A stretch of DNA of 64,000 nucleotides from Salinisphaera shabanensis E1L3A (lineage in GTDB: Bacteria; Pseudomonadota; Gammaproteobacteria; Nevskiales; Salinisphaeraceae), in the NCBI RefSeq assembly GCF_000215955.2, contig NZ_AFNV02000005.1, positions 62,001 to 126,000 on the forward strand, written 5' to 3'. A program made the translations under genes and the position numbers. The notes under the pieces are model-generated. The model saw only the letters and a list, made by a program, of their open reading frames with translations, searched no databases and was not told the origin of the DNA. This document shows, piece after piece, positions 1 through 64,000 of this stretch (positions are counted from its first letter, which is position 1; every line of letters starts with the position of its first letter).

Positions 1-595
1 GAATAACGCGTGAGCGTTTCGCCCTCGAGCGGCCTACCCCAAGCAATCCCGGGCGGCAGAAGATTGATCGCGCCGCCCAGCGCGCTCGAACCATAGAGCA
101 CGCTGGAAGCGCCGCGTACAACCTCGGCACGATCGATCAGAAACGTATCGGTGGTCGGCATATGGCGCACGCCGTACTGCTGGTGGTCCACGCCCACGCC
201 GTTCGACAGGATCTTGATACGTTCACCCGACAGCCCGCGTATCACCGGCTTGCCCACACTGTTGCCGGTGCTGATCGAATTCACCCCGCAAGGGCGTCGA
301 GCGCCTCGCCCAGATTGGTCGCCCCCTTGGCTTCGATTGCGTCGGAGTCGACCACATCGACATCGGCTGCCTGGGATAGCGGACTGCCGGGCAATGGCAC
401 TCCGGTTACCGAAATCGCCCCAAGCTCATGCCTTGCCCTATCGGCCGGCAACGATAACGTTTCGACATCGCTGTACTGCGCGAATGCCGACAGCGGCAGG
501 CACAACGCGACGACGCCCCACGGCACGCCCCGATATTGCCCCGTCGTACTGCAAGACCGACGCCGTTCAGTATTCCGGTTTTCAAACGCATTCAT
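1..595 (-). pseudogene. TonB-dependent outer-membrane receptor, N-terminal part, frameshifted and cut by the window edge
   Basis: From the ATG at 595 the product has a basic N-terminus, a hydrophobic signal segment ending SAFAQ, and the start of a TonB plug domain (NLGEALDALAG). That frame ends at a TGA at 281-283. The plug continues exactly in the next frame from 284 downward (VNSISTGNSVGKPVIRGL, then SSVLYGSSALGGAINL), so one base is missing in a GGGG run. Restoring one G gives an uninterrupted plug. Receptors of this family import metal chelates, haem or cobalamin across the outer membrane using TonB energy; the substrate cannot be told from the plug alone. It may be a true pseudogene, a phase-variable tract or a sequencing error. 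It lies downstream of, and in the same direction as, a TetR gene. Confidence 0.8.
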
Positions 596-596
596 G

Positions 597-631
597 GCTC
601 TATTAATATTATGTAATAACATTAATAGAGC
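597..631. promoter_or_regulatory. Inverted repeat at the receptor start; contains a Zur-box-like sequence
   Basis: Perfect 11-bp arms GCTCTATTAAT (597-607) and ATTAATAGAGC (621-631) flank 13 bases, immediately upstream of the receptor ATG at 595. Read on the minus strand, positions 621-607 give TGTTATTACATAATA. By eye this matches 12 of 15 positions of the Zur operator core TGTTATAATATAACA. A metal-responsive operator in front of a TonB receptor would make sense, but assignment to Zur is inference; the dyad itself is certain. Confidence 0.5.
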
Positions 632-658
632 ATTCGCGTCAAGAGCCTTCAGGCCATT

Positions 659-1270
659 TCAAGCGTCGACGTGAACCAGACCCGCCCAGAACACCCGCCA
701 GCTCGACGCCAAGCGGCGTTCGTACTCGGCGTGAGAATAGATGAAACGCTGGCTATAGAGCCCGTCCATTAGGCAATAGAACGCATCGAGGAAAGCGCGT
801 TCGTCGAGCCTATGCCAATAGCCTTCGTTACGCCCCTGGATATACAGCGCGCGCAGCGCCTCGTCGATCCGGGCTTCGTTCTGGGCATTGATGGCACGTA
901 TCTGGGCATCGAGCGGTTCGGGGGGGAACAACAGACAACGTTTGTAGAACGCGCCCTGCGACTCGGTAAAAATAAACGTACTCAGGTCCTCGACCAGTGC
1001 GTGCAGGCGTTCTTCCGTACACGCCAACTCATAGCGCGCCAGGCTCGCATCCTGGATCGCGAAAAACGCGGCTTCGACCTGTCCGACGAGATACAGGAAC
1101 AGGCTTTCCTTGCTCTCTATATGGTTGTAGAGCGAAGGTTTTCGAATGCCAACACCCTCGGCGATCTGCGCAAGAGTAGTTGCTTCGTAGCCCTGACGCG
1201 CGAACAGCGCGAGGGCCGTCGTTTCAATACGTTCGGCGGTAGAAGCAGCGGCGTCATTCATCGTTCCCAT
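659..1270 (-). CDS. TetR/AcrR family transcriptional repressor
   Basis: The 203-residue protein has the TetR N-terminal helix-turn-helix over about residues 12-60 (ALFARQGYEATTLAQIAEGVG, then KPSLYNHIESKESL). The remainder is an all-helical ligand domain with no family-specific motif that I recognise. The length is normal for TetR proteins. It is transcribed divergently from a two-subunit SMR pump, with an 86-bp gap that carries a dyad of the TetR operator type. It is therefore probably the ligand-responsive repressor of that pump and of itself. It could also affect the receptor gene downstream on the same strand. Confidence 0.9.
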   Translation of the reverse strand: MGTMNDAAASTAERIETTALALFARQGYEATTLAQIAEGVGIRKPSLYNHIESKESLFLYLVGQVEAAFFAIQDASLARYELACTEERLHALVEDLSTFIFTESQGAFYKRCLLFPPEPLDAQIRAINAQNEARIDEALRALYIQGRNEGYWHRLDERAFLDAFYCLMDGLYSQRFIYSHAEYERRLASSWRVFWAGLVHVDA

Positions 1271-1325
1271 TCTAGCGCGGCCGGCGTGGCCAGGCCTGCC
1301 TTGCAGTCCAACCGTATTCGCTTAT

Positions 1326-1341
1326 ACTAACGACCGTTAGT
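1326..1341. promoter_or_regulatory. Candidate TetR operator between tetR and the SMR genes
   Basis: Perfect dyad ACTAAC-GACC-GTTAGT, followed by a further TTAGTA half repeat up to 1346. TACTAAC/GTTAGTA dyads are common TetR/AcrR operators. It sits 15 bp before the SMR start codon and overlaps its Shine-Dalgarno region, a position where bound repressor would block the efflux genes. Confidence 0.6.
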
Positions 1342-1356
1342 TAGTAGGACCGCATC

Positions 1357-1689
1357 ATGTGGAACATTGCCTGGCTGATTCTGGCTGCGGCCGCTGAAGT
1401 CGGCTGGATTTCGGGCCTTAACGCCGCCGACAGTCCGCTCGACTGGTGCGCGACCGCGGTTTGTGTGATCGCCAGTTTCAGCCTAGCGCTGGTTGCTGCC
1501 CGTCGGCTGCCGGCAACCACGGTCTATATCCTGTTTGTCGGCCTCGGCACGGCCGGCACTGCCCTGCTCGACCATCTGCTGTTCGATATGGGGTTGGAGC
1601 CCACCGCCATGGCCTGGCTGGCGCTGCTGCTTGCCGCGATCTTCGGGCTCAAGCTCACAGCCACGTCGGCGCCGAGCGCGTCGTCGTGA
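1357..1689 (+). CDS. Small multidrug resistance (SMR) family transporter, subunit 1
   Basis: The 110-residue protein has four hydrophobic helices, the typical SMR size and topology. The invariant membrane glutamate of the family is present in the first helix (AAAAEVGWISGLNAA, E15). The next gene is a second SMR protein overlapping it by four bases, so the pair resembles YkkC/YkkD-type heterodimeric pumps that exchange protons for cationic drugs or guanidinium-like compounds in the inner membrane. An AGGA ribosome site lies 7 bases upstream of the ATG. Substrate is not predictable from sequence. Confidence 0.88.
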   Translation: MWNIAWLILAAAAEVGWISGLNAADSPLDWCATAVCVIASFSLALVAARRLPATTVYILFVGLGTAGTALLDHLLFDMGLEPTAMAWLALLLAAIFGLKLTATSAPSASS

Positions 1690-2000
1690 ACTGGCTCGTT
1701 CTGATCTGTGCCGGCGGCTTCGAAATCGTGGGCGTGGCCGGTTTCGAGCGACTGACACGGAGGATTTATATCTCCGGTCTGCTGCTCGGCGTGGGCGGTT
1801 TCGGGCTGGGACTGGCCTGCTTGCACTACGCCATGCAAAGCATTCCGATGGCAGTCGCCTACGGCGTTTTTACCGGTGTCGGCGCGGTGGGCAGCACGGC
1901 ATTGGGCATCTTTTTCTGGGGCGATTCGGCACGCCCCGCGCGCCTGTTTTGTATTGCCCTGATCGTAATCGCGGTCATCGGACTCAAAACCAGCTACTGA
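1686..2000 (+). CDS. Small multidrug resistance (SMR) family transporter, subunit 2
   Basis: I start this gene at GTG 1686, because it overlaps the stop of the first subunit as GTGA and gives a 104-residue protein of normal SMR length. Longer in-frame starts would run deep into subunit 1. Four hydrophobic helices are visible. The N-terminus LICAGGFEIVGVAGFERL resembles YkkD and carries the conserved glutamate in helix 1. The overlap implies translational coupling and a 1:1 heterodimer with subunit 1. It is regulated with subunit 1 from the divergent tetR region. Confidence 0.88.
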   Translation: MNWLVLICAGGFEIVGVAGFERLTRRIYISGLLLGVGGFGLGLACLHYAMQSIPMAVAYGVFTGVGAVGSTALGIFFWGDSARPARLFCIALIVIAVIGLKTSY

Positions 2001-2036
2001 CCGCAGGCGGCTTCGAACGACACTAGCTATCGCCGC

Positions 2037-3587
2037 TTAGGTCGGCAGCACACCCTGGCGCACCGACTCCGTTACCGATTCCTTGGGTGGACGCTGGCGA
2101 TGTCGGCGTTCGCGTGGCCCGGCGGGGCCGGCAGTGTCGGTGGAGGCGGCTGTTTCGATACGAAAATAGCCGATGGCTTCGCCCAGCATATCGGCCTCAT
2201 GGTTCAAGCGATCAGCGACTTCACGCGTACTTTCAATCGATTGCGCCGATAACGCCAGCGCGTGCTGCATGGCGAGAATGCCCTCGTTGAGAATCTCGAT
2301 GCCCTGATGCTGTTGCTGGCTCGATGTGCTGATTTCGAGCATGCGCATCTGGATCTGCTCGAATACCGCGACGACCTCCTGCATCCGTTGTGCCGCGCTC
2401 TCGACATCAGCCACACCGGTTTCGACATGACCGATCGAGCGCTCGACACGATCGCGAATCGCCTTGGCGATAGCGGTACTGCGCTGCGACAGGGCGCGTA
2501 CCTCGCCGGCAACCACCGCAAAGCCGCGGCCTTGTTCGCCCGCACGGGCTGCCTCGACCGAGGCATTGAGCGCGAGCAGGTTGGTCTGAAAGCTGATTTC
2601 GTCGATCTCGCCGAGCAGGCGCGCGATATCGCGCGCGCTCTCATCGACCCGTGCCATCGTATCGTCCAGGCGCTGAACGCTCTGCGCGCTTTGATCAAGC
2701 GCGCCACCCACGGTCAGTGCCAGTTCACGGGTTCGTTCGGCTTCGGCGGCGCTCTGCCGTGTCGTACTGGATAGCTGTTCCGCGCTGCTTACGATTCGTT
2801 CGATCTGCTCACCGCTGCGCTCGGCCTGCGACTGCAACTGCTGTTGCGCCTGCGCGGTATCGCCTCCGAGCCGGCGTATCGCATGCGCCGCCTTGCGGGC
2901 GTCGGCGAGCACGCCGGACAGTCGGGTCTGTAATCGCGCGACCGCCGCAATCGCCGGTCGCGCAAGGCGTGCGGGCGAAAACATATGGTCCAGACCGCCA
3001 CGCTCCGCTCTTTCGGCAAAGGCCTGGATATCGAGGCTGTCCACAACCTGCCGACGCAGCGACTCGGCCAGATAGACGAGCACTATTGCCTGGCCCACAA
3101 CCGCGCCTGCATGCATGCCCAGACAAGCCAGCAACATGGCCGGGTCGGCCGGTATTTGCGCTGACTGCGCATACAATTCGACTACGCCGAGATACTGCAG
3201 ATAAGTGAATACGGCGTGATGAACCGCAATGATCGCCGCACCGGCAACATTGACCCGCCAGTCGCAGTACAGAATGAGGGCCGACAGCATGATAAATATG
3301 CTGAAATGCGCCTCGACCAACCCGCCGGTCTGCTCGATGAGCAACGCCGATAGCGTCATGAACTGCGCAGCCATGGCGATCGCGCTTGCGATAGTTCCAG
3401 GGGCCAGACGTGTCACGAGCGCAGTTGCGCCGGCCGCCAGCACGATCACGCCGACCGCCAAAAACCAGCCGCCGGTGAATAAACCCACCCCCAGACACAG
3501 CAACATATGCACAATCGCCGGGCGCCACATGAGCCTGTCGATACGCTGCCGATAGGTGGTGGTGATCGTGCCGGTCGATTCTTTCAT
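2037..3587 (-). CDS. Methyl-accepting chemotaxis protein with a multi-pass membrane sensor
   Basis: The C-terminal half is a chemoreceptor signalling domain with the highly conserved hairpin tip (DEISFQTNLLALNASVEAAR) followed by GRGFAVVAGEVRALSQRS, which binds CheA/CheW. The N-terminal ~190 residues are about six hydrophobic segments with short loops rather than the usual two helices flanking a periplasmic domain. It therefore probably senses membrane state or a membrane-soluble ligand. I see no clear HAMP domain. The ATG at 3587 is preferred over an upstream in-frame GTG at 3620. No other chemotaxis gene is nearby, so it is an orphan receptor. It ends 37 bp from the convergent SMR stop. Confidence 0.9.
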   Translation of the reverse strand: MKESTGTITTTYRQRIDRLMWRPAIVHMLLCLGVGLFTGGWFLAVGVIVLAAGATALVTRLAPGTIASAIAMAAQFMTLSALLIEQTGGLVEAHFSIFIMLSALILYCDWRVNVAGAAIIAVHHAVFTYLQYLGVVELYAQSAQIPADPAMLLACLGMHAGAVVGQAIVLVYLAESLRRQVVDSLDIQAFAERAERGGLDHMFSPARLARPAIAAVARLQTRLSGVLADARKAAHAIRRLGGDTAQAQQQLQSQAERSGEQIERIVSSAEQLSSTTRQSAAEAERTRELALTVGGALDQSAQSVQRLDDTMARVDESARDIARLLGEIDEISFQTNLLALNASVEAARAGEQGRGFAVVAGEVRALSQRSTAIAKAIRDRVERSIGHVETGVADVESAAQRMQEVVAVFEQIQMRMLEISTSSQQQHQGIEILNEGILAMQHALALSAQSIESTREVADRLNHEADMLGEAIGYFRIETAASTDTAGPAGPRERRHRQRPPKESVTESVRQGVLPT

Positions 3588-3759
3588 GCCGTGGTTCTCG
3601 TCGCGCCATAACCAAGACACGCGAAGCGTGTTATCGCCTTGATCGAAGCGTTATATGCTGAGAACGAATAGCGGCAGGAGGTCGGCATTCTTGAGCAACG
3701 CGCGGCGTACCGGGCGGCGATGCTAGACTTCGCGCACTGGATTGCAACGAGTGGCGTTC

Positions 3760-4014
3760 GTGGACAAGAAACTGCTGGATATTCTGGTCTGCCCGGTTTC
3801 GGGTTCGGCCGTGACACTCGCTGACCAAGACACGCTGACCCAGCTTAACGAGCGCGTGAGCGCCGGAAAGGCTCGTTATGCGGATGAAAGTACGGTCGAC
3901 GCCCCGCTCGAACAGGCATTGATCACTGCCGATCGTCATACCGCCTATCGTGTCGACGACGGCATCCCGGTCATGCTGCCCGAGCGCGGAATCGACCTGT
4001 CGAGCCCCGCTTAA
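3760..4014 (+). CDS. Trm112/YcaR-like small protein
   Basis: The start KKLLDILVCPVSGSAV and the end RVDDGIPVMLPE match the two conserved ends of bacterial Trm112-like (UPF0434) proteins, which are usually about 60 residues. This one is about 84 residues, with a longer middle region. Only one cysteine remains (in CPVSG) of the four that form the zinc ribbon in E. coli YcaR, so it probably does not bind zinc. The start could be GTG 3760 or the TTG at 3742; homologues begin near the DKKLL motif, hence 3760. Its role in this organism is unknown; eukaryotic Trm112 activates methyltransferases. Confidence 0.7.
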   Translation: MDKKLLDILVCPVSGSAVTLADQDTLTQLNERVSAGKARYADESTVDAPLEQALITADRHTAYRVDDGIPVMLPERGIDLSSPA

Positions 4015-4091
4015 ACGCCTCGAAGGCTGCATGTACTTCACGTCGCGCCGCGAACGACTAGACTAGGCGCAAATTCATACCGCGCCGACGC

Positions 4092-5438
4092 ATGACCGAT
4101 TACCTGATTGCGAACGCCCGTCTCGTTAACGAAGGCCAGCGCAGCGAAGCCGATGTGCTGATCCGCGACGGGCGTATCGAAAAGATCGCCCGCCATATCG
4201 CTGCCCCGTCCGATGTCGAAGTCATCGATGCCCAAGGGCACTACCTGTTGCCCGGCATGATCGACGATCAGGTGCATTTTCGTGAGCCGGGCCTGACTGA
4301 CAAGGCCGATCTGGCCAGCGAATCGGCCGCAGCCGTGGCCGGGGGCATCACCAGCTTCATGGACATGCCCAACGTCAAGCCGCCGACCGTCGACCACGAC
4401 GCGATGGTGGCCAAGCACGCGCTGGCGAAGGGCCGCTGTACGGCGAACTACGGTTTTCACTTCGGCGCGACCAACGACAACATCGAAGAAATCAAGAAGC
4501 TCGATACGCGCCTGTCGGCTGGCGTGAAGATCTTCATGGGCGCCTCGACAGGCCGCATGCTCGTCGACGACGACACCGCGCTCGAACAGATCTTCGAACA
4601 TTCGCCGTTGACGATCCTTACGCACTGTGAGGACACGCCGATGATCGAGGCCAACGCACAGCGTGCGCGCGATCTGTACGGCGACGATGTGCCGATGAGC
4701 GAACATCCCATTATCCGCTCACGCGAAGCCTGCTATGCCTCATCGTCCAAGGCGATCGATCTCGCCCGGCGCCACGGCGCGCGACTGCATATCCTGCATA
4801 TCACCACCGCCGACGAACTGGATCTGTTCGAAGCCGGTGTGATGGGCCCCAAGCAGATCACCGCCGAGGCCTGTGCGCATCATCTATTCTTTGAAGACAG
4901 CGATTACGCGGCGCGCGGCACGCTGATCAAGTGCAATCCGGCCATCAAGACCCATGCCGATCGCATGGCCCTGTTGAAAGCCGTCGCCGACGACCGCATC
5001 GATGTATTGGCCACGGATCATGCCCCGCATCAGCTATCGGAGAAGGATCAGCCTTATTTCGCGGCGCCGGCCGGCTTGCCGCTGGTTCAGCATGCCATGC
5101 CCTCGCTGCTCGACCACGTGAGCGCCGGGCATTTCAGCTTGGAACAGCTGGTTACCAAGAGCGCGCACAACGTGGCGGATCGTTTCGATATCGCCGAGCG
5201 GGGTTATATTCGGGAAGGCTACTGGGCCGATCTGGTGATTGCGGATATCAGCGGCCAGACGGTGGTCGACCACGAACCGATCCTGGCCAAATGCGGCTGG
5301 TCGCCGTTCGCCGGCTATACGTTCCAAAGCCGCATCATGAGCACTTTCGTGTCTGGCCAACTGGCCTATCATGAAGGTAAACTTAGCCAAGGCTGTATCG
5401 GCCGAGCGCTGACCTACGATCGCGATTACGCGCGCTAG
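4092..5438 (+). CDS. pyrC: Dihydroorotase
   Basis: The 448-residue amidohydrolase matches dihydroorotase, which cyclises carbamoyl-aspartate to dihydroorotate in pyrimidine synthesis. Visible signatures are LLPGMIDDQVHFREPGLT near residue 55, the carbamylated-lysine region AGVKIFMGASTGRML, the metal-binding TILTHCED and ILHITTADE, and the late DHAPH motif. The first metal-binding HxH is replaced by QxH (DDQVHF), which I recall from a subgroup of bacterial dihydroorotases, so activity is still expected. It could also be called pyrC-like. It stands alone, with no other pyrimidine genes in view. Confidence 0.88.
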   Translation: MTDYLIANARLVNEGQRSEADVLIRDGRIEKIARHIAAPSDVEVIDAQGHYLLPGMIDDQVHFREPGLTDKADLASESAAAVAGGITSFMDMPNVKPPTVDHDAMVAKHALAKGRCTANYGFHFGATNDNIEEIKKLDTRLSAGVKIFMGASTGRMLVDDDTALEQIFEHSPLTILTHCEDTPMIEANAQRARDLYGDDVPMSEHPIIRSREACYASSSKAIDLARRHGARLHILHITTADELDLFEAGVMGPKQITAEACAHHLFFEDSDYAARGTLIKCNPAIKTHADRMALLKAVADDRIDVLATDHAPHQLSEKDQPYFAAPAGLPLVQHAMPSLLDHVSAGHFSLEQLVTKSAHNVADRFDIAERGYIREGYWADLVIADISGQTVVDHEPILAKCGWSPFAGYTFQSRIMSTFVSGQLAYHEGKLSQGCIGRALTYDRDYAR

Positions 5439-5526
5439 GCTGCGCCCCGACCGGGCTGAATCATTCAGCGCCCGGACGGTCCCAATCAACAGCGGGCCGT
5501 TCTGCGATCTATCGAGGTGCCGACGC

Positions 5527-5961
5527 ATGGAAACCAGCGATCTACGCAAAGCCGGACTCAAGGCGACACTGCCCCGCCTGAAGATCCTGGAAGTGCTGCA
5601 AAACAATCGAGAGGATCACCTCTCGGCCGAAGACGTCTATCGTCGGCTCATGGCCGAGGACGAGGACATCGGCCTGGCCACGATTTATCGCGTACTGTCC
5701 CAGTTCGAGGACGCGGGCTTGGTGATTCGCCACCATTTCGAGGACGGCCATGCCCTGTTCGAACTCGAGCAGGGCCCGCATGACCACCTGATCTGTGTGA
5801 AATGCGGCAAGATCGAGGAATTCTTCGATACCGAGATCCAGGAGCGCCAGCGCGACGTGGCCCAGAAGTCCGGCTTCGACCTCTCCAAGCACACGCTCGT
5901 GCTCTACGGCGAATGCCGCGCGGACAACTGCGAAAACGACACCAGCAAGAAGAGCTCGTAG
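5527..5961 (+). CDS. fur: Ferric uptake regulator
   Basis: The 144-residue protein has the Fur winged-helix N-terminal domain (KAGLKATLPRLKILEVL, then LATIYRVLSQFEDAGLV). The metal-binding dimerisation domain contains HHFEDGHALFEL and HDHLICVKCGKIEEF. A GAGGTG ribosome site lies just upstream. With Fe2+ it represses iron uptake genes; the siderophore-interacting reductase at 12.1 kb is a plausible target. Two further cysteines occur near the C-terminus (CRADNC). The gene is monocistronic and is followed by a hairpin. Confidence 0.95.
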   Translation: METSDLRKAGLKATLPRLKILEVLQNNREDHLSAEDVYRRLMAEDEDIGLATIYRVLSQFEDAGLVIRHHFEDGHALFELEQGPHDHLICVKCGKIEEFFDTEIQERQRDVAQKSGFDLSKHTLVLYGECRADNCENDTSKKSS

Positions 5962-6062
5962 TCACGACCGCCCGCGCATAGCGTGCGCTCGTATCGCGAT
6001 CTACCCTTGCATCGCGGGAGTTACGTCCGCAATACGTTAGAATCTGCAAAATTCTGAATAGC

Positions 6063-6089
6063 GAAAACGCGTCAAGCAGCCGCGTTTTC
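6063..6089. terminator. Hairpin between fur and sat
   Basis: Perfect 9-bp arms GAAAACGCG (6063-6071) and CGCGTTTTC (6081-6089) enclose a 9-base loop. The T-rich part lies within the stem and no long T run follows, so it may be a weak terminator for fur or a structured leader of sat. Confidence 0.45.
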
Positions 6090-6158
6090 TATTGCGCGTG
6101 GCACGCGTACCGAGCCACGCGATCTGTTTTGCCATTCGACAACGCAAGGCGCGACGAC

Positions 6159-7343
6159 ATGATCAAACCGCACGGTTCCGATACGCTCAACCCGCTGTAT
6201 GTGGCCGATGAGGCCGATCGCGAGCAACTCATGCAGGAAGCCCGCGAACTGCCGGCCATCACGGTGAGTTCGGCCGCCGCGGCCAATGCCGTGATGCTGG
6301 GCGCGGGCTATTTCAACCCGCTGACCGGCTTCATGAGCAAGGCCGACGCGCTATCCGTGGGCGAAAACCTGCGCACCGCTGACGGCCTGTTCTGGCCGGT
6401 GCCGGTGCTCAACCTCGTCGACGATATCGAGCCGATCAAAGGGGCGGCCCGTATCGCCCTGCGCGACCCGAACGTCGAGGGCAACCCGGTGATCGCGGTG
6501 CAGGATATCGAGGGCGTCGATGAATTCAGCGACGATGAGCTGAACACCCTGCTCGAGCAGATCTTCACCACGACCGACGACGAACACCCCGGCGTGGCGA
6601 CGTTCAAATCGCTCGGCCGTCATGTCATCCACGGGCCGATCCAGGTTCTGAACTTCAGCTATTTCGAGAAGGACTTCCCCGACACCTTCCGCACTGCGCA
6701 GTCGATTCGCGACGAGTTCGCCGAACGCGGTTGGGAAAAGGTCGTCGCCTTTCAGACGCGCAACCCCATGCACCGCGCGCATGAAGAGCTTTGCAAGATG
6801 GCCATGGAAGCCACCGGCGCCGACGGCATCCTGGTGCACATGCTGCTGGGCAAGCTCAAGCCGGGCGATATTCCGGCCAACGTGCGCGATGCCGCCATCC
6901 GTACGATGGTAGACCACTATTTCCCGAAGAATTCGGTGATGATCACCGGCTACGGCTTCGACATGCTTTATGCCGGCCCCCGAGAGGCCGTGCTGCATGC
7001 CGTATTCCGCCAGAACGCCGGCTGCTCCTATCTCATCGTCGGCCGCGACCATGCCGGCGTAGGCGATTATTTCGGCCCCTTCGATGCGCAAACGATCTTC
7101 GAGGAACGCGTACCTGACGACGCGCTGGATATCGAGATCTTCGCCGCCGACCACACCGCCTTTTCGAAAAAGCTCGGCAAGGTGGTGATGATGCGCGACG
7201 TGCCCGATCATACCAAGGAAGACTTCGTCATTCTGTCCGGCACCAAGGTGCGCGAAATGCTGGGCAACGGTATCGCCCCGCCAGAAGAGTTCTCGCGTCC
7301 CGAAGTGGCCGAGATTCTCATGCAGTACTACCAGAGCAAATAG
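6159..7343 (+). CDS. sat: Sulfate adenylyltransferase (ATP sulfurylase)
   Basis: The protein (394 residues from ATG 6159) is a single-chain ATP sulfurylase, which makes adenosine 5'-phosphosulfate from sulfate and ATP or runs the reverse reaction. Key motifs are QTRNPMHRAHEEL, with the HxxH nucleotide-binding signature, and GRDHAGVGDYFGPFDAQ. There is no C-terminal kinase domain. The ATG at 6159 has AAGGCG upstream and is preferred to an in-frame TTG at 6129. No cysD/cysN or apr genes are nearby, so assimilatory and dissimilatory roles cannot be separated. A strong terminator follows. Confidence 0.93.
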   Translation: MIKPHGSDTLNPLYVADEADREQLMQEARELPAITVSSAAAANAVMLGAGYFNPLTGFMSKADALSVGENLRTADGLFWPVPVLNLVDDIEPIKGAARIALRDPNVEGNPVIAVQDIEGVDEFSDDELNTLLEQIFTTTDDEHPGVATFKSLGRHVIHGPIQVLNFSYFEKDFPDTFRTAQSIRDEFAERGWEKVVAFQTRNPMHRAHEELCKMAMEATGADGILVHMLLGKLKPGDIPANVRDAAIRTMVDHYFPKNSVMITGYGFDMLYAGPREAVLHAVFRQNAGCSYLIVGRDHAGVGDYFGPFDAQTIFEERVPDDALDIEIFAADHTAFSKKLGKVVMMRDVPDHTKEDFVILSGTKVREMLGNGIAPPEEFSRPEVAEILMQYYQSK

Positions 7344-7372
7344 CTCGGCCGGCAGGTCACGCCTACATCAAG

Positions 7373-7404
7373 GCCCGGGCGCATGGCGCGACCCGGGCTT
7401 TTTT
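7373..7404 (+). terminator. Rho-independent terminator of sat
   Basis: Stem GCCCGGG (7373-7379) / CCCGGGC (7392-7398) is followed directly by six T residues, 30 bp after the sat stop codon. Confidence 0.88.
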
Positions 7405-7458
7405 ATACCCGCTGTTTGCCACGCCGACAGCACGTGCGGGCATCGAAATGACAGGGCG

Positions 7459-7671
7459 TTACCGAGCGGGATCTGCTTCGCCGTCAGGCGACGCCTGGCC
7501 GTCGGCGATCACTTCGGCCAGGTCGAGCCGTCGTATCGAACTGATGGCCATTTCCAGCGCGCCTTCACCGCATAACCCCGCGATCGCCGCCTCCTCATAG
7601 CCGGCCAGCGCCGCTTCTATGCAGGCCGCCCGAATGCGTTCGGCTTCATCGATGGGCCGCGCTTCGCTCAT
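7459..7671 (-). CDS. Small helical conserved hypothetical protein
   Basis: This predicted 70-residue acidic protein (MSEARPIDEAERIRAACIEA, then LCGEGALEMAISSIRRLDL) resembles short helical proteins found next to miscellaneous metabolic genes in pseudomonads and relatives, some of which are labelled acetyltransferase without evidence. It has no membrane segment or catalytic motif that I can recognise. The ATG at 7671 lies inside the 3' end of the DUF488 gene, overlapping by about 26 bases, so the two are probably co-translated. Function unknown. Confidence 0.6.
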   Translation of the reverse strand: MSEARPIDEAERIRAACIEAALAGYEEAAIAGLCGEGALEMAISSIRRLDLAEVIADGQASPDGEADPAR

Positions 7672-8020
7672 GTGCCCCCTCCAGCCAAGACTTGAGTACG
7701 ACCGCGTGATTGCACTCGGTATCACGGGCCGCGAAAAGCAGCGTTACGTCCTGGTCGGCGACGATCTCGCGTAGCGCCACGAGATCGTCATTGTCGGATG
7801 CGTCGAGTTCGGCGCGATAACAGTCGCAGAATTTCTTCCAGCGGTCGCGATCATGCCCGAACCAGCGCCGCAAATCGCTCGACGGGGCCACCGATTTGTA
7901 CCAGTCGTCCAAAGCCGCATCGGCCTTTTTTACGCCACGCGGCCACATGCCGTCGACCAGCACGCGCCGCCCGTCGTTATCGGCTACCGGATCGTAGATA
8001 CGCTTGAGTTGTATCGACAT
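7646..8020 (-). CDS. DUF488 family protein (YeaO-like)
   Basis: The 124-residue protein matches YeaO/DUF488: it begins IQLKRIYDP, followed by RVLVDGMWPRGVKK, and has LRRWFGHDRDRWKKFCDCYR in the middle. The ATG at 8020 has a GAGG ribosome site 6 bases upstream and is chosen over a TTG two codons earlier. Family members are small soluble proteins without a firmly established biochemical role. It overlaps the following small gene, suggesting a two-gene unit. Confidence 0.85.
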   Translation of the reverse strand: MSIQLKRIYDPVADNDGRRVLVDGMWPRGVKKADAALDDWYKSVAPSSDLRRWFGHDRDRWKKFCDCYRAELDASDNDDLVALREIVADQDVTLLFAARDTECNHAVVLKSWLEGAHERSAAHR

Positions 8021-8056
8021 AGCCAACCTCTGCCCGTTCTCTCCCGGGCACTGTCT

Positions 8057-9016
8057 TCAAGTGGCCACGCCGCAGTCCGAATCCATCGCACAGGTCATGG
8101 CGGTCTGACGGTCTTCCGGCTGCAGCGTGGTATGCGTGATCGAGAATCGTTCGGCCAACAGCGCCTGCAGACGCGGCAGAATCGTCTGCCAGTCGCTCAT
8201 CCGACCGATCTCGATATGCGCAGCCAAGGCGCGCTGGCTCGATGACAGACTCCAGATATGCAGATCGTGCACCGAATGCACGCCTTCGACGCCGGCGAGC
8301 TCGTCGCTGACTTTTGCTGCATCCACGCCCTTGGGCACGCCTTCCATGAGCACGTGGACCACCTCCTTAAGCAATCGCCACGCGGAAACCAGGATCAGCG
8401 CGCTCACCGCTAGTGACAGCAGCGGATCGATCGGCATCCAGCCAGTCAGAAGAATGACCGCGCCGGCCACGATCGCCGCAACGGAGCCGAGCAGATCCCC
8501 GAGCACATGAATCAGCGCGCCGCGTACGTTCATGGTCTGTTCGCCGCGCATGAGAATGGCGGCCACCACAATATTCATCACCAGACCGATGGTGGCGATC
8601 ACCATCACCGGCACGCCCGCGACCTCACGCGGTTCGGCAAAACGCTGTATCGCCGAAAAGGCAATCGCCACTACAACGACGATCATCAGCACGGCGTTGA
8701 TGAGCGCGCCCAGCACCTCGGCGCGCTGCAGACCGAAGGAATGCACCTTGGAGGCTGGCCGCTTGGCCATCCAGGCAGCAAGTGCGCCGATCGCCAGCGA
8801 CGAACTGTCGGTGAGCATATGTCCGGCGTCGGACATCAACGCCAGCGAGTCGGCCCACCAACCGCCGATGGCTTCGACAAACGCAAAGGCGAGTGTCAGA
8901 CAAAGCGAGAAGACGAGCGCCCGTCCCGTACCGCCATGGTGATGACCACCCAACCCATGATCGTGACTGTGATCATGATTGTGGTCAGCATGCGAATGAT
9001 CGTGCATATGGACCAT
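8057..9016 (-). CDS. Cation diffusion facilitator (CzcD/ZitB-type zinc exporter)
   Basis: The 319-residue inner-membrane antiporter begins with a histidine-rich cytosolic tail (HDHSHADHNHDHSHDH), has about six transmembrane helices, and ends in a soluble metal-binding domain. The helix-2 metal site SDAGHMLTD and the family segment SLALMSDAGHMLTDSSSLAI are clear. Such proteins export Zn2+ (also Co2+/Cd2+) against protons. The start codon lies 5 bases beyond the stop of an ArsR-type sensor and the AGGAG ribosome site is inside that gene, so they form an operon. Expression should rise when metal releases the sensor. Confidence 0.93.
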   Translation of the reverse strand: MVHMHDHSHADHNHDHSHDHGLGGHHHGGTGRALVFSLCLTLAFAFVEAIGGWWADSLALMSDAGHMLTDSSSLAIGALAAWMAKRPASKVHSFGLQRAEVLGALINAVLMIVVVVAIAFSAIQRFAEPREVAGVPVMVIATIGLVMNIVVAAILMRGEQTMNVRGALIHVLGDLLGSVAAIVAGAVILLTGWMPIDPLLSLAVSALILVSAWRLLKEVVHVLMEGVPKGVDAAKVSDELAGVEGVHSVHDLHIWSLSSSQRALAAHIEIGRMSDWQTILPRLQALLAERFSITHTTLQPEDRQTAMTCAMDSDCGVAT

Positions 9017-9021
9017 GGCAG

Positions 9022-9336
9022 CTACTCCTGGGCGCTGTGTTCGACCATGTCGCGCAGCACGCGTTGTACATGGGCATCGGCGGCGACATAGAACACCTGT
9101 TTGCCACGCCGCTCGGCGCGCAGCAGACGTGCCGCGCGCAGCAAGCGCAGATGGTGGCTCGCCAGCGACATGGAGATATCGATATCGGCCGCCAGCGTCT
9201 GCACGCTCTGCGGCTCTTCCAGGCAGGCATAGACAAGCGACAGCCGGTTCGGCTCACCGAGCAGGCGGAACATCTCGGCCAGGCGCGAGGTCTGGCCCGT
9301 GCTCAGAACCTGCAGTTCAAGATAGGTGGTGGTCAT
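9022..9336 (-). CDS. ArsR/SmtB family metal-responsive repressor
   Basis: The 104-residue winged-helix protein has the recognition region MSLASHHLRLLRAARLL. It lacks the ELCVC cysteine motif of arsenic or cadmium sensors. Its last helix instead has D87-x-H89 and H100 followed by E104, which resembles the alpha-5 zinc/cobalt site (D-x-H...H..H) of CzrA. It is therefore probably a zinc sensor controlling the CDF exporter immediately downstream. I could not find a convincing 12-2-12 operator in the short upstream region. Confidence 0.9.
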   Translation of the reverse strand: MTTTYLELQVLSTGQTSRLAEMFRLLGEPNRLSLVYACLEEPQSVQTLAADIDISMSLASHHLRLLRAARLLRAERRGKQVFYVAADAHVQRVLRDMVEHSAQE

Positions 9337-9421
9337 GCGAACCTCGACAATTGAACAAGCATTGTATCGAGCACGCGGCTGTTATGGTATTTCGCACCAT
9401 ACGAACCCTGCGAAACGTCCG

Positions 9422-10111
9422 TTGCGATCGCGATACAAGCTGCTCAGCTTCGACGGCGATATGACGCTGTGGGACTTCGAGGCCGGCATGCGCGCCGCGC
9501 TCCACAACACTCGTACGTTGCTGATCGAGCGCCGGCCGCATATGGCGACATCGCTTGCCGATATCGAACCGATGATCGCCGTGCGCGATCGTATCCTCGC
9601 CGAACCAAGTGCGGCAGATCTGTCGTTTGCCGAAATTCGCCGCCGTGCGTTTCATACGCTGCTCGCCGAGCATGACCAGCCCGACGACGCGCTCGCCAAC
9701 GAGCTGTACGCCGCCTATCTACAGCATCGACTCAACGCGACTGCGTTGTATGCCGATGCGGCCCCGCTTTTCGCCAGCCTTGATCCGACGCTGCGGCTCG
9801 CCCTGCTCTCGAACGGCAATACCCATCCAGAGCATTTAGGTATTGCCGATCGCTTCGACGTGATCGCGTTCGCGGGCGACGACTATCGTGCCAAACCGGC
9901 ACCCGACTTATTCGCGCAGGCACTGGGACATACCGATTGCCGCGCGGCCGACATGATCCATGTCGGCGACGCGCTGGAAACCGACGTTGCCGGCGCCAAT
10001 GCCATCGGCGCCACCTCGGTCTGGCTCAATCGCGATCACCGACCCAATGAGACGGCAATCGTCCCGGATTACACAATCAGCACGCTGACCGAGCTGGACA
10101 CTCTGCTTTAG
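9422..10111 (+). CDS. HAD superfamily hydrolase
   Basis: HAD motif I appears as LLSFDGDMTLWDF, where the usual DxDxT is FDGDMT. Motif II is LALLSNGNTH and motif IV is HVGDALETDVAGANAIGA. This is the layout of small-molecule phosphatases of the YjjG/haloacid dehalogenase-like group. The reading frame is open further upstream, but homologues start just before the KLLSFDGD motif, so I place the start at TTG 9422. ATG 9335 is the alternative and would overlap the divergent arsR gene. Substrate unknown. It ends 10 bp from the convergent gltX stop. Confidence 0.8.
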   Translation: MRSRYKLLSFDGDMTLWDFEAGMRAALHNTRTLLIERRPHMATSLADIEPMIAVRDRILAEPSAADLSFAEIRRRAFHTLLAEHDQPDDALANELYAAYLQHRLNATALYADAAPLFASLDPTLRLALLSNGNTHPEHLGIADRFDVIAFAGDDYRAKPAPDLFAQALGHTDCRAADMIHVGDALETDVAGANAIGATSVWLNRDHRPNETAIVPDYTISTLTELDTLL

Positions 10112-10121
10112 CCGTTCGCGT

Positions 10122-11552
10122 TTAGCCCGGTTCCGAGGCAAACGCAGCGACCGCCGCATCCAGGCGTGCCAACGTTTCGTCGCGGCCCAACAACACGAGG
10201 GTATCGTCAATCGACGGCGACACCGGCCCGCCGGTTACCGCGATACGAATCGGCTGGGCGACCTTACCCATGCCGACTTCGTTATCCGCCGATACCTGCT
10301 TGACCACCGCACTCGCGGCTTCGCCGGTCCATTCATCCAGCTTTGCCAGGCCATCGCGTACCTGCGCGAGCAGATCGGGCGTGGCGGCCTTGACATGTTT
10401 CTTGACCGCCTTGGGTTCGTATTCGGTGACCGGCTGGAACACAAACAGTGTCTGCTCGGCCATTTCCAGTACCGTTTTGCAACGGCCTTTCTGGATCGCG
10501 GCAATTTCGGCCAGACGCGTATCGTCCACGTCTTCAATGCCAAGCCGCGCGAGATGCCAACGCAACTCGCCGACCAGATCCTCAGGCGCGGCCATCTTCA
10601 GGTGTTCCTGATTCACCCACAGCAGCTTGTCGGGGTCGAAGGTCGAAGCCCCGCCCTGGACATGCTCAATATCGAAGTGCTCGAGCATCTGTTCGCGAGT
10701 GAAGATTTCCTGATCGCCGTGTGCCCAGCCCAGACGCACCAGGTAGTTGAGCAGCGCTTCGGGCAGAAAGCCTTCTTCGCGGTAGCGCATCACGCCTACC
10801 GCGCCATGGCGCTTGGACAGGCGCTTGCCGTCGGGCCCTAGGATCATGGGCACATGGGCATAAACCGGCAGCTCTGCGAAATCGCCGATCAACGCCTTGA
10901 GAATATTGATCTGACGCGGCGTGTTGTTGACGTGATCGTCGCCGCGAATGATATGACTGATCGCCATGTCCATATCGTCGACGACTACACAGAAGTTGTA
11001 GGTCGGCGTGCCGTCGGCGCGGGCAATCACCAGATCGTCCAGCTCGGTATTCGAGATGGTGATATCACCCTTGACCAGGTCGTGGATAACGGTCTCACCG
11101 TCCAGCGGCGTGGCAAAGCGGATGACCGGATCAACGCCTTCCGGCGGCTCCGGCAGCGTCTTGCCCGGCATCGGCCGCCAGGTGCCGTCGTACTTCGGCT
11201 TCTCGCCCTTGGCCCGCGCGGCTTCACGCATGGCTTCGACTTCCTCGGCGGTCGAATAACAGCGATAGGCCTTGCCTTCGGCCAGCAGCCAGTCGATGAC
11301 TTCGGCGTATCGATCGAAGCGCTTCGTCTGATAATAGATCTCGCCGTCGTGCTCGAGATCCAGCCATTCCATGGCATCCAGAATCGCCTGCACGGCTTCG
11401 TCGGTCGAGCGCTCGCGGTCGGTGTCTTCGATACGCAGTACGAAGCGACCACCACTGGCTTTCGCATGCAGCCAGGAATACAGCGCGGTACGCGCGCCAC
11501 CGATATGCAGATAACCGGTCGGCGAAGGCGCAAAACGGGTGGTGATGGTCAT
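10122..11552 (-). CDS. gltX: Glutamyl-tRNA synthetase
   Basis: The class I synthetase (476 residues from ATG 11552) begins TTRFAPSPTGYLHIGGARTA, containing the HIGH-equivalent HIGG. It has the KMSKS-equivalent GKRLSKRHGA and the GluRS zinc-region-like segments expected in proteobacteria. It charges tRNA-Glu with glutamate. The ATG at 11552 is chosen because the catalytic motif starts seven residues later; an in-frame start at 11618 would add a non-conserved tail. Confidence 0.95.
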   Translation of the reverse strand: MTITTRFAPSPTGYLHIGGARTALYSWLHAKASGGRFVLRIEDTDRERSTDEAVQAILDAMEWLDLEHDGEIYYQTKRFDRYAEVIDWLLAEGKAYRCYSTAEEVEAMREAARAKGEKPKYDGTWRPMPGKTLPEPPEGVDPVIRFATPLDGETVIHDLVKGDITISNTELDDLVIARADGTPTYNFCVVVDDMDMAISHIIRGDDHVNNTPRQINILKALIGDFAELPVYAHVPMILGPDGKRLSKRHGAVGVMRYREEGFLPEALLNYLVRLGWAHGDQEIFTREQMLEHFDIEHVQGGASTFDPDKLLWVNQEHLKMAAPEDLVGELRWHLARLGIEDVDDTRLAEIAAIQKGRCKTVLEMAEQTLFVFQPVTEYEPKAVKKHVKAATPDLLAQVRDGLAKLDEWTGEAASAVVKQVSADNEVGMGKVAQPIRIAVTGGPVSPSIDDTLVLLGRDETLARLDAAVAAFASEPG

Positions 11553-11639
11553 AGGAGCAGGCCGAGCAGGGAATGACAGGCGGCGTAGTTTAACAATCCG
11601 CCAAGCTGGGGGTGGCAAGACTAAGCGCTGCGGCCCAAT

Positions 11640-11690
11640 TAGTTGACTAAATCAACCAACACGACGACCATTAGTTGCCTCAGTCAACTA
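11640..11690. promoter_or_regulatory. Two tandem inverted repeats upstream of marR (candidate autorepressor sites)
   Basis: Site 1 is TAGTTG-N7-CAACCA (11640-11658) and site 2 is TAGTTG-N7-CAACTA (11672-11690). The second is a perfect dyad and the first has one mismatch; they start 32 bp apart, about three helical turns. They end 10 bp before the marR ATG. Dyads of this kind are typical MarR autorepression sites, so binding by the adjacent MarR is the simplest reading. Confidence 0.65.
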
Positions 11691-11699
11691 CCACGCGTC

Positions 11700-12137
11700 A
11701 TGCATACTCCGATCGGCGAGACTCTGCACCGGCTTTTGCACGCCTACAAACGCGCCATGCGCGACGGCTACACAACCGCCGGCATCGAGCTCACCGGTGC
11801 CCAGATCCGCATGATCAAAGGCATTGCCAGCGATCCCGATGCCTCGGCCCAGGCTATCGCCAAGCGCACACGCCAGGACAAGGGCCATATCGCGCGCCTG
11901 ATCAAGGATCTGGAAGGCGAAGACCTCATCACACGACGTCCGCACCCGAGCGACAGTCGCTACCGCCAACTCAAACTGACGGCAGCGGGTCATGCCCTGG
12001 CCACGCGTATTGCCGAGGTCGAAGCCGAAGCCGGCGCGCGCATGGCCCGCCACCTGCCCGATCCCGATATCGAACGCTTCGTCGAACTGGCCGAAGCGAT
12101 GATCGCCAACCTCGAGTCCAGCGAGAACCCTCTATGA
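11700..12137 (+). CDS. MarR family transcriptional regulator
   Basis: The 145-residue winged-helix protein has the MarR DNA-binding core (DASAQAIAKRTRQDKGHIAR, then LIKDLEGEDLITRRPHPSDSR). I use ATG 11700 because upstream in-frame codons lie within two palindromes. Its stop overlaps the start of the siderophore-interacting reductase as ATGA. It therefore probably represses its own two-gene operon through the tandem dyads just upstream. The ligand is unknown. Confidence 0.9.
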   Translation: MHTPIGETLHRLLHAYKRAMRDGYTTAGIELTGAQIRMIKGIASDPDASAQAIAKRTRQDKGHIARLIKDLEGEDLITRRPHPSDSRYRQLKLTAAGHALATRIAEVEAEAGARMARHLPDPDIERFVELAEAMIANLESSENPL

Positions 12138-12880
12138 GCCGTCGCGCCCCGCCCCGCACCTTCACCGTTCTGGATAAAACCGAACTTACGCCGAACATGC
12201 TGCGCATCACGCTCGGCGGCGAGGCCATGAACGATTTTCCCGCCGACCAGCCCAGCGCCTATGTGAAGCTCCATCTCACCGATCCGACGCGCGAGCGACC
12301 GCTGCTACGCACCTACACCATTCGTGCCCAGCGCCCGGACTCGGTCGATATCGACTTCGTCCGTCATAGCGACGACGGCCCGGCCGCGCGCTGGGCCGAA
12401 CACGCACAAGCCGGCGACACCATCGATCTCAGCGGCCCTGGGCCGAAGAAACGCGTCGATGCCAGCGCCGACTGGCTGCTGCTCATCGGCGACATGACCG
12501 CGCTGCCGGCCATCGGCGCCAACCTCGAACAGCTGCCGGCAGACAGTCGTGGTCATGCAGTGATCGAAGTGCTCGACGAACGCGATATTCAGCCGTTGGC
12601 CGCGCCGCCACACCTGCAACTGCACTGGGTGATCAACCCCGCCCCCGGCGAAAACAGCGACGCCCTTTTCGATGCCGTCCGCGCAATCGACTGGCTCGAA
12701 GGCCGGGTAGCGGTATGGTGTGCCTGCGAATTCCAGACCATGCGCCGGCTGCGCACCCACCTCAAGCAGGAACGCGAGGTTGCCCGCGAAGACATGTACA
12801 TCTCCAGCTACTGGCAACACGGGGCAAACGAAGAAAGCCACAAACAGGCCAAGAGCGCCGATGCCGAGCGCACAGGCTGA
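12134..12880 (+). CDS. Siderophore-interacting protein (ferric-siderophore reductase, ViuB/SIP family)
   Basis: The 248-residue protein has an FAD-binding beta-barrel with the segment RTYTIRAQRPDSVDIDFVRH, the SGPGPKK loop and WLLLIGDMTALPAI, followed by an NAD(P)H domain ending VWCACEFQTMRRLRTHL and the C-terminal SSYWQHG. These are standard for SIP reductases that release iron from siderophores in the cytoplasm. The ATGA overlap with marR fixes the start at 12134 and implies coupling. Unusually, it is paired with a MarR regulator rather than with siderophore transport genes. Confidence 0.92.
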   Translation: MSRRAPPRTFTVLDKTELTPNMLRITLGGEAMNDFPADQPSAYVKLHLTDPTRERPLLRTYTIRAQRPDSVDIDFVRHSDDGPAARWAEHAQAGDTIDLSGPGPKKRVDASADWLLLIGDMTALPAIGANLEQLPADSRGHAVIEVLDERDIQPLAAPPHLQLHWVINPAPGENSDALFDAVRAIDWLEGRVAVWCACEFQTMRRLRTHLKQEREVAREDMYISSYWQHGANEESHKQAKSADAERTG

Positions 12881-12908
12881 CCGCTTTCAACAAATACAGG
12901 GAATGACC

Positions 12909-13373
12909 ATGGCCGACCCCGTTTTTCGTACGGCCCGGGCCGAGGATCTCGACGCGCTCGTGCAGCTGCTTGCCGACGATGCGCTGGGCGCTACACGCGA
13001 ATGCCCTTCCTATCCTTTGCCGACGAGCTACAACCGGGCGTTTGCGGCGATCGACGCCGACGCCAACAACGAGCTCATCGTCGCCGAGCAGGACGGCGAG
13101 ATCGCGGGCATGCTGCAGCTGACGTATATCCCTTATCTCACGTATCGAGGCAGCTGGCGCGCACTTGTCGAAGGCGTGCGGGTCGCCGACAGCCGGCGCG
13201 GCCAGGGCCTGGGCCGAAAGCTGTTCGAATGGGCGATCGAACGTTCAAGGGAACGCGGCTGCCGACTGATACAGCTGACCACCGACAAGCAGCGCCCCGA
13301 TGCCCTGCGCTTTTATGAAAGCCTGGGTTTCGTCGCGTCCCATGAAGGGCTTAAACGCACGCTCGCAAACTGA
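12909..13373 (+). CDS. GNAT family N-acetyltransferase
   Basis: The 154-residue protein has the GNAT acetyl-CoA-binding motif as VRVADSRRGQGLGRKLFEWA, followed by LIQLTTDKQRPDALRFYESLGF, the usual motif B region. An AGGGA ribosome site 6 bases upstream supports ATG 12909 over ATG 12903. The sequence start (FRTARAEDLDALVQLLADD) resembles PhnO-like or amino-acid acetyltransferases, but the acceptor is not predictable. It follows the SIP gene by 28 bp and could be part of the same transcript. Confidence 0.88.
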   Translation: MADPVFRTARAEDLDALVQLLADDALGATRECPSYPLPTSYNRAFAAIDADANNELIVAEQDGEIAGMLQLTYIPYLTYRGSWRALVEGVRVADSRRGQGLGRKLFEWAIERSRERGCRLIQLTTDKQRPDALRFYESLGFVASHEGLKRTLAN

Positions 13374-13382
13374 ATCGGCCGC

Positions 13383-14258
13383 CTATCCGCCCGCCAGTCG
13401 CGAACGCACACTCGCCGTATCGAATGCATCGATAAGCGCCTGTCTAAGCGCACGCACACGCGCCGTGCGCCGCATGTCCGGATGCACCAGCAGCCAGACC
13501 GGCGTCGCCAATGCCGGTATGACCGTGCCAACACGCACGAGCTGAGGATCCGTATCGGCGAGATAACAGGGCAACAACGCATCACCCATGCCATCAGCCG
13601 CGGCCCGCTGCATGGCCACCAGGCTGTCGACGCGCAGCGCGTAGTCGCTGTTATCAACGTGGGCCGCCATCCAGCGGTGCAAGGCGGTAAACGGCACCGT
13701 TTCGCTCAAGCCGATCCAGGCACTCGGTAGCGACACCGACGCGGCCGCGCGATAGCGGGCCATGGCGATGTCGCCGAGCGCGTGAGCGATCAGCGGGTCC
13801 GGCGGTTCGGCCGCTGCACGAATCGCAAGATCGGCATCGCGACGTGCCAGATCGAGCGGCGCATGCGATATACGCAAGTCCAGGTCGATTGCCGGAAAGC
13901 GCTCGCGAAACGTCGCCAGCATCGACGATACCAGCCCCTGCAGCAGCGTATCGGCCAGGGTCAGCTGAACCGTGCCCGCTGGCATGAAATCACGACCGGC
14001 AATCCGCCGGCTCGCATCGGCAACTGCGCCGTCCATATCGTCGGCCACCGCCACCCACTCCGCGCCGGCTGCGGTCGGCACATGGTGGCCCCGGTCGCGC
14101 TCGAACAGCCGCACGCCCAGACTGCGTTCGCAGGCGATCAGGCGGCGATAGACCGTCGCGTGGTGAAGGCCAAGCGTGCGCCCCGCGCCGGCCAGCGTTT
14201 GTGCACGTGCGATGGCCAGGACAAGGCGTAGATCGTCCCAGGCGACATTCGTTTGCAT
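13383..14258 (-). CDS. LysR family transcriptional regulator
   Basis: The 291-residue protein has an N-terminal helix-turn-helix (TLAGAGRTLGLHHATVYRRL, then ACERSLGVRLFERD) and a substrate-binding domain of the LysR type. The helix-turn-helix variant HHATVYRRL is typical of the subgroup that begins WDDLRLVLAI. It is divergent from a flavodoxin-fold quinone reductase, with 88 bp between start codons, so it probably controls that gene and itself. A 7-bp dyad covers its start codon. Confidence 0.92.
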   Translation of the reverse strand: MQTNVAWDDLRLVLAIARAQTLAGAGRTLGLHHATVYRRLIACERSLGVRLFERDRGHHVPTAAGAEWVAVADDMDGAVADASRRIAGRDFMPAGTVQLTLADTLLQGLVSSMLATFRERFPAIDLDLRISHAPLDLARRDADLAIRAAAEPPDPLIAHALGDIAMARYRAAASVSLPSAWIGLSETVPFTALHRWMAAHVDNSDYALRVDSLVAMQRAAADGMGDALLPCYLADTDPQLVRVGTVIPALATPVWLLVHPDMRRTARVRALRQALIDAFDTASVRSRLAGG

Positions 14259-14267
14259 GAATGCAAA
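14252..14267. promoter_or_regulatory. Dyad over the lysR start codon
   Basis: TTTGCAT (14252-14258) and ATGCAAA (14261-14267) form a perfect dyad with a 2-base spacer. It overlaps the start codon of the LysR gene and lies in the divergent control region with the quinone reductase. An autoregulatory site is plausible but unproven. Confidence 0.45.
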
Positions 14268-14346
14268 ATCTCATTGCTCGTATGTCTATTTATTGACGAT
14301 AACGCAAACCCCAGACTGGCGACCTGACTTCCTACCGACATATGCA

Positions 14347-15093
14347 ATGCACGCCCATATCGTATTCGCCCATCCCGAGGCTCGATCGTTCAACGGCGCA
14401 CTTGCCGATATCGCCGAGGAAACGCTTGCCGCGCAAGGGATAACGGTTACCCGCTCGGACCTGTACGGCGAGCTCTTCGATACAGTCGAAGGGCCGGCTC
14501 ACTATGGCGAGCGGGCGGACGAGGCCTATTTCTCGGCGCTGGCCGAACAACGCCACGCCGGCAATGCGCGCACGCGCCCGGCCGACGTACAGCGCGAGAT
14601 CGATCGCCTGACCGCAGCCGATCTGGTCATTCTGCAATTCCCGTTGTGGTGGCATGCCCAGCCGGCCATCCTCAAGGGCTGGTTCGACCGCGTATTCGTC
14701 TACGGCGAACTTTATACCGGGCGTCGGCGCTACGACGAAGGCCATTTTCGTGGCAAACGCGCGTTGCTGTCCGTAACGACGGGCGGCCCGGCTGCCACGT
14801 TTTCGCCCTACGGGCGCGGCGGGCCAATCGAACGACTGCTCTGGCCTATCCACTACTCTTTGCACTACATGGGCTTCGACGTATTGCCGCCGTTCGTCGC
14901 CCACGGTATTCAGGGCGGCGGCATCGCCTATGAACAACGCGACGTGTTCGAACAGCATCTCGACGGCCTGAAACGGGGCTGGGCCGAGCGCCTCAACACG
15001 CTCGACTCGGCCCGACCGATCCCGTTCACCGGCTGGCAGGATTGGGACGACCACGGCGTACTACGCGCCGATCATCCGCTGCGCTGGGCCTAA
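14347..15093 (+). CDS. NAD(P)H:quinone oxidoreductase, flavodoxin-like fold (NQO/KefF-type)
   Basis: The 248-residue flavoprotein starts IVFAHPEARSFNGALADIAE and contains LVILQFPLWWHAQPAILKGW and FVYGELYTG, the hallmark of the NQO1/MdaB/KefF family, which carries out two-electron reduction of quinones with NAD(P)H and FAD/FMN. Start ATG 14347 matches the usual N-terminus. It is divergent from a LysR regulator, which suggests induction by a quinone or electrophile. Confidence 0.9.
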   Translation: MHAHIVFAHPEARSFNGALADIAEETLAAQGITVTRSDLYGELFDTVEGPAHYGERADEAYFSALAEQRHAGNARTRPADVQREIDRLTAADLVILQFPLWWHAQPAILKGWFDRVFVYGELYTGRRRYDEGHFRGKRALLSVTTGGPAATFSPYGRGGPIERLLWPIHYSLHYMGFDVLPPFVAHGIQGGGIAYEQRDVFEQHLDGLKRGWAERLNTLDSARPIPFTGWQDWDDHGVLRADHPLRWA

Positions 15094-15180
15094 GACAGTG
15101 ACGTAACCTCGGCCGAACGGATGCGTTCACCCGACGTTATCGGCGATAGTAGCGGCCTGCGACTTATCTCCAGGTAGACG

Positions 15181-16737
15181 ATGGCAAAACGCACACCCAC
15201 CGGCGGCGGCGATCTCGGCTTCGAAGCCGAGTTATTCCAGGCCGCCGACAAGCTGCGCAGCAACATGGAGCCCAGCGATTACAAGCACATCGTACTCGGG
15301 CTGATCTTCCTCAAGCATATTTCCGACGGCTTCATGGCCAAGCGCGCGGAACTGGAAGCCGATTATCCCGAAGAAGTCGAAGACGAAGACGCCTACCGCC
15401 AGGACAACGTGTTCTGGGTACCCAAGGCCGCACGCTGGCCGGCGCTTAAGGCCAACGCCAAGCAATCGAACATCGGCAAGCGCATCGACGATGCCATGCT
15501 CGAAATCGAGAAGGTCAATCCGTCGCTCAAGGGGGTACTGCCCAAGGACTATGCCCGCCCGGCGCTGGACCCGACCAATCTGGGCGAGCTGATCGACCTG
15601 ATCTCCGGCATCGGCTTCAAGACCGACGACGGCTCAAGCCGCGACGTGCTCGGGCGCGTGTATGAATACTTCCTCGCCGAGTTCGCCGGCGCGGAGGGCA
15701 AACGCGGCGGCGAGTTCTATACGCCGCGCTCGGTCGTACGCACCATGGTGGAAATGCTCGAACCCTACGAAGGGCGTGTTTACGACCCCTGCTGCGGCTC
15801 CGGCGGCATGTTCGTGCAATCCGAAAAATTCGTGGAAAACCACGGCGGGCGTTTAGGGGATATCGCCATCTACGGCCAGGAGTCCAACCACACCACGTGG
15901 CGGCTGTGCATGATGAACCTCGCCGTGCGCGGTATCGATGCCGACATTAAGTGGAACACGGAAGGCAGCTTCCACCGCGACGAACACCCGGACCTGCGCG
16001 CGCATACGATACTGGCCAACCCGCCCTTCAACGTCTCCGACTGGGGCGGCAAGCGCCTGCGCGAAGACCAACGCTGGCAGTACGGCACCCCGCCCGCCGG
16101 TAACGCCAACTTCGCCTGGTTGCAACATATTCTCCACCACTTGTCGCCCACCGGCACGGCCGGCGTGGTACTGGCCAACGGCTCCATGTCCTCCACCCAA
16201 AGCGGCGAAGGCCAGATTCGCCAAGCCATGGTCGAGGGCGACGTGGTCGACTGCCTTATCGCCATGCCCGGCCAGCTCTTCTACTCCACACAGATCCCGG
16301 TCTGTCTCTGGTTTCTGGCCAAGGACAAGGCCAACGGCCTGGCCGGCGATACGCGCCTGCGCGACCGACGCGGGGAAATTCTGTTCATCGACGCCCGCAA
16401 GCTCGGGCATATGGTCGATCGGACGCGGCGTGAGTTTTCGGACGAGGACATCGCGCGAATCGCCGATACGTATCACGCGTGGCGCGAAGGCAGAGGCTAC
16501 GAGGACACGCCGGGTTTTGCTTATTCAGCTAACCATGAGGAGGTCGCGCAACACGGCTATGTTTTGACGCCAGGGCGCTACGTGGGAGCCGAACAAACGG
16601 TGGACGACGATATGCCGTTTACTGAAAGAGTTGCGTCTTTAACAGCTAAACTCGATGAGCAATTTAGTGAAAGCGATAAATTAGCCAACGTTATTCGGAA
16701 AAGCATTTCCAGTCTTATCATCAAAGAGGAGGGCTAA
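15181..16737 (+). CDS. hsdM: Type I restriction-modification system, DNA methyltransferase subunit
   Basis: The 518-residue protein has an HsdM N-terminal helical domain ([20 protein letters not shown]) and an N6-adenine methyltransferase domain. The S-adenosylmethionine motif [10 protein letters not shown] is at about residues 202-211 and the catalytic NPPF at 280-283. It methylates adenine in the target chosen by HsdS. Its TAA stop overlaps the hsdS ATG as TAATG, so the two subunits are coupled. Codon use becomes AT-richer over the last ~150 bases, entering hsdS. First gene of the defence island. Confidence 0.96.
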
Positions 16738-18041
16738 TGAGACCCCTCCGGCTTGGCAATTACTGTTGGAAAATTGGCAGCGGTGCGACACCTCGCGGTG
16801 GTAGAGACACTTATTTAGCGAGCGGACCCTACTCGTTGATACGCAGTCAAAACGTATACAACGATCGATTCTCTAAAGATGGACTCGTTTATATTTCGGA
16901 GCATCAAGCTGCAGCACTGGCTAACGTCAACGTTGAATGTGGCGACGTGTTGGTGAATATAACTGGCGATAGCGTAGCGCGCGCCTGCCAAGTTAATTCG
17001 GAAGTCTTGCCGGCGCGAGTAAACCAGCATGTCGCAATTATTCGGCCTGACCCCGAAGTAATTGATCCCGGTTATTTACGCTACTGGCTCATAACCGAAC
17101 AGACACAGAATCATTTACTAGCTTTAGCGTCCGCAGGTGCGACTCGTCCGGCGCTCACGAAAGGAATGCTCGAAACGCTTTCGTTCCCAGACGTTAATAT
17201 CGCTTCACAACGAGCGATTGCCCGTACTCTCGCCGCGCTCGACAATAAGATCGAGCTAAACCGCCAGATGAACGAAACGCTGGAAGCGAGCGCACGGGCG
17301 CTGTTTCGCGACTGGTTCGTCGACTTCGGGCCGACGAAAGCCAAGATGGCCGGTGACGCGCCCTATCTTGCCCCTGACCTGTGGTCCCTTTTCCCTCACC
17401 GGCTCGACGACAATGGGGTGCCAGAAGGTTGGGCCACCGGAGCCCTCAAAGACACCACAGAGTTGCAAAGTGGCTTCGCGTTTAAAAGTAAAGACTGGCG
17501 AGACAGTGGCATACCAGTAATAAAAATTGGCTCGGTAAAACCACAAATGGTAGACATGTCACAAGTCAGTTATGTTGCGAAAGAGATAGCAGAAGCAAGT
17601 TCGCGCTTCGAGCTTTGTCCGGGAGATATGGTTGTAGGAATGACGGGATACGTCGGCGAGACTGGCCGCATTCCTCCTACTTCACACCGCCCCTTGCTCA
17701 ATCAGCGCGTGGGGCGATTTAAGCCCAAAAAACATTTTTCTAGCTATGTTTTTGCTTGCGTCAGAGGAGAACAATTCAAGAACTTCGCCATATCTAAGGC
17801 GCATGGGTCAGCGCAACCTAACGTAAGCGCCAAAAGCCTGTTGGAATGCCCAGTGATCATCCCATCTGAAGGTGTTTTAAAAGACTTCGATGCATTAACG
17901 TCAAAATATTGGCAGCTGTCGCTAGCCAACATGGCTAACAACCACACACTCGCCCAAACTCGCGACCTTCTTCTCCCCAAACTCATCTCCGGCGAAATCC
18001 GCGTCGGCGATGCCGAACAGGCCGTAAGTAAAGCCGTATGA
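16737..18041 (+). CDS. hsdS: Type I restriction-modification system, specificity subunit
   Basis: The 434-residue protein has two target-recognition domains separated and followed by conserved helical repeats. The repeats are marked by RAIARTLAALDNKIELNRQM and LEASARALFRDWFVDFGPTK in the centre and a shorter version (TLAQTRDLLLPKLISGEIRV) at the end. The two recognition domains, about 16.74-17.15 kb and 17.43-17.9 kb, are clearly more AT-rich than the flanking helices, the usual sign of domain exchange. The stop overlaps the next gene as ATGA. The recognised sequence cannot be read from the protein. Confidence 0.95.
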   Translation: MRPLRLGNYCWKIGSGATPRGGRDTYLASGPYSLIRSQNVYNDRFSKDGLVYISEHQAAALANVNVECGDVLVNITGDSVARACQVNSEVLPARVNQHVAIIRPDPEVIDPGYLRYWLITEQTQNHLLALASAGATRPALTKGMLETLSFPDVNIASQRAIARTLAALDNKIELNRQMNETLEASARALFRDWFVDFGPTKAKMAGDAPYLAPDLWSLFPHRLDDNGVPEGWATGALKDTTELQSGFAFKSKDWRDSGIPVIKIGSVKPQMVDMSQVSYVAKEIAEASSRFELCPGDMVVGMTGYVGETGRIPPTSHRPLLNQRVGRFKPKKHFSSYVFACVRGEQFKNFAISKAHGSAQPNVSAKSLLECPVIIPSEGVLKDFDALTSKYWQLSLANMANNHTLAQTRDLLLPKLISGEIRVGDAEQAVSKAV

Positions 18042-19177
18042 ATCGAGCACCCGTGCAACCCGAACTGCTGATCTGGGCGCGTGAGCGTGCGGGGATGGCG
18101 TCGGCTGATCTGGCGCATCGCTTTCCAAGGATTGGCGAATGGGAAGCCGGCGAAGTCGCGCCGACACTCAAGCAGTTGCAGTCCTTCGCGAACGCGGTGC
18201 ATGTGCCGATCGGCTATCTGTTCCTGCCGAAGCCACCGGAAGAGGCACTGCCGATTCCGGACTTTCGTACGATGGATGGCGCGGGTGTTCAACGCCCCAG
18301 CCCGGACCTTCTGGACGTGATCTACAGTTGTCAGGAGCGCCAGGGCTGGTATCGCGAGTATGCGCGCGCCCACCGGTTGCCGGACCTCGGTTTCGTCGGC
18401 AGTGCGAGTACGGACGATGCGCCGGACACCGTTGCGGCCACCATCGCCGCGACGCTTGGCGTCGACGTTGCGGCACGTGCGGCCTGCCGGAACTGGGAAG
18501 AAGCCCGTCGGCAGATGATCGCCCAGGCCGAAGAGGCTGGCGTACTGGTGATGGTCAGCGGCGTGGTGCTATCCAACAACAACCGCAAGCTCGACCCGGG
18601 AGAATTCCGTGGCTTTGCCCTGGCCGATACGAGGGCACCGCTGGTGTTCATCAACGGCGCGGATAGCAAATCCGCTCAGATGTTCACACTCGCCCACGAA
18701 CTGGCGCATCTCTGGCTGGGCGCAACGGCCGTGTCCGACGCAGGGGCCGCGCCCGTGCCGAATGCCCGGCGGGAAGAAGTCTGGTGCAACGCCGTGGCCG
18801 CCGAACTGCTGGTACCGCTCGCCGCAATCGAAAGCGACCTAACCACCGACGAGGACTTGCCCGGGCTCACCGCACGACTGACGCGCAAGTACAAGGTGAG
18901 CACGCTCGTCATTCTGCGCCGCCTGCTGGATGCGGAGTGGCTCAGCCGTGACGAGTTCGCCCGTGCCTGGGCCGCGGAGCGTGCTCGCCTTCGGCAGTTG
19001 GCCGAGCGCAGTGCGAGTGACGGCGGCAATTTCTACTACACCACGCTCACGCGTGTGAGCCGCCGCTTCGCTCGTGCGCTGGTCGAAAGCACGCTGGAAG
19101 GCCAGACGCTGTATCGAGACGCGTACCGCATGCTGGGCTCGCATAATGCTGCGATATTTGAGCGACCCACGCAGTAA
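18038..19177 (+). CDS. XRE-family HTH plus ImmA/IrrE metallopeptidase
   Basis: The 379-residue protein has an N-terminal Cro/CI-type helix-turn-helix (about residues 10-62, IWARERAGMASADLAHRFP) and a zinc metallopeptidase domain with HELAH at 220-224 in FTLAHELAHLWLG. This matches ImmA/IrrE proteases, which cleave repressors or antitoxins. It overlaps hsdS by four bases and lies inside the restriction operon, so it may tune restriction or destroy a partner protein. No classic ImmR repressor is beside it; the fused HTH may serve that role. The function here is inference. Confidence 0.88.
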   Translation: MNRAPVQPELLIWARERAGMASADLAHRFPRIGEWEAGEVAPTLKQLQSFANAVHVPIGYLFLPKPPEEALPIPDFRTMDGAGVQRPSPDLLDVIYSCQERQGWYREYARAHRLPDLGFVGSASTDDAPDTVAATIAATLGVDVAARAACRNWEEARRQMIAQAEEAGVLVMVSGVVLSNNNRKLDPGEFRGFALADTRAPLVFINGADSKSAQMFTLAHELAHLWLGATAVSDAGAAPVPNARREEVWCNAVAAELLVPLAAIESDLTTDEDLPGLTARLTRKYKVSTLVILRRLLDAEWLSRDEFARAWAAERARLRQLAERSASDGGNFYYTTLTRVSRRFARALVESTLEGQTLYRDAYRMLGSHNAAIFERPTQ

Positions 19178-19258
19178 ACGATCAGTTATACGGGCTCCGG
19201 CGAAGAGTACCTACGACTATATTTCGATATTAAATTAAGGCTTCGAGGGGAACGCGGG

Positions 19259-21022
19259 ATGAGCGATTTGAAGACATGCTTCAAACGCGTCGATTACGAC
19301 CTATCGAGTTTGTTGCATTTCATCGATGTCGGCGATATCGGCCTGCCCGATATTCAGCGACCATTTGTATGGAAAAACGCAAAAGTCCGCGATCTATTCG
19401 ACTCGATGTATCGAGGCTTCCCGGTGGGCTATCTTCTGTTCTGGGAAAACGTCGCCCAGAACGGCTCGAAACAGATCGGCACGGATAATAAGCAACGCGA
19501 GGTACCTGCGCGTCTCATCGTCGATGGCCAGCAACGGCTGACTTCACTGTATGCCGTGTTCCGTGGAAAAACCGTACTTGATGCCAATTACGTGGAACGA
19601 CAGATCGAAATTGCGTTTCGTCCACGCGACGGAAAGTTCGATGTCGCAGACGCTGCAATTCGTCGTGACCCGGAATGGATTCCAAACATTTCGGATTTAT
19701 GGTGCTCAGGTGCGTCTAGCTGGCGAATGGTCAATAATTTCATCGCTAAACTCGAGGAGAAAACCGCTCTCTCAGAGGAAGACGAAGAGCGTATTGCGCA
19801 TAACCTAGACCGACTTTTTGACTTACAGAAGTACCCGTTTACAGCCCTTGAGATCGCGCAGTCGGTCGACGAGGAACAGGTCGCCGATATATTCGTACGC
19901 ATCAACAGTGAAGGGGTAACGCTCAATCAGGCCGACTTCATCCTGACGCTTCTATCCGTTTTCTGGGATGAAGGTCGCGCGCAGCTTGAGCGCTTCTGTA
20001 GAGACGCGAGGGTACCCTCCAAAGGTTGGGCGGCCTCGCCGTACAATCATTTCCTCGAACCGGATCCGGATCAGCTACTCCGCGTTGCGGTAGCACTCGC
20101 TTTCAATCGCGGTCGACTGAAAAGCGTCTATCAGATCCTGCGCGGCAAGGACCCCGAGACAAACGAATATGACGCCGAGCGCCGCACCCAGCAATTCGAG
20201 CGCCTTAAGGTAGCGCAAGAGCAGGTGCTCGATATCACCCACTGGCATCAGTTCTTCAAAGCGCTTATTGGCGCAGGGTTCCGTAGCGGAGAATTGGTGT
20301 CTTCAAACAACGCACTGCTTTTTGCTTACGCGTTTTATCTCATCGGAAGGGTTCGGTTCGATATTTCCGAGCACTCCTTACAAAAAGCGATCGGGCGTTG
20401 GTTCTTTTTCTCGACGCTGACTGGCCGCTACACGAGTTCACCGGAAACCGTTATGGATGGCGACCTGGCTCGAATTCGGAGTTTGCAAACGGGCGACGCG
20501 TTCGTCAGTTGGCTTGACTCAGAGATGGCGAGCGTCCTCACCAACGATTTTTGGCAAATCACATTGCCAACAGAGTTTGATAGCTCATCAGCGCGCAACC
20601 CGCAGCTATTCGCATTCTTCGCCGCACAGAGCAGACTCGGCGCGCCGGCATTATTCTCGGACCGAAGCGTAGCCGATATGCTCGATCCGACAGTAAAAGC
20701 GAAGAAAAAAGCTCTGGAGCGCCACCATCTCTTTCCTAAAGCCTGGCTAGAAGCACAAGGTGTTGTTGATCAGCGAACGCGTAATCAGATGGCTAACTAT
20801 GCGCTGGTTGAATGGCCCGACAACATCGATATCAGCAATAAGGCACCCGATGTTTATGTGCCCGAGATCCGGTCTCGGTTCGACGAAAATGACTGGCAAC
20901 GCATGCTGTATCTCCACGCCCTTCCGCATGGTTGGGAAAACATGGCATACGACCAATTTCTTGATAAGCGGCGCGAGGCCATGGCGCAAATCGTGCGAGA
21001 AGGATTTGAGAAACTCAGCTAA
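19259..21022 (+). CDS. DUF262 domain protein with C-terminal HNH-like motif (GmrSD-like)
   Basis: The 587-residue protein starts with a DUF262 (ParB/sulfiredoxin-like) domain. The core [20 protein letters not shown] is followed by [14 protein letters not shown], with DGQQR at 89-93, a motif linked to NTP hydrolysis in GmrS/DndB-type proteins. Near the end is RHHLFPKAW (His489-His490), with a later asparagine-containing segment, similar to the DUF1524/HNH nuclease end of GmrSD and BrxU. An AT-rich 81-bp gap precedes it, which may hold its own promoter. It overlaps hsdR as TAATG. It is probably a second, modification-dependent nuclease or a restriction accessory factor. Confidence 0.85.
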
Positions 21023-24000
21023 TGACTGGACTCTCCGAATCCCACGTCGAAGAAGCCGCGCTCGAATGGCTAGAGGCGCTGGGCTGGACAGTCACTGCCG
21101 GCATCGACGCCGCACCGGATGGCAACGCACCGCTGCGCGCCGCCTATGTGGACGTGATTCTGGAAGATCGCCTGCGTGCGGCGATCGCCCGATTGAACCC
21201 GCACTTGCCGGCCGAACCGCGCGACGAGGCATTGCGGCGTGTACTGGCCAGCGAAACGCCGGCACTCGTCGAGGAGAACCGGCGGCTGCATAAATATCTC
21301 GTGGACGGCGTTCCGGTGGAATTTCACGATGGCGAATCGGTGCGTGGCGATTCGGTTGCGCTCGCCGATTTCGACGCGATCGAGAACAACGACTGGTCGG
21401 CGGTCAACCAGTTTACGGTGGTCGAGAACGGGCATACGCGCCGGCCGGATATCGTGCTGTTCGTCAACGGTCTCCCGCTGGGCGTGGTCGAGCTGAAAAA
21501 CCCCGGCAGCGAAAATGCCACGCTGCATTCGGCCTATAACCAGGTGCAAAACTACAAGGCACAAATTCCCTCGCTGTTTCGCACCAATGCGCTGCTGGTG
21601 ACCTCGGATGGCATCAAGGCACGGGTGGGCTCGCTCACGGCGGATGAAGAACGCTTCATGCCCTGGCGTTCGACCGATGGCGACACCATCGCACCCGCCG
21701 GCGATCCGCAGCTGGAGACTCTGTTAAACGGCGTATTCGATCGCGCCACACTGCTGCGCTTAATACGCGATTTCACCGTCTTCGCCAACAACGGGCGCGA
21801 TATCGCCAAGATCGTAGCTGGTTATCATCAATTCTATGCCGCACAGAACGCGCTCGCGGCAACGCTGCATGCCCTGCCCTATGCCGGCGCCCGAGCCTCG
21901 AGCACGACATCGGCCGTGGCCGAAGACCCGCGCCAATACGGCCTGAAAAGCGCTCGGGATCATAGCGCGGGCGACAAACGCATTGGCGTGATCTGGCATA
22001 CGCAGGGTTCGGGCAAGAGCCTGCTCATGGCGTTCTACGCAGGCTTGCTGGTGCGCGAGCCAAGGCTCGAAAATCCCACCATCGTCGTGCTGACCGATCG
22101 CAACGATCTGGACGACCAGCTTTTCGGCACCTTTGCCAGTTGTCGCGACCTGATCCGCCAGACGCCGGTGCAGGCCGAAAGCCGCGACGACCTGCGCGCC
22201 CAGCTTGATCGCGCGTCAGGCGGGGTGATCTTCACCACGATTCAGAAGTTCGCGGCCACGGACGAAGACCACGCCGCGTCGGTCAGTGAACGCGAGAACA
22301 TTGTGGTGATCGCCGACGAGGCGCATCGCTCCCAGTACGGCTTCAAGGCGCGTATCGACAAGAATACGGGCCAACTCAGCTATGGCCACGCGAAGTATCT
22401 GCGCGATGCGTTGCCCAACGCCTCGTTCATCGGCTTTACCGGCACGCCAATCGAACAGGACGACGTCAACACGCCGGCCGTGTTCGGCCATTACGTGGAT
22501 ATCTACGACATCAGCCGTGCGGTCGAAGACGGCGCCACGGTGCCGATCTATTACGAAAGCCGACTGGCGCGCATTGAGCTATCCGACGAGGCGCTGCCCG
22601 AAATCGACAGCGAAATCGACGCGCTGACCGAAGACGAAGACGCCACTGAACAGGAAAAACTCAAGGCGCGCTGGGCGGCCACCGAGCGACTGGTGGGCTC
22701 GAAGAAGCGGCTGGCGATGGTGGCTGCCGATCTGGTCGAACATCTGGAACGCCGTATCGAAGCGCTGGACGGCCGGGCGATGGCGATCTGCATGAGCCGA
22801 CGCATTTGTGTGGCGCTCTACGACGAAATTATCGCGCAACGGCCGAACTGGCATTCGCAGGATGATGCCGCGGGTGCCGTGAAGATCGTGATGACCGGCA
22901 GCGCCTCGGACCCGGAAAGCTGGCAGCCGCATATCGGCGGCAAAGCCCGCCGTGACGCCTTGGCAAAACGAGCCAAGGCGCCGGACGACCCGCTCAAACT
23001 CGTAATCGTTTGTGACATGTGGCTGACCGGTTTCGACGCCCCGCCGATGCACACCCTGTATATCGACAAACCCATGCGCGGGCATGGGTTGATGCAGGCC
23101 ATTGCACGCGTGAACCGTGTTTTCCGGGACAAGGAAGCCGGGCTTGTGGTGGACTACATCGGCATCGCCCAGAACCTGAAAGCCGCGCTCGGCGTTTATT
23201 CGCCGTCCGACCAGGCCCAGACCGGCATCGACAAAAAATTGGCCATCCGGCTGATGCTGGAGAAGTTCGACATCGTGCAATCCATGTTCGATGGCTTCGA
23301 TTGCACGCCAGGTGTATCGGGGACGCCGGGCCAGCGCCTGAAATGTCTGGCGAACGCGATTCAGTGGATACTCGAACGCCAGCATGCCGAGGCCCAGCGC
23401 CAGGAAACGGATGACGCCAAAAAAGCTGCGCGAAGACGTTTTCAGGACGCAGTGCTTGCACTGAGTAAGGCGTTCGCATTGGCCGCTGCGAGCGACGAGG
23501 CCAGGGCGATACGCGACGAAGTGGCGTCCTACCAGACTGTACGCGCCGCATTGGTCAAAAGTAGCGCGCGGAACATTTCGAAGCGCGAGCGCGAGTTCGC
23601 GGTGCAGCAACTTATCGACCGCGCCGTGGTATCGACCGATATCGTGGATATCCTCAAAGCCGCGGGGATGAAAAGTCCGGATATTTCCATTCTTTCGGAC
23701 GAGTTTTTGGCCGAGATCAAGGACAGCCAGCGCCCCAATCTCGCTCTGGAAGCGCTGAAAAAACTGCTCAACGATCGTATCCGTGCCCGCTCGCAGGCGC
23801 ATATGGTGGAAAGCCGCAAATATTCCGAACGGCTGGCCGATGCAATTGCCCGCTATCACGCCAATGCGATCAGCACGCTCGAGGTCATTCAGGAGCTGAT
23901 TGATCTCGCGAAGGACATGCAGGCGCGAATATTGGCCGGCGAGCAGGAAGGGCTGTCCTCCGAAGAAATTGCGTTCTATCGCGCCTTGGCCGAAAACGAG

Positions 24001-24234
24001 AGCGCGGTGGATGTAATGGGCGATGCCAACCTCAAGGTGATTGCGGCAGAGCTGGTGAACCAACTGCGCGCGAACGCGACCGTGGACTGGGCGCACCGTG
24101 AATCGGCGCGAGCGCGCATGCGTGTGCTCGTCAAACGCACCTTGCGCAGATATGGTTACCCCCCCGATCTCCAAGACGCTGCAGTGCGTACAGTCATCGA
24201 ACAGGCGGAGCGGCTTGCCGCTGGATGGCAATAG
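21022..24234 (+). CDS. hsdR: Type I restriction-modification system, restriction subunit
   Basis: The 1070-residue protein has the order expected of HsdR. An N-terminal nuclease domain has D143 and E157-L-K159 (RPDIVLF, then VVELKNPGS). A superfamily 2 translocase follows with Walker A TQGSGKS (327-333), DEAH box (432-435) and FTGTP (472-476), then a helical C-terminal region. The enzyme moves DNA and cuts it far from unmethylated sites. The start overlaps the DUF262 stop (TAATG), so translation of restriction depends on that gene. No frameshift is visible. Confidence 0.96.
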
Positions 24235-24327
24235 CCTCGGCAAATATAGCCTGGGACCGTGGGTCTTCATTGTAGTCAGCTTTGCATCGCGGCGAGCTCT
24301 GCTTGCGAGGTCAATAAATTATCGACT

Positions 24328-24362
24328 ATATTCGTAATTCGCGAATCGCGAATTACGAATAT
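24328..24362. promoter_or_regulatory. Large palindrome over the start codon of the winged-helix gene
   Basis: Arms of 16 bp (24328-24343 and 24347-24362) are perfect complements around a 3-base centre and take in the first two bases of the ATG at 24361. Internally it contains repeated ATTCGCGAAT-like elements, so it could bind more than one dimer. An autoregulatory operator for the adjacent winged-helix protein is likely, as in many toxin-antitoxin loci. As RNA it would also form a hairpin hiding the start. Confidence 0.75.
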
Positions 24363-24888
24363 GATATTAAAACCACAAGATGTTTTGATCACGCTCAAGC
24401 TGGTCGCCTCGGGCAAAGCCATCCAATGGCGTTTCAACGATCTCGCAATCGAACTGGATATGAGCGTGTCCGAGACCCACGCGGGCGTGAAGCGCGCTCA
24501 ACGGGCTGGCTTGGTACACGTTTTTGACGGTCGACTGCAGGTCAGCCTTCGTGCGCTTGAGGAATTTCTCCTACACGGTTTGCGCTATGTATTCGTGCCA
24601 GACCGCGGCGAAATAACACGCGGGCTGCCGACCGCGCACGCCGCACGGCCGATCGCCTCGCACGTCGTGACAAATGAAGAACCGCCGCCCGTATGGCCCT
24701 CTAGCGAGGGTCCCGTGCGTGGCTTGGCCTTCTCCCCGCTATACAAGTCTGCGCCGCAGGCGGCGCTTCGGGACGCAACACTTTACGAATTACTGGTGAT
24801 CGTCGATACGCTGCGCGGTGGGCGCGCGCGCGAACGAAAGATCGCCGCCTCCGAATTGAGCCGGCGCCTGGCCGACTACGAGCGATAA
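24361..24888 (+). CDS. Winged-helix protein, probable regulator/antitoxin of a nucleotidyltransferase pair
   Basis: The 175-residue protein begins LKPQDVLITLKLVASG and continues DLAIELDMSVSETHAGVKRA then GLVHVFDGRLQVSLRALEEF, which reads as a winged helix-turn-helix. The C-terminal half has no motif I can name. The ATG at 24361 lies in a 35-bp palindrome. The nucleotidyltransferase gene begins one base after its stop. By analogy with AbiEi/AbiEii-type pairs it is probably the DNA-binding antitoxin or autorepressor. It is not similar enough by eye to AbiEi to give that name. Confidence 0.7.
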   Translation: MILKPQDVLITLKLVASGKAIQWRFNDLAIELDMSVSETHAGVKRAQRAGLVHVFDGRLQVSLRALEEFLLHGLRYVFVPDRGEITRGLPTAHAARPIASHVVTNEEPPPVWPSSEGPVRGLAFSPLYKSAPQAALRDATLYELLVIVDTLRGGRARERKIAASELSRRLADYER

Positions 24889-24889
24889 C

Positions 24890-25594
24890 ATGCATCCCAA
24901 CCGACGTATCCTTGAAGAAACCGTCCTGCATCTTGGCCCTTTGGCCGACGACATGGTTTTCCTCGGCGGTTGTGCGACCAATCTTCTAATCACCGATCCA
25001 GCTGCGGCGGACGTACGCCAAACTTTCGATGTCGATGTGATTACCGAAGTGGCGGGCTACCTGGAGTACCACTCATTGGGTGAAAAGCTTCGCGTGCAGG
25101 GCTTTCGCGAAGATCCCGGCGACGGCGAGACCGCAGTCATATGCCGTTGGCGGCGTGGCCCGCTAATCCTTGATGTCATGCCCACCGACGAACAGGTTTT
25201 AGGCTTCGGCAACCAATGGTATGCACCAGCTGCTCACGCCGCGATGCCCTATGCGCTGACGCCGGATCGCACAATACGGCTTATCGCACCTGCTCATTTC
25301 CTGGCAACCAAACTGGAAGCATTTGATGGACGCGGCGAGGGCGATTTCCTGGCAAGCCACGATATCGAGGATATTGTGTCTGTGCTCGACGGCCGGTCAA
25401 CACTACCTACGGAAGTCGCGACCGCCGATCTGTCTCTTCGCCGCTACCTAGCCGAGCGCTTCTACGCGCTCCTCGAAACGCCGGACTTCATCGCGGCAAC
25501 AGCCGGGCATTTACCACCCGATTCCACGAACCAAGAACGCGTAGCGCTTGTCATCCAGCGTATGCGCGATCTAGTGGAGGCGGGGAACGCGTAA
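24890..25594 (+). CDS. Nucleotidyltransferase-fold protein (AbiEii/MNT-like), probable toxin
   Basis: The 234-residue protein has the nucleotidyltransferase core: GG at 26-27 (FLGGCATNLL), the DxD pair D47/D49 in FDVDVITEV, and a third acidic residue D95 in LILDVMPTD. It continues with the helical segment LIAPAHFLATKLEAFDGRGE and DIEDIVSVLDGR typical of AbiEii-like enzymes, some of which add nucleotides to tRNA or proteins and so arrest growth. It is cotranscribed with the winged-helix gene, 1 bp apart. The activity and target are inferred. Confidence 0.75.
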   Translation: MHPNRRILEETVLHLGPLADDMVFLGGCATNLLITDPAAADVRQTFDVDVITEVAGYLEYHSLGEKLRVQGFREDPGDGETAVICRWRRGPLILDVMPTDEQVLGFGNQWYAPAAHAAMPYALTPDRTIRLIAPAHFLATKLEAFDGRGEGDFLASHDIEDIVSVLDGRSTLPTEVATADLSLRRYLAERFYALLETPDFIAATAGHLPPDSTNQERVALVIQRMRDLVEAGNA

Positions 25595-25687
25595 TGGCCA
25601 TTCCGTGGCGACAACATACGCTTGAAGCTTTACCGGCAGACGACGTCCTCGACGCCAGGCCTCCACGGTGCTAGCCGCCCCCACCCT

Positions 25688-25714
25688 AAAAACCGCCCCG
25701 GCGAACCGGGGCGG
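25688..25714 (-). terminator. Rho-independent terminator of metE
   Basis: Stem CCGCCCCGG (25693-25701) / CCGGGGCGG (25706-25714) with a CGAA loop on the plus strand. Read on the minus strand it is followed by a T run (25692-25688). It lies about 45 bp past the metE stop. The rest of the 25595-25760 gap shows no gene. Confidence 0.85.
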
Positions 25715-25760
25715 GGGCCACTACGGCTGACCAAGGCCGCAGCGACGGGGAAAATCTTAT

Positions 25761-28034
25761 TCAGGCGGCCTTGGCGCGCAGTTCGCGGGCGGCATCGACC
25801 ATATGCTCGAGCGCGGGCCGCACTTCGGCCCAGCCGCGGGTCTTGAGGCCGCAATCGGGGTTCACCCAGATACGCTCGGGCGGTAGCACTTCGGTCGCTT
25901 TTTCCAGCAGCGCGATCATCTCGGCCTTGGCCGGCACGCGCGGGCTGTGAATGTCGTACACGCCGGGGCCGATCTCGTTCGGGTACTGGAATTTCACGAA
26001 GGCATCGAGCAGCTCCATCTGCGAGCGCGAGGTTTCGATCGAAATACAGTCGGCGTCCATCGCCGCGATCGCCTCGATGATGTCGTTGAACTCCGAATAG
26101 CACATATGGGTATGCACCTGGGTGTCGTCGGCGACCCCGCCTGCGGTCAGGCGAAAGCTCGCGCTCGCCCAGTCCAGATACTCGGCCCAGTCGGAGCGGC
26201 GTAGCGGCAGGCCTTCACGAAAAGCGGCCTCGTCGACCTGGATGGCGGCCAGTCCGGCGGCTTCCAGGTCGCAGACTTCGTCGCGAATGGCCAGGGCCAC
26301 CTGTTTGACCGTTTCGGATCGCGGCTGGTCGTCGCGCACGAACGCCCACTGCACCATGGTGACCGGGCCGGTGAGCATGCCTTTCATGGGTTTGTCGGTG
26401 AGCGACTGGGCATATTGCGACCATTTCACGGTCATGGGTTCGGGCCGCGACACATCCCCGAAGATGATCGGCGGCTTCACATAGCGCGAGCCATAGCTTT
26501 GTACCCAGCCGAACTTGGTGAAGGCATAGCCGGCGAGCTTTTCGCCGAAATATTCCACCATGTCGTTACGCTCGAATTCGCCGTGCACGAGCATGTCGAA
26601 CCCCATGGCCTCCTGCATTTGCACGGCCTCGGCGATCTGCTTTTTGAGAAAGGCATCGTATTGGGCATCCGTCAGATCACCGCGTTTGTGGGCCGCGCGC
26701 TGTTTGCGCACTTCGGCGGTCTGTGGAAACGAGCCGATCGTGGTGGTCGGAAAAGCCGGCAGGTCGAGCTTGGCCTGCTGCTTCGTGGCCCGTTCGGGAT
26801 AGGCGGAAAAACGTTTGTAGTCGGCCTCACTCACGCCGGACACCCGACTTTTGACCGCGCTGTCGTGAATACGCGCGGAGTTGGCGCGATCGGCCATCGC
26901 AGCGCCATTGGCGGCCAGCATTTCCTTGTCGAGGTCGTTGTCCATGGCCCGCGCCAGGAACACGATTTCGTCGAGCTTTTCTTCCGCAAAGGCCAGCCAG
27001 TTAAGAAACTCGTCGTCGAGCTTGCGTTCGCTGCGCAGCGTGACCGGGCAGTGCAGCAGGGAGCAACTCGGGGCTACGATCAAACGTTCGCTGCCCAGCT
27101 CGCCCAGCACGGGTTGCAGCGTGTCGATCGCCCGTGTGAGATCGGTTTTCCAGATATTACGGCCGTCGACGATGCCGACCGAGAGCTGCTTGTCGTCGGA
27201 CAAACGCGTTGCCACCGCCTCGATTTCTTCGCGAGCGCGTACGCCATCGATATGCAGGGCGGCGACCGGCAGCGAAGTAAACAGCTCACGGTTGTCGGCC
27301 AGCGCACCGAAATAGTTGGCCACCATGATCTTGATGCCCCGCACACCGGCCAGGGCGTCGTAGGCCTTGCGAATGACTTCGCGTTGGACGTCGTCCAGAT
27401 CCAGCGAGAATATCGGCTCGTCGATCTGCAGCCATTCGGCACCCTGCGCGGCTAGCCGTTCGGCGATCTGGACATAAACCTTAATCAGCTCGTCGGCCAG
27501 ATCGAACTTGTTCAAATCCGAGCCGTCTGTGACCTTGCCGAGGGTCAGATACGTCCCCGGACCCACGATCACCGGCTTGGTGATAATCCCCTGGGCCTTG
27601 GCTTCTTCGAACTCGTCGAAGATTTTCGTGCCGACCAGCGCGAACGCCGTGTCGCGCGTGAATTCCGGCACGATGTAGTGGTAGTTGGTATCGAACCACT
27701 TGGTCATTTCGCAGGCGATGGCTGTATCGGTGCCGCGGGCCATGTCGAAGGCCACATCGATGTTCATGTCGCCGCCGTTCCAGCCGAAGCGTTCGGGCAC
27801 GTTGCCAATCAGGCAGGACAGCCCCAGCACCTGATCGTAGAAAGAGAAATCGTTCGACGGGATCAAGTCGATGCCGGCGGCCTGCTGCTTGGCCCAGTTG
27901 GCGCGACGCAGCTCGGCCCCGGTGGCTTCCAGCCCGGCGTAATCCAGATCGCCTTTCCAGTAGGCCTCGGTGGCCTTCTTGAGTTCGCGGCGTTCGCCGA
28001 TACGCGGGAAACCGAGGTTCTGGGAAATCGTCAT
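25761..28034 (-). CDS. metE: Cobalamin-independent methionine synthase
   Basis: The 757-residue protein is a full-length MetE, which transfers the methyl group of methyltetrahydropteroyl-triglutamate to homocysteine. The N-terminus [20 protein letters not shown], the zinc-binding [10 protein letters not shown] and the late cysteine in [11 protein letters not shown] are present. A GGAG ribosome site lies 6 bases before the ATG. It is divergent from metR, the classic arrangement in which MetR with homocysteine activates metE. Confidence 0.97.
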
Positions 28035-28131
28035 GGTCGCTCCGATTGGGTGTGGGCAGGCTTACGACAACACGCAGGCTGCACACAGGGATTCGAGGCC
28101 GGAAACTCTATAGCGCCTTTTCGATGAATAA

Positions 28132-28157
28132 AATTGGTATATTTGCATTAACCAATT
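28132..28157. promoter_or_regulatory. Dyad in the metE-metR divergent control region
   Basis: AATTGGT (28132-28138) and ACCAATT (28151-28157) are perfect arms around 12 AT-rich bases, 21 bp before the metR ATG. The whole interval 28110-28180 is AT-rich and should hold the divergent promoters. I did not find a perfect TGAA-N5-TTCA MetR site, so this dyad is only a candidate. Confidence 0.4.
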
Positions 28158-28177
28158 CATTTAATTCATATAATGCA

Positions 28178-29095
28178 ATGATCGAGCGTATTCACCTGAG
28201 CATTCTTCGAGCGATCGACCGGGAAGGGTCGCTTACCGCGGCCGCCCGGACCCTGCACTTGAGCCAATCCGCCCTGAGTCATGCGATCCGCAAGCTCGAA
28301 CGGCGCTCGGGTACCGCGATCTGGAGCCGGGAGGGTCGGCGGGTGCGGCTTACCGCCGCCGGCGAACACCTGCTGGCCGCCGCCAACCGGCTATTGCCCC
28401 AACTCGAACGGGTAGACGACATGCTGGCCGACTATGCCAGCGGCACGTATGGCTCGCTGCGTATCGGTATGGAATGCCACCCCTGCTATCGCTGGCTGCT
28501 CAAGGTGGTCGAGCCCTATCTGAGCGTGTGGCCGGGGGTGGATGTCGACGTGGTCCAGCAGTTCCAGTTCGGCGGCATGGCCGCTCTGTTCAACCACGAG
28601 ATCGATATCCTGGTCACGCCCGACCCGCTCAAGAAGAAAGGCGTGCAGTTCGAGCCGGTGTTCGACTACGAGCAGGTGCTGGCCGTTTCGGCCGATCATC
28701 CGCTGGCGTCGCACGACGCGGTACAGGCCGAAGATCTGGCCGGGGAGACGTTGCTGTCCTATCCCGTCGACCCGAGCCGGCTGGATGTGTACGTATCGCT
28801 GCTCACCCCGGCCGGCGTTACGCCGCATCGCCACAAGACGGTCGAGTCGACTGACATCATGCTGCAGATGGTGGCCGCCAGGCGTGGCGTGGCGGCCCTG
28901 CCGCGCTGGCTGATCGAGGAATACCAACCCCAGCTTGCGATCGTTGCGCGGCCACTGGGCGATTCCGGCATTGCCAAGCAGATTCATCTGGGCGTTCGGC
29001 GTGGTGATCGCGGACTGCCGGCACTCGAGGGGTTTCTTGAGCTTGCCGCTGCGCACAGGGGAGGGTTTGATTGGGGGGCCGCCCTAAAGAGCTAA
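28178..29095 (+). CDS. metR: LysR-type activator of methionine genes
   Basis: The 305-residue LysR protein begins MIERIHLSILRAIDREGSLT and continues RTLHLSQSALSHAIRKLERR, matching MetR. The effector domain includes LRIGMECHPCYRWLLKVVEP, a MetR-typical segment. It activates metE with homocysteine as co-inducer. The frame is open upstream, but ATG 28178 matches the family start. It is divergent from metE. Confidence 0.93.
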   Translation: MIERIHLSILRAIDREGSLTAAARTLHLSQSALSHAIRKLERRSGTAIWSREGRRVRLTAAGEHLLAAANRLLPQLERVDDMLADYASGTYGSLRIGMECHPCYRWLLKVVEPYLSVWPGVDVDVVQQFQFGGMAALFNHEIDILVTPDPLKKKGVQFEPVFDYEQVLAVSADHPLASHDAVQAEDLAGETLLSYPVDPSRLDVYVSLLTPAGVTPHRHKTVESTDIMLQMVAARRGVAALPRWLIEEYQPQLAIVARPLGDSGIAKQIHLGVRRGDRGLPALEGFLELAAAHRGGFDWGAALKS

Positions 29096-29313
29096 ACCTT
29101 CGGCCCTCGACGCGAATTAAAGAAGGGAAAGGTTCGAGCTATCGGGCTTTCGGCGCTCACGAGTTCGTCGGACCTTTGGTTTCGCACTGCTGTGCGAAAA
29201 CCCAAGCCAAAATTCACCTGCTCGGTTCATCCAGGAAACGAGCGGTTCGAGCCATAAGCCTTTCAGCACTCACGAGTTTATCGAACCCCTGGTTTCGCAC
29301 TGCTGTGCGACTC

Positions 29314-29341
29314 CCTTTCGTTTGCTCGTCCAAACGAAAGG
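29314..29341. repeat. Hairpin arm pair in repeat copy 2
   Basis: CCTTTCGTTTG (29314-29324) and CAAACGAAAGG (29331-29341) are perfect 11-bp arms with the 6-base spacer CTCGTC. Confidence 0.8.
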
Positions 29342-29847
29342 AAGCAAAGGAAAAGACGCCCGGGTTGCGCGTCGGCGCGAAGCGCGCCGAACCACTGCGA
29401 TGCGCGGGCCGAAGGGTGCGGCCCTAGTCAATCAATATGGCTCGGATCGCTTTGGCGATCCTCAGACAGCCTGGCCACACCGGCGCTGTGCGCCGGAAAC
29501 CCTTCGGCCCTGTGCTTCTCGTTCGCTTCACACGGGGCCGGAATACAGCAGGTAGCCCATAGCCGTGAGTCGGTGCAGCTACATACCGGAACCGAGGCCG
29601 TTGGCTGCGTTCTTGTCGGCTTACGCTTCGCTAGGCGACCTACACAAATCGTGACCTTGAGCGAGCGCCAGCGAGCTTGCCTGTATTCGGCCCCTTGGGC
29701 GTAGCGCCGAGCAGCACGAATCGTGAGCGGAATAAGACGGCCGGATGTTTGAGCGCAGCGAGTTTCCGGCCGGCCCGCTCGCGATTCGTGATGGGAGGGA
29801 ACCGATGCGTAGCATCGGCGCAAGACAGGGTGTCCTTTGCTTTGGTT

Positions 29848-29875
29848 ACTTTCATTTGGACAAGCAAATGAAAGT
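29848..29875. repeat. Variant hairpin arm pair
   Basis: ACTTTCATTTG (29848-29858) and CAAATGAAAGT (29865-29875) keep the 11-6-11 geometry of the other copies, but both arms have changed so that pairing is preserved; the spacer is GACAAG. Confidence 0.8.
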
Positions 29876-30010
29876 CACTCGCGCTGCAGCGCGAAACCCC
29901 AAGCCGAAATTCACCCGTGCAGTTGATTCAGACAGCGAACGATTTGAGCCACACGTCTTTCAATACTCACGAGTTTATCGAACCCTCGGTTTCGCACTGC
30001 TGTGCGACTC

Positions 30011-30038
30011 CCTTTCGTTTGCTCGTCCAAACGAAAGG
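30011..30038. repeat. Hairpin arm pair in repeat copy 3
   Basis: CCTTTCGTTTG (30011-30021) and CAAACGAAAGG (30028-30038), identical to the pair at 29314 including the CTCGTC spacer. Confidence 0.8.
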
Positions 30039-30132
30039 AAGCAAAGGAAAACACGCCCGGGTGGGGGCCATGCGTTGACACAACCCAGGCCACCCAAGTG
30101 GCCATCTAAAAACGCGAATGGCGGACACGCAA

Positions 30133-30165
30133 AAGCCGGCCGGCGTATTTCACGCCGGCCGGCTT
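30133..30165 (-). terminator. Terminator of rpmE
   Basis: Perfect 14-bp stem (30133-30146 / 30152-30165) with a 5-base loop, about 50 bp past the rpmE stop. On the minus strand the distal arm runs into TTTTGCG, a short T stretch. Confidence 0.75.
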
Positions 30166-30217
30166 GAATGCATCACGCGCCGCGCCCGAATGCGATCGAA
30201 CGCGGGGGCCAGAAGCC

Positions 30218-30481
30218 TTACTGCTTCTTGGCGCCCTTCATCATGCCAAAGCGGCGGTTGAAGCGCTCGACCTTGCCGGTCGTGTCCATGATGTTCTGCT
30301 TGCCGGTATAGAACGGGTGCGTCGCACTCGTGACTTCCAGCTTCACGAGCGGGTACTCGTTGCCATCTTCCCATTCGATGGTTTCGTTGGACTCGATGGT
30401 CGAGCGCGTGAGAAACGCGAAATCGCCGCCCATATCCTTGAATACGACGGGGCGATAGTTGGGGTGGATGTCTTTCTGCAT
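30218..30481 (-). CDS. rpmE2: 50S ribosomal protein L31, type B
   Basis: The 87-residue protein begins [20 protein letters not shown] and contains [20 protein letters not shown] and [11 protein letters not shown]. This is the type B L31, which lacks the zinc-binding cysteines of the type A protein and usually replaces it under zinc limitation in species with both. Whether a zinc-containing L31 exists elsewhere is not visible. It has its own terminator. Confidence 0.95.
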
Positions 30482-30539
30482 GGCCTGCTGTCTCGACTGT
30501 CGATCGTTAAAAAGTAAAACCGTTGCGATTCGCGCGTTG

Positions 30540-33500
30540 TTAAACGCGCGCCAGGGCTAGCGTGATCTGCGCGCCGTCGATATCGAAGGCCTGTTCGACC
30601 TCGCCCGACGGCTGCGCGTTCGGTTCGTACGCTTCGGCCAGGGTTTCACGTGCGATCACCGTCCTGTGGCTTTCGATCGCCTTCGCCAGTTCGTCGTCGG
30701 CGCGATATTGCACGCGAATCCGATCGGCGACATGAAAATCAGCCTGTTTGCGCAACCGCTGTACGCGATTGATCACTTCGCGCGCCAGCCCGCGTTCGCG
30801 TAGTGAATCCGTCAGTGTACTATCAAGTGCGACCGTAACGCCATCTTCTCGCCCAACGAGCCAGCCTTCCACGCCTTCGGCGGATACCAGCAGGTCGCCT
30901 TCGCCGAGTTCGATGTCTTCGCCGTCGGCGGTAACGATGAGCCGCATATCGCGCATATAGCGGGCAATGGCCTCGTCGTCGAGCGCCGCGACCGCGCCGG
31001 CAACCGCCTTCATCTTCTTGCCCAGACGCTTGCCCAGGGTCTTGAAGTTGGGCTTGGCGCTGCGCTTGACCAGGTCACCCTCGCCGGCCACGAATTCGAT
31101 GGCATCGACGTTGATCTCGTCGCGCACGATGGCGGCAATGGCATCGACATCGGCGCGTGCTACGTCGGCTTCTTCCACCACCAGAATACGCGCCAGCGGC
31201 TGGCGCACATTCAACCCGGCTTCGTTACGCAAGGCGAGTGCGTTGGCCACGATCGCGCGTGCCAGCGCCATGCGCCGTTCCAGGTCGGCATCGATGAGCG
31301 CGGCGTCGGCGGCGGGGAAATCAGCCAGATGGACCGAGGCGCGGGCGCCGCTTTCGTTGACCAGCTGGCCGTAGAGCCAGTCGGCAAAGAAGGGCGCAAT
31401 CGGCGCCATCATGGCTGCGACATCGCGCAGACAGGTCAGCGTGGTGTGATAGGCCGCGCGCTTGTCCGCAACTTCCGCTTCACTGGCATCGCCACCGGCA
31501 TCGGCGCGCGCGCCGGCCCAGAAACGGGCCCGCGAACGGCGGATATACCAGTTCGACAAGGCATCGATAAAACGCTCGACCGCACGTGCCGCACGCGTGG
31601 GGTTGTATTCGTCCAGCGCGGCCGAGGCTTCGGCAGCCGTGGATTGCAGCCGGGAAAGAATCCAGCGATCCAGTTCGGGACGCTCTGCCACGGCCGGTGC
31701 CGGCGTATCGGCGGTGAAACCGTCGATATTGGCGTAGGTGGCAAAGAACGAATAGACGTTTTCCAGCGTACCGAACACCTTGGTGCGTGTTTCGCGCAGA
31801 CCACGATCGGCGTATTTGGTGTTATCCCACGGCGGGCTGTTGGCCAGCATGTACCAACGGATGACGTCGGCGCCGTGTTCATCCAGGGCTTCGAACGGGT
31901 CGACCGTATTGCCCTTCGACTTGGACATCTTCTCGCCGTTGGCATCCAGCAGCAGGCCGTTGACGACCACGTTCTTGTAGGCCGGCGAGTCCTTGATGAG
32001 CGTGCCGATGGCATGCAGCGAATAGAACCAGCCACGGGTCTGATCGACGCCTTCGCAGATGAAATCGGCGGGGAAGTTGGCTTCGAAGCGCTCCTGGTTT
32101 TCGAACGGGTAATGCCACTGGGCGAACGGCATGGCGCCCGAGTCGAACCAGACGTCGATGATTTCCGGAACACGGCGCATGGTGCCGCCGTCTTCGGCTG
32201 TCCAGGTGATGGCATCGACCTGCGGCTTGTGCAGATCCAGGGTGTCGTCGTCGGCGACCTGATCGCCCGCGTACTCGCGCAGCTCGGCGATGGAGCCGAT
32301 GACCACGATCTCGTCCGGGTTGTTGTCGTTGACCCAAATGGGCAGCGGCGTGCCCCAGAAGCGATGCCGGGACAGCGCCCAGTCGACGTTGTTTTCCAGC
32401 CAGTCGCCGAAGCGACCGGTGCCGACATGGGCCGGGAACCAGTTGATACGGTCGTTGTAGGCGACCAGCTTGTCCTTGTTCTGCTGGGTGGCGACGAACC
32501 AGGACTCGACCGGGTAGTTCATCAAGGGGGTGCCCTTGCGCCAGTCGTGCGGGTAGTTGTGCACGGTCACCTGTTGCGAGAACAGCAGGCCGCGATCCTT
32601 GAGATCGCGTGCGACCGGCTTGTCGGCGTCCTTGAACCACAGCCCGCCGACCAACGGGAAGTCGGCCTGAAAATGGCCATTGCGCTCGATCGGGTTGAAT
32701 ACCGGCATGCCTTCAGCCGACGTCACACGGAAATCGTCCGCACCGAAGGCCGGGGCTTCGTGGGCAATGCCGGTGCCGTCGTCGGTGGTGATGAAATCGG
32801 CCGCGATCACGCGCCAGGCCTGATCGGCCTCGGGATGATCGGCAAAACAGTCGTAGGGGGGCTTGTAGCGCTTGCCGATGAGGGCATCGGCGCCAAAGGT
32901 TTCGAGGATTTCGGCGTTCTCGCCCAGCGTGGCGGCCACACAGGCCTTGGCCACGATGTAGACCGAGCCGTCTTCGGCGCGTGCCTTGGCATATTCGATA
33001 TTCGGGCCGACCGCGAGGGCTACGTTCGAGGGCATGGTCCAGGGCGTGGTGGTCCACGCGAGTATCGCCACGTCCGGCTCGTCTTCGAGGAAGAACTTCA
33101 CCGTGATCGACGGATCTTGTACTTCCTTGTAGCCGAGGCTGACCTCGTGCGAGGACAGCACCGTGCCCGAGCCCGGTGAATACCAGTGAATCTTGTGGCC
33201 CTTGTAGAGCAGACCCTGCTCGTGGAGCTGCTTGAGCAGCCACCAGACCGATTCGATATATTCGTTGGAGAAGGTGACGTAGGGCGCATCCAGATCGGCC
33301 CAGAAGCCGATCCGCCGGGTCAGATCGTCCCACTGGGTCTTGTAGCGCAGCACCGATTCGCGACAGGCCGCATTGTATTCGGCGATGCCGTAGTTCTCGA
33401 TATCCTCGCGCGACTTCAGGCCCAGTTCCTTCTCGACCTCGATCTCGACCGGCAGGCCGTGGGTATCCCAGCCGGCCTTGCGATCGACCCGATAGCCGCA

Positions 33501-33725
33501 CATCGTCTTGTAGCGACAGAAGGTGTCCTTGATCGTGCGCCCGAGCACATGATGAATACCCGGCCGGCCGTTGGCCGTGGGCGGGCCTTCATAGAAGGTG
33601 AAGGTCGGGCCATCGGCACGCGCGGCGGTGCTGGCCTCGAATACCTCCTCCTGATCCCACCAGCGGCGGATATCGCCGTCCAGTGCAGACAGGTCAAGCG
33701 GCTTGTGTTCGGTGAAACCGGTCAT
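30540..33725 (-). CDS. ileS: Isoleucyl-tRNA synthetase, type 2 (eukaryotic-like)
   Basis: The 1061-residue class I synthetase has [20 protein letters not shown] as its HIGH region, CP1 editing-domain segments, and [14 protein letters not shown] as the KMSKS loop. This version of the HIGH region, the [20 protein letters not shown] segment and the length belong to the IleS2 class, which includes eukaryotic and mupirocin-tolerant enzymes, rather than the ~940-residue E. coli type. The start is set at ATG 33725, just before the conserved N-terminus. No second ileS is in view and it is not linked to lspA. Confidence 0.93.
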
Positions 33726-33813
33726 GGGCGTGACGTCGATCCAGGCAGGCGTGGCAATCAAAGCGCGACATCATAAACCCTGCGTGCGCCCCACGCATCG
33801 GGCTCGGGCTTTG

Positions 33814-34092
33814 TCAACGCTTGTCGCGAGCCGGTGGCACCGGGTCGAAACCGCCTTCGCGCAGCGGATGACAGCGCGTGATGCGTCGAAACGCCAGCCA
33901 AGAGCCGCGAATCGGCCCGTGTACTTGCAGCGCTTCCAGCGCATAGGCCGAACAACTGGGCATGTAGCGACAGCGCGGGCCCAGCAGGGGCGAGAGCGTA
34001 TAGCGATATATCACGATCGGCAGCTGCAATAGCCGGACGAACAACCAGCGTATGGCCGCACGAATCGATGTCATAGCGCTCTGCTGTGTCAT
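33814..34092 (-). CDS. yidD: Membrane protein insertion efficiency factor YidD
   Basis: The 92-residue protein has the YidD signature [20 protein letters not shown], then [20 protein letters not shown] and [14 protein letters not shown], with the conserved cysteines. YidD assists YidC-dependent membrane insertion. It is usually in the rpmH-rnpA-yidD-yidC cluster; here it stands apart, between ileS and a histidine kinase gene. ATG 34074 is a possible alternative start. Confidence 0.93.
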
Positions 34093-34104
34093 GGCGTATC
34101 CAGT

Positions 34105-35469
34105 CTAGCGTGCGTCGATCTCTGCCGGCGACGCGACCAGCGGTACGAACAGCGACAACGTCACGCCGCGACCAGCGTTTCGCAACAATCTGAAGCGTCC
34201 GCCGAGCGCAGCGACGCGTTCCTGCAGCCCCGTCAGCCCCAGCCCGAGCGGCGTGTCTTCGCCCATGCCACGACCATCGTCCACAACCTCGATCGCCAGA
34301 CCGCGATCGCCCCCCGCACCGACCACCTGCAGGCTTATCTGCACGCATCGCGCCTGGGCATGGCGCGCGACATTGGTCAGACATTCCTGTACAGCGCGAT
34401 AGACCGTCACGCGCACGGCGTCATCCAGATCGTCGTCCAGCCCGTCCATATCGAGCTGCCAGTCGATCTCGGGCAGACGGGTTTGCCAGTCCTCGACCAG
34501 ATAAGACAACGAATCGCGCAGGCCGAAGTCGTCGAGCACGGCCGGGCGCAGGCGATTGAGCAAACGCTTGATACGCTGCTGAAGCAGGCCCACATGCGCC
34601 TGAATCGCGGTCACACGCTGCAGGGCACTGTCCTTGTCGTCGCGCCCGAGCGCCCAGGTGATCGCCTGCACATCACTGCGAATGCCAAACAGATAGGGCG
34701 CCATCTCGTCATGCAACTCGCGCGCGATCGCACGGCGTTCTTCTTCCTGCATGCCGACCAGTTTCTGGGTGAGCAGCCGCCGCTGTCGGGTGGCATCGCG
34801 CAACACAGCCACTACATGATTGAACTTGACCTGCGTATCCGCGAGTTCGGCCACGGCCGGGCCACAGACCGGCGCACTGAAGTCCCCTGCTTCGAGGCGC
34901 TCGAAACCGGCATGCAGATCGCGCAATGGCTTGAGTCCGAACCATAGTCCCAGATAGGTCAGCACACAGACACTCGCGAGAATCCAGACCGCGAGCCAGA
35001 ACAGATCGAAGACATCGCGCCACACCTCGGCGATTTCGTCTTCGATGCGGGCAGTAATACGGATACGCCCGAGGTCGCTGCCGCTGGCAAAAAGAATGGT
35101 GGCGAATTCATGGGTCGGCGGCACGATGAGCCGCTCGAACCAGTCCGGCGCAGGATCCGCTGGCATGGTGGGTGTGAGCGTGTGCCATTGGCCCGCGTCC
35201 GTTTCGATCTCGACCTGGACATGGCGCAAATCCTCGAACGCACGAGACAAGACCGCCAGCGCATCCGATGTGCGCGGACCGCTCAGATCGGCCATGAGAA
35301 AGCCGACCAGGCGCTGACTGAAATCCAGATTGGCCTGGATCTCCTCGACCGTGGCCTGGCGTGCGTTATGCAGAATAATGGCTGCGCCGCCCACCAGGCC
35401 CAGGCCCAGAATGCCGACAACGATCGCCAGAAGTCGTCCTTTCAAGGAAATACGCCGGGTACGGATCAC
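34105..35469 (-). CDS. NarX/UhpB-type sensor histidine kinase, probably of the methanol oxidation genes
   Basis: The 454-residue inner-membrane kinase has a transmembrane helix near residues 12-34, a periplasmic domain to about 150, a second helix (155-178), a HAMP-like linker, and a HisKA_3 domain with the phosphorylated His253 in RAIARELHDEMAPYLFG. The C-terminal ATPase has DDGRGMGED and LGLGLTGLQERVAALGG. It lies at the 3' end of the mxa cluster, 191 bp after the beta-propeller gene. The likely partner is the LuxR-type regulator at 46949, comparable to MoxY/MoxX of Paracoccus; the pairing is inferred. Confidence 0.88.
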   Translation of the reverse strand: MIRTRRISLKGRLLAIVVGILGLGLVGGAAIILHNARQATVEEIQANLDFSQRLVGFLMADLSGPRTSDALAVLSRAFEDLRHVQVEIETDAGQWHTLTPTMPADPAPDWFERLIVPPTHEFATILFASGSDLGRIRITARIEDEIAEVWRDVFDLFWLAVWILASVCVLTYLGLWFGLKPLRDLHAGFERLEAGDFSAPVCGPAVAELADTQVKFNHVVAVLRDATRQRRLLTQKLVGMQEEERRAIARELHDEMAPYLFGIRSDVQAITWALGRDDKDSALQRVTAIQAHVGLLQQRIKRLLNRLRPAVLDDFGLRDSLSYLVEDWQTRLPEIDWQLDMDGLDDDLDDAVRVTVYRAVQECLTNVARHAQARCVQISLQVVGAGGDRGLAIEVVDDGRGMGEDTPLGLGLTGLQERVAALGGRFRLLRNAGRGVTLSLFVPLVASPAEIDAR

Positions 35470-35660
35470 GCTGGCCCCCTATGACTCGAATGCGCACGAG
35501 GCCTGCTGACCGGCCCGTCTGCGCCTGCAAGCAAACATGCCGGCCAGCCGGCGCCCAATCCTCGCACGCACAACAGTCGACGCAAACGTCTGCCGCGTCG
35601 GGCGGCCATGCGCGCAGGCCCGGCACCTGCGCGCATGCACGAGCGCGAGTGCGTGCCGTA

Positions 35661-36599
35661 TCAATGGATGAAGCGGCCAAAGCCGCGTGGTCCCGAGCCG
35701 ACGTCAAGCACGATCTGCTCGTTCGTGTCGGCCAGATCGACCACCGAGACGGTATCGTCAAACCAGTTCGCGACCACGGCCCGGCCGGTCTGCGAATCGA
35801 CCGCGACACCATCCGGCTGGCGGCCCACTTCGGCCTCGCCCAGACGCCTGCCCGTGGCCACATCGAAGCGTGCCAGCACGCCCGCTCTCTGCTCGCTGAC
35901 CAGCAAGCTGCGCCCGTCGTCTGCCAGTGCCAGACCGTAAGGAAAAAGGCCGGTCGCGATACGTGCGGTGGTCGCGCCCGCGGCGATATCGATCACGCTG
36001 ATATCGTCGCTACGCACGTTAGCTACATAGGCGCGTTTGCCCTGCGGGCCGACGATCAGTGCAAATGGTGCCGTGCCCACATCGACAGTGGCATGTACCG
36101 TATTCGTGGCTGTATCGATGATCGACACGCTATCGCTTTCCCGATTGGCGGTGAGCAAATGGCCGCCATCCGGCGTGACCGCGACCCCGGCCGGCGCCGT
36201 GCCGACCGCCACGCGGGCGATGCGCTCGCCCTGTGCCGCGTCATAGACATCGACACAATCGGCTGCCCAGTCGGCCACATAGACACGACCGCTGGCCGGC
36301 GCAAGGGCCACGCCAAACGGCTCGCCGCCTATCGACCACACATCGACGACCGCGTCGCGGCTGCTGTCGATGACGGTCAACTGGCCGCTTTCCGGGTGCG
36401 TCACATAGACGTTATCTGTACCCACGGCCACGCCCACCGGCCCGTCCGCCACCGCGATCCGGGCCGCGATACGGCGTGTTTGCGTATCGATACGCACCAC
36501 GGTGTTGGCAACCTGCACGGTCATCCAGGCATCGGCGGCCCATAACGGGCCGGGCAGCAACACCCCGGCAGCAAGCACCAGCGCCGCGATCACGCGCAT
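35661..36599 (-). CDS. YVTN-type beta-propeller protein linked to PQQ-dependent oxidation
   Basis: The 312-residue exported protein has a signal peptide (ALVLAAGVLLPGPLWAAD) and about seven repeats of the YVTN beta-propeller pattern (for example VGVAVGTDNVYVTHPESGQL and RVYVADWAADCVDVYDAAQG). Similar propeller proteins accompany PQQ-dependent alcohol oxidation clusters. The start overlaps the mxaD stop by one base, tying it to the mxa operon. It occupies the place where mxaE follows mxaD in Methylorubrum, but I cannot claim homology. A hairpin with CGGCAC/GTGCCG arms (35621-35658) lies just 3'. Confidence 0.85.
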   Translation of the reverse strand: MRVIAALVLAAGVLLPGPLWAADAWMTVQVANTVVRIDTQTRRIAARIAVADGPVGVAVGTDNVYVTHPESGQLTVIDSSRDAVVDVWSIGGEPFGVALAPASGRVYVADWAADCVDVYDAAQGERIARVAVGTAPAGVAVTPDGGHLLTANRESDSVSIIDTATNTVHATVDVGTAPFALIVGPQGKRAYVANVRSDDISVIDIAAGATTARIATGLFPYGLALADDGRSLLVSEQRAGVLARFDVATGRRLGEAEVGRQPDGVAVDSQTGRAVVANWFDDTVSVVDLADTNEQIVLDVGSGPRGFGRFIH

Positions 36600-37162
36600 C
36601 AGCCGTTACCTTCGACCTGGGCTTTCAGCGCTTGCAGGCCTTGCTTGAAAAAGTCGTGGATGGCTTTTTGGGCGGCCTCGTCGTTCTGATCCTCAGCCGG
36701 AAAATTACCGGTATCGCCGCGATAAAAACGCGCCAGCCAAGTCACATCGCTACCGCCGTCAGCCGCGGTGATATCGATGGTGGCGGTATAGAAACTGACC
36801 GGGAAAACCGCTGGATCTTCCTTGAGCAGACGATAGCCGAGATAGTGTTCCTCGGGCTTGTATTCATCCATGCTTTCGGTGATCTCGCCGCCGCCGTCGG
36901 CGAATACAAGCACGCGCTCGGCGCCGACCTTATCGGCGATTTCGTCATTGCCTTCGCTGGCCTGTACGGCCGAGAGTTGCGGCTGCCAGTCGGCGAAGGC
37001 GGATATGTCGCCCACCACTTTCCACACCTCGGCCGGCGCGGCGTCGATATGGATCGTCTCCTGGGCCTTTTGTGGCGTCGGCCCATGCGCCAGGGCCGCG
37101 ATCGGAAACGCCAGAGCCAATACGACCAACAGGCCATGCAGCAATTGTTTGGATCGAATCAT
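36599..37162 (-). CDS. mxaD: MxaD, periplasmic SRPBCC-fold methanol oxidation protein
   Basis: The 187-residue protein has a signal peptide ending PIAALAHG and a START/SRPBCC-like fold (IHIDAAPAEVWKVVGDISAF, then VTWLARFYRGDT). MxaD of methylotrophs stimulates electron transfer between methanol dehydrogenase and cytochrome cL. The four-base overlap with mxaL and the gene order (L then D) support the name. The product acts in the periplasm. Confidence 0.88.
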   Translation of the reverse strand: MIRSKQLLHGLLVVLALAFPIAALAHGPTPQKAQETIHIDAAPAEVWKVVGDISAFADWQPQLSAVQASEGNDEIADKVGAERVLVFADGGGEITESMDEYKPEEHYLGYRLLKEDPAVFPVSFYTATIDITAADGGSDVTWLARFYRGDTGNFPAEDQNDEAAQKAIHDFFKQGLQALKAQVEGNG

Positions 37163-38241
37163 CGGTCATTCCTTCTCTTCGTTTGAGTCAGGGTTCTGAA
37201 AAAGCGGGCAGAGCGCGGGCGCCGGCGCAGATCGCCCACCAGCGTGGCCAGCGGTACGCATACCGCCAGTACCAGCGCGGCGACGCCGAACAGCCAGCGG
37301 ACATCACTCGCGCGGGTCTGGATCTCGGCCCAGTCGGGCGGCGTGATCAATGGGTACAACGCCGAATCGGCGTCGAGATGGACATAGCCGAAATCGGCTT
37401 TTTCGGCCATGTCCTGCAGGTGTGTTTCACGCACCGCCGACAAATGTTCGGTGCCGTTCTTGGCCGCTCGCCCCCACGGCGCGTTGCGGGGCACATAGCC
37501 TTCGATGGCTTCGGGGTTGGCCGGCTGGCCGAAGTTGGCGGCCTGCGGGACGTCGTCCTCGTCGTAAACGCCTATCCGTTCGCCCTCGGGGCTGTACTTG
37601 GGAATCGGCACCGGCGTATAGCCGCCCACACCCACGATCAGGCCATGCAACGGCGCGCTGTCGGCCGGTGGCGCGCCCGGTTCGTCTTTTTTCTTGCCGG
37701 GCACCAGCAACGCCGGGTCCGGCTCGTAGCGCGAATTCACCGGCGGCGCTTCATGGCCGTCCGTGAGCATGACCAGGCTGGTGGTGTCGTCGATTCCGGC
37801 CTGGCCGCGCAATGCCCGCAGCTTTTCCATGCCGTCCACCAGCGCCCGATTGACGTTGCTGTCGGCCGCCCAGGCCATGCGCCAATCGATCTGGTCGATG
37901 CTGGCTTGCAGACTGTTGAAATGGGCACAGACCTCGAGCGGCATCAGGGTGATATTGACCGTGCGCTCGGTAAACAACGCCAACCCGGCCTGCGAGCCAC
38001 AGGGCAGACGCGCAATCGTTGCGGCCACCGCGGCCTTGGCCTGGGCCAGACGCGTCACCGGCTCGCCTGCTACCCGGTAGTCGGCGACATTCATGCTGCG
38101 GGTGATATCGATCACGAACAGCGTGCTGTAGACCCGCTGCTGCAACGGCCAGCGCGGCACCACGAAGGTAGCCGTGGCCAGCGCCAAGGCACACAGCAGC
38201 GCCCAGAAGCGCCAATCCGCCAGACACGCCCGCTCGATCAC
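37159..38241 (-). CDS. mxaL: MxaL, von Willebrand A-domain maturation protein
   Basis: The 360-residue membrane-anchored protein has an N-terminal helix (FWALLCALALATATFVV) and a VWA domain with the metal-site motif FVIDITRSMNVADY, a form of DxSxS, and MLTDGHEAPPV. I start it at GTG 38241, which overlaps the mxaK stop as GTGA and has GAGG 6 bases upstream; this fits every other junction of the operon better than the upstream ATG. MxaL is needed, with MxaA, C and K, for calcium insertion into methanol dehydrogenase. Confidence 0.87.
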   Translation of the reverse strand: MIERACLADWRFWALLCALALATATFVVPRWPLQQRVYSTLFVIDITRSMNVADYRVAGEPVTRLAQAKAAVAATIARLPCGSQAGLALFTERTVNITLMPLEVCAHFNSLQASIDQIDWRMAWAADSNVNRALVDGMEKLRALRGQAGIDDTTSLVMLTDGHEAPPVNSRYEPDPALLVPGKKKDEPGAPPADSAPLHGLIVGVGGYTPVPIPKYSPEGERIGVYDEDDVPQAANFGQPANPEAIEGYVPRNAPWGRAAKNGTEHLSAVRETHLQDMAEKADFGYVHLDADSALYPLITPPDWAEIQTRASDVRWLFGVAALVLAVCVPLATLVGDLRRRPRSARFFRTLTQTKRRNDR

Positions 38242-38816
38242 GGCAACCCTCGTGGAAAGCCGGGCATCTGCGACCACACATCCGGCTTGGCCTCGGGGTC
38301 AGTCGACGCTTCGCCATCATGCGTCGGCAAGTCACGCACGAGCCGCTGCGCCGCTTCGAAATTGTGTTTTGCCGGCCAGTAGTCCGGCGCGGCGCGTAGC
38401 GCATCGCGATAGGCCTGCTTGGCCAACTCGGCCATGGTGCGTGCGCTGTCGATGTCATAACTCTCGGCTGCAGCCACGGAACGCCGCGCATAGAGATTGC
38501 CCAGGTTATAGCGGCTACGCGCGGCCAGCCCGTCCGGGTCGCTCCCATCGGCGCCGTAAGTCCGATTCCAGACCGCCCTATATGCGGCGCTTGCCTCGCG
38601 ATAACGCTGCAACCGCGCCTGGCCGTAGCCCCGAGCAAACAGTACCCGGAGCCCGGTGTCCGGCGTGATCGCAACCTCCTGGTGCGCCAACGCCGCCGTA
38701 ATGCGGCGTTGATCGCGTGCATGGTCATACCAGATCATCCCCTGCCAGACGGCAACGCCGACAGCGCAGCTCGCCACCGTCAACGCCAGCCATCGCAACT
38801 TACGCAGCCGGCTCAT
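38238..38816 (-). CDS. mxaK: MxaK, methanol dehydrogenase maturation protein
   Basis: The 192-residue protein has an N-terminal membrane anchor (ALTVASCAVGVAVWQGMIWY) and helical repeats resembling TPR units (SRYNLGNLYARRSVAAAESY, then AYRDALRAAPDYWPAKHNFE). Its position between two VWA genes matches mxaC-mxaK-mxaL. MxaK proteins are poorly conserved, so the name rests on order, size and TPR-like style. It overlaps both neighbours by four bases. Confidence 0.82.
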   Translation of the reverse strand: MSRLRKLRWLALTVASCAVGVAVWQGMIWYDHARDQRRITAALAHQEVAITPDTGLRVLFARGYGQARLQRYREASAAYRAVWNRTYGADGSDPDGLAARSRYNLGNLYARRSVAAAESYDIDSARTMAELAKQAYRDALRAAPDYWPAKHNFEAAQRLVRDLPTHDGEASTDPEAKPDVWSQMPGFPRGLP

Positions 38817-39799
38817 ACGGCGAGCCTGCGTTCCGCGGCCTTGGCGAATACCCCGACCAGCAGCAATACGGCGGCCGCGCCATACGCCCAGCCACTCAGA
38901 TCCCAGCGCGGAATACGTTCGCTATAGACCAGCGGCTGGGTTTCCAGACGGTCGATATCGGCAATCGCCTGCGCCAGGGCGGCCGGATTGTCGGCCTCGT
39001 ATGGCGTATACGGCACCTGCAGTGTCTGGAAGAACTTGTGCAGATAGCGCTCGGGCATCGCCTTGGCGTTGTCGTTACGGGCGTCCTTGGGCTTATCGAA
39101 AAGCCCAGGACTGCCGGCAGTGCGCAGAAATATCCAGTACAGCGATGCGTCGTATGTGGCGAACTGGGCACGCAGCCGTTCCGCGCTACGGAAATCGATT
39201 TCAGCCGCCCCATCGGAGATGAGCACGATCGCGCGCGATGCGCTGGCGCGCCGCTCGCTGAAATACGACAGCGCCATGAACAGCCCCTCGGCCACATTCG
39301 TGAACGCCAACCCCGGCGTGGCCGCGGCTTCGACCGCAGCCCGGGCTGCGACCCGGTCGTCGGACAGCGGCACCACCGCCATCGGCCGGGTACTGAAAGC
39401 CACCACGCCGAACAGATCATGCTCGCGTTCATCGATGAACGCGCTCAGCAGACGGCGCGCGGTTTCGCTCTTGGACGCGTCGCCGCCGCGCGGGTTACGC
39501 CCGGCAAAGGTCTGATCCATGCTCAGGCTGCGATCGAGCGTGAGCACGATATGCGCACCGCGCGCGACCTTTTCGACGCGCTGTGCGCCGATGAACGGGC
39601 GGGCGAGCGCGAACACCAACGCCGCGATCGCCAACGAGGCCAAGGCACGCAGTGCCCAATCCAATAGCACAGACACACGATCGGCCGGCAGCATGGCCAA
39701 CGATGCCGCCTCGCTGTCGGCCAGCGGCTGGCGCCACCATGGCAGTAGCGCCAACACCAGCGCCAACAGCACGACCGGCATATCGACACCGATATTCAT
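38813..39799 (-). CDS. mxaC: MxaC, von Willebrand A-domain maturation protein
   Basis: The 328-residue protein has membrane helices near the N-terminus (VVLLALVLALLPWW and LASLAIAALVFALARPF) and at the C-terminus (WAYGAAAVLLLVGVFAKA), and a VWA domain with VLTLDRSLSMDQTF (DxSxS) and IVLISDGAAEIDF. This is the MxaC topology. With MxaA, K and L it serves calcium loading of methanol dehydrogenase in the periplasm. It overlaps mxaA and mxaK by four bases each. Confidence 0.88.
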   Translation of the reverse strand: MNIGVDMPVVLLALVLALLPWWRQPLADSEAASLAMLPADRVSVLLDWALRALASLAIAALVFALARPFIGAQRVEKVARGAHIVLTLDRSLSMDQTFAGRNPRGGDASKSETARRLLSAFIDEREHDLFGVVAFSTRPMAVVPLSDDRVAARAAVEAAATPGLAFTNVAEGLFMALSYFSERRASASRAIVLISDGAAEIDFRSAERLRAQFATYDASLYWIFLRTAGSPGLFDKPKDARNDNAKAMPERYLHKFFQTLQVPYTPYEADNPAALAQAIADIDRLETQPLVYSERIPRWDLSGWAYGAAAVLLLVGVFAKAAERRLAV

Positions 39800-40725
39800 G
39801 CGTTGAGCTCACGCTTTCGACAGCGCCGAACCAGGCGTTCGAGACCTGCCAGCAGTTCGCCGTTATCACAATCTGCAGGCTGTGTCGCGGCAAAGAAATA
39901 ACGGCGCGAAAAATCGAAGAACGTGGCGATGTCGTCGACCAGATCGGCAAAGACCGGGTGCGCAGCGATAAACGCGTCGAGATCGTCGGCGAATACAGCC
40001 TGGCCGGCCGTTTCGTCGAAGGCCCTGTGTACCGTGCGCAGGGCTTGGGCCGCGGCCGGCGCACGGCGCTGGCGGCGCAGGCTCAGCCACGCTTTGGCAA
40101 ACGGCCCGCGTGCACGTGCCGACAGATACCCGGCCGCCCAGGCCCAAATCAGCAGCGCCGATAACGCGATCGTCAGGCCGGCAAAGGTCGCCCACCGCGG
40201 CCCGGCCACGGCTGGACGCATGGGCACGGCATCGGCAAGCAACAGGTCATTTTCGGCATCGCCGAACCGGGCATCCGGGTTCAGTTCCAGAATGGGCGAC
40301 ATGGTGAACACGAACGCCGGCACGCTGCGCGTGATGCGTTCACCCCCGGTATTGACGGCCGCCAGATCTAGGCCCGGCAACTCGCGACGCGTGGCCTGCA
40401 ACGGTGCATAGAACAATTGATAGTCGAGACGCACGCTGACCGCACCGCCAGACGCTTGCGCCGTGCGAATATCCACGGCGGCCAGATCGAGCCAGTACGA
40501 CTGCTCGCCGCTCCGGGGCAGCGATGCGCGTTCGAGCCGAAACCCAGGCGGCAACTGCAAATGCAGCGCCCGCTGGACACGATCGCCCACGACATGCCCA
40601 TAAGCGCGCGGCTCGTCGATGGATAGCCCGATCTCGGGCCTTGTTTGAGCAGCGACATCGCCCCAAATCAACAGCGCACAAATCAGCGACAGCACGCCAA
40701 CGATCGAACGCTGCCGAACGCTCAT
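39796..40725 (-). CDS. mxaA: MxaA, methanol dehydrogenase maturation protein
   Basis: The 309-residue protein has a signal or anchor segment (VGVLSLICALLIWGDVAAQT), a beta-rich periplasmic region, a second membrane helix (LTIALSALLIWAWAAGYLS) and a cytosolic helical tail (ALRTVHRAFDETAGQAVFAD). Size, topology and position between mxaS and mxaC match MxaA, which is required for calcium-dependent assembly of methanol dehydrogenase. Sequence conservation in this family is low. Confidence 0.84.
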   Translation of the reverse strand: MSVRQRSIVGVLSLICALLIWGDVAAQTRPEIGLSIDEPRAYGHVVGDRVQRALHLQLPPGFRLERASLPRSGEQSYWLDLAAVDIRTAQASGGAVSVRLDYQLFYAPLQATRRELPGLDLAAVNTGGERITRSVPAFVFTMSPILELNPDARFGDAENDLLLADAVPMRPAVAGPRWATFAGLTIALSALLIWAWAAGYLSARARGPFAKAWLSLRRQRRAPAAAQALRTVHRAFDETAGQAVFADDLDAFIAAHPVFADLVDDIATFFDFSRRYFFAATQPADCDNGELLAGLERLVRRCRKRELNA

Positions 40726-41606
40726 GCCGTGCGCAGGAAGTAATCGGTAAACGTGCTGGCGACAAAGTGCGGGCCGGCAAAAAGCGGTGGGCGCCCGCTA
40801 CGGGTAAAACGCCGAGTGAGCTCGGCTCGGCGGCCGGCATAGGCCGCGCGCCATTGTTCGGCCAAGGCCTGACGCATCCATAGCGTACGGCGACGGCCCG
40901 TTTCGGGATCGACCAGATGCACCAAGCCACGCCGCGGCAAATCGGCATATTCGCGTGCATCCCATACCACCACCGGCACCACATCGTGGCGCGCCAGATG
41001 CGCGAGAATGCGCGCGAGGCGTCCTGTCGGCCAATGAAAATCCGACACCAGAAACACCAGCGCGCGACGCTGCGGCAACCGTTCGGCCAGGGCGGGCTCG
41101 TCGTCCACGGTGCCGCCCAGCGGTAACGGATCGGCCAGCCGGCGCAGCAGGTCGTCGACCCCACCGCGGCGAAAACTCGCGGGCAAATAGAACGCATCGC
41201 GACGGTTACGATCGTCGCTTGTGCCACGCATGCTGCCCTGGCCTATACCGATAAACCCGAAGGCATCACCGCCGCCATGCGCCGAGCGCGCCACGGCCGC
41301 GACACAGTCGCTCAGAAAGCGTTGCTTGTCGGCAAAACGCATCGAGGCGGACAGATCCGCCACCATGATCACGTTGATCGCACTACGCTGGCGATACACT
41401 CGCGTATACAGCATGCCAAACGGGTCGCGCACACTGGCGCGCACGTCCAGGCGACGCGGATCCGGATAATCCAGCAACGAGGCATAGCCCGAAAACAGCT
41501 GGCCCATGCCGGCACGGCGACTGGTATGCATGCCGGGGCGCATGCCGCGTGCCGGCCAGGACACCCGGTAGATGAACTCTTCTGCGCGCTGGCAGGAATC
41601 GCTCAC
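40722..41606 (-). CDS. mxaS: MxaS, DUF58 family protein
   Basis: The 294-residue protein has the DUF58/VWA-like pattern: the conserved RDPFGMLYTRVYRQRSA entry region, then NVIMVADLSASMRFADKQRF and ALVFLVSDFHWPTGRLARIL. DUF58 proteins are regularly paired with MoxR ATPases, as here (mxaR immediately upstream, ATGA overlap). It is required for active methanol dehydrogenase in methylotrophs, probably as the MoxR client adaptor. Confidence 0.88.
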   Translation of the reverse strand: MSDSCQRAEEFIYRVSWPARGMRPGMHTSRRAGMGQLFSGYASLLDYPDPRRLDVRASVRDPFGMLYTRVYRQRSAINVIMVADLSASMRFADKQRFLSDCVAAVARSAHGGGDAFGFIGIGQGSMRGTSDDRNRRDAFYLPASFRRGGVDDLLRRLADPLPLGGTVDDEPALAERLPQRRALVFLVSDFHWPTGRLARILAHLARHDVVPVVVWDAREYADLPRRGLVHLVDPETGRRRTLWMRQALAEQWRAAYAGRRAELTRRFTRSGRPPLFAGPHFVASTFTDYFLRTA

Positions 41607-42622
41607 GGCGCAGCCACACGCGCGACGGCGGCCTCGATCAGCCGGCCAATGATTTCGTCGCGACGGATTTCATAGACCGGATTGAAGAAGATGCGATGAC
41701 CGGTGGTTTCGAGCAAGACGGCCCGAATATCCTCCGGCACGACCATGTCGCGCTCGGCCAGCCAGGCGTTCACCCGCGCAGCGCGAACCATCATGCTCAT
41801 ACCGCGCGGGCTGCCGCCGCCGGCGACCAGCGCCTCGATGTCCACATCGTCGAGCTCGATACCGTGGGCTGCCGGTGCGCGTACCACCTGCCACAGATCA
41901 AGCGCATAGTTCTGCAGGGTCTCGCTGACCGTTACCGAATCCTGGAGCGTCTGCGAGAACGCGTTCAGTGCGGTGTAGTCGACCAAGCCCGGTTCGACCT
42001 GGTCGATCAGCGTATCGGCATCGTGATAGCGGGTATCGAACATGAGCGACCGCAGTGCGTCACGCTCGGTCGGTGCAGCGATACCGATTTCCATGAAAAA
42101 ACGATCGCGCGCGGCTGCCGGCAGCTCGAAGGTTTCTTCGCGCTCGATCCGGTTGCGGTCGGCAAACACGAGCAAATGCGGGAAACGGTATTCGCGATTG
42201 AAGGCATGCATGGTGCGCTCGGCCATGAGCCGTAGCAGCAGCGAATGCACCTGCGGGCGGGCACGGTTGATCTCGTTGAAAAAGAAGGTCGCCAGCGCCT
42301 CACCATGGCGTAGCACCGGCCCCGGCTCGACGCGTGGGCGCCCTTGTTCATCGATGAAGGTGTGATAAGCCATGTCCGACGGCATCAGGTCGACGGTGCC
42401 TTCGAGACGTTCGTAGCCACCGCCCAGACCACGTGCCATCGCCCTTAACAACGTGGTCTTGCCTACGCCGACGTCGCCTTCGAGCAATACATGGCCACGT
42501 GCGAACACGGCGATGAGCATCAGGTGAACCGCGCGCTGCTGGCCCACCATGACCGAATTGACCTGGTGGGCCAGACGCAGCGCACGCGCACGCCAGTCGG
42601 CGAGCTGGTTGTCGTTATCCAT
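41603..42622 (-). CDS. mxaR: MxaR, MoxR-type AAA ATPase
   Basis: The 339-residue AAA+ protein has Walker A GDVGVGKTT (49-57), Walker B TFFFNEINRARPQ (NE variant typical of MoxR) and the sensor region FADRNRIEREETFELPAAAR. MoxR proteins act as chaperones for VWA/DUF58 partners, which follow directly (mxaS, mxaC, mxaL). The start is taken at ATG 42622 because the sequence upstream to 42679 is not conserved in style. The 101-bp gap to mxaI is the longest in the operon apart from the sensor-kinase gap. Confidence 0.92.
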   Translation of the reverse strand: MDNDNQLADWRARALRLAHQVNSVMVGQQRAVHLMLIAVFARGHVLLEGDVGVGKTTLLRAMARGLGGGYERLEGTVDLMPSDMAYHTFIDEQGRPRVEPGPVLRHGEALATFFFNEINRARPQVHSLLLRLMAERTMHAFNREYRFPHLLVFADRNRIEREETFELPAAARDRFFMEIGIAAPTERDALRSLMFDTRYHDADTLIDQVEPGLVDYTALNAFSQTLQDSVTVSETLQNYALDLWQVVRAPAAHGIELDDVDIEALVAGGGSPRGMSMMVRAARVNAWLAERDMVVPEDIRAVLLETTGHRIFFNPVYEIRRDEIIGRLIEAAVARVAAP

Positions 42623-42723
42623 CACTAGCGTTCCAATACGCAGCGGCGGCGCCCCGCAACTGTCAGAAAGTCGCCGCACCCGCCGGTCTTGTCGAAGGCT
42701 GCGGCTCGGTCATAGACGTCACG

Positions 42724-43053
42724 CTAGCTCTGCTCGTCTTCGCTCATCGCTTGCTGGAGTTCCAACTCATCCGTGTCGTTGACCCATTCGCCGGTTTTCT
42801 TGAAATGCTCGACGCGCATGGCGTTGCGTTTCTCCATGCCCTGAATGGACTCCTGCTGCTTGTTGAGCTCGCTATCGCTGTGCTTCGGGTCGTACTTGCT
42901 GCCTTCGATCTTGTCCGGATACCCGGGCTTGGGCTCCCAGCACACACCGGGCTCACTGCAGTTCGTGCCGTCGTAGGCAAGGGCGGCGCCCGCCCCCATT
43001 CCGCCGCCGATTGTTACGAGCACCGTGCCGATGATCAGATTGCGTTTACGCAT
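42724..43053 (-). CDS. mxaI: Methanol dehydrogenase small (beta) subunit
   Basis: The 109-residue protein has a signal peptide ending GAALAYDG, and a mature part YDGTNCSEPGVCWEPKPGYP followed by GSKYDPKHSDSELNKQQESI, which is diagnostic of MxaI. It wraps around MxaF in the periplasmic tetramer and is specific to Ca-type enzymes. A strong AGGAGA ribosome site precedes it. The acidic C-terminal extension after the FKKTGEW region is longer than usual. Confidence 0.95.
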   Translation of the reverse strand: MRKRNLIIGTVLVTIGGGMGAGAALAYDGTNCSEPGVCWEPKPGYPDKIEGSKYDPKHSDSELNKQQESIQGMEKRNAMRVEHFKKTGEWVNDTDELELQQAMSEDEQS

Positions 43054-43104
43054 GTTGATATCTCCTTTGTTATCGCCTTGGCTTTTTGTTGTTATGCGCC
43101 TTGA

Positions 43105-43650
43105 TCAGCCCGCGTCGTCGCCGGCGTCGGGTTTTGCCTTGCGCTTTTTGAGCAATGCCTTCTTTTCTTCCAACGTCAGCCACTTGGCCTTGGAAGCCTT
43201 GCCTTCATAGATGCTGCGGATATAGGCCATCGACTCGAGCATTTCGGTCTTGGTCATCGACATGTAGTGCGGACCCATCTGGGCCCGGGCGCCACCGAAG
43301 ATGGTGGAAAACAGGCCGGCATCGGTCATGTTGGTTTCGTAGGTCCAATAGTCGTCGACGAGCGACGGGCCGATCTTGCCCTTGCCGTAATGACCATGGC
43401 AGCCGGCACAGGCGACCAGAAATTCATCCTTGCCTTTCTGCACGGCCGCTTCGTCGCCGTTGAGCGGGTTCTTGCCGGTCTTTTCGAACTGCTTGACCGC
43501 ATCCGGGTTTTCGCCCACTTCGGCCTTGGAAAGATCGAGAACCTCGCCGTTGAGCGTGTTACGAAACGTTTCCGCCGCCCCAGCGAGTGTCGCGATCGAG
43601 GCCAACACCAGCGCTGCCACAGCAAGATTCCTAGGTTTGCCATACCGCAT
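43105..43650 (-). CDS. mxaG: Cytochrome c-L, electron acceptor of methanol dehydrogenase
   Basis: The 181-residue periplasmic cytochrome has a signal peptide (AALVLASIATLAGAAE) and one haem site, CAGCH at residues 81-85, with a candidate axial methionine in GARAQMGPHYMSM. The segment IGPSLVDDYWTYETNMTDAG matches MxaG proteins. It takes electrons from PQQ in MxaF and passes them to a class I cytochrome c. It overlaps the mxaJ stop by one base. Confidence 0.94.
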   Translation of the reverse strand: MRYGKPRNLAVAALVLASIATLAGAAETFRNTLNGEVLDLSKAEVGENPDAVKQFEKTGKNPLNGDEAAVQKGKDEFLVACAGCHGHYGKGKIGPSLVDDYWTYETNMTDAGLFSTIFGGARAQMGPHYMSMTKTEMLESMAYIRSIYEGKASKAKWLTLEEKKALLKKRKAKPDAGDDAG

Positions 43651-44528
43651 CAGGACGATTCTCCGTTGGCTCGAGACTCGCTCTGCGCCGAGGCCGCCGC
43701 CTTCTGGCCAACTAACGGAAAGCCCTCCTCTTCCAATACCGCTTGAATCTCGTCGCGACGGGCCGTCAAGGCCTTGTCGAGCGCATCGCGAAGCTCTGTG
43801 TCGTCGCTGCGCGTTGCCATGGCCTGGGCATAGCTGAACTCCAGCGTTTCGTCGCGGCGCGTGCGTGTATCCGGCACGCTGTTCATGGTCAGCGGTTCAT
43901 CGCTGGCCTCGACATAACGGGCCGCCTCCGGACCCCAGAGAATGGCGATATCGGCTTCGCCATCGACGACCTCGGAAATCATTTTCTCGGGGTCGTAACG
44001 CACGTATTCGTTTCGTCGCGACTTGAAGCCAATTAGCGAATACATGTAGTTGAGGTTGTCGTCCCACTTGTTCATGTCGCGCAGCTTCGGCTCGACCGGG
44101 CTGTATGGCGATACCGCAAAGCGCGTCATCTTGGCCAGATCGGGACTGTCCCAATCGGTGACGGTCACGTCCTCATCCGCGGGATAGATGAACACATAGC
44201 TCGAGCGGTAATAGGCCTCGGTGGTGGCCACACGTGGGTCGCCCGAATCCACCCCGGTGATCACATCGCACTTGTCTTCCTTGAGATAGTTGGGCACCAG
44301 ATAGATGCCCGGGTCGTCGGCCCATACGAATTCGGCCTCACGGCCCATTTCATCTGCCACGATCCGGGCAATATGGTTTTCGAAACCACTGCCGTCACTC
44401 GCGGAAAAGGGCAATTCGTTCTTGGCCGCACAGATACGCAGCGGCTCGGCCGCGGATACCTGCGCGGACGCTGTGACCACGATGGCGGACGCCGCGGCCA
44501 GACTCAGCAACTTGCCTGTAGCTGTCAT
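43650..44528 (-). CDS. mxaJ: MxaJ, periplasmic solute-binding-like protein
   Basis: The 292-residue exported protein has a signal peptide ending AQVSAAEP and the fold of extracellular solute-binding family 3 (LRICAAKNELPFSASDGSGF, then VDGEADIAILWGPEAARYVE). MxaJ always follows mxaF and is needed for an active methanol dehydrogenase, though its role is unsettled. It sits between mxaF and mxaG, in the standard order. Confidence 0.93.
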   Translation of the reverse strand: MTATGKLLSLAAASAIVVTASAQVSAAEPLRICAAKNELPFSASDGSGFENHIARIVADEMGREAEFVWADDPGIYLVPNYLKEDKCDVITGVDSGDPRVATTEAYYRSSYVFIYPADEDVTVTDWDSPDLAKMTRFAVSPYSPVEPKLRDMNKWDDNLNYMYSLIGFKSRRNEYVRYDPEKMISEVVDGEADIAILWGPEAARYVEASDEPLTMNSVPDTRTRRDETLEFSYAQAMATRSDDTELRDALDKALTARRDEIQAVLEEEGFPLVGQKAAASAQSESRANGESS

Positions 44529-44560
44529 GCTCGAAAACTCCGATCGATAAGAGATAAAGA

Positions 44561-44582
44561 CGGCGGGCTGTGTAGCCCGCCG
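44561..44582 (-). terminator. GC-rich hairpin between mxaF and mxaJ
   Basis: CGGCGGGCT (44561-44569) and AGCCCGCCG (44574-44582) form a perfect 9-bp stem with a 4-base loop, 24 bp past the mxaF stop. On the minus strand it is followed by TCTTTATC, a poor T tract. It more likely stabilises the mxaF end or partly attenuates transcription than fully terminates it. Confidence 0.6.
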
Positions 44583-44605
44583 CCCCGATAGTCATCGGGC
44601 CAGAA

Positions 44606-46537
44606 TCAGTTGCTGGCTTGTCGATCGTTGCCGGCAGAAGCACTCTGGGACTGGTACTCGCCAGTCTGGATGTCCTTCGTATACGGGCTCTCGCCGTCGA
44701 GCGAGAAGGCAATGAAGCCGCCGCCCATCTGGGTATGGTTGGCCAGTTCCTTGAACGCGCCCACCGCACCGAGACCGGCCGACGGGTCGTTCAGATCGAA
44801 GACCAGGCCCACACCCGGCCAGCCGCCGACGCCGTAGTTGATGCCGACGTACTGAGTGCCGTCATGCATGTAGGTAATCGGGTGCCCGATCACGCCGGAC
44901 GGCAGCTTGAACTTCCATAGCAGTTCGCCGGTACGCGAGTCGCGCGCCTTGATGAAGCCATCCAGCGTGCCGTAGAACACGAGGTTGCCAGCGGTCGCCG
45001 TAGTGCCGCCCCAGACCGCAAAGCGCTCCATGACTTCCCATTTGAAGTCGCCGGTCTTGGCGTCATACGCCTTGACCTGCCCCGAACCGGTGCCTTCTTC
45101 GCGATTGCCCTTCGGGCCCGGATAGGTCCACACATTGGCGCCCACGAAGAACTGACCGGCACGGTAGGGCAGCATGTAGGGCTCCCAGTCCATGCACAGG
45201 TGGTTCATGCCGATGAAGAACAGCTGCTGATTGGGGTCGTAGGAGTCTACGCCCTGGTTGTGATAGCCCATCGCCGAGGGGCAGATATCCTTCGAGCGAT
45301 GATCCATACGGGTGCCGTATTCCGGGTCGCGTACCGGCTGGCCGGATTCCATATCGACATGCTTCACCCAGTTGACGGTATCGTCCATCTTGTCGGCACG
45401 CACCAGGTCGCCGTTGGTCCGGTCGAGGCTATAGAGAATGCCGTTGCGATCCGGATGGGTCAGCAGCTTGCGCTTCTCGCCGTCGATCTCCTGTTCGGAG
45501 AGCATCATCACGTTGACGCCGGCATAGTCCCATTCGTCGTGTGGCGTCTTCTGATAGCCGAACTTCGCTTCGCCGGTTTCCAGATCGCGACCGAAAATGG
45601 TCATCGTCCACTTGTTGTCGCCCGGACGCATGGTCTCGTTCCAGGGCGCCGGGTTGCCGGAACCGTAATAGAACAGCTCTTCTTCCGGATCATAGGCGTA
45701 CCAGCCCCAGTTGGTGCCGCCGCCGATCTTCCAGGCGTCGCCTTCCCAGGTCTTGGTGCCGAGGCCCTCCTGACCATATTGGGGATTATTGATGTTGAAA
45801 TCGTCGGCAAGCAGCAGATCCTCGTCCGGGCCGGTGGCATAGGCACGCCACTCCTGTTCGCCGGTTTTGACGTTAAAAGCTGTGACCACGCCGCGAACAC
45901 CGAGCTCCGCGCCGGAGGAACCGACGATCACCTTGTCCTTGACCACATACGGCGACTGGGTGAGCGTCTGGCCGACCGACGGGTCCATGACTTCCAGCTT
46001 CCAATACTGCTCGCCGGTCTCGGCGTTGAGGGCCAGCAGATGGCCGTCGAGCAGCGTTTCGATCACCAGCGGCGGCGTATCGCCGTCGCCCGGATAGTAG
46101 GCCAACCCGCGGTTGACCACGTCACAGCAGGCCACCGAGCGTGCGGCCGGATCCTGCTTGGGCTTGTACTGCCATACGATCCGGTTGGGGTCGTCCAGGT
46201 CAAGCGCGAACACGTTGTTCGGATACGGCCCGTTGATGTACATCATGCCGTCGACAACGATCGGCGCGCCTTCATGGCCGTTGAGCACACCGGTGGAAAA
46301 CGACCAGGCCGGCGTCAGATTCTGAACGTTCTCTGCGTTGACCTGGGTGGATTCGCTGAAATGGTTGCAGTCGTAGTTCTTACACTGCATGACCCAGTTT
46401 TCTTCGCTCTGGGACAGTTCGTTTAGCTTGTCGCCTTGGCTTTGCTGTGCTGTCGCGGGTACCGCCGCCAGACAGACTGAAACCGTAGCCAGAGCAAAAC
46501 AACCCTGACGTATCGACGTACGCCTTGCTCGTGCCAT
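44606..46537 (-). CDS. mxaF: Methanol dehydrogenase large (alpha) subunit, Ca-dependent PQQ enzyme
   Basis: The 643-residue protein has a signal peptide ending VPATAQQ and the eight-bladed PQQ propeller. Catalytic features are the adjacent cysteines C137-C138 ([11 protein letters not shown]), E211, N295 and the base D337 in DEWDYAGVN. The residue two after the base is Ala (A339); lanthanide XoxF enzymes have Asp there, so this is the calcium type, in agreement with mxaI and mxaG in the operon. It oxidises methanol to formaldehyde in the periplasm. A GAGGAGA ribosome site and an A-rich leader precede it, fitting strong expression. Confidence 0.97.
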
Positions 46538-46604
46538 GTGCTGATCTCCTCTTTGCGCTTATTGTTTTGTTTTGTTTTTTTCATCTCGCGATGACCGCGA
46601 CGAC

Positions 46605-46623
46605 GCTCTAATAGGTATAGAGC
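46605..46623. promoter_or_regulatory. Dyad upstream of mxaF (candidate response-regulator site)
   Basis: GCTCTA (46605-46610) and TAGAGC (46618-46623) are separated by 7 bases, 68 bp before the mxaF start codon. This lies in the 411-bp divergent interval 46538-46948 between mxaF and the LuxR-type regulator. Besides this, the interval holds an AT-rich, poly-T/A leader next to mxaF. I see no gene in it. Confidence 0.4.
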
Positions 46624-46948
46624 AACACCCGATTCGCCGATACGGCCGAAAACCACCGATCTACTTGAGTCGTTTCCCATTTCTCGCGTCTTTATTTCTT
46701 GCACGATTGGGACATATTCCCGACTGGAGCCGGCACGCAAAGGCTGCGGAGGCAATACGGCAGCCGACGCAGGCCGATATCGGGCGAGGATAAATCCGAC
46801 GCACGGGTTTACCGCCCGGACAGCACCGCAACATCGGGATCGCGCAGCGACTTCATTACGGGAGAAAGTCCCGGCGACCTATTGGCTAGCATTGTGGCCA
46901 ACAGACGTAGCCGCGACGGCTACCCTCACTGCAACCCGAAGTTCGCCT

Positions 46949-47644
46949 ATGAATACATCGATACTGCTGGTGGACGACCACGAAATCGTGCGGCGTGGGT
47001 GCCGCGAACTGCTCGCGCACGGCGACTACCACGTAACCCATGAAGCCGCGTCCGGCGAAAAGGCATGGCGGCTGTTCCTGTCCGAGTCCCCGCGCGTGAT
47101 CGTGCTGGATCTGTCGATGGACAATATGGGTGGTCTCGAAATCGTCCGACGCGTACACGCCCACGACACGCGTACCGCGGTGCTGGTGTTCACCATGCAC
47201 GATGATCCAACCTATGCCACGCGTGCGCTCAAGGCCGGCGCCATGGGCTATATCACCAAGACCAGCCCGCCGGAGAGCCTGCTGGAAGGCATCGAGAAAG
47301 TACTCAAGGGCTCGATCTATCTCAGCCAGGACATCGCCCAGGCGATCGCGTTGAGCGAGCTGTCGATACACGACAACCCCGTCAAGGCGCTTTCGGCACG
47401 CGAGTTCGAGGTATTCCAGCTTCTTGTCGACGGCCACAGCAATCCGCAGATTGCGCAGACCTTGTCGTTAAGCCATAAGTCGGTATCGAACTACGTGCTT
47501 CGCATAAAGCACAAGCTGGCGGCCGACAGCATTGCCGACCTCGTGCGACTGGCCATCAATCAGGGGCTGACCAAGCATAACGTGGTGCCCGACCGACGCC
47601 CGAGCCGGTCGCGTTCCGGGCGCCACCCTTCATCCATGGCTTGA
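46949..47644 (+). CDS. NarL/LuxR-type response regulator, probably of the methanol oxidation genes
   Basis: The 231-residue protein has a receiver domain (ILLVDDHEIVRRG, phospho-acceptor D54 in VLDLSMDNMGG, K104 in YITKTS) and a C-terminal LuxR helix-turn-helix (ALSAREFEVFQLLVDGHSNP, then LSLSHKSVSNYVLRIKHKL). ATG 46949 gives the canonical N-terminus. It is divergent from mxaF, in the position of MxaB/MoxX-type regulators. The orphan histidine kinase at the far end of the mxa cluster is of the matching HisKA_3 type. Confidence 0.93.
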   Translation: MNTSILLVDDHEIVRRGCRELLAHGDYHVTHEAASGEKAWRLFLSESPRVIVLDLSMDNMGGLEIVRRVHAHDTRTAVLVFTMHDDPTYATRALKAGAMGYITKTSPPESLLEGIEKVLKGSIYLSQDIAQAIALSELSIHDNPVKALSAREFEVFQLLVDGHSNPQIAQTLSLSHKSVSNYVLRIKHKLAADSIADLVRLAINQGLTKHNVVPDRRPSRSRSGRHPSSMA

Positions 47645-47703
47645 CTGAACGCCGTGCAGACCCAACCTTGGGAATAACACTCATACCGGCGCGCCCCAAG
47701 GCC

Positions 47704-48120
47704 ATGGATACACAGATCGAGCAACTCAAGGCCACGTTCGAGATGCTGCCCGACTGGGAGGAACGCTATCGCTTCATCATCGATCTGGGTCGCAAGCTCG
47801 AGCCGCTAGACGACGAAGAGCGCAACGAGGCCACCCGTGTGCGCGGCTGCATGAGCCAGGTATGGCTCGTGGCCGACGAAAGCGAGGACGACCGGCTGCA
47901 TTTTCGCGGCGACTCGGATGCGCATATCGTGCGCGGCCTGATCGGCGTTCTGTTGATGATCTATTCCGACAAGACGCCGCGCGAGATCGCCGAGATCGAT
48001 ATCAACCAGATATTCACCGATCTCAATCTCGAACAGCACATCACCATGAACCGGCGCAACGGCCTTTATTCGATGGTAGAAACCATCCAGCGTACCGCCA
48101 ATCGGCAGCTCGATTCCTAA
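47704..48120 (+). CDS. sufE: SufE-family sulfur acceptor
   Basis: The 138-residue protein matches SufE/CsdE: the N-terminal LKATFEMLPDWEERYRFIID, the sulfur-accepting cysteine in VRGCMSQVWL and the C-terminal RNGLYSMVETI. It accepts persulfide from a SufS/CsdA desulfurase during Fe-S cluster assembly. The desulfurase gene is not in view. ATG 47704 matches the family N-terminus. It may be cotranscribed with the response regulator 60 bp upstream. Confidence 0.93.
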   Translation: MDTQIEQLKATFEMLPDWEERYRFIIDLGRKLEPLDDEERNEATRVRGCMSQVWLVADESEDDRLHFRGDSDAHIVRGLIGVLLMIYSDKTPREIAEIDINQIFTDLNLEQHITMNRRNGLYSMVETIQRTANRQLDS

Positions 48121-48208
48121 TCTTCGCTACGATCGGCTATGCTGCGGCGTCGATTCACGCCGCGCCTTGTTCTAGGCTTTCATGCGCGGCCTGCGCAGGA
48201 AATAGGCC

Positions 48209-48979
48209 ATGTCCAAGAATCGCCCCGTCGCTCTGATTACCGGCTCGTCTTCCGGCATTGGTGCGGCCACCGCCCGCCTGCTCGCCGAACGCGGCTACAA
48301 CGTGGTCATCAACTATTCACGCAGCGCGGATGCCGCCGAACAGGTCGCCAAAGAATGCGAAGCGCTGGGCGCCGACACGATCGTGCAGCAGGCCAATGTC
48401 GCCGAAGATGCAGACTGTCGTGCGCTGGCCCAGAGCGCGCTCGATCGCTGGGGCCGTATCGATGCGCTGGTCAACAATGCTGGCACGACACGTTTTTGCG
48501 CGCACGAAAATCTCGAAGGCCTGAGCGCCGAAGATTTCCATACACTCTACGGCGTCAATACCATCGGCGCGTTTCAAATGGTGCGCGCGGTGACACCTAC
48601 GATGCAGCAATCCGGCCAGGGCAGCATCGTAAATGTCGCATCCATTGCCGGCGTAATGGGCTTCGGCAGCTCGATCGCCTATGCCGCTTCCAAGGGCGCG
48701 CTGATCACGATGACCAAATCGCTGGCCCGCGCGCTTGGCCCGGCCATTCGCGTGAATGCGGTATGTCCCGGTTTCGTGCGCGGCAGCTGGCTCGCCGAAG
48801 GCCTGGGTGAAAAGCGCTATAACGCGATGATCGCGCGCTTGGAAGCCAATACGCCGCTCGCGCGCGTGTGTACACCGGAAGATGTCGCTGAATCGATCGC
48901 CTATTTCACAACAGGCGCCGGCATCACAACCGGGGAAACACTACTGCTGGACGGCGGCACCCATCTTGGCCGAATGTAA
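48209..48979 (+). CDS. Short-chain dehydrogenase/reductase
   Basis: The 256-residue SDR has the cofactor motif TGSSSGIGAA, the structural NNAG, and the catalytic triad Ser-Tyr-Lys with YAASKGAL. The loop after the second strand (NYSRSADAAEQ) suggests NADP(H). It resembles FabG-like 3-oxoacyl reductases, but the substrate is unknown and it is not in a fatty-acid operon. It ends 4 bp from a convergent flavoenzyme gene. Confidence 0.9.
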   Translation: MSKNRPVALITGSSSGIGAATARLLAERGYNVVINYSRSADAAEQVAKECEALGADTIVQQANVAEDADCRALAQSALDRWGRIDALVNNAGTTRFCAHENLEGLSAEDFHTLYGVNTIGAFQMVRAVTPTMQQSGQGSIVNVASIAGVMGFGSSIAYAASKGALITMTKSLARALGPAIRVNAVCPGFVRGSWLAEGLGEKRYNAMIARLEANTPLARVCTPEDVAESIAYFTTGAGITTGETLLLDGGTHLGRM

Positions 48980-48983
48980 GCGC

Positions 48984-50159
48984 CTAATAACGCGTTGACG
49001 CCAATGCAGCGCGTGTAAGCCTGTCGATACGGTCATGACCGGTCAGCGCCAGGGTGAGATCAATATCGGCGAGCAGACGGCGTAGTACCTCGGCCACGCC
49101 TTGTTCGCCGGCACAGGCCAGCCCCCAAGCGAATGGCCGCCCGACGAGCACTGCATCCGCGCCGAGGGCAACGGCCTTGAGCACGTCCGCGCCGCGCCGA
49201 ATGCCGCTATCGAAGAGCACGCTCATATGGTCGCCCACGGCATCGACCACGCCAGCCAACGCGTCGATGGCGGCAATACTGCCGTCGACCTGACGCCCGC
49301 CGTGATTCGATACGATCACACCGTCCATGCCGGCCCGCCGCGCGGCCAGCGCGTCTTCGGGGTGCAACACGCCCTTGAGAATGAGCGGCAGGTTGGTGGC
49401 GGCACGCAGTTTGGCCAGATCCGACCAGCTGCGTTCGGGCGAGGCATAGACCTGGGACCAGTGCTTGACGGTGGCCACCACGTCTTCATCCGGCGCTTTG
49501 TCGAGCCCGGCACAGAACACCGGATCGCTGGTGTAGTTGGCCAACCCCTTGCCCTGTAAAAACGGCAGGTAAGCGCCTTCGAGATCGCGCTCACGCCAGG
49601 CTAGCATCTTGGTATCCAGCGTGATGACAATCGCTTCGTAACCGGCCTTCTCGGCGCGTTGTACGAGGCTGGTCGCCAGCTCGTCGTCGTTGGGCCAGTA
49701 CAGCTGATACCAGCCGGTGGTATCACCCAGTTCGCTCTTGACCTGCTCCATCGGATACGACGACACCGTGGACAGAGTCATCGGCACACCGACGTCGGCC
49801 GCGGCGCGCGCGACCGCAAGCTCGGCATCCGGGTGCAGTATTTCCTGTACGCCCAGCGGCGCGAGCATCAGCGGGGTTGCGTGCTTCTTGCCGAGAACCG
49901 TCGTACTCAGATCCCGTTCGCTGACGTCGGTAAGCATGCGCGGAAACAGCGGGTAACGATCAAAGCTGTGGCGGTTGGCCGCCATCGACGCCTCGCCTGC
50001 GCCGCCGGCCACATACCAGTACGCCGCCGGGTCGAGCACTTCGCGCGCCCGCGCTTCCAGATCTTCATAACGCAACGGCAAGATGGGCAATTCGCCCTTG
50101 AGCCCGGCGCTGTAAATACCGAACTGATGATTGCCGTAAGGGGTGTTCGTCCGATCCAC
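48984..50159 (-). CDS. FMN-dependent alpha-hydroxy-acid oxidase (lactate oxidase / 2-monooxygenase type)
   Basis: The 391-residue protein is an FMN alpha-hydroxy-acid dehydrogenase. It has the catalytic-base region VSNHGGRQVDGS, the FMN-binding DSGIRRGADVLKAVALGAD and VGRPFAWGLACAGEQG. The N-terminal GNHQFGIYSAGLKGELPILP and ANYTSDPVFCAG resemble the lactate 2-monooxygenase branch rather than membrane-bound LldD. The probable substrate is lactate or a related 2-hydroxy acid. Confidence 0.88.
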   Translation of the reverse strand: MDRTNTPYGNHQFGIYSAGLKGELPILPLRYEDLEARAREVLDPAAYWYVAGGAGEASMAANRHSFDRYPLFPRMLTDVSERDLSTTVLGKKHATPLMLAPLGVQEILHPDAELAVARAAADVGVPMTLSTVSSYPMEQVKSELGDTTGWYQLYWPNDDELATSLVQRAEKAGYEAIVITLDTKMLAWRERDLEGAYLPFLQGKGLANYTSDPVFCAGLDKAPDEDVVATVKHWSQVYASPERSWSDLAKLRAATNLPLILKGVLHPEDALAARRAGMDGVIVSNHGGRQVDGSIAAIDALAGVVDAVGDHMSVLFDSGIRRGADVLKAVALGADAVLVGRPFAWGLACAGEQGVAEVLRRLLADIDLTLALTGHDRIDRLTRAALASTRY

Positions 50160-50211
50160 CGGCGTGCTCCTCGATCATTGTTTTATTTCGTATGCACCGG
50201 CCGTTCCATAC

Positions 50212-50237
50212 AAAAACAGCCGGCACAAGGCCGGCTG
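50212..50237 (-). terminator. Rho-independent terminator of the yhcB-like gene
   Basis: CAGCCGGC (50217-50224) / GCCGGCTG (50230-50237) with a 5-base loop. On the minus strand the stem is followed by five T residues (50216-50212). It lies about 57 bp after the stop. Confidence 0.85.
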
Positions 50238-50293
50238 AATCAGAACAGCATTTCGTTTTTCACGCAAGCGCGCAGCGCGCCTGCGTGAGGCAG

Positions 50294-50992
50294 CTATTCG
50301 AGGCCGTAGCGCTTGCCGTCCTTTCCTTTCTGTTCCTTATTCCAGGGTCGGTCGTTGGAGGAATCACTGTTCATCACGGTAGCGCGATTGGGCGCGTCCT
50401 TAGCCTCGGCTTTTGCGGCTTCACCAGCTTTATCATCAGCCTTTACCTGGGTACCGGCGGCCCCAGCTTTATCGCTGGTTTTGGCCTGAGTGCCAGCGGC
50501 TTCAGCCGTCTTTGCCGGCTCCGACGGTTGCGTGTCGGCCGGGGTGGCGCGCTGACCCGTACTCTCGGCCGCCGCAGCCGCCGGCTTCGCTTCGGCCGTG
50601 CTTTTGGCGCTTTTATCGCCACCCTGCTTGGATTGCGCTGCCTGCGTATTTGTCGACGACTTGTCGACCGAGGTGTCGCGCGTAATCGCTTCCGGGGCGG
50701 GCGGCGGGGTCACGAGCTTCTCGGGATGCATCTCCGCGAGTTTTTCGGCGCCATCCGCCATGTGCTGATACATATCGCGATAGTCATCGACCATGCGGGA
50801 CATGATCGCCGACGTCTGCTCGAAGTGCTCACGCACGTCGTTCTTGTAGCTGTCGTGCTTTTCCGTGGCCTCCTTCATGGCGACGGATTTCTTGCCACCG
50901 AAACGGCTACCGAGGAAGTAACCAACGATGAGCGCAACGACGGCGCACACGACAACGATCAGAATGAATGCGATAGGGCTCAGATTGGCCAT
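50294..50992 (-). CDS. YhcB/DUF1043 family inner-membrane protein with long low-complexity tail
   Basis: The 232-residue protein has an N-terminal transmembrane helix (FILIVVVCAVVALIVGYFLG) and the YhcB segment EHFEQTSAIMSRMVDDYRDMYQHMA, here only excerpted, followed by ADGAEKLAEM. YhcB (ZapG/LapD) takes part in envelope biogenesis and division in E. coli, where it is about 130 residues. Here ~110 residues rich in Ala, Lys, Thr and Gln follow, with near-repeats such as GTQAKTSDKAGAAGTQVK. The tail is presumably disordered. Confidence 0.85.
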   Translation of the reverse strand: MANLSPIAFILIVVVCAVVALIVGYFLGSRFGGKKSVAMKEATEKHDSYKNDVREHFEQTSAIMSRMVDDYRDMYQHMADGAEKLAEMHPEKLVTPPPAPEAITRDTSVDKSSTNTQAAQSKQGGDKSAKSTAEAKPAAAAAESTGQRATPADTQPSEPAKTAEAAGTQAKTSDKAGAAGTQVKADDKAGEAAKAEAKDAPNRATVMNSDSSNDRPWNKEQKGKDGKRYGLE

Positions 50993-51094
50993 GAAGCGGT
51001 TTCTCCCGGTGCAAAGCGTAAATCGTACTTGCGCCCATACTGTGTCGTCGCGCCGCTAACGGCAAGTCATCGCCATGCAACCTTGGTCGGGGTT

Positions 51095-51176
51095 CAGCGG
51101 TGGACACAACATGACTTTCCATAGCGGGACCCGTTAAATGCGGGCGCGTCGCAGGCAGGACGCAAGCCCACCGCTG
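51095..51176. other. Possible structured RNA or multi-hairpin element
   Basis: A 9-bp outer stem CAGCGGTGG (51095-51103) / CCACCGCTG (51168-51176) encloses two smaller hairpins, CCCG/CGGG (51130-51144) and GCGTC/GACGC (51146-51163). It fills the 238-bp gap between the yhcB-like gene and the CoA-binding protein gene. Strand and function are unknown. Confidence 0.35.
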
Positions 51177-51230
51177 CACGCCGATTGAGCGCCAGCGATG
51201 GGCCTGTTTCAGTCGGGGCGTTGCGGCATA

Positions 51231-51644
51231 TCAGCCCAACAGGCGGCGGTATTCCTTGAGCATGCAGCGGTCCATGACCACCTCGATGCCGGCGTCCACG
51301 GCCTTCTGCGCGGCTTCGTGGTGAATCACGCCTTCCTGGAGCCAGAGCGTGCGCACCCCACGTTCGATGCAGGCATCCACGATCTGGGGCACATGCTCAG
51401 ACGCGCGAAACACATCGACCACGTCGACCATGCCGGTCACGTGCCTCAAGTCCGGAAATGCATTCTCGCCAAGTACCTTGTCTTCGTTCGGATTGACCGG
51501 AACGATATCGAAGCCTTCGCTCTGCAATGCCTCGGCAACACCATACGACGCTCGATCGGGATTGGAGGACAGGCCAATCACAGCCACGCGCCGCGTCTGC
51601 GTCAGGATCTCTCGGATACGGCTATCTTCAGTGATTATCGACAT
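51231..51644 (-). CDS. CoA-binding domain protein (YccU-like)
   Basis: The 137-residue protein is a single Rossmann CoA-binding domain: RRVAVIGLSSNPDRASYGVA, then IVPVNPNEDKVLGENAFPDL and LWLQEGVIHHEAAQKA, ending EVVMDRCMLKEYRRL. This is the YccU pattern, related to succinyl-CoA synthetase alpha domains. Family members are soluble with no settled function. It lies 9 bp downstream of a lipoprotein gene on the same strand. Confidence 0.9.
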   Translation of the reverse strand: MSIITEDSRIREILTQTRRVAVIGLSSNPDRASYGVAEALQSEGFDIVPVNPNEDKVLGENAFPDLRHVTGMVDVVDVFRASEHVPQIVDACIERGVRTLWLQEGVIHHEAAQKAVDAGIEVVMDRCMLKEYRRLLG

Positions 51645-51653
51645 CGGGTTGAA

Positions 51654-52496
51654 CTAGGAAGCGGAATTGAAGTTGTCGGTCACCCGATCGCTGGCCGCGG
51701 CCAACGTATCGATGATCGCTTTCTTGAGCGCCTGGTTGGTCCAGATCAGTTCAGGCTGGCCCTGGAGTGCCGCGTATTCACTCAGCGTGCTGTCCTCGAC
51801 ATTGCGATAGACGAACAACAGCATCAGCGGCACGCGCTGCTCCAGTTTGGCCGAAATATTGGTGCGCGTTTCTGCCACCATCTGTTCGACACGGCTGTTC
51901 TCGACCTGGTACTCGGCGGCCGAGGCCGCGTTGCGCGCACGAATCATGGCTTCGAGCAGGGTGACGTTGAACTCGGTCTGCAACTGGACCACCTGCATGT
52001 TCTCGGCCAGCAGATCGATCTGCCGCAACCGCTGTTTGCGGTCGTCGGTCGCGGGCTGATCGACGAACGCCTTGAAGTTGTCAGCGAAGTTCGGATCACC
52101 CGTGGCCGATTCCAAACCGATCATGCGTGTAGCCAGCGGTGTGTGCAGGGCATCGGCCGCTACCGTCAGCGACCGCTGCTGGTCGTCTTCGGCCGCTGCG
52201 TCCCGCAGACGGTCGAGCACATCCTGCTGCAGCGTTTGCGGATCGTAGGCTTCGTAGACCGCGTCGCGTAGCGCGCTGCGCGTCGCGGTGTCCACGTCCT
52301 CGGGCAGATTCTGATTGAGCGACTGGGTCACGGCCGGCGCGGCCTGCGCAAGCAGGTCCGGCACGTCATACGCAGCCATGACACGGTCGGCGGCGCTTTC
52401 CTGCGCGGCTCTGTCGGCCGGGCCGGTCGCACAACCGGCCAACACGGCAGCAGTCATCAATACGCCAATAAGATAGGATTTCGCTTGCGGTTTCAC
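51654..52496 (-). CDS. Predicted lipoprotein of unknown function
   Basis: The 280-residue protein has a lipoprotein signal with lipobox LAGC (MTAAVLAGCATGP) and a long helical mature part (DVPDLLAQAAPAVTQSLNQN, then RNVEDSTLSEYAALQGQPEL). I do not recognise a domain by name; the LxEYxxF/L-like motif near the C-terminus recalls DUF2059-type periplasmic proteins. Membrane-attached, probably outer membrane by the Ala after Cys. It divides the control region with the plus-strand metallopeptidase-like gene starting 15 bp away. Confidence 0.75.
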   Translation of the reverse strand: MKPQAKSYLIGVLMTAAVLAGCATGPADRAAQESAADRVMAAYDVPDLLAQAAPAVTQSLNQNLPEDVDTATRSALRDAVYEAYDPQTLQQDVLDRLRDAAAEDDQQRSLTVAADALHTPLATRMIGLESATGDPNFADNFKAFVDQPATDDRKQRLRQIDLLAENMQVVQLQTEFNVTLLEAMIRARNAASAAEYQVENSRVEQMVAETRTNISAKLEQRVPLMLLFVYRNVEDSTLSEYAALQGQPELIWTNQALKKAIIDTLAAASDRVTDNFNSAS

Positions 52497-52510
52497 GTTT
52501 CACCTGTGCA

Positions 52511-53053
52511 TTGAGCAATTTGCATACTGTACGCCAAAGCCCCGACCCCGTGCCCGTAACGCAAGGCGTGCTCGCTGTCGAAGCGCTGGGTTTCGACACT
52601 CTTGGCTCGTTTTTCGCCCGCCTGGGTCTGACCCTTGCGCGTGTAAATCCCGGCCAAAGTATCCCCGGCAGCTTCTGGGGCGACGAGGAAGCCGGCCTGA
52701 TCGGCGACACGATCTACGTGCGCGACGACACGCCGGTCCACTCGGCCATGCATGAGGCCGGCCACTATGTGTGTATGGACCAGACGCGACGCGACGGCCT
52801 GCATACCAACGCCGGCGGCACCTACGACGAGGAAAACGCGGTTTGCTATTGGCAGATCCTTGCCAGCGCGCATCTCGACGGTATGGACCACGAGCGCATG
52901 TGTGCCGATATGGATCGCTGGGGCTATACGTTTCGTCTGGGCAGCGCCGCCGCTTGGTTTGCGCAAGACGCCGAAGACGCGCACGCCTGGCTCGTATCCG
53001 CCGGCCTGATCGATGCCGAGAGCGGCGCGCTCATTATTGGCGTACGCCACTGA
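52511..53053 (+). CDS. Conserved hypothetical protein with HEAGH metallopeptidase-like motif
   Basis: The ~180-residue protein contains SAMHEAGHYVCMD, a zinc-type HExxH, in a conserved frame of IPGSFWGDEEAGLIGDTIYV and TYDEENAVCYWQILASAH. I recognise this as a conserved proteobacterial hypothetical family with no assigned function. A third zinc ligand could be one of the downstream Glu residues (DEEN). The start is uncertain: TTG 52511 gives the longest plausible protein. Confidence 0.75.
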   Translation: MSNLHTVRQSPDPVPVTQGVLAVEALGFDTLGSFFARLGLTLARVNPGQSIPGSFWGDEEAGLIGDTIYVRDDTPVHSAMHEAGHYVCMDQTRRDGLHTNAGGTYDEENAVCYWQILASAHLDGMDHERMCADMDRWGYTFRLGSAAAWFAQDAEDAHAWLVSAGLIDAESGALIIGVRH

Positions 53054-53067
53054 GCGCGCGTAAGAAG

Positions 53068-53120
53068 CTCTGATCTATCCATACAAAGCGCCGGCGTAAC
53101 CGGAGGCGAATAGATCAGAG
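53068..53120. repeat. Nested inverted repeat between convergent genes, covering the gpmA stop
   Basis: CTCTGATCTAT (53068-53078) and ATAGATCAGAG (53110-53120) are perfect 11-bp arms. Inside is a second hairpin, CGCCGG / CCGGaGGCG (53089-53108). The right arm includes the gpmA stop codon (53115-53117). No T tracts flank it, so a bidirectional 3' end structure is more likely than a classical terminator. Confidence 0.6.
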
Positions 53121-53876
53121 GTTCCCCAACTTCGACTTCGCCTGATCAGCCACCGCTTTCGCGGCCGCCTCGGCCGCGTCGGCGTCGCCGAGGTAACGCG
53201 ACTCGATGACGTTGAGTTCGCCGTCGAGCGTGTACAGCTGCGGAATACCGGTCGGGATGTTCACGCCGGTGATCACATCGTCGGCGATGCCGTCGAGATA
53301 CTTCACCAGCGCGCGCAGGCTGTTGCCGTGCGCCGTGACCAGTACCGTTTCGCCCGCCTTCAGGCGCGGCGCGATCGCGTCGTGCCAGTACGGGAGCACC
53401 CGCTCAAGCGTGAGCGCGAGCGATTCGGTGCCGGGCAGTACGCGTGCGTCCAGATGCCGATAGCGCACGTCGTTGCGCGGATGGCCCGGATCGTCAGCGG
53501 CCATTTCCGGCGGCGGAATATCGTAGCTGCGGCGCCAGATATGCACCTGCTCCTCGCCGTGCTTGGCCGCGGTTTCGGCCTTGTCGAGGCCTTGCAGACC
53601 GCCGTAGTGGCGTTCATTCAAGCGCCAGTGGCGGACCACATCGACCCACGGCTGCTCCAGCTCTTCGAGCGCAAGCCACATCGTCTTGATCGCGCGCTGA
53701 AGCATCGACGTGAACACGATATCGAACCGAATACCTTCTTCGGCGAGCAGTCGACCGGCGGCACGCGCCTCGGCCCGGCCTTGGTCAGTGAGATCAACGT
53801 CGACCCAGCCGGTGAATCGATTTTCGAGGTTCCACTGGCTCTGGCCGTGGCGTAGCAGTACGAGCTTGCCGGGCAT
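53115..53876 (-). CDS. gpmA: 2,3-bisphosphoglycerate-dependent phosphoglycerate mutase
   Basis: The 253-residue protein begins [20 protein letters not shown], with the phospho-accepting histidine in RHG, and has [20 protein letters not shown] and [18 protein letters not shown]. It interconverts 3- and 2-phosphoglycerate. ATG 53876 gives the standard N-terminus; the in-frame start at 53909 adds 11 non-conserved residues. Confidence 0.95.
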
Positions 53877-53926
53877 CGTTTCTCCTTGTTCTGGTCGGCC
53901 GGCGCCCAACCGACGCCGGGGAACGA

Positions 53927-54337
53927 TCAGCTGCCCGGTTCGGCCCAGCTGATCCGAAGATCGTGTTGTATCCCGAATTCACGGGCGGCGTCGATATCCT
54001 TGCCCATATAGATATCGATCTTGTTGCTCCAACGGCTGTTCATTTTGTCGCGTACAACATAGACGCCGGGCATGCCTTCGATCTTAACGCGAGCGCCATG
54101 AGTCAGCCCTTGCCGGATCAAATCACGAGAGACAGCAATGGCGCGCATCCCTGGGCGCAGTTCATCGCCCCATGCAGCGATCGACGGCTTCTTGGCCGTT
54201 GTCTGCCAAGGCACGGAATTATACGCTGTAGCCGACACGCTCAGCTCTTTCCATTCGACCGATTCGGCCGCGGCTGTAGAGAGTGACGCGCACAACAGTA
54301 CGAGCACGCTTATCGTTGTTATGACAAAACGACGCAT
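53927..54337 (-). CDS. Exported 3D-domain protein
   Basis: The 136-residue protein has a signal peptide ([16 protein letters not shown]) and a double-psi barrel 3D domain ([20 protein letters not shown], then [20 protein letters not shown] and [17 protein letters not shown]). 3D domains occur in MltA-type lytic transglycosylases and Rpf/YuiC proteins and probably act on peptidoglycan. The classic DDTGG part is replaced by [10 protein letters not shown], so hydrolytic activity is uncertain. Confidence 0.82.
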
Positions 54338-54384
54338 GAAAACGTAGGCGACTAAATTAAGCCGCGCAGGATACACTGCCTAGC

Positions 54385-55263
54385 TTAACGTGGGCTGTCC
54401 GAGACGACTTTTTTCACGAACGCTGCAAAGTCATCAAGCTCGCTGCCGGTCGAACGCAACGGCGCCGCAAGCGGCGCGACCAGCCCAATATGACTGGTTT
54501 TGGGATAGATTTCCAATTCGACCGTTCCGCCCACATCATTCATGCGCGCGGCCATGTTTCGGCTGTTTTTCGGATACACCGTCGTGTCTGCCGCACCGTG
54601 CATGAGCAGCATCGGCGGCTCGTCGCCGTCGACGAACTCGATCGGCTGACTTTCAGGCCAGCTGCTGCGCGGCGCGAAAATCTCCTGCAGCACCGGGTCG
54701 CGTATCGGCAGGAAATCATACGGCCCGGCCATGCCGACAAAGCCGGCCAGGTCCGTGATCGATGAGCCAGCCGCGTTTAGATAACGCCCGTCCGTGGCGA
54801 GCATGGCCGCGATATGCGCGCCTGCCGAATGCCCTGACACGAACAGATGCGTTGGGTCGCCGCCATAGTCGACCGCATGATTTTGCGCCCAGGCAACGGC
54901 CCTGGCCCCATCTTCCACAAATCCGGGAAACGTGGTTTCCGGATAGAGACGGTAATCGGGCAATACGGCAATGAAGCCACGCGAAGCCAGGGCCTGCCCC
55001 ACAAAACGATAGCCGTTCTTGTCGCCGCTCTGCCAGCTGCCGCCATAGAAGAACACGACGACCGGCGCGCCAGCGGCGTGTTCGTTGGGCACATAGACAT
55101 CGAGCGTCTGGCGCTCGAGATCGCCATAGGCAATATCCGCATGCCGCTCGTAGCCCCAGCGCGGGGTCAGCGCATTGGCCCAGAACTGACCCGAACAGGC
55201 GGTGGCCAATAGCGAGATCGCACCCATCAGCAACGCACCAGCGGTCCGCGTACCACGCCTCAC
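54385..55263 (-). CDS. Alpha/beta hydrolase (esterase), lipoprotein
   Basis: The 292-residue protein has a lipobox ([11 protein letters not shown]) and a BD-FAE/carboxylesterase-like alpha/beta fold. The oxyanion segment is [20 protein letters not shown], the nucleophile elbow [12 protein letters not shown], and the late acid/His region [20 protein letters not shown] and [10 protein letters not shown]. It probably hydrolyses small esters in the periplasm. It overlaps the glutathione reductase stop by four bases, suggesting cotranslation, though the functional link is unclear. Confidence 0.87.
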
Positions 55264-56606
55264 GTCATGGTGACGAATTCTTCCGCACTAGTCGGATGAA
55301 TCGCCACGGTATCGTCGAAATCGGTCTTGGTCGCGCCCATTTTCACGGCGACCGCAAAGCCCTGCAGCATCTCGTCGGCGCCATCGCCAATCACATGCGC
55401 GCCGACGATTTTTTCGTCATCGCCCACGCATACGAGCTTCATATCGCTGGGGATCTTGTGTTCGAGCACGCCGTGATACAGCGCGACATAGTGGCTGGTG
55501 TAGATCTTCACCGCATCGTCGCCGTACTGCGCGCGGGCATCCGCTTCGGAAAGGCCGACACTGCCGATGGGCGGGTGCGTGAACACCACGGTCGGGATGT
55601 TGTGGTAATCGAGCTTGCGATCCGGCTGGCCGCCAAACAAACGGTCCGACAGCCGTCGGCCCGCGGCGATGGCGACCGGGGTGAGCTCGATCGCGCCGGT
55701 GACGTCGCCCAGCGCATGCACGCCGTCGATGGACGTGTCCTGCCATTCGTCCACGACGGTCGTGCCGTCGGACGCCAGCGCCACGCCTGAAGCCTCTATA
55801 TCGAGATTATCGGTATTCGGCAGCCGTCCGATCGCCCAGATGAGCTTATCGACGGTCACCGAACCGCCGTCTTCGAAGTCGACCCGGATCTGCTCGCCGG
55901 CTTCGCTGAGCTCGGCGGCACTGCGATGCATCTGTACATCGATACCGGCGTCTTTCATGCGTTCGATGAGCGTATTGCCCAGCATCGAATCGAACTCCTT
56001 GATGACATGGTCCTTTCGCAGCAGCAGCTTGACCTCGCTGCCGAGCGCATTGAGCACGCCCGCAAGTTCCACCGCGATATAACCGCTGCCCACGATCGCC
56101 ACGCTGTCCGGGCGTTCGCGCCAGGTAAAGAAGCCGTCCGAGTCGGTGCCCAGGGCCGCGCCGGGGATATCCGGCCAGTGCGGCTTGCCGCCGGTGGCAA
56201 TCACCACATGTTCGGCTTCGAGCTCGCGCTCGCCGACGGCAATCCGGCGCTCGCCGACAAAACGCGCATCGCCGGCAATGAACTCGACCTCGTCCTTGTC
56301 GAGATTGCGCGCGTAAATGCCGTTGAGACGCTGGATATAGGTTTCGCGGTTATCGACGAGTTTGGCCCAGTCGTGCTCGGGCACGCCGGTGGCGAAGCCA
56401 TAGTGCGTCGCATCGCGCGCGTGCTGGGCGAATTCCGCCGCATGCCACATAACCTTCTTCGGCACACAGCCCACGTTTACGCAGGTGCCGCCGAGCCGGC
56501 CGCGCTCGATCAACGCCACTTTCTTGCCATAACTGGCCGCCCGGCGCGCGGTCGCCATGCCGCCGCTGCCACCGCCGATTACGACCAGATCGAAATGTTC
56601 ACTCAT
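55260..56606 (-). CDS. gor: Glutathione-disulfide reductase
   Basis: The 448-residue flavoprotein has the FAD motif [17 protein letters not shown], the redox-active disulfide in [13 protein letters not shown], the NADPH fold [19 protein letters not shown], and the C-terminal [11 protein letters not shown] with the catalytic His. It keeps glutathione reduced in the cytoplasm. It is divergent from prlC, with about 150 bp between starts. Confidence 0.95.
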
Positions 56607-56754
56607 AATCGTTCGCTCACCATATGATGGTGCCCATTGTATTCACCGCAACGCGGTACGTCGTCGCACGCTCTTGATCGCGCGACGGCGGACCGCACAT
56701 TCGCTGCTACTGACGGCGCCGCAGCGCCCGCTTCGTTTTCCATACGAGATGATC

Positions 56755-58827
56755 ATGACCGATACGCAAATCAACCCGCTGGTGGCCATGCTCGACGGCG
56801 GCCAGCTACCGGATTTCGACTCCATCAAGCCCGAACATGCCGAGCCCGCCGTTGAACAGATGATTGCCGACGCCCGGCGCGCGGTGGATCGCGCCATCGC
56901 CGAAAGCGTCGACCCGAGCTGGAACAATCTCGTCGCGCCGCTGGACGCAGCCGAGGATCGCATCGGCCGTGCCTTCTCGCCGGTATCGCATCTGCATTCG
57001 GTGATGGATTCACCGGCATGGCGCGAGGCCTATCAGGCCTGCCTGCCCAAGCTCACCGCCTTCTCTTCCGAACTGGGCCAGAACACGGCCCTGTTCGAAG
57101 CAGTGCAGCGCCTGCGCGAGTCCGACGAGTTCGACACCCTCGACGCCGCCCAGCAGCGCGTCGTCACCGACATGCTGCGCGATTTCCGTCTTTCCGGTGT
57201 GGCACTAGACGACGAGAAAAAGAAGCGCTATGCCGAGATCGCCCAGCGTCTGAGCGAACTATCGACCACCTTCCAGCAGAACGTGCTCGATGCCACCCAG
57301 GCCTGGCGCAAGCACCTCACCGACGAAGCACGGCTGAGCGGCCTGCCCGACTCGGCGCGCTCGCTGCTGGCCCAGAACGCGGCCAACAAGGAGCTCGACG
57401 GCTGGCTGGTCACCCTCGATGCGCCAAGCTTCATCGCCATCATGACCCATGCCGACGATCGCGCGCTGCGCGCCGAAGTCTACGAGGCATTCTCCAGCCG
57501 TGCGTCGGAAGTCGGCCCCAATGCCGACGAATTCGATAACAGCGCGATCATGGACGAGATTCTGGCATTGCGGCACGAGGCCGCAGGCCTGCTCGGCTTC
57601 GACAACTATGCCGAGAAATCGCTGGCCACCAAGATGGCCGAAACGCCGGACGAGATCGAAGCCTTCCTGCTCGATCTGGCCGCACGCAGCCGCGGCCCGG
57701 CGGAAGCCGAGCTGGCCGAGCTCAAGGCGCTCGCCGCCGATGACGGCATCGAGGACTTTGCTGCCTGGGACGTCGGCTACTACGGCGAAAAACTCAAGGA
57801 ACAGCGCTACGATTATTCCGCCGAGGACCTGCGCCCCTATTTCCAGGCGCCGAAGGTGATCGACGGCCTGTTCAAGGTCGTGGAAAAGCTCTACGGCATT
57901 CGGATCGCCGCGCTTGAGGGCGTGTCCACCTGGCATGAGGACGTCACCGTCTATGAAATTCGCGATGAGGCCGACGAGCGCCGTGGCGTGTTCTATCTCG
58001 ACCCCTATGCCCGCGAAGGCAAGCGCGGCGGTGCCTGGATGGACGGCTTCCAGAGCCGGCGGGCCGGCGACGAGGGCCTGCAGCTGCCGGTCGCGTTTCT
58101 GACCTGCAACTTCTCGCCGCCCATCGGTGGCGAACCGGCGCTGCTCACCCACGACGAGGTCACCACGCTGTTCCACGAATTCGGTCACGGCCTGCACCAC
58201 ATGCTCACGCGTGTGGACTACGGCCCGATTTCCGGTATCGCCGGCGTGGAATGGGACGCGGTCGAGCTCCCCAGCCAGTTCATGGAAAACTGGTGCTGGG
58301 AGCGCGAATCTCTGGATCTGTTCGCTGCCCACTACGAGACCGGCGAGGCCCTGCCGCAGGACCTGTTCGACAAGCTCTATGCCTCGCGCAACCACATGGC
58401 CGGCTGGCAGATGCTGCGTCAGGTGGAAATCTCCTTGTTCGATCTGCGCCTGCATCGGGACTACGACGCCAACACCGCCAGCCAGGTGATGGATACCCTG
58501 TCCAAAGTGCGTGCCGAAGTGGCCGTGCTCACGCCGCCGGCGGTCAACCGCTTTCCGCACAGTTTCCAGCACGTATTCGCAGGCGGCTATGCAGCCGGCT
58601 ACTACAGCTACAAATGGGCCGAAGTGCTTTCGGCGGACGCCTTTGCCGCCTTCGAAGAAACCGACCTGTTCGATGCCGACACCGGCCAGCGGTTTCTCAC
58701 CGAAGTGCTCGAGCGCGGCGGCACCCGCGATGCGATGGACAACTTCGTGGCTTTTCGCGGCCGCGAACCGTCGATCGATGCGCTGCTGCGCCACAGCGGG
58801 CTCGACGGCAACGAGCGTGCCGCCTAG
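56755..58827 (+). CDS. prlC: Oligopeptidase A (M3 metallopeptidase)
   Basis: The 690-residue protein is a full-length M3 peptidase with HEFGHGLHH in TTLFHEFGHGLHHMLTRVDY and the downstream zinc ligand Glu in ELPSQFMENWCWE. It degrades short peptides, including signal peptide fragments, in the cytoplasm. The frame is open back to 56557, inside the divergent gor gene; ATG 56755, 6 bases after ACGAG, matches the family start (TQINPLVAM). Confidence 0.94.
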   Translation: MTDTQINPLVAMLDGGQLPDFDSIKPEHAEPAVEQMIADARRAVDRAIAESVDPSWNNLVAPLDAAEDRIGRAFSPVSHLHSVMDSPAWREAYQACLPKLTAFSSELGQNTALFEAVQRLRESDEFDTLDAAQQRVVTDMLRDFRLSGVALDDEKKKRYAEIAQRLSELSTTFQQNVLDATQAWRKHLTDEARLSGLPDSARSLLAQNAANKELDGWLVTLDAPSFIAIMTHADDRALRAEVYEAFSSRASEVGPNADEFDNSAIMDEILALRHEAAGLLGFDNYAEKSLATKMAETPDEIEAFLLDLAARSRGPAEAELAELKALAADDGIEDFAAWDVGYYGEKLKEQRYDYSAEDLRPYFQAPKVIDGLFKVVEKLYGIRIAALEGVSTWHEDVTVYEIRDEADERRGVFYLDPYAREGKRGGAWMDGFQSRRAGDEGLQLPVAFLTCNFSPPIGGEPALLTHDEVTTLFHEFGHGLHHMLTRVDYGPISGIAGVEWDAVELPSQFMENWCWERESLDLFAAHYETGEALPQDLFDKLYASRNHMAGWQMLRQVEISLFDLRLHRDYDANTASQVMDTLSKVRAEVAVLTPPAVNRFPHSFQHVFAGGYAAGYYSYKWAEVLSADAFAAFEETDLFDADTGQRFLTEVLERGGTRDAMDNFVAFRGREPSIDALLRHSGLDGNERAA

Positions 58828-58839
58828 CGCGGCTCCGGA

Positions 58840-59310
58840 TCAGGCCTTGGCCGACAGCTGCGCGTTAAAACGAGCGCGCAGCTGTTCCACCCGTTTTCGA
58901 TTGACGCTGAAATCGTAGTAGCCCAGACGCGAGGACGATTTCACATCGATGATTTCGGCCTCCGGTCGCACGATAAACGTCACGTCATCGACAAAACCCA
59001 GCGTGCTGCGAAAGGTGGCATGGATGAAACGCTCTTCAGCGCGCTCTACGGTCGCGCCCTCGCTGGCGGCAAGGATATCCAACAGGGTCTGGCGGGCAGC
59101 CGCGGCCGTCGCCTGCTTGTAGGCAAACGGCGCGACGTATTTCGATCCGCCCTTGTCGGCCTGGGAAGACACGCAATGGGGCGCGCTCGAACAAGGCGTG
59201 AATTCGTCCGCCGAACGGGTGAACTGCTTGGGCGGCGGACTCGCACAGCCGATCACGCCCGAGGTCATTACAATAGCGGCCGCAAACGGCTTGGATAGAA
59301 GTCGACGCAC
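58840..59310 (-). CDS. DUF1499 family lipoprotein
   Basis: The ~156-residue protein has a short signal with lipobox IGCAS and the DUF1499 pattern CSSAPHCVSSQADKGGSKYV, then DILAASEGATVERAEERFIH and SSRLGYYDFSVNRKRVEQLR. DUF1499 proteins are common envelope proteins without known function. GTG 59310 is preferred because it starts directly at the basic end of the signal peptide; other in-frame starts exist up to 59376. Confidence 0.85.
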   Translation of the reverse strand: MRRLLSKPFAAAIVMTSGVIGCASPPPKQFTRSADEFTPCSSAPHCVSSQADKGGSKYVAPFAYKQATAAAARQTLLDILAASEGATVERAEERFIHATFRSTLGFVDDVTFIVRPEAEIIDVKSSSRLGYYDFSVNRKRVEQLRARFNAQLSAKA

Positions 59311-59390
59311 GGTGTGATCCGCGAGGGCAAAAGCGAGCCCAGGTATATCGCGCCCACCGCGTCGTACGCAACGCAAAGGAACTCTGTCTC

Positions 59391-60164
59391 ATGCAGATCG
59401 CCACCTGGAACGTCAATTCGCTCAACGTGCGCCTGGAGCATGTCCTCGCCTGGCTGGAAAAGCACCCGGTCGATGCGCTCGCGCTGCAGGAAACCAAGCT
59501 CACCGACGACAAGTTCCCGCGCGACGCCATCCGTGAGGCCGGCTACGAAACCGTATTCACCGGCCAGAAAACCTACAACGGCGTCGCCCTGCTCACGAAA
59601 ACGCCGGCCGAAGACATCGCTTATGCGCTGCCCGGCTTCGAGGACGACCATAAGCGCGTGATCGCCGCGACCGTCAACGGCGTACGCGTGATCGGCGTGT
59701 ATTGCCCCAACGGCCAGGCGCTGGATTCGCCCAAGTTTGAATACAAACTGGCCTGGTTCGAAGCGCTGGCCAGCTGGCTGAATACCGAACTGCAGAACCA
59801 CGACAAGCTGGTGCTCACCGGCGATTTCAATATCGCCCCGCGCCCGGAAGACACCTACGACCCGGAAAGATGGGAAGGTCGCATTCTGTGCTCGCCGCCC
59901 GAGCGCGCGGCCTTGCAGACCCTGCTCGACGCCGGGCTTGCGGACTGCTGGCGGCTGTTCGACGAGCGTGAAGGCCGCCACCGTTTCACCTGGTGGGACT
60001 ATCGCAACGGCGGCTGGGCCCGAAACGCCGGCCTGCGTATCGACCACGTGCTCGCCACGCCGGCGCTGGTGGACGTCTGTCGCGAGTGCAAGGCCCATGT
60101 CGGCGAGCGCGGGCGCAAGCGCCCGTCGGATCACGTACCGGTGGTTGCTGAGTTCGACGTCTAG
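59391..60164 (+). CDS. xthA: Exodeoxyribonuclease III
   Basis: The 257-residue protein has all ExoIII/APE motifs: MQIATWNVNSLNVRLEHVLA, LALQETKL with the metal-binding Glu, VLTGDFNIAPRPED, and the C-terminal PSDHVPVVAEF. It cleaves abasic sites and has 3'-5' exonuclease activity in base-excision repair. It is convergent with the carrier gene that ends 1 bp away. Confidence 0.96.
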   Translation: MQIATWNVNSLNVRLEHVLAWLEKHPVDALALQETKLTDDKFPRDAIREAGYETVFTGQKTYNGVALLTKTPAEDIAYALPGFEDDHKRVIAATVNGVRVIGVYCPNGQALDSPKFEYKLAWFEALASWLNTELQNHDKLVLTGDFNIAPRPEDTYDPERWEGRILCSPPERAALQTLLDAGLADCWRLFDEREGRHRFTWWDYRNGGWARNAGLRIDHVLATPALVDVCRECKAHVGERGRKRPSDHVPVVAEFDV

Positions 60165-60165
60165 A

Positions 60166-61035
60166 CTAGTCAGGTGCGCGCTGAGTGATACGGCCGACAC
60201 CGATAAGCCCCAGCCCGAACAAAAACATCAGCACGCCGTACACGGCCGACGGCACCGACATCTCGCTGGAATCCAGCAACGTGAGGGTGACGAGCAGGCC
60301 AAGCGTGGCGTTCTTGATGCCGAGTTCGATCGCGACGGTGAGCGCATCCCGCGACGGCAGACCGGTAAGCCGACCGCCGAGAAACCCCAGGGCGATCCCG
60401 GCGATATTGAGCGCGGCCGCGGCCGCGCCGGCCGTTTGCAGCAGGGTCCAGAACTCGTCGCGTACCTGCATCACGATCGCCGCGATGAGTGCGGCCAGCA
60501 CGAGCATGCCGAACAGGCTGACCAGACTCTCCGAGCGTTTCGCAAAACCCGGAGCAATACGGCGTATGCCCATGCCCAGCGATACGGGAATCAGGATGAT
60601 GACCACCAGCGTGGCGATCGTGCGCAGCACCGGCAGCGAGATGCGCTCGCTGGTATCCATATAGAGCTGCATCGCCAGATTCGTGAACAGCGGCAGCGTG
60701 AGGATAGTCACCAGACTTGCCAGTACCGTCAGCACGATCGAGAGCGCGACATTGCCACGGGCGAGAAACGTGAACAGGTTGGACGTGGTGCCACCCGGAC
60801 AGGCGGCAATGATTACGAGCCCCACGGCAATGGGGCCGGGCAAACCCAGAAGCATCGCGATCGCAAAAGCCGCGACCGGCAGCAAAAGAATCTGGGCGAT
60901 GGCGCCTATGATCGTCGCCCGAGGATAGATCACCACATTGCGAAAATCGCGCGGTGCGAGCGTCAGCCCCATCCCGAGCATGATGATGAACAACGAAACC
61001 GGCAAACCGATCTGAATCAGTGGGCCCTGTTCCAT
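60166..61035 (-). CDS. Bile acid:sodium symporter family transporter
   Basis: The 289-residue membrane protein has about nine or ten helices and the family segment LVIIAACPGGTTSNLFTFLA (conserved substrate and Na-binding region) and ALNIAGIALGFLGGRLTGL. Bacterial members carry organic anions such as pantoate, keto-acids or bile acids with sodium. The substrate is not predictable. It stands alone. Confidence 0.9.
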   Translation of the reverse strand: MEQGPLIQIGLPVSLFIIMLGMGLTLAPRDFRNVVIYPRATIIGAIAQILLLPVAAFAIAMLLGLPGPIAVGLVIIAACPGGTTSNLFTFLARGNVALSIVLTVLASLVTILTLPLFTNLAMQLYMDTSERISLPVLRTIATLVVIILIPVSLGMGIRRIAPGFAKRSESLVSLFGMLVLAALIAAIVMQVRDEFWTLLQTAGAAAAALNIAGIALGFLGGRLTGLPSRDALTVAIELGIKNATLGLLVTLTLLDSSEMSVPSAVYGVLMFLFGLGLIGVGRITQRAPD

Positions 61036-61151
61036 GCGCGCGCTCCCCGTTTTTGGCGCCGGTTGTCGTTGACGCCTGGTTATTATTATTCGAGGATCGC
61101 CGCCGGCGACCCGCTACGCAGAATATGTCCCGTATCGACTTTTCGGGCAAA

Positions 61152-61177
61152 CAAAAACGGCGCCTCGCGGGCGCCGT
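61152..61177 (-). terminator. Rho-independent terminator of the Gfo/Idh/MocA gene
   Basis: ACGGCGCC (61157-61164) / GGCGCCGT (61170-61177) with a 5-base loop; on the minus strand it is followed by TTTTTGTTT. It lies about 27 bp after the stop codon. Confidence 0.87.
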
Positions 61178-61203
61178 CGTTGAGCAGCGAGCGTCAGCTA
61201 TGG

Positions 61204-62157
61204 CTAGTAGCGGCTGGACTCCTGGACCGCTGCATTGATGCGCTCGAGCGTTTCCACCACCGCCAGCGCGCTTTCGCCGTCGGAGCGGGCGGGTTCGCGG
61301 TCGACGATACGATCGAGGAAATGCTGCAGTTCGAGTTTGAGCGGCTGGCCGTCGCCGCGGTGGACGACCTCACTGCCTTCGTCGTGGTTCTGCAATTCGG
61401 CATCAATCCAGCGACGGTGCAGGGTCACCGTCTGGGCGACTTCGTCATAGACGAGCATGCCGCGCGAGCCACGCAGGATCGTGCGGCGATCGGTCTCTGG
61501 CCACAGCCAGGACGTATGGATATTGCCGCGCACACCGTTGCCGAATTCCAGATGCACGTGCACTTCATCTTCCACGCCGAGGCCGAGCATGCGATGGCCG
61601 GTACCGCGCACCCGCTCGGGCGCCTCGCCCACCAGATAAAGCATGACTGCCATGTCATGAACGCCGATATCCCAGATCACGTTCTCGGCACTGCGCGCCC
61701 GACCGAGATTGAGCCGTTCGTGGCGAATCGAGAACAGCTCTCCGATCTCGCCGGACGCCACGTAATCGCGTATCCAGGCGATCGCCGGCTGATAGATCAA
61801 CAGATGGCCGACCATGAGAATCGCGTTATTGTGCCGGGCGGCATCCACCAGCTGACGGGCTTCGCCCGAGCTGTGCGTAAGCGGTTTTTCGACGAACACG
61901 TCCTTGCCGGCTTCGATGGCCGCCATGGCGATCTCGAAGTGCGACGGCGTAGGTGTGGCGATGGTCACCGCATCGCAGTCGGCGGATTCCAGGGCAGCAC
62001 GCCAGTCCTCGAACAGCGACACGCCCGGATACTGTTCGCCGTAGCCGTTCAGCCGTTCCGTGTTGCCTTCCGCGATCCCGGCCAACACGCCGAGTTCGTC
62101 GAGATTGCGGATAATGTTCTTGCCCCAGGCGCCGGCCCCAATCGCCACTACTCGCAT
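61204..62157 (-). CDS. Gfo/Idh/MocA family dehydrogenase (sugar-nucleotide oxidoreductase-like)
   Basis: The 317-residue protein has the NAD(P) fold VVAIGAGAWGKNIIRNLDEL and the diagnostic EKPL (GKDVFVEKPLTHSSGEA). The segment VIWDIGVHDMAVMLYLVGE carries the catalytic-type His. It resembles WlbA/BplA UDP-N-acetylglucosaminuronate 3-dehydrogenases. No polysaccharide genes surround it, so the substrate remains open. ATG 62157 gives the conserved N-terminus. Confidence 0.88.
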   Translation of the reverse strand: MRVVAIGAGAWGKNIIRNLDELGVLAGIAEGNTERLNGYGEQYPGVSLFEDWRAALESADCDAVTIATPTPSHFEIAMAAIEAGKDVFVEKPLTHSSGEARQLVDAARHNNAILMVGHLLIYQPAIAWIRDYVASGEIGELFSIRHERLNLGRARSAENVIWDIGVHDMAVMLYLVGEAPERVRGTGHRMLGLGVEDEVHVHLEFGNGVRGNIHTSWLWPETDRRTILRGSRGMLVYDEVAQTVTLHRRWIDAELQNHDEGSEVVHRGDGQPLKLELQHFLDRIVDREPARSDGESALAVVETLERINAAVQESSRY

Positions 62158-62388
62158 ACGTCGTCGTCCTGTCACCGGTTCGTAACGCGCCGTAGTGTAC
62201 GCGCTTGTTTTGCTGCAAGCCCGATCCGCACGCGCCAGGGCCGATGCGCGCCCGGCCAGACTGCGCGAATCGCGAGCTCAGCGTGGGTTGCCAACACCTC
62301 TGCCCGATATTTCCCCGCGCACCGCCAGGCCTTGGCCGCATTGGTCCTGCGCGCAATAACACGCACAAACTCCGTACCCGGGTCCACG

Positions 62389-62418
62389 TTGTGCAGCTAC
62401 CGCGTACATGCCTATATT
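62389..62418 (+). promoter_or_regulatory. Candidate promoter of the DUF411 gene
   Basis: TTGTGC (62389-62394) and TATATT (62413-62418) are spaced by 18 bases, 49 bp before the ATG. The rest of the 309-bp interval 62158-62466 shows no gene or clear structure. Confidence 0.35.
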
Positions 62419-62466
62419 CGGTCGACCCTCTGCCGCGTTCAGCCCTCTATCTGTCGGAGCATCACC

Positions 62467-62907
62467 ATGACCGCCTCTCGCTTTCGCTCGCTATCGCGAT
62501 TTGCTGCCACCCTGCTGCTATGGGCGCTCGCCAGCGCGGCGATCGCCGCGCCAGTGAGCGCGACACTGTATCGCGATGCAAGCTGCGGCTGCTGTCACAA
62601 ATACGTCGATCATCTGCGGGTCGCTGGCTTCGACGTCACCGTCGCCGATATGGGCAATCGCGCCGAGCGGTTTGGCGCCGCGGGCGTACCGCCCGAGCTG
62701 AGTTCCTGCCACATGATGCGTATCGGCGGTTATACCGTCGTAGGGCATGTGCCACTCGAAATCGTTGCAAGACTGCTGCGAGAACAACCCGATATCGACG
62801 GCATCGCGCTGCCCGGCATGCCCATCGGCACCCCCGGTATGCCCGGCGAGAAAACACAGACGTTCGTCGTGCGTACGTTGCAAGGCGATGTCTATGCGCG
62901 GCTTTAG
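62467..62907 (+). CDS. DUF411 periplasmic metal-binding protein
   Basis: The 146-residue exported protein has a signal peptide (LLLWALASAAIAAPVS) and the DUF411 core SATLYRDASCGCCHKYVDHL, then ELSSCHMMRIGGYTVVGHVP and IDGIALPGMPIGTPGMPG. The CGCC and CH/MM residues are likely copper (or related soft metal) ligands. DUF411 genes commonly sit in copper resistance clusters, consistent with the merR-P-type ATPase unit next door. A CGGAG ribosome site lies 7 bases upstream. Confidence 0.9.
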   Translation: MTASRFRSLSRFAATLLLWALASAAIAAPVSATLYRDASCGCCHKYVDHLRVAGFDVTVADMGNRAERFGAAGVPPELSSCHMMRIGGYTVVGHVPLEIVARLLREQPDIDGIALPGMPIGTPGMPGEKTQTFVVRTLQGDVYARL

Positions 62908-63051
62908 CCTCGTTTGATCTGACGCGCGCAGGGCCGCTGATTCGGCCGACCCATGGCCTCAAAACTGAGCCAACCCTGCGCCGTTTACCTTGTAGATAGA
63001 TACGCTCGACATTCCTGGGCACCTGCGCTCGATGACGGCAGCCGTCGCCGC

Positions 63052-63082
63052 TTGACACCGTAGTCGAGTACGGACTTAACCT
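63052..63082 (+). promoter_or_regulatory. MerR-type promoter/operator upstream of merR
   Basis: The -35 TTGACA (63052-63057) and -10 TAACCT (63077-63082) are separated by 19 bp, the over-long spacer of MerR-controlled promoters. Between them is the dyad CCGTA-N6-TACGG (63058-63073), very close to the mercury operator of Tn501/Tn21. Transcription would start near 63089, past the ATG at 63084, which favours ATG 63108 for the regulator. Confidence 0.85.
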
Positions 63083-63107
63083 CATGCCATATCCACCGGA
63101 TGTCGAT

Positions 63108-63503
63108 ATGGCTTACTCCATCGGACAACTCGCCCGCGCTGCCGATACCGGCGTGGAAACCATTCGCTACTACGAACGGCGCGGCCTGATGCCGGAACCA
63201 CCGCGCGCGGCCAGCGGCTATCGACGCTATCCGGACGATGCCGCGCAGCGACTGCATTTCATTCGGCGCGCCAAACGCCTGGGCTTCACGCTCGATGAAA
63301 TATCGGCCTTGCTGCAACTGCAGGCCGGCGGCCAGCGCGCGGACATCAAGGCGATTGCCGAAGCCAAGCTCGAAGAAATCGAAACCCGCCTGGACGATCT
63401 GCAGCGCATGCGCGCCACGCTTCAAGACATGACTCAGCGCTGCTCGGGCCACGGTCCGGTCGAGGGCTGCCCCATCATCGAAACGTTGAACGATAATGAC
63501 TGA
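63108..63503 (+). CDS. MerR family metal-responsive regulator
   Basis: The 131-residue protein has the MerR helix-turn-helix (AYSIGQLARAADTGVETIRY, then RRGLMPEPPRAASGYRRYP), a coiled-coil dimer helix and the metal loop CSGHGPVEGCP. It keeps two of the three mercury-binding cysteines of MerR (Cys117 and Cys126 equivalents), but the one at the start of the dimer helix (Cys82 equivalent) is missing (GGQRADI), so it is not a standard mercury sensor. The target is probably the P-type ATPase it overlaps by eight bases. Confidence 0.92.
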   Translation: MAYSIGQLARAADTGVETIRYYERRGLMPEPPRAASGYRRYPDDAAQRLHFIRRAKRLGFTLDEISALLQLQAGGQRADIKAIAEAKLEEIETRLDDLQRMRATLQDMTQRCSGHGPVEGCPIIETLNDND

Positions 63504-64000
63504 CTGCTGCCACCAAGACGCGGATCACGACGATACGGTCAAGGACCCGGTCTGCGGCATGAGCGTCGTGCCCGGCGAAAAACCGCAGTACGACTACAAC
63601 GGCCAGACCTATCATTTCTGCTGTGCGCGCTGTCGCGACCGCTTCGCCACCGACCCGGAATCGTTTCTGAACCCGGTGAAGGACGACACACCCGCGCCAC
63701 CCGGCACGCGCTATATCTGCCCGATGTGCCCGGGCGTGGAAAGCGATGGCCCGGCCGAATGCCCGAAGTGCGGCATGGCACTGGAACCGGCCAAGCCGCC
63801 GAAACGCCAGACCCAGTACACCTGCCCCATGCATCCGGAAATCGTCGAAGACAAACCCGGCGACTGTCCGAAATGCGGTATGGCACTGGAGCCGACCACG
63901 GTCAGCCCCGACACCGAAGATCCGGAACTCAAGGCCATGCAGCGCCGATTCTGGATCAGCCTGCCGCTGGCCGGCGCGGTTTTCATATTGGCCATGGGCG
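63496..64000 (+). CDS. Heavy-metal (copper/silver-type) P-type ATPase, N-terminal part
   Basis: The first 168 residues are seen. They contain a YHS domain (VKDPVCGMSVVPGEKPQYDY, then YHFCCARCRDRF) and two heavy-metal-binding modules (YICPMCPGVESDGPAECPKC and YTCPMHPEIVEDKPGDCPKC, each ending CGMALE). The first transmembrane helix follows (FWISLPLAGAVFILAM). This N-terminal arrangement is typical of copper or silver exporting ATPases. The ATG at 63496 lies inside merR. The gene runs off the window. Confidence 0.92.
   Translation, partial: MTDCCHQDADHDDTVKDPVCGMSVVPGEKPQYDYNGQTYHFCCARCRDRFATDPESFLNPVKDDTPAPPGTRYICPMCPGVESDGPAECPKCGMALEPAKPPKRQTQYTCPMHPEIVEDKPGDCPKCGMALEPTTVSPDTEDPELKAMQRRFWISLPLAGAVFILAMG

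Follow-up and report, generated by a model that had tools for sequence, protein, structure and literature searches.

The operon at positions 15181 to 24234 of the window (the whole 64,000-nucleotide stretch of Salinisphaera shabanensis E1L3A DNA analysed here) is best read as a type I restriction-modification operon that came in by horizontal transfer and holds two extra genes, one for a type IV nuclease and one for the orphan antitoxin of an ImmA-DUF4411 module; we give this reading a probability of roughly three in four. The interval between hsdS and hsdR would act as a cargo slot. Its first cargo would be a single-protein GmrSD/BrxU-like nuclease with base-modified phage DNA as its probable target, which would complement the type I enzyme, and its second the antitoxin half of a toxin-antitoxin module. 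The toxin gene appears to be gone in this genome, so that the suicide arm would be disarmed, and the remaining ImmA protein would be an orphan sensor or antitoxin, not a regulator of HsdR or of the DUF262 nuclease. The features are collected in Table 1.

Table 1. Features of the locus, in positions of the window.
Feature	Position	Strand	Basis
Inserted block: hsd operon and downstream gene pair, ~10.6 kb	15089..25690 (approximate)	.	empty sites in sister genomes
hsdM, type I DNA methyltransferase, 518 aa	15181..16737	+	Pfam HsdM_N and N6_Mtase
hsdS, specificity subunit, 434 aa	16737..18041	+	Pfam Methylase_S (two stretches); PADLOC Specificity_I
immA, ImmA/IrrE (M78) protein, VapB52 / RosmerTA-antitoxin kind, 379 aa	18038..19177	+	Pfam M78, PADLOC RmrA, PDB 9vzy_A
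immA-DUF262 spacer, 81 bp, place of the DUF4411 gene in immA relatives	19178..19258	+	
Predicted DUF262 (GmrSD/BrxU-like) nuclease gene, 587 aa	19259..21022	+	Pfam GmrSD_N, HEC-05, BrxU 7p9k, conserved columns
hsdR, type I restriction subunit, 1070 aa	21022..24234	+	Pfam HSDR_N, SWI2_SNF2, T1RH-like_C
PDC-M21A-like gene, phage-defence candidate	24361..24888	+	PADLOC PDC-M21A 3.2e-37 (scanned from 24352)
PDC-M21B-like gene, adjoins the PDC-M21A-like gene	24890..25594	+	PADLOC PDC-M21B 1.8e-67

The three genes of a type I restriction-modification operon, hsdM, hsdS and hsdR, are all present. HsdM matches Pfam N6_Mtase (1.7e-107), and HsdS matches Pfam Methylase_S (3.9e-17) and PADLOC Specificity_I (9.3e-112). 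The ORF list, Pfam and PADLOC bear out the five open reading frames of the preliminary description, with their coordinates and families, and the overlaps claimed there are indeed found: one base between hsdM and hsdS at 16737, four bases (ATGA) between hsdS and immA at 18038-18041, and one base between the DUF262 gene and hsdR at 21022. Missing from that account was the 81-bp gap between the immA stop at 19177 and the DUF262 start at 19259. A scan of 15000-25700 for promoters and terminators found 3 and 10, respectively, against 3.9 and 11.4 expected.

The block that holds the operon is an insertion missing from sister genomes. Flank homology to the empty sites of three of these genomes (G171, G450 and G447) stops at 15088 and resumes at 25761 in G171 and G450, or at about 25690 in G447. 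Exact words of 8-20 bases common to the two island ends (15041-15200 versus 25581-25790) were not found.

Family, sequence and predicted fold all back the earlier proposal that the DUF262 protein is a GmrSD/BrxU-like nuclease, and we assign it to this type IV kind on these grounds. It matches Pfam GmrSD_N (1.5e-31), its best PADLOC model is HEC-05 (1.9e-37), and BrxU (7p9k) is both its sole convincing PDB match by sequence and its best match by predicted fold (E 2e-12, prob 1.00, with a TM-score of just 0.38). The motifs Q33R34, DGQQR (89-93) and F212xxxN216 are followed by H489/H490, N509 and N513 towards the C-terminus. Across 33 aligned DUF262 rows, Q33, R34, D89-R93, F212 and N216 are invariant, as are N509 and N513 at the nuclease end, and H489/H490 are nearly so; the Pfam HNH nuclease model DUF1524 does not match this C-terminal end. 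Its nuclease activity and specificity are predicted ones, and cleavage of phage DNA with modified bases is the probable function. A role as a second nuclease that backs up the type I enzyme is plausible.

The position of this gene is a recurrent one. In 14 of the 45 DUF262 loci examined, some of which end at contig boundaries, the DUF262 gene sits between hsdS and hsdR, a placement that is more than chance (L046 was excluded, having no DUF262 ORF by the model used). No DUF262 relatives were found among viral contigs. Such a placement has been published for RloF of Campylobacter jejuni (PMC4619093) and for the TgvAB system of the Vibrio cholerae island VPI-2, whose GmrSD-family (DUF262) genes lie inside a type I operon in an RloF-like position and give extra protection from phages that carry modified DNA (PMC11411939). 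RloF is like the window in the position of its DUF262 gene, and the available passages of that report do not mention an ImmA partner. TgvAB, as described, needs two DUF262 proteins, whereas the window operon has a single-protein form closer to BrxU, together with an antitoxin gene. Two DUF262 genes acting together are not found in the window operon; it holds one, and a search of its own genome with the DUF262 protein returned one match, a search that distant DUF262 proteins could escape. HEC-05 is equated with BrxU in the TgvAB paper (PMC11411939). From the descriptions available, BrxU acts alongside BREX and Hma clusters harbour HEC-05, whereas the window gene lies in a type I operon.

The second cargo gene had been described as an HTH-fused ImmA/IrrE metalloprotease. 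Its M78 protease part is well founded (Pfam Peptidase_M78, 7.2e-15; PADLOC RmrA, 4.9e-18; PDB 9vzy_A, 3e-25), and both the HEXXH motif at residues 220-224 and the FR motif at 76-77 are conserved in an alignment of relatives. The HTH part is suggested by weak matches to an XRE-like fold at the N-terminus (the C.Csp231I controller at E 0.042; Foldseek 4jcx with prob 1.00 but E 0.34) and by homology to 9vzy, which its depositors named an HTH cro/C1-type protein; no Pfam HTH model matches this N-terminus at E 0.001.

PDB 9vzy is the solved VapB52:VapC52 complex of Mycobacterium tuberculosis, in which the antitoxin holds a PIN-type tRNase (PMC13273310). The M78 protease of VapB52 is described as removing its own toxin-binding N-terminal domain upon single-stranded DNA, with toxin release proposed, and its C-terminal domain occludes the active site of the toxin (PMC13273310). 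The window ImmA is homologous to VapB52 along residues 6-350, which span the N-terminal domain, the M78 domain with HEXXH, the FR motif and the start of the C-terminal domain. It differs in that the window has no DUF4411 gene, that the ImmA tail is altered and that the gene is located in an hsd operon. The switch cysteine of VapB52 aligns with a serine here, so that the window protein does not share the cysteine switch; the toxin-bearing relatives also lack this cysteine in the aligned rows shown, and the serine is therefore not special to the window. The window protein also shares its antitoxin type (PADLOC RmrA) with RosmerTA, in which an ImmA-protease antitoxin is combined with a range of toxins, the reported associations including PIN-like ones (PMC10440598), but no toxin gene adjoins it.

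Our survey covered 39 ImmA relatives, 8 viral contigs and 45 DUF262 loci. A gene for a DUF4411 (PIN-type) toxin lies directly downstream in 38 of the 39 ImmA relatives judged, at full length in 37 and as a 74-aa stub in one; without three near-duplicates the count is 35 of 36 distinct relatives, and on viral contigs it is 8 of 8. The single exception, L119, suggests that toxinless ImmA forms may be maintained. Outside the 39 stand L068 (G209), with a 108-aa DUF4411 match 150 bp downstream, and L076/L077 (G371), at 31-33% identity. ImmA and DUF4411 both match 9vzy, and by sequence the window ImmA is assigned to the antitoxin family of ImmA-DUF4411 pairs. It is placed among toxin-bearing rows in the tree, with support of 100/99 and 98/94 (near-duplicates L092-L094, which still count within the 39, split genes shorter than 360 aa, L104 and L117, and four distant rows, L121-L124, were left out).

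The 81-bp gap behind immA is too short for a toxin gene, so that the adjacent toxin of VapBC52 and RosmerTA is absent from the window. Neither blastn nor local alignment revealed a DUF4411 remnant at the immA-DUF262 junction (best scores 26-28; shuffle means 29-30). We therefore infer from its kin, and not from a scar, that the toxin gene was lost from this locus. A DUF4411 toxin elsewhere in the genome was ruled out: no contig carries one in a search that recovered the family in 3 of 3 genomes known to have it, and an earlier search for this toxin family, run without a positive control, was likewise negative. The assembly is in draft form, with 41 contigs, which leaves some room for an assembly or sequencing artefact as the cause of the missing gene. 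This is scarcely credible, given that DUF4411 is on no contig, that a plausible ribosome-binding site for the DUF262 gene lies directly behind the gap and that the antitoxin tail has changed too.

The preliminary description had treated the locus as one composite defence system, in which the HTH-ImmA protease would control the type I enzyme or the DUF262 nuclease, for example after phage attack; it would do so by cleaving a repressor or the nuclease itself. The embedded nuclease stands, with its 14 of 45 loci; ImmA as a controller of HsdR or DUF262 is not supported. ImmA occurs in just 1 of the 45 DUF262 loci (likewise 1 of the 14 in which the full hsdS-hsdR interval is visible), where it is accompanied by a toxin gene of its own, and we rejected it as a conserved DUF262 partner. 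None of the other loci examined had hsdM-hsdS-ImmA-DUF262-hsdR in exactly this order and lacked a toxin gene. The four-base overlap of hsdS and immA, the intact HEXXH and well-conserved body of ImmA, and the description of VapB52 and CapP as DNA-sensing proteases in defence (PMC13273310) would suit such control; the pairing of this family with DUF4411, its homology to an antitoxin:toxin complex and the lack of inverted repeats of at least 8 bases upstream of hsdM or in the immA-DUF262 gap speak against it, and we regard regulation of HsdR or DUF262 by ImmA as improbable.

Absence of the inner genes from related hsd loci, which would count against a composite unit, was found for ImmA and not for DUF262. 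The nearest hsd-DUF262 relatives (L001, L002 and L009), with HsdM 83-84% and HsdR 76-77% identical to those of the window, are without ImmA. Their hsdS-hsdR slot holds a 130-aa gene (cluster C5), to which a scan of the L001 copy gave no identity. On three viral contigs that share the hsd lineage of the window (L125-L127), the gene order is hsdM-hsdS-ImmA-DUF4411-[Abi_C]-hsdR, the Abi_C gene being assigned by a scan of L126 only; compared with the window, HsdM is 73-75%, ImmA 70-71% and HsdR, by stretch, 56-70% identical. In 17 of the 39 ImmA relatives hsd genes lie within 9 kb, and ImmA-DUF4411 pairs occur within hsd operons as well as on plasmids.

What remains of ImmA is well preserved except for its tail. 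The conservation of its body equals that seen in relatives with the toxin, and outside the tail only 1 of 90 conserved columns differs (K31R; near-duplicates and split genes left out as for the tree). Omega to relatives is 0.10-0.19 (6 of 9 pairs computable), slightly above the 0.04-0.15 among relatives, and with synonymous sites near saturation dN/dS gave no clear signal of relaxed selection on ImmA. These values suggest that either the loss was recent or some task still keeps the protein under selection. Beyond residue 367 the protein is unlike its relatives, with 2 of 12 identities in the alignment, and it stops six codons before the closest ones; with so few identities, this tail would fit a deletion junction and rapid drift with an early stop alike.

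It is most likely that the orphan ImmA is now vestigial or confers immunity against incoming ImmA-DUF4411 elements. The specific proposal that it is kept as an anti-addiction factor, neutralising DUF4411 toxins that arrive on plasmids or in other hsd operons, draws on two conjugative sphingomonad plasmids (among the best 5 of 61 plasmid records) that carry ImmA relatives at 69-71% identity with the toxin gene present, and on the conserved body, including the N-terminal part that matches the toxin-binding domain of VapB52. We consider it rather unlikely; the last segment of the C-terminal domain is altered and shortened, which may weaken neutralisation, and at ~70% identity the fit to foreign toxins may be lost. 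It is also very doubtful that ImmA was rewired after loss of the tRNase toxin, sensing single-stranded DNA from restriction or phage replication and activating or releasing DUF262 or HsdR through its protease; if true, an antitoxin would have turned into a DNA-damage switch for restriction. DUF262 may have taken over the role of the missing toxin.

Since ImmA is read as an antitoxin half with its toxin missing, we take the locus as a variant of defence gene clusters already known, not as a new protease-controlled system. In the type I operon of the RptR island, a toxin-antitoxin pair, DarTG2, is known to lie between hsdS and hsdR, a site that the authors regard as a potential recombination hotspot (PMC12255303); as described there, DarTG2 belongs to a different toxin-antitoxin family and is a complete pair with the RptR repressor present, unlike the window. 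Among the matches listed in a search of open-access literature, preprints excluded, we found no report of ImmA-DUF4411 pairs with hsd operons, judging by the parts of these sources at hand. Our survey shows that hsdS-hsdR intervals hold toxin-antitoxin modules of the VapBC52 kind besides type IV nucleases. It raises the testable idea that restriction, which produces DNA ends and single-stranded DNA, is linked to a suicide toxin freed by a DNA-sensing protease; the window locus would be a natural disarmed case. It also advises caution: where a defence operon contains an embedded protease gene, that gene may be what is left of a broken toxin-antitoxin pair. For the PDC-M21A-like gene downstream of hsdR, the start at 24361 is our choice; the ORF in the list starts at 24259.

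The layout of the operon, as proposed in the preliminary description, was confirmed: hsdM, hsdS, immA, DUF262 and hsdR lie in a single direction at the coordinates listed in the table, with the overlaps and protein families that had been claimed. An 81-bp spacer between immA and DUF262, absent from that description, is the sole intergenic gap within the operon.

Coordinates of the operon and of related features
Sequence	Feature	Coordinates	Strand
Window	hsdM	15181-16737	+
Window	hsdS	16737-18041	+
Window	immA	18038-19177	+
Window	DUF262	19259-21022	+
Window	hsdR	21022-24234	+
Window	Inverted repeat	24328-24362	
L001, L002, L009	C5, 130 aa	8588-8980	
L016	hsdS-hsdR slot	5853-11886	
L119 (G212)	ImmA gene without DUF4411	about 4129-8273	

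ImmA matches Peptidase_M78 (Pfam) and RmrA (PADLOC), the latter described as the antitoxin of RosmerTA (PMC10440598). Searches recovered relatives in 21 of 369 genomes of the window's class (the own genome counted, E 1e-30), in 7 of 85 of its order (again counting the own, 1e-40) and in 7 of 397 of the Qipengyuania family (1e-60), as well as on plasmids (best 5 of 61 records), at one DUF262 locus (L016) and on eight viral contigs. With the viral set kept apart, 39 relatives with longer flanks, three of them near-duplicates, were judged for the downstream gene. In 38 of these, a gene for the PIN-type toxin DUF4411 lies directly 3' of ImmA on the same strand, overlapping it by 1 or 4 bases in 33 and being full length in 37 (a 74-aa stub in L123); DUF4411 also accompanies ImmA in all eight viral contigs. 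ImmA and DUF4411 alike match PDB 9vzy, deposited with the VapBC52 paper (PMC13273310), which reports that VapB52 depends critically on its N-terminal domain to bind the toxin, that its C-terminal domain occludes the toxin active site, and that its self-cleavage, triggered by single-stranded DNA, is proposed to free the tRNase. In the 9vzy alignment, the window ImmA keeps the HEXXH and FR motif of VapB52 and has serine at the position of its switch cysteine; all other displayed ImmA rows also lack a cysteine at this position.

No DUF4411 similarity was found in the immA-DUF262 gap, nor elsewhere in the genome by a search that scored positive in 3/3 genomes known to carry DUF4411. In a 31-row tree, the window ImmA falls inside a clade whose six other rows all carry the toxin, so that toxin loss in the window's lineage is the simplest account. 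In general, losing a toxin is safe only as long as its antitoxin is still present. Past residue 367 the window ImmA diverges from its relatives (2 of 12 identities), and its stop precedes that of the closest ones by six codons. Of the 90 conserved columns tested, the window ImmA departs at two, one in this tail and K31R as the only one elsewhere; the other 30 non-distant rows depart at 0-10. Such conservation of the body argues against long neglect; dN/dS against relatives was uninformative. Judged by sequence, ImmA may be dead weight, confer anti-addiction immunity or have been rewired. As for the earlier suggestion that it controls HsdR or the DUF262 nuclease, neighbourhood is the only tie to either. 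The one toxinless case among the 39, at L119, is preceded by hsdM-hsdS and by a DarT/macro-domain (DarTG-like) pair, and no DUF4411 was found in its genome.

The DUF262 protein carries the GmrSD N-terminal domain (Pfam) and the QR, DGQQR and FxxxN motifs named for the GmrSD family in the TgvAB paper (PMC11411939), which also equates HEC-05, the top PADLOC model for this protein, with BrxU. Across 33 aligned rows including the window, N509 and N513 are invariant and H489/H490 nearly so. BrxU (7p9k, 2e-10) is the sole convincing PDB relative by sequence, the remaining 27 matches being antibody chains (E 0.07-1), and the predicted fold (mean pLDDT 85) has two hits below E 0.001, both of them BrxU entries, with a low TM-score of 0.38 that may reflect domain orientation. 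A DUF262 ORF is present in 45 of the 46 loci returned: between hsdS and hsdR in 14, in partial or other hsd contexts in four, and with no hsd gene detected by window-based models in 27, some of these 27 ending at a contig edge. In a 40-row tree, the 19 hsd-linked rows cluster (6 changes, as few in 0 of 500 shuffles); L001, L002 and L009, the window's nearest hsd-DUF262 relatives, form a group with it (SH-aLRT 100). Placement within a type I operon is already published for RloF, between hsdS and hsdR (PMC4619093), and for TgvAB, reported to protect against modified-DNA phages (PMC11411939).

The combination of type I and type IV enzymes is already known. Most likely, the type I enzyme would restrict unmodified DNA, the DUF262 nuclease would cover modified DNA, and ImmA would be an antitoxin deprived of its toxin. 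The toxinless VapB52-like gene within an hsd operon is a variant for which we found no report among the matches listed in one library of published open-access papers.

Eleven relatives have an hsdS call no more than 3 kb upstream of ImmA; the two genes overlap by 4 bases in six of them, as in the window, and by 1 base in one, and lie 1.5-1.9 kb apart in four. L125-L127, three contigs filed as viral whose hsd operons hold the ImmA-DUF4411 pair, belong to the window's own hsd lineage and read hsdM-hsdS-ImmA-DUF4411-[245-aa type gene]-hsdR, the 245-aa type gene being Abi_C in L126; hsdR of L125 is split over two frames. L001, L002 and L009 read hsdM-hsdS-C5-DUF262-hsdR and have higher identity to the window in HsdM, DUF262 and HsdR. 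The window operon therefore looks like a mosaic of both arrangements. The RptR paper (PMC12255303) regards the hsdS-hsdR interval as a potential hotspot of recombination. In the scanned loci, this interval or the region following hsdS also encodes Fic, RhuM-Fic, Abi_C, Abi_2, Schlafen-AlbA and DUF6932, as well as DarT together with a macro-domain protein. C5 is conserved in the hsdS-DUF262 slot and has no family match; the crowded slot of L016 holds DUF6932, an unknown protein, ImmA, DUF4411, DUF262 and RhuM-Fic.

The hsd block is an insertion. In G171 and G450, congeneric genomes with MetE 91-92% identical to the window's, the upstream oxidoreductase gene and metE are only 66 and 77 bp apart; homology to these empty sites ends at 15088 and restarts at 25761 (~25690 for G447). 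This spacing is 66-757 bp in six of the eight other genus genomes with an oxidoreductase match, and in G446 and G456 the two matches fall on separate contigs. ImmA and DUF262 (thresholds 1e-40 and 1e-100) were each found in 1/14 genus genomes, their own. Because the nearest relatives found sit in sphingomonads, the operon was acquired by horizontal transfer. A DUF262 match in one same-order genome (G419) has the contig coordinates of L007, from Sinimarinibacterium (Nevskiaceae). 3' of hsdR are two genes matching the defence candidates PDC-M21A and PDC-M21B (PADLOC), with metE beyond them on the opposite strand. A perfect inverted repeat (17-base arms, 1-base spacer) directly 5' of the likely PDC-M21A start is a possible operator of this pair.
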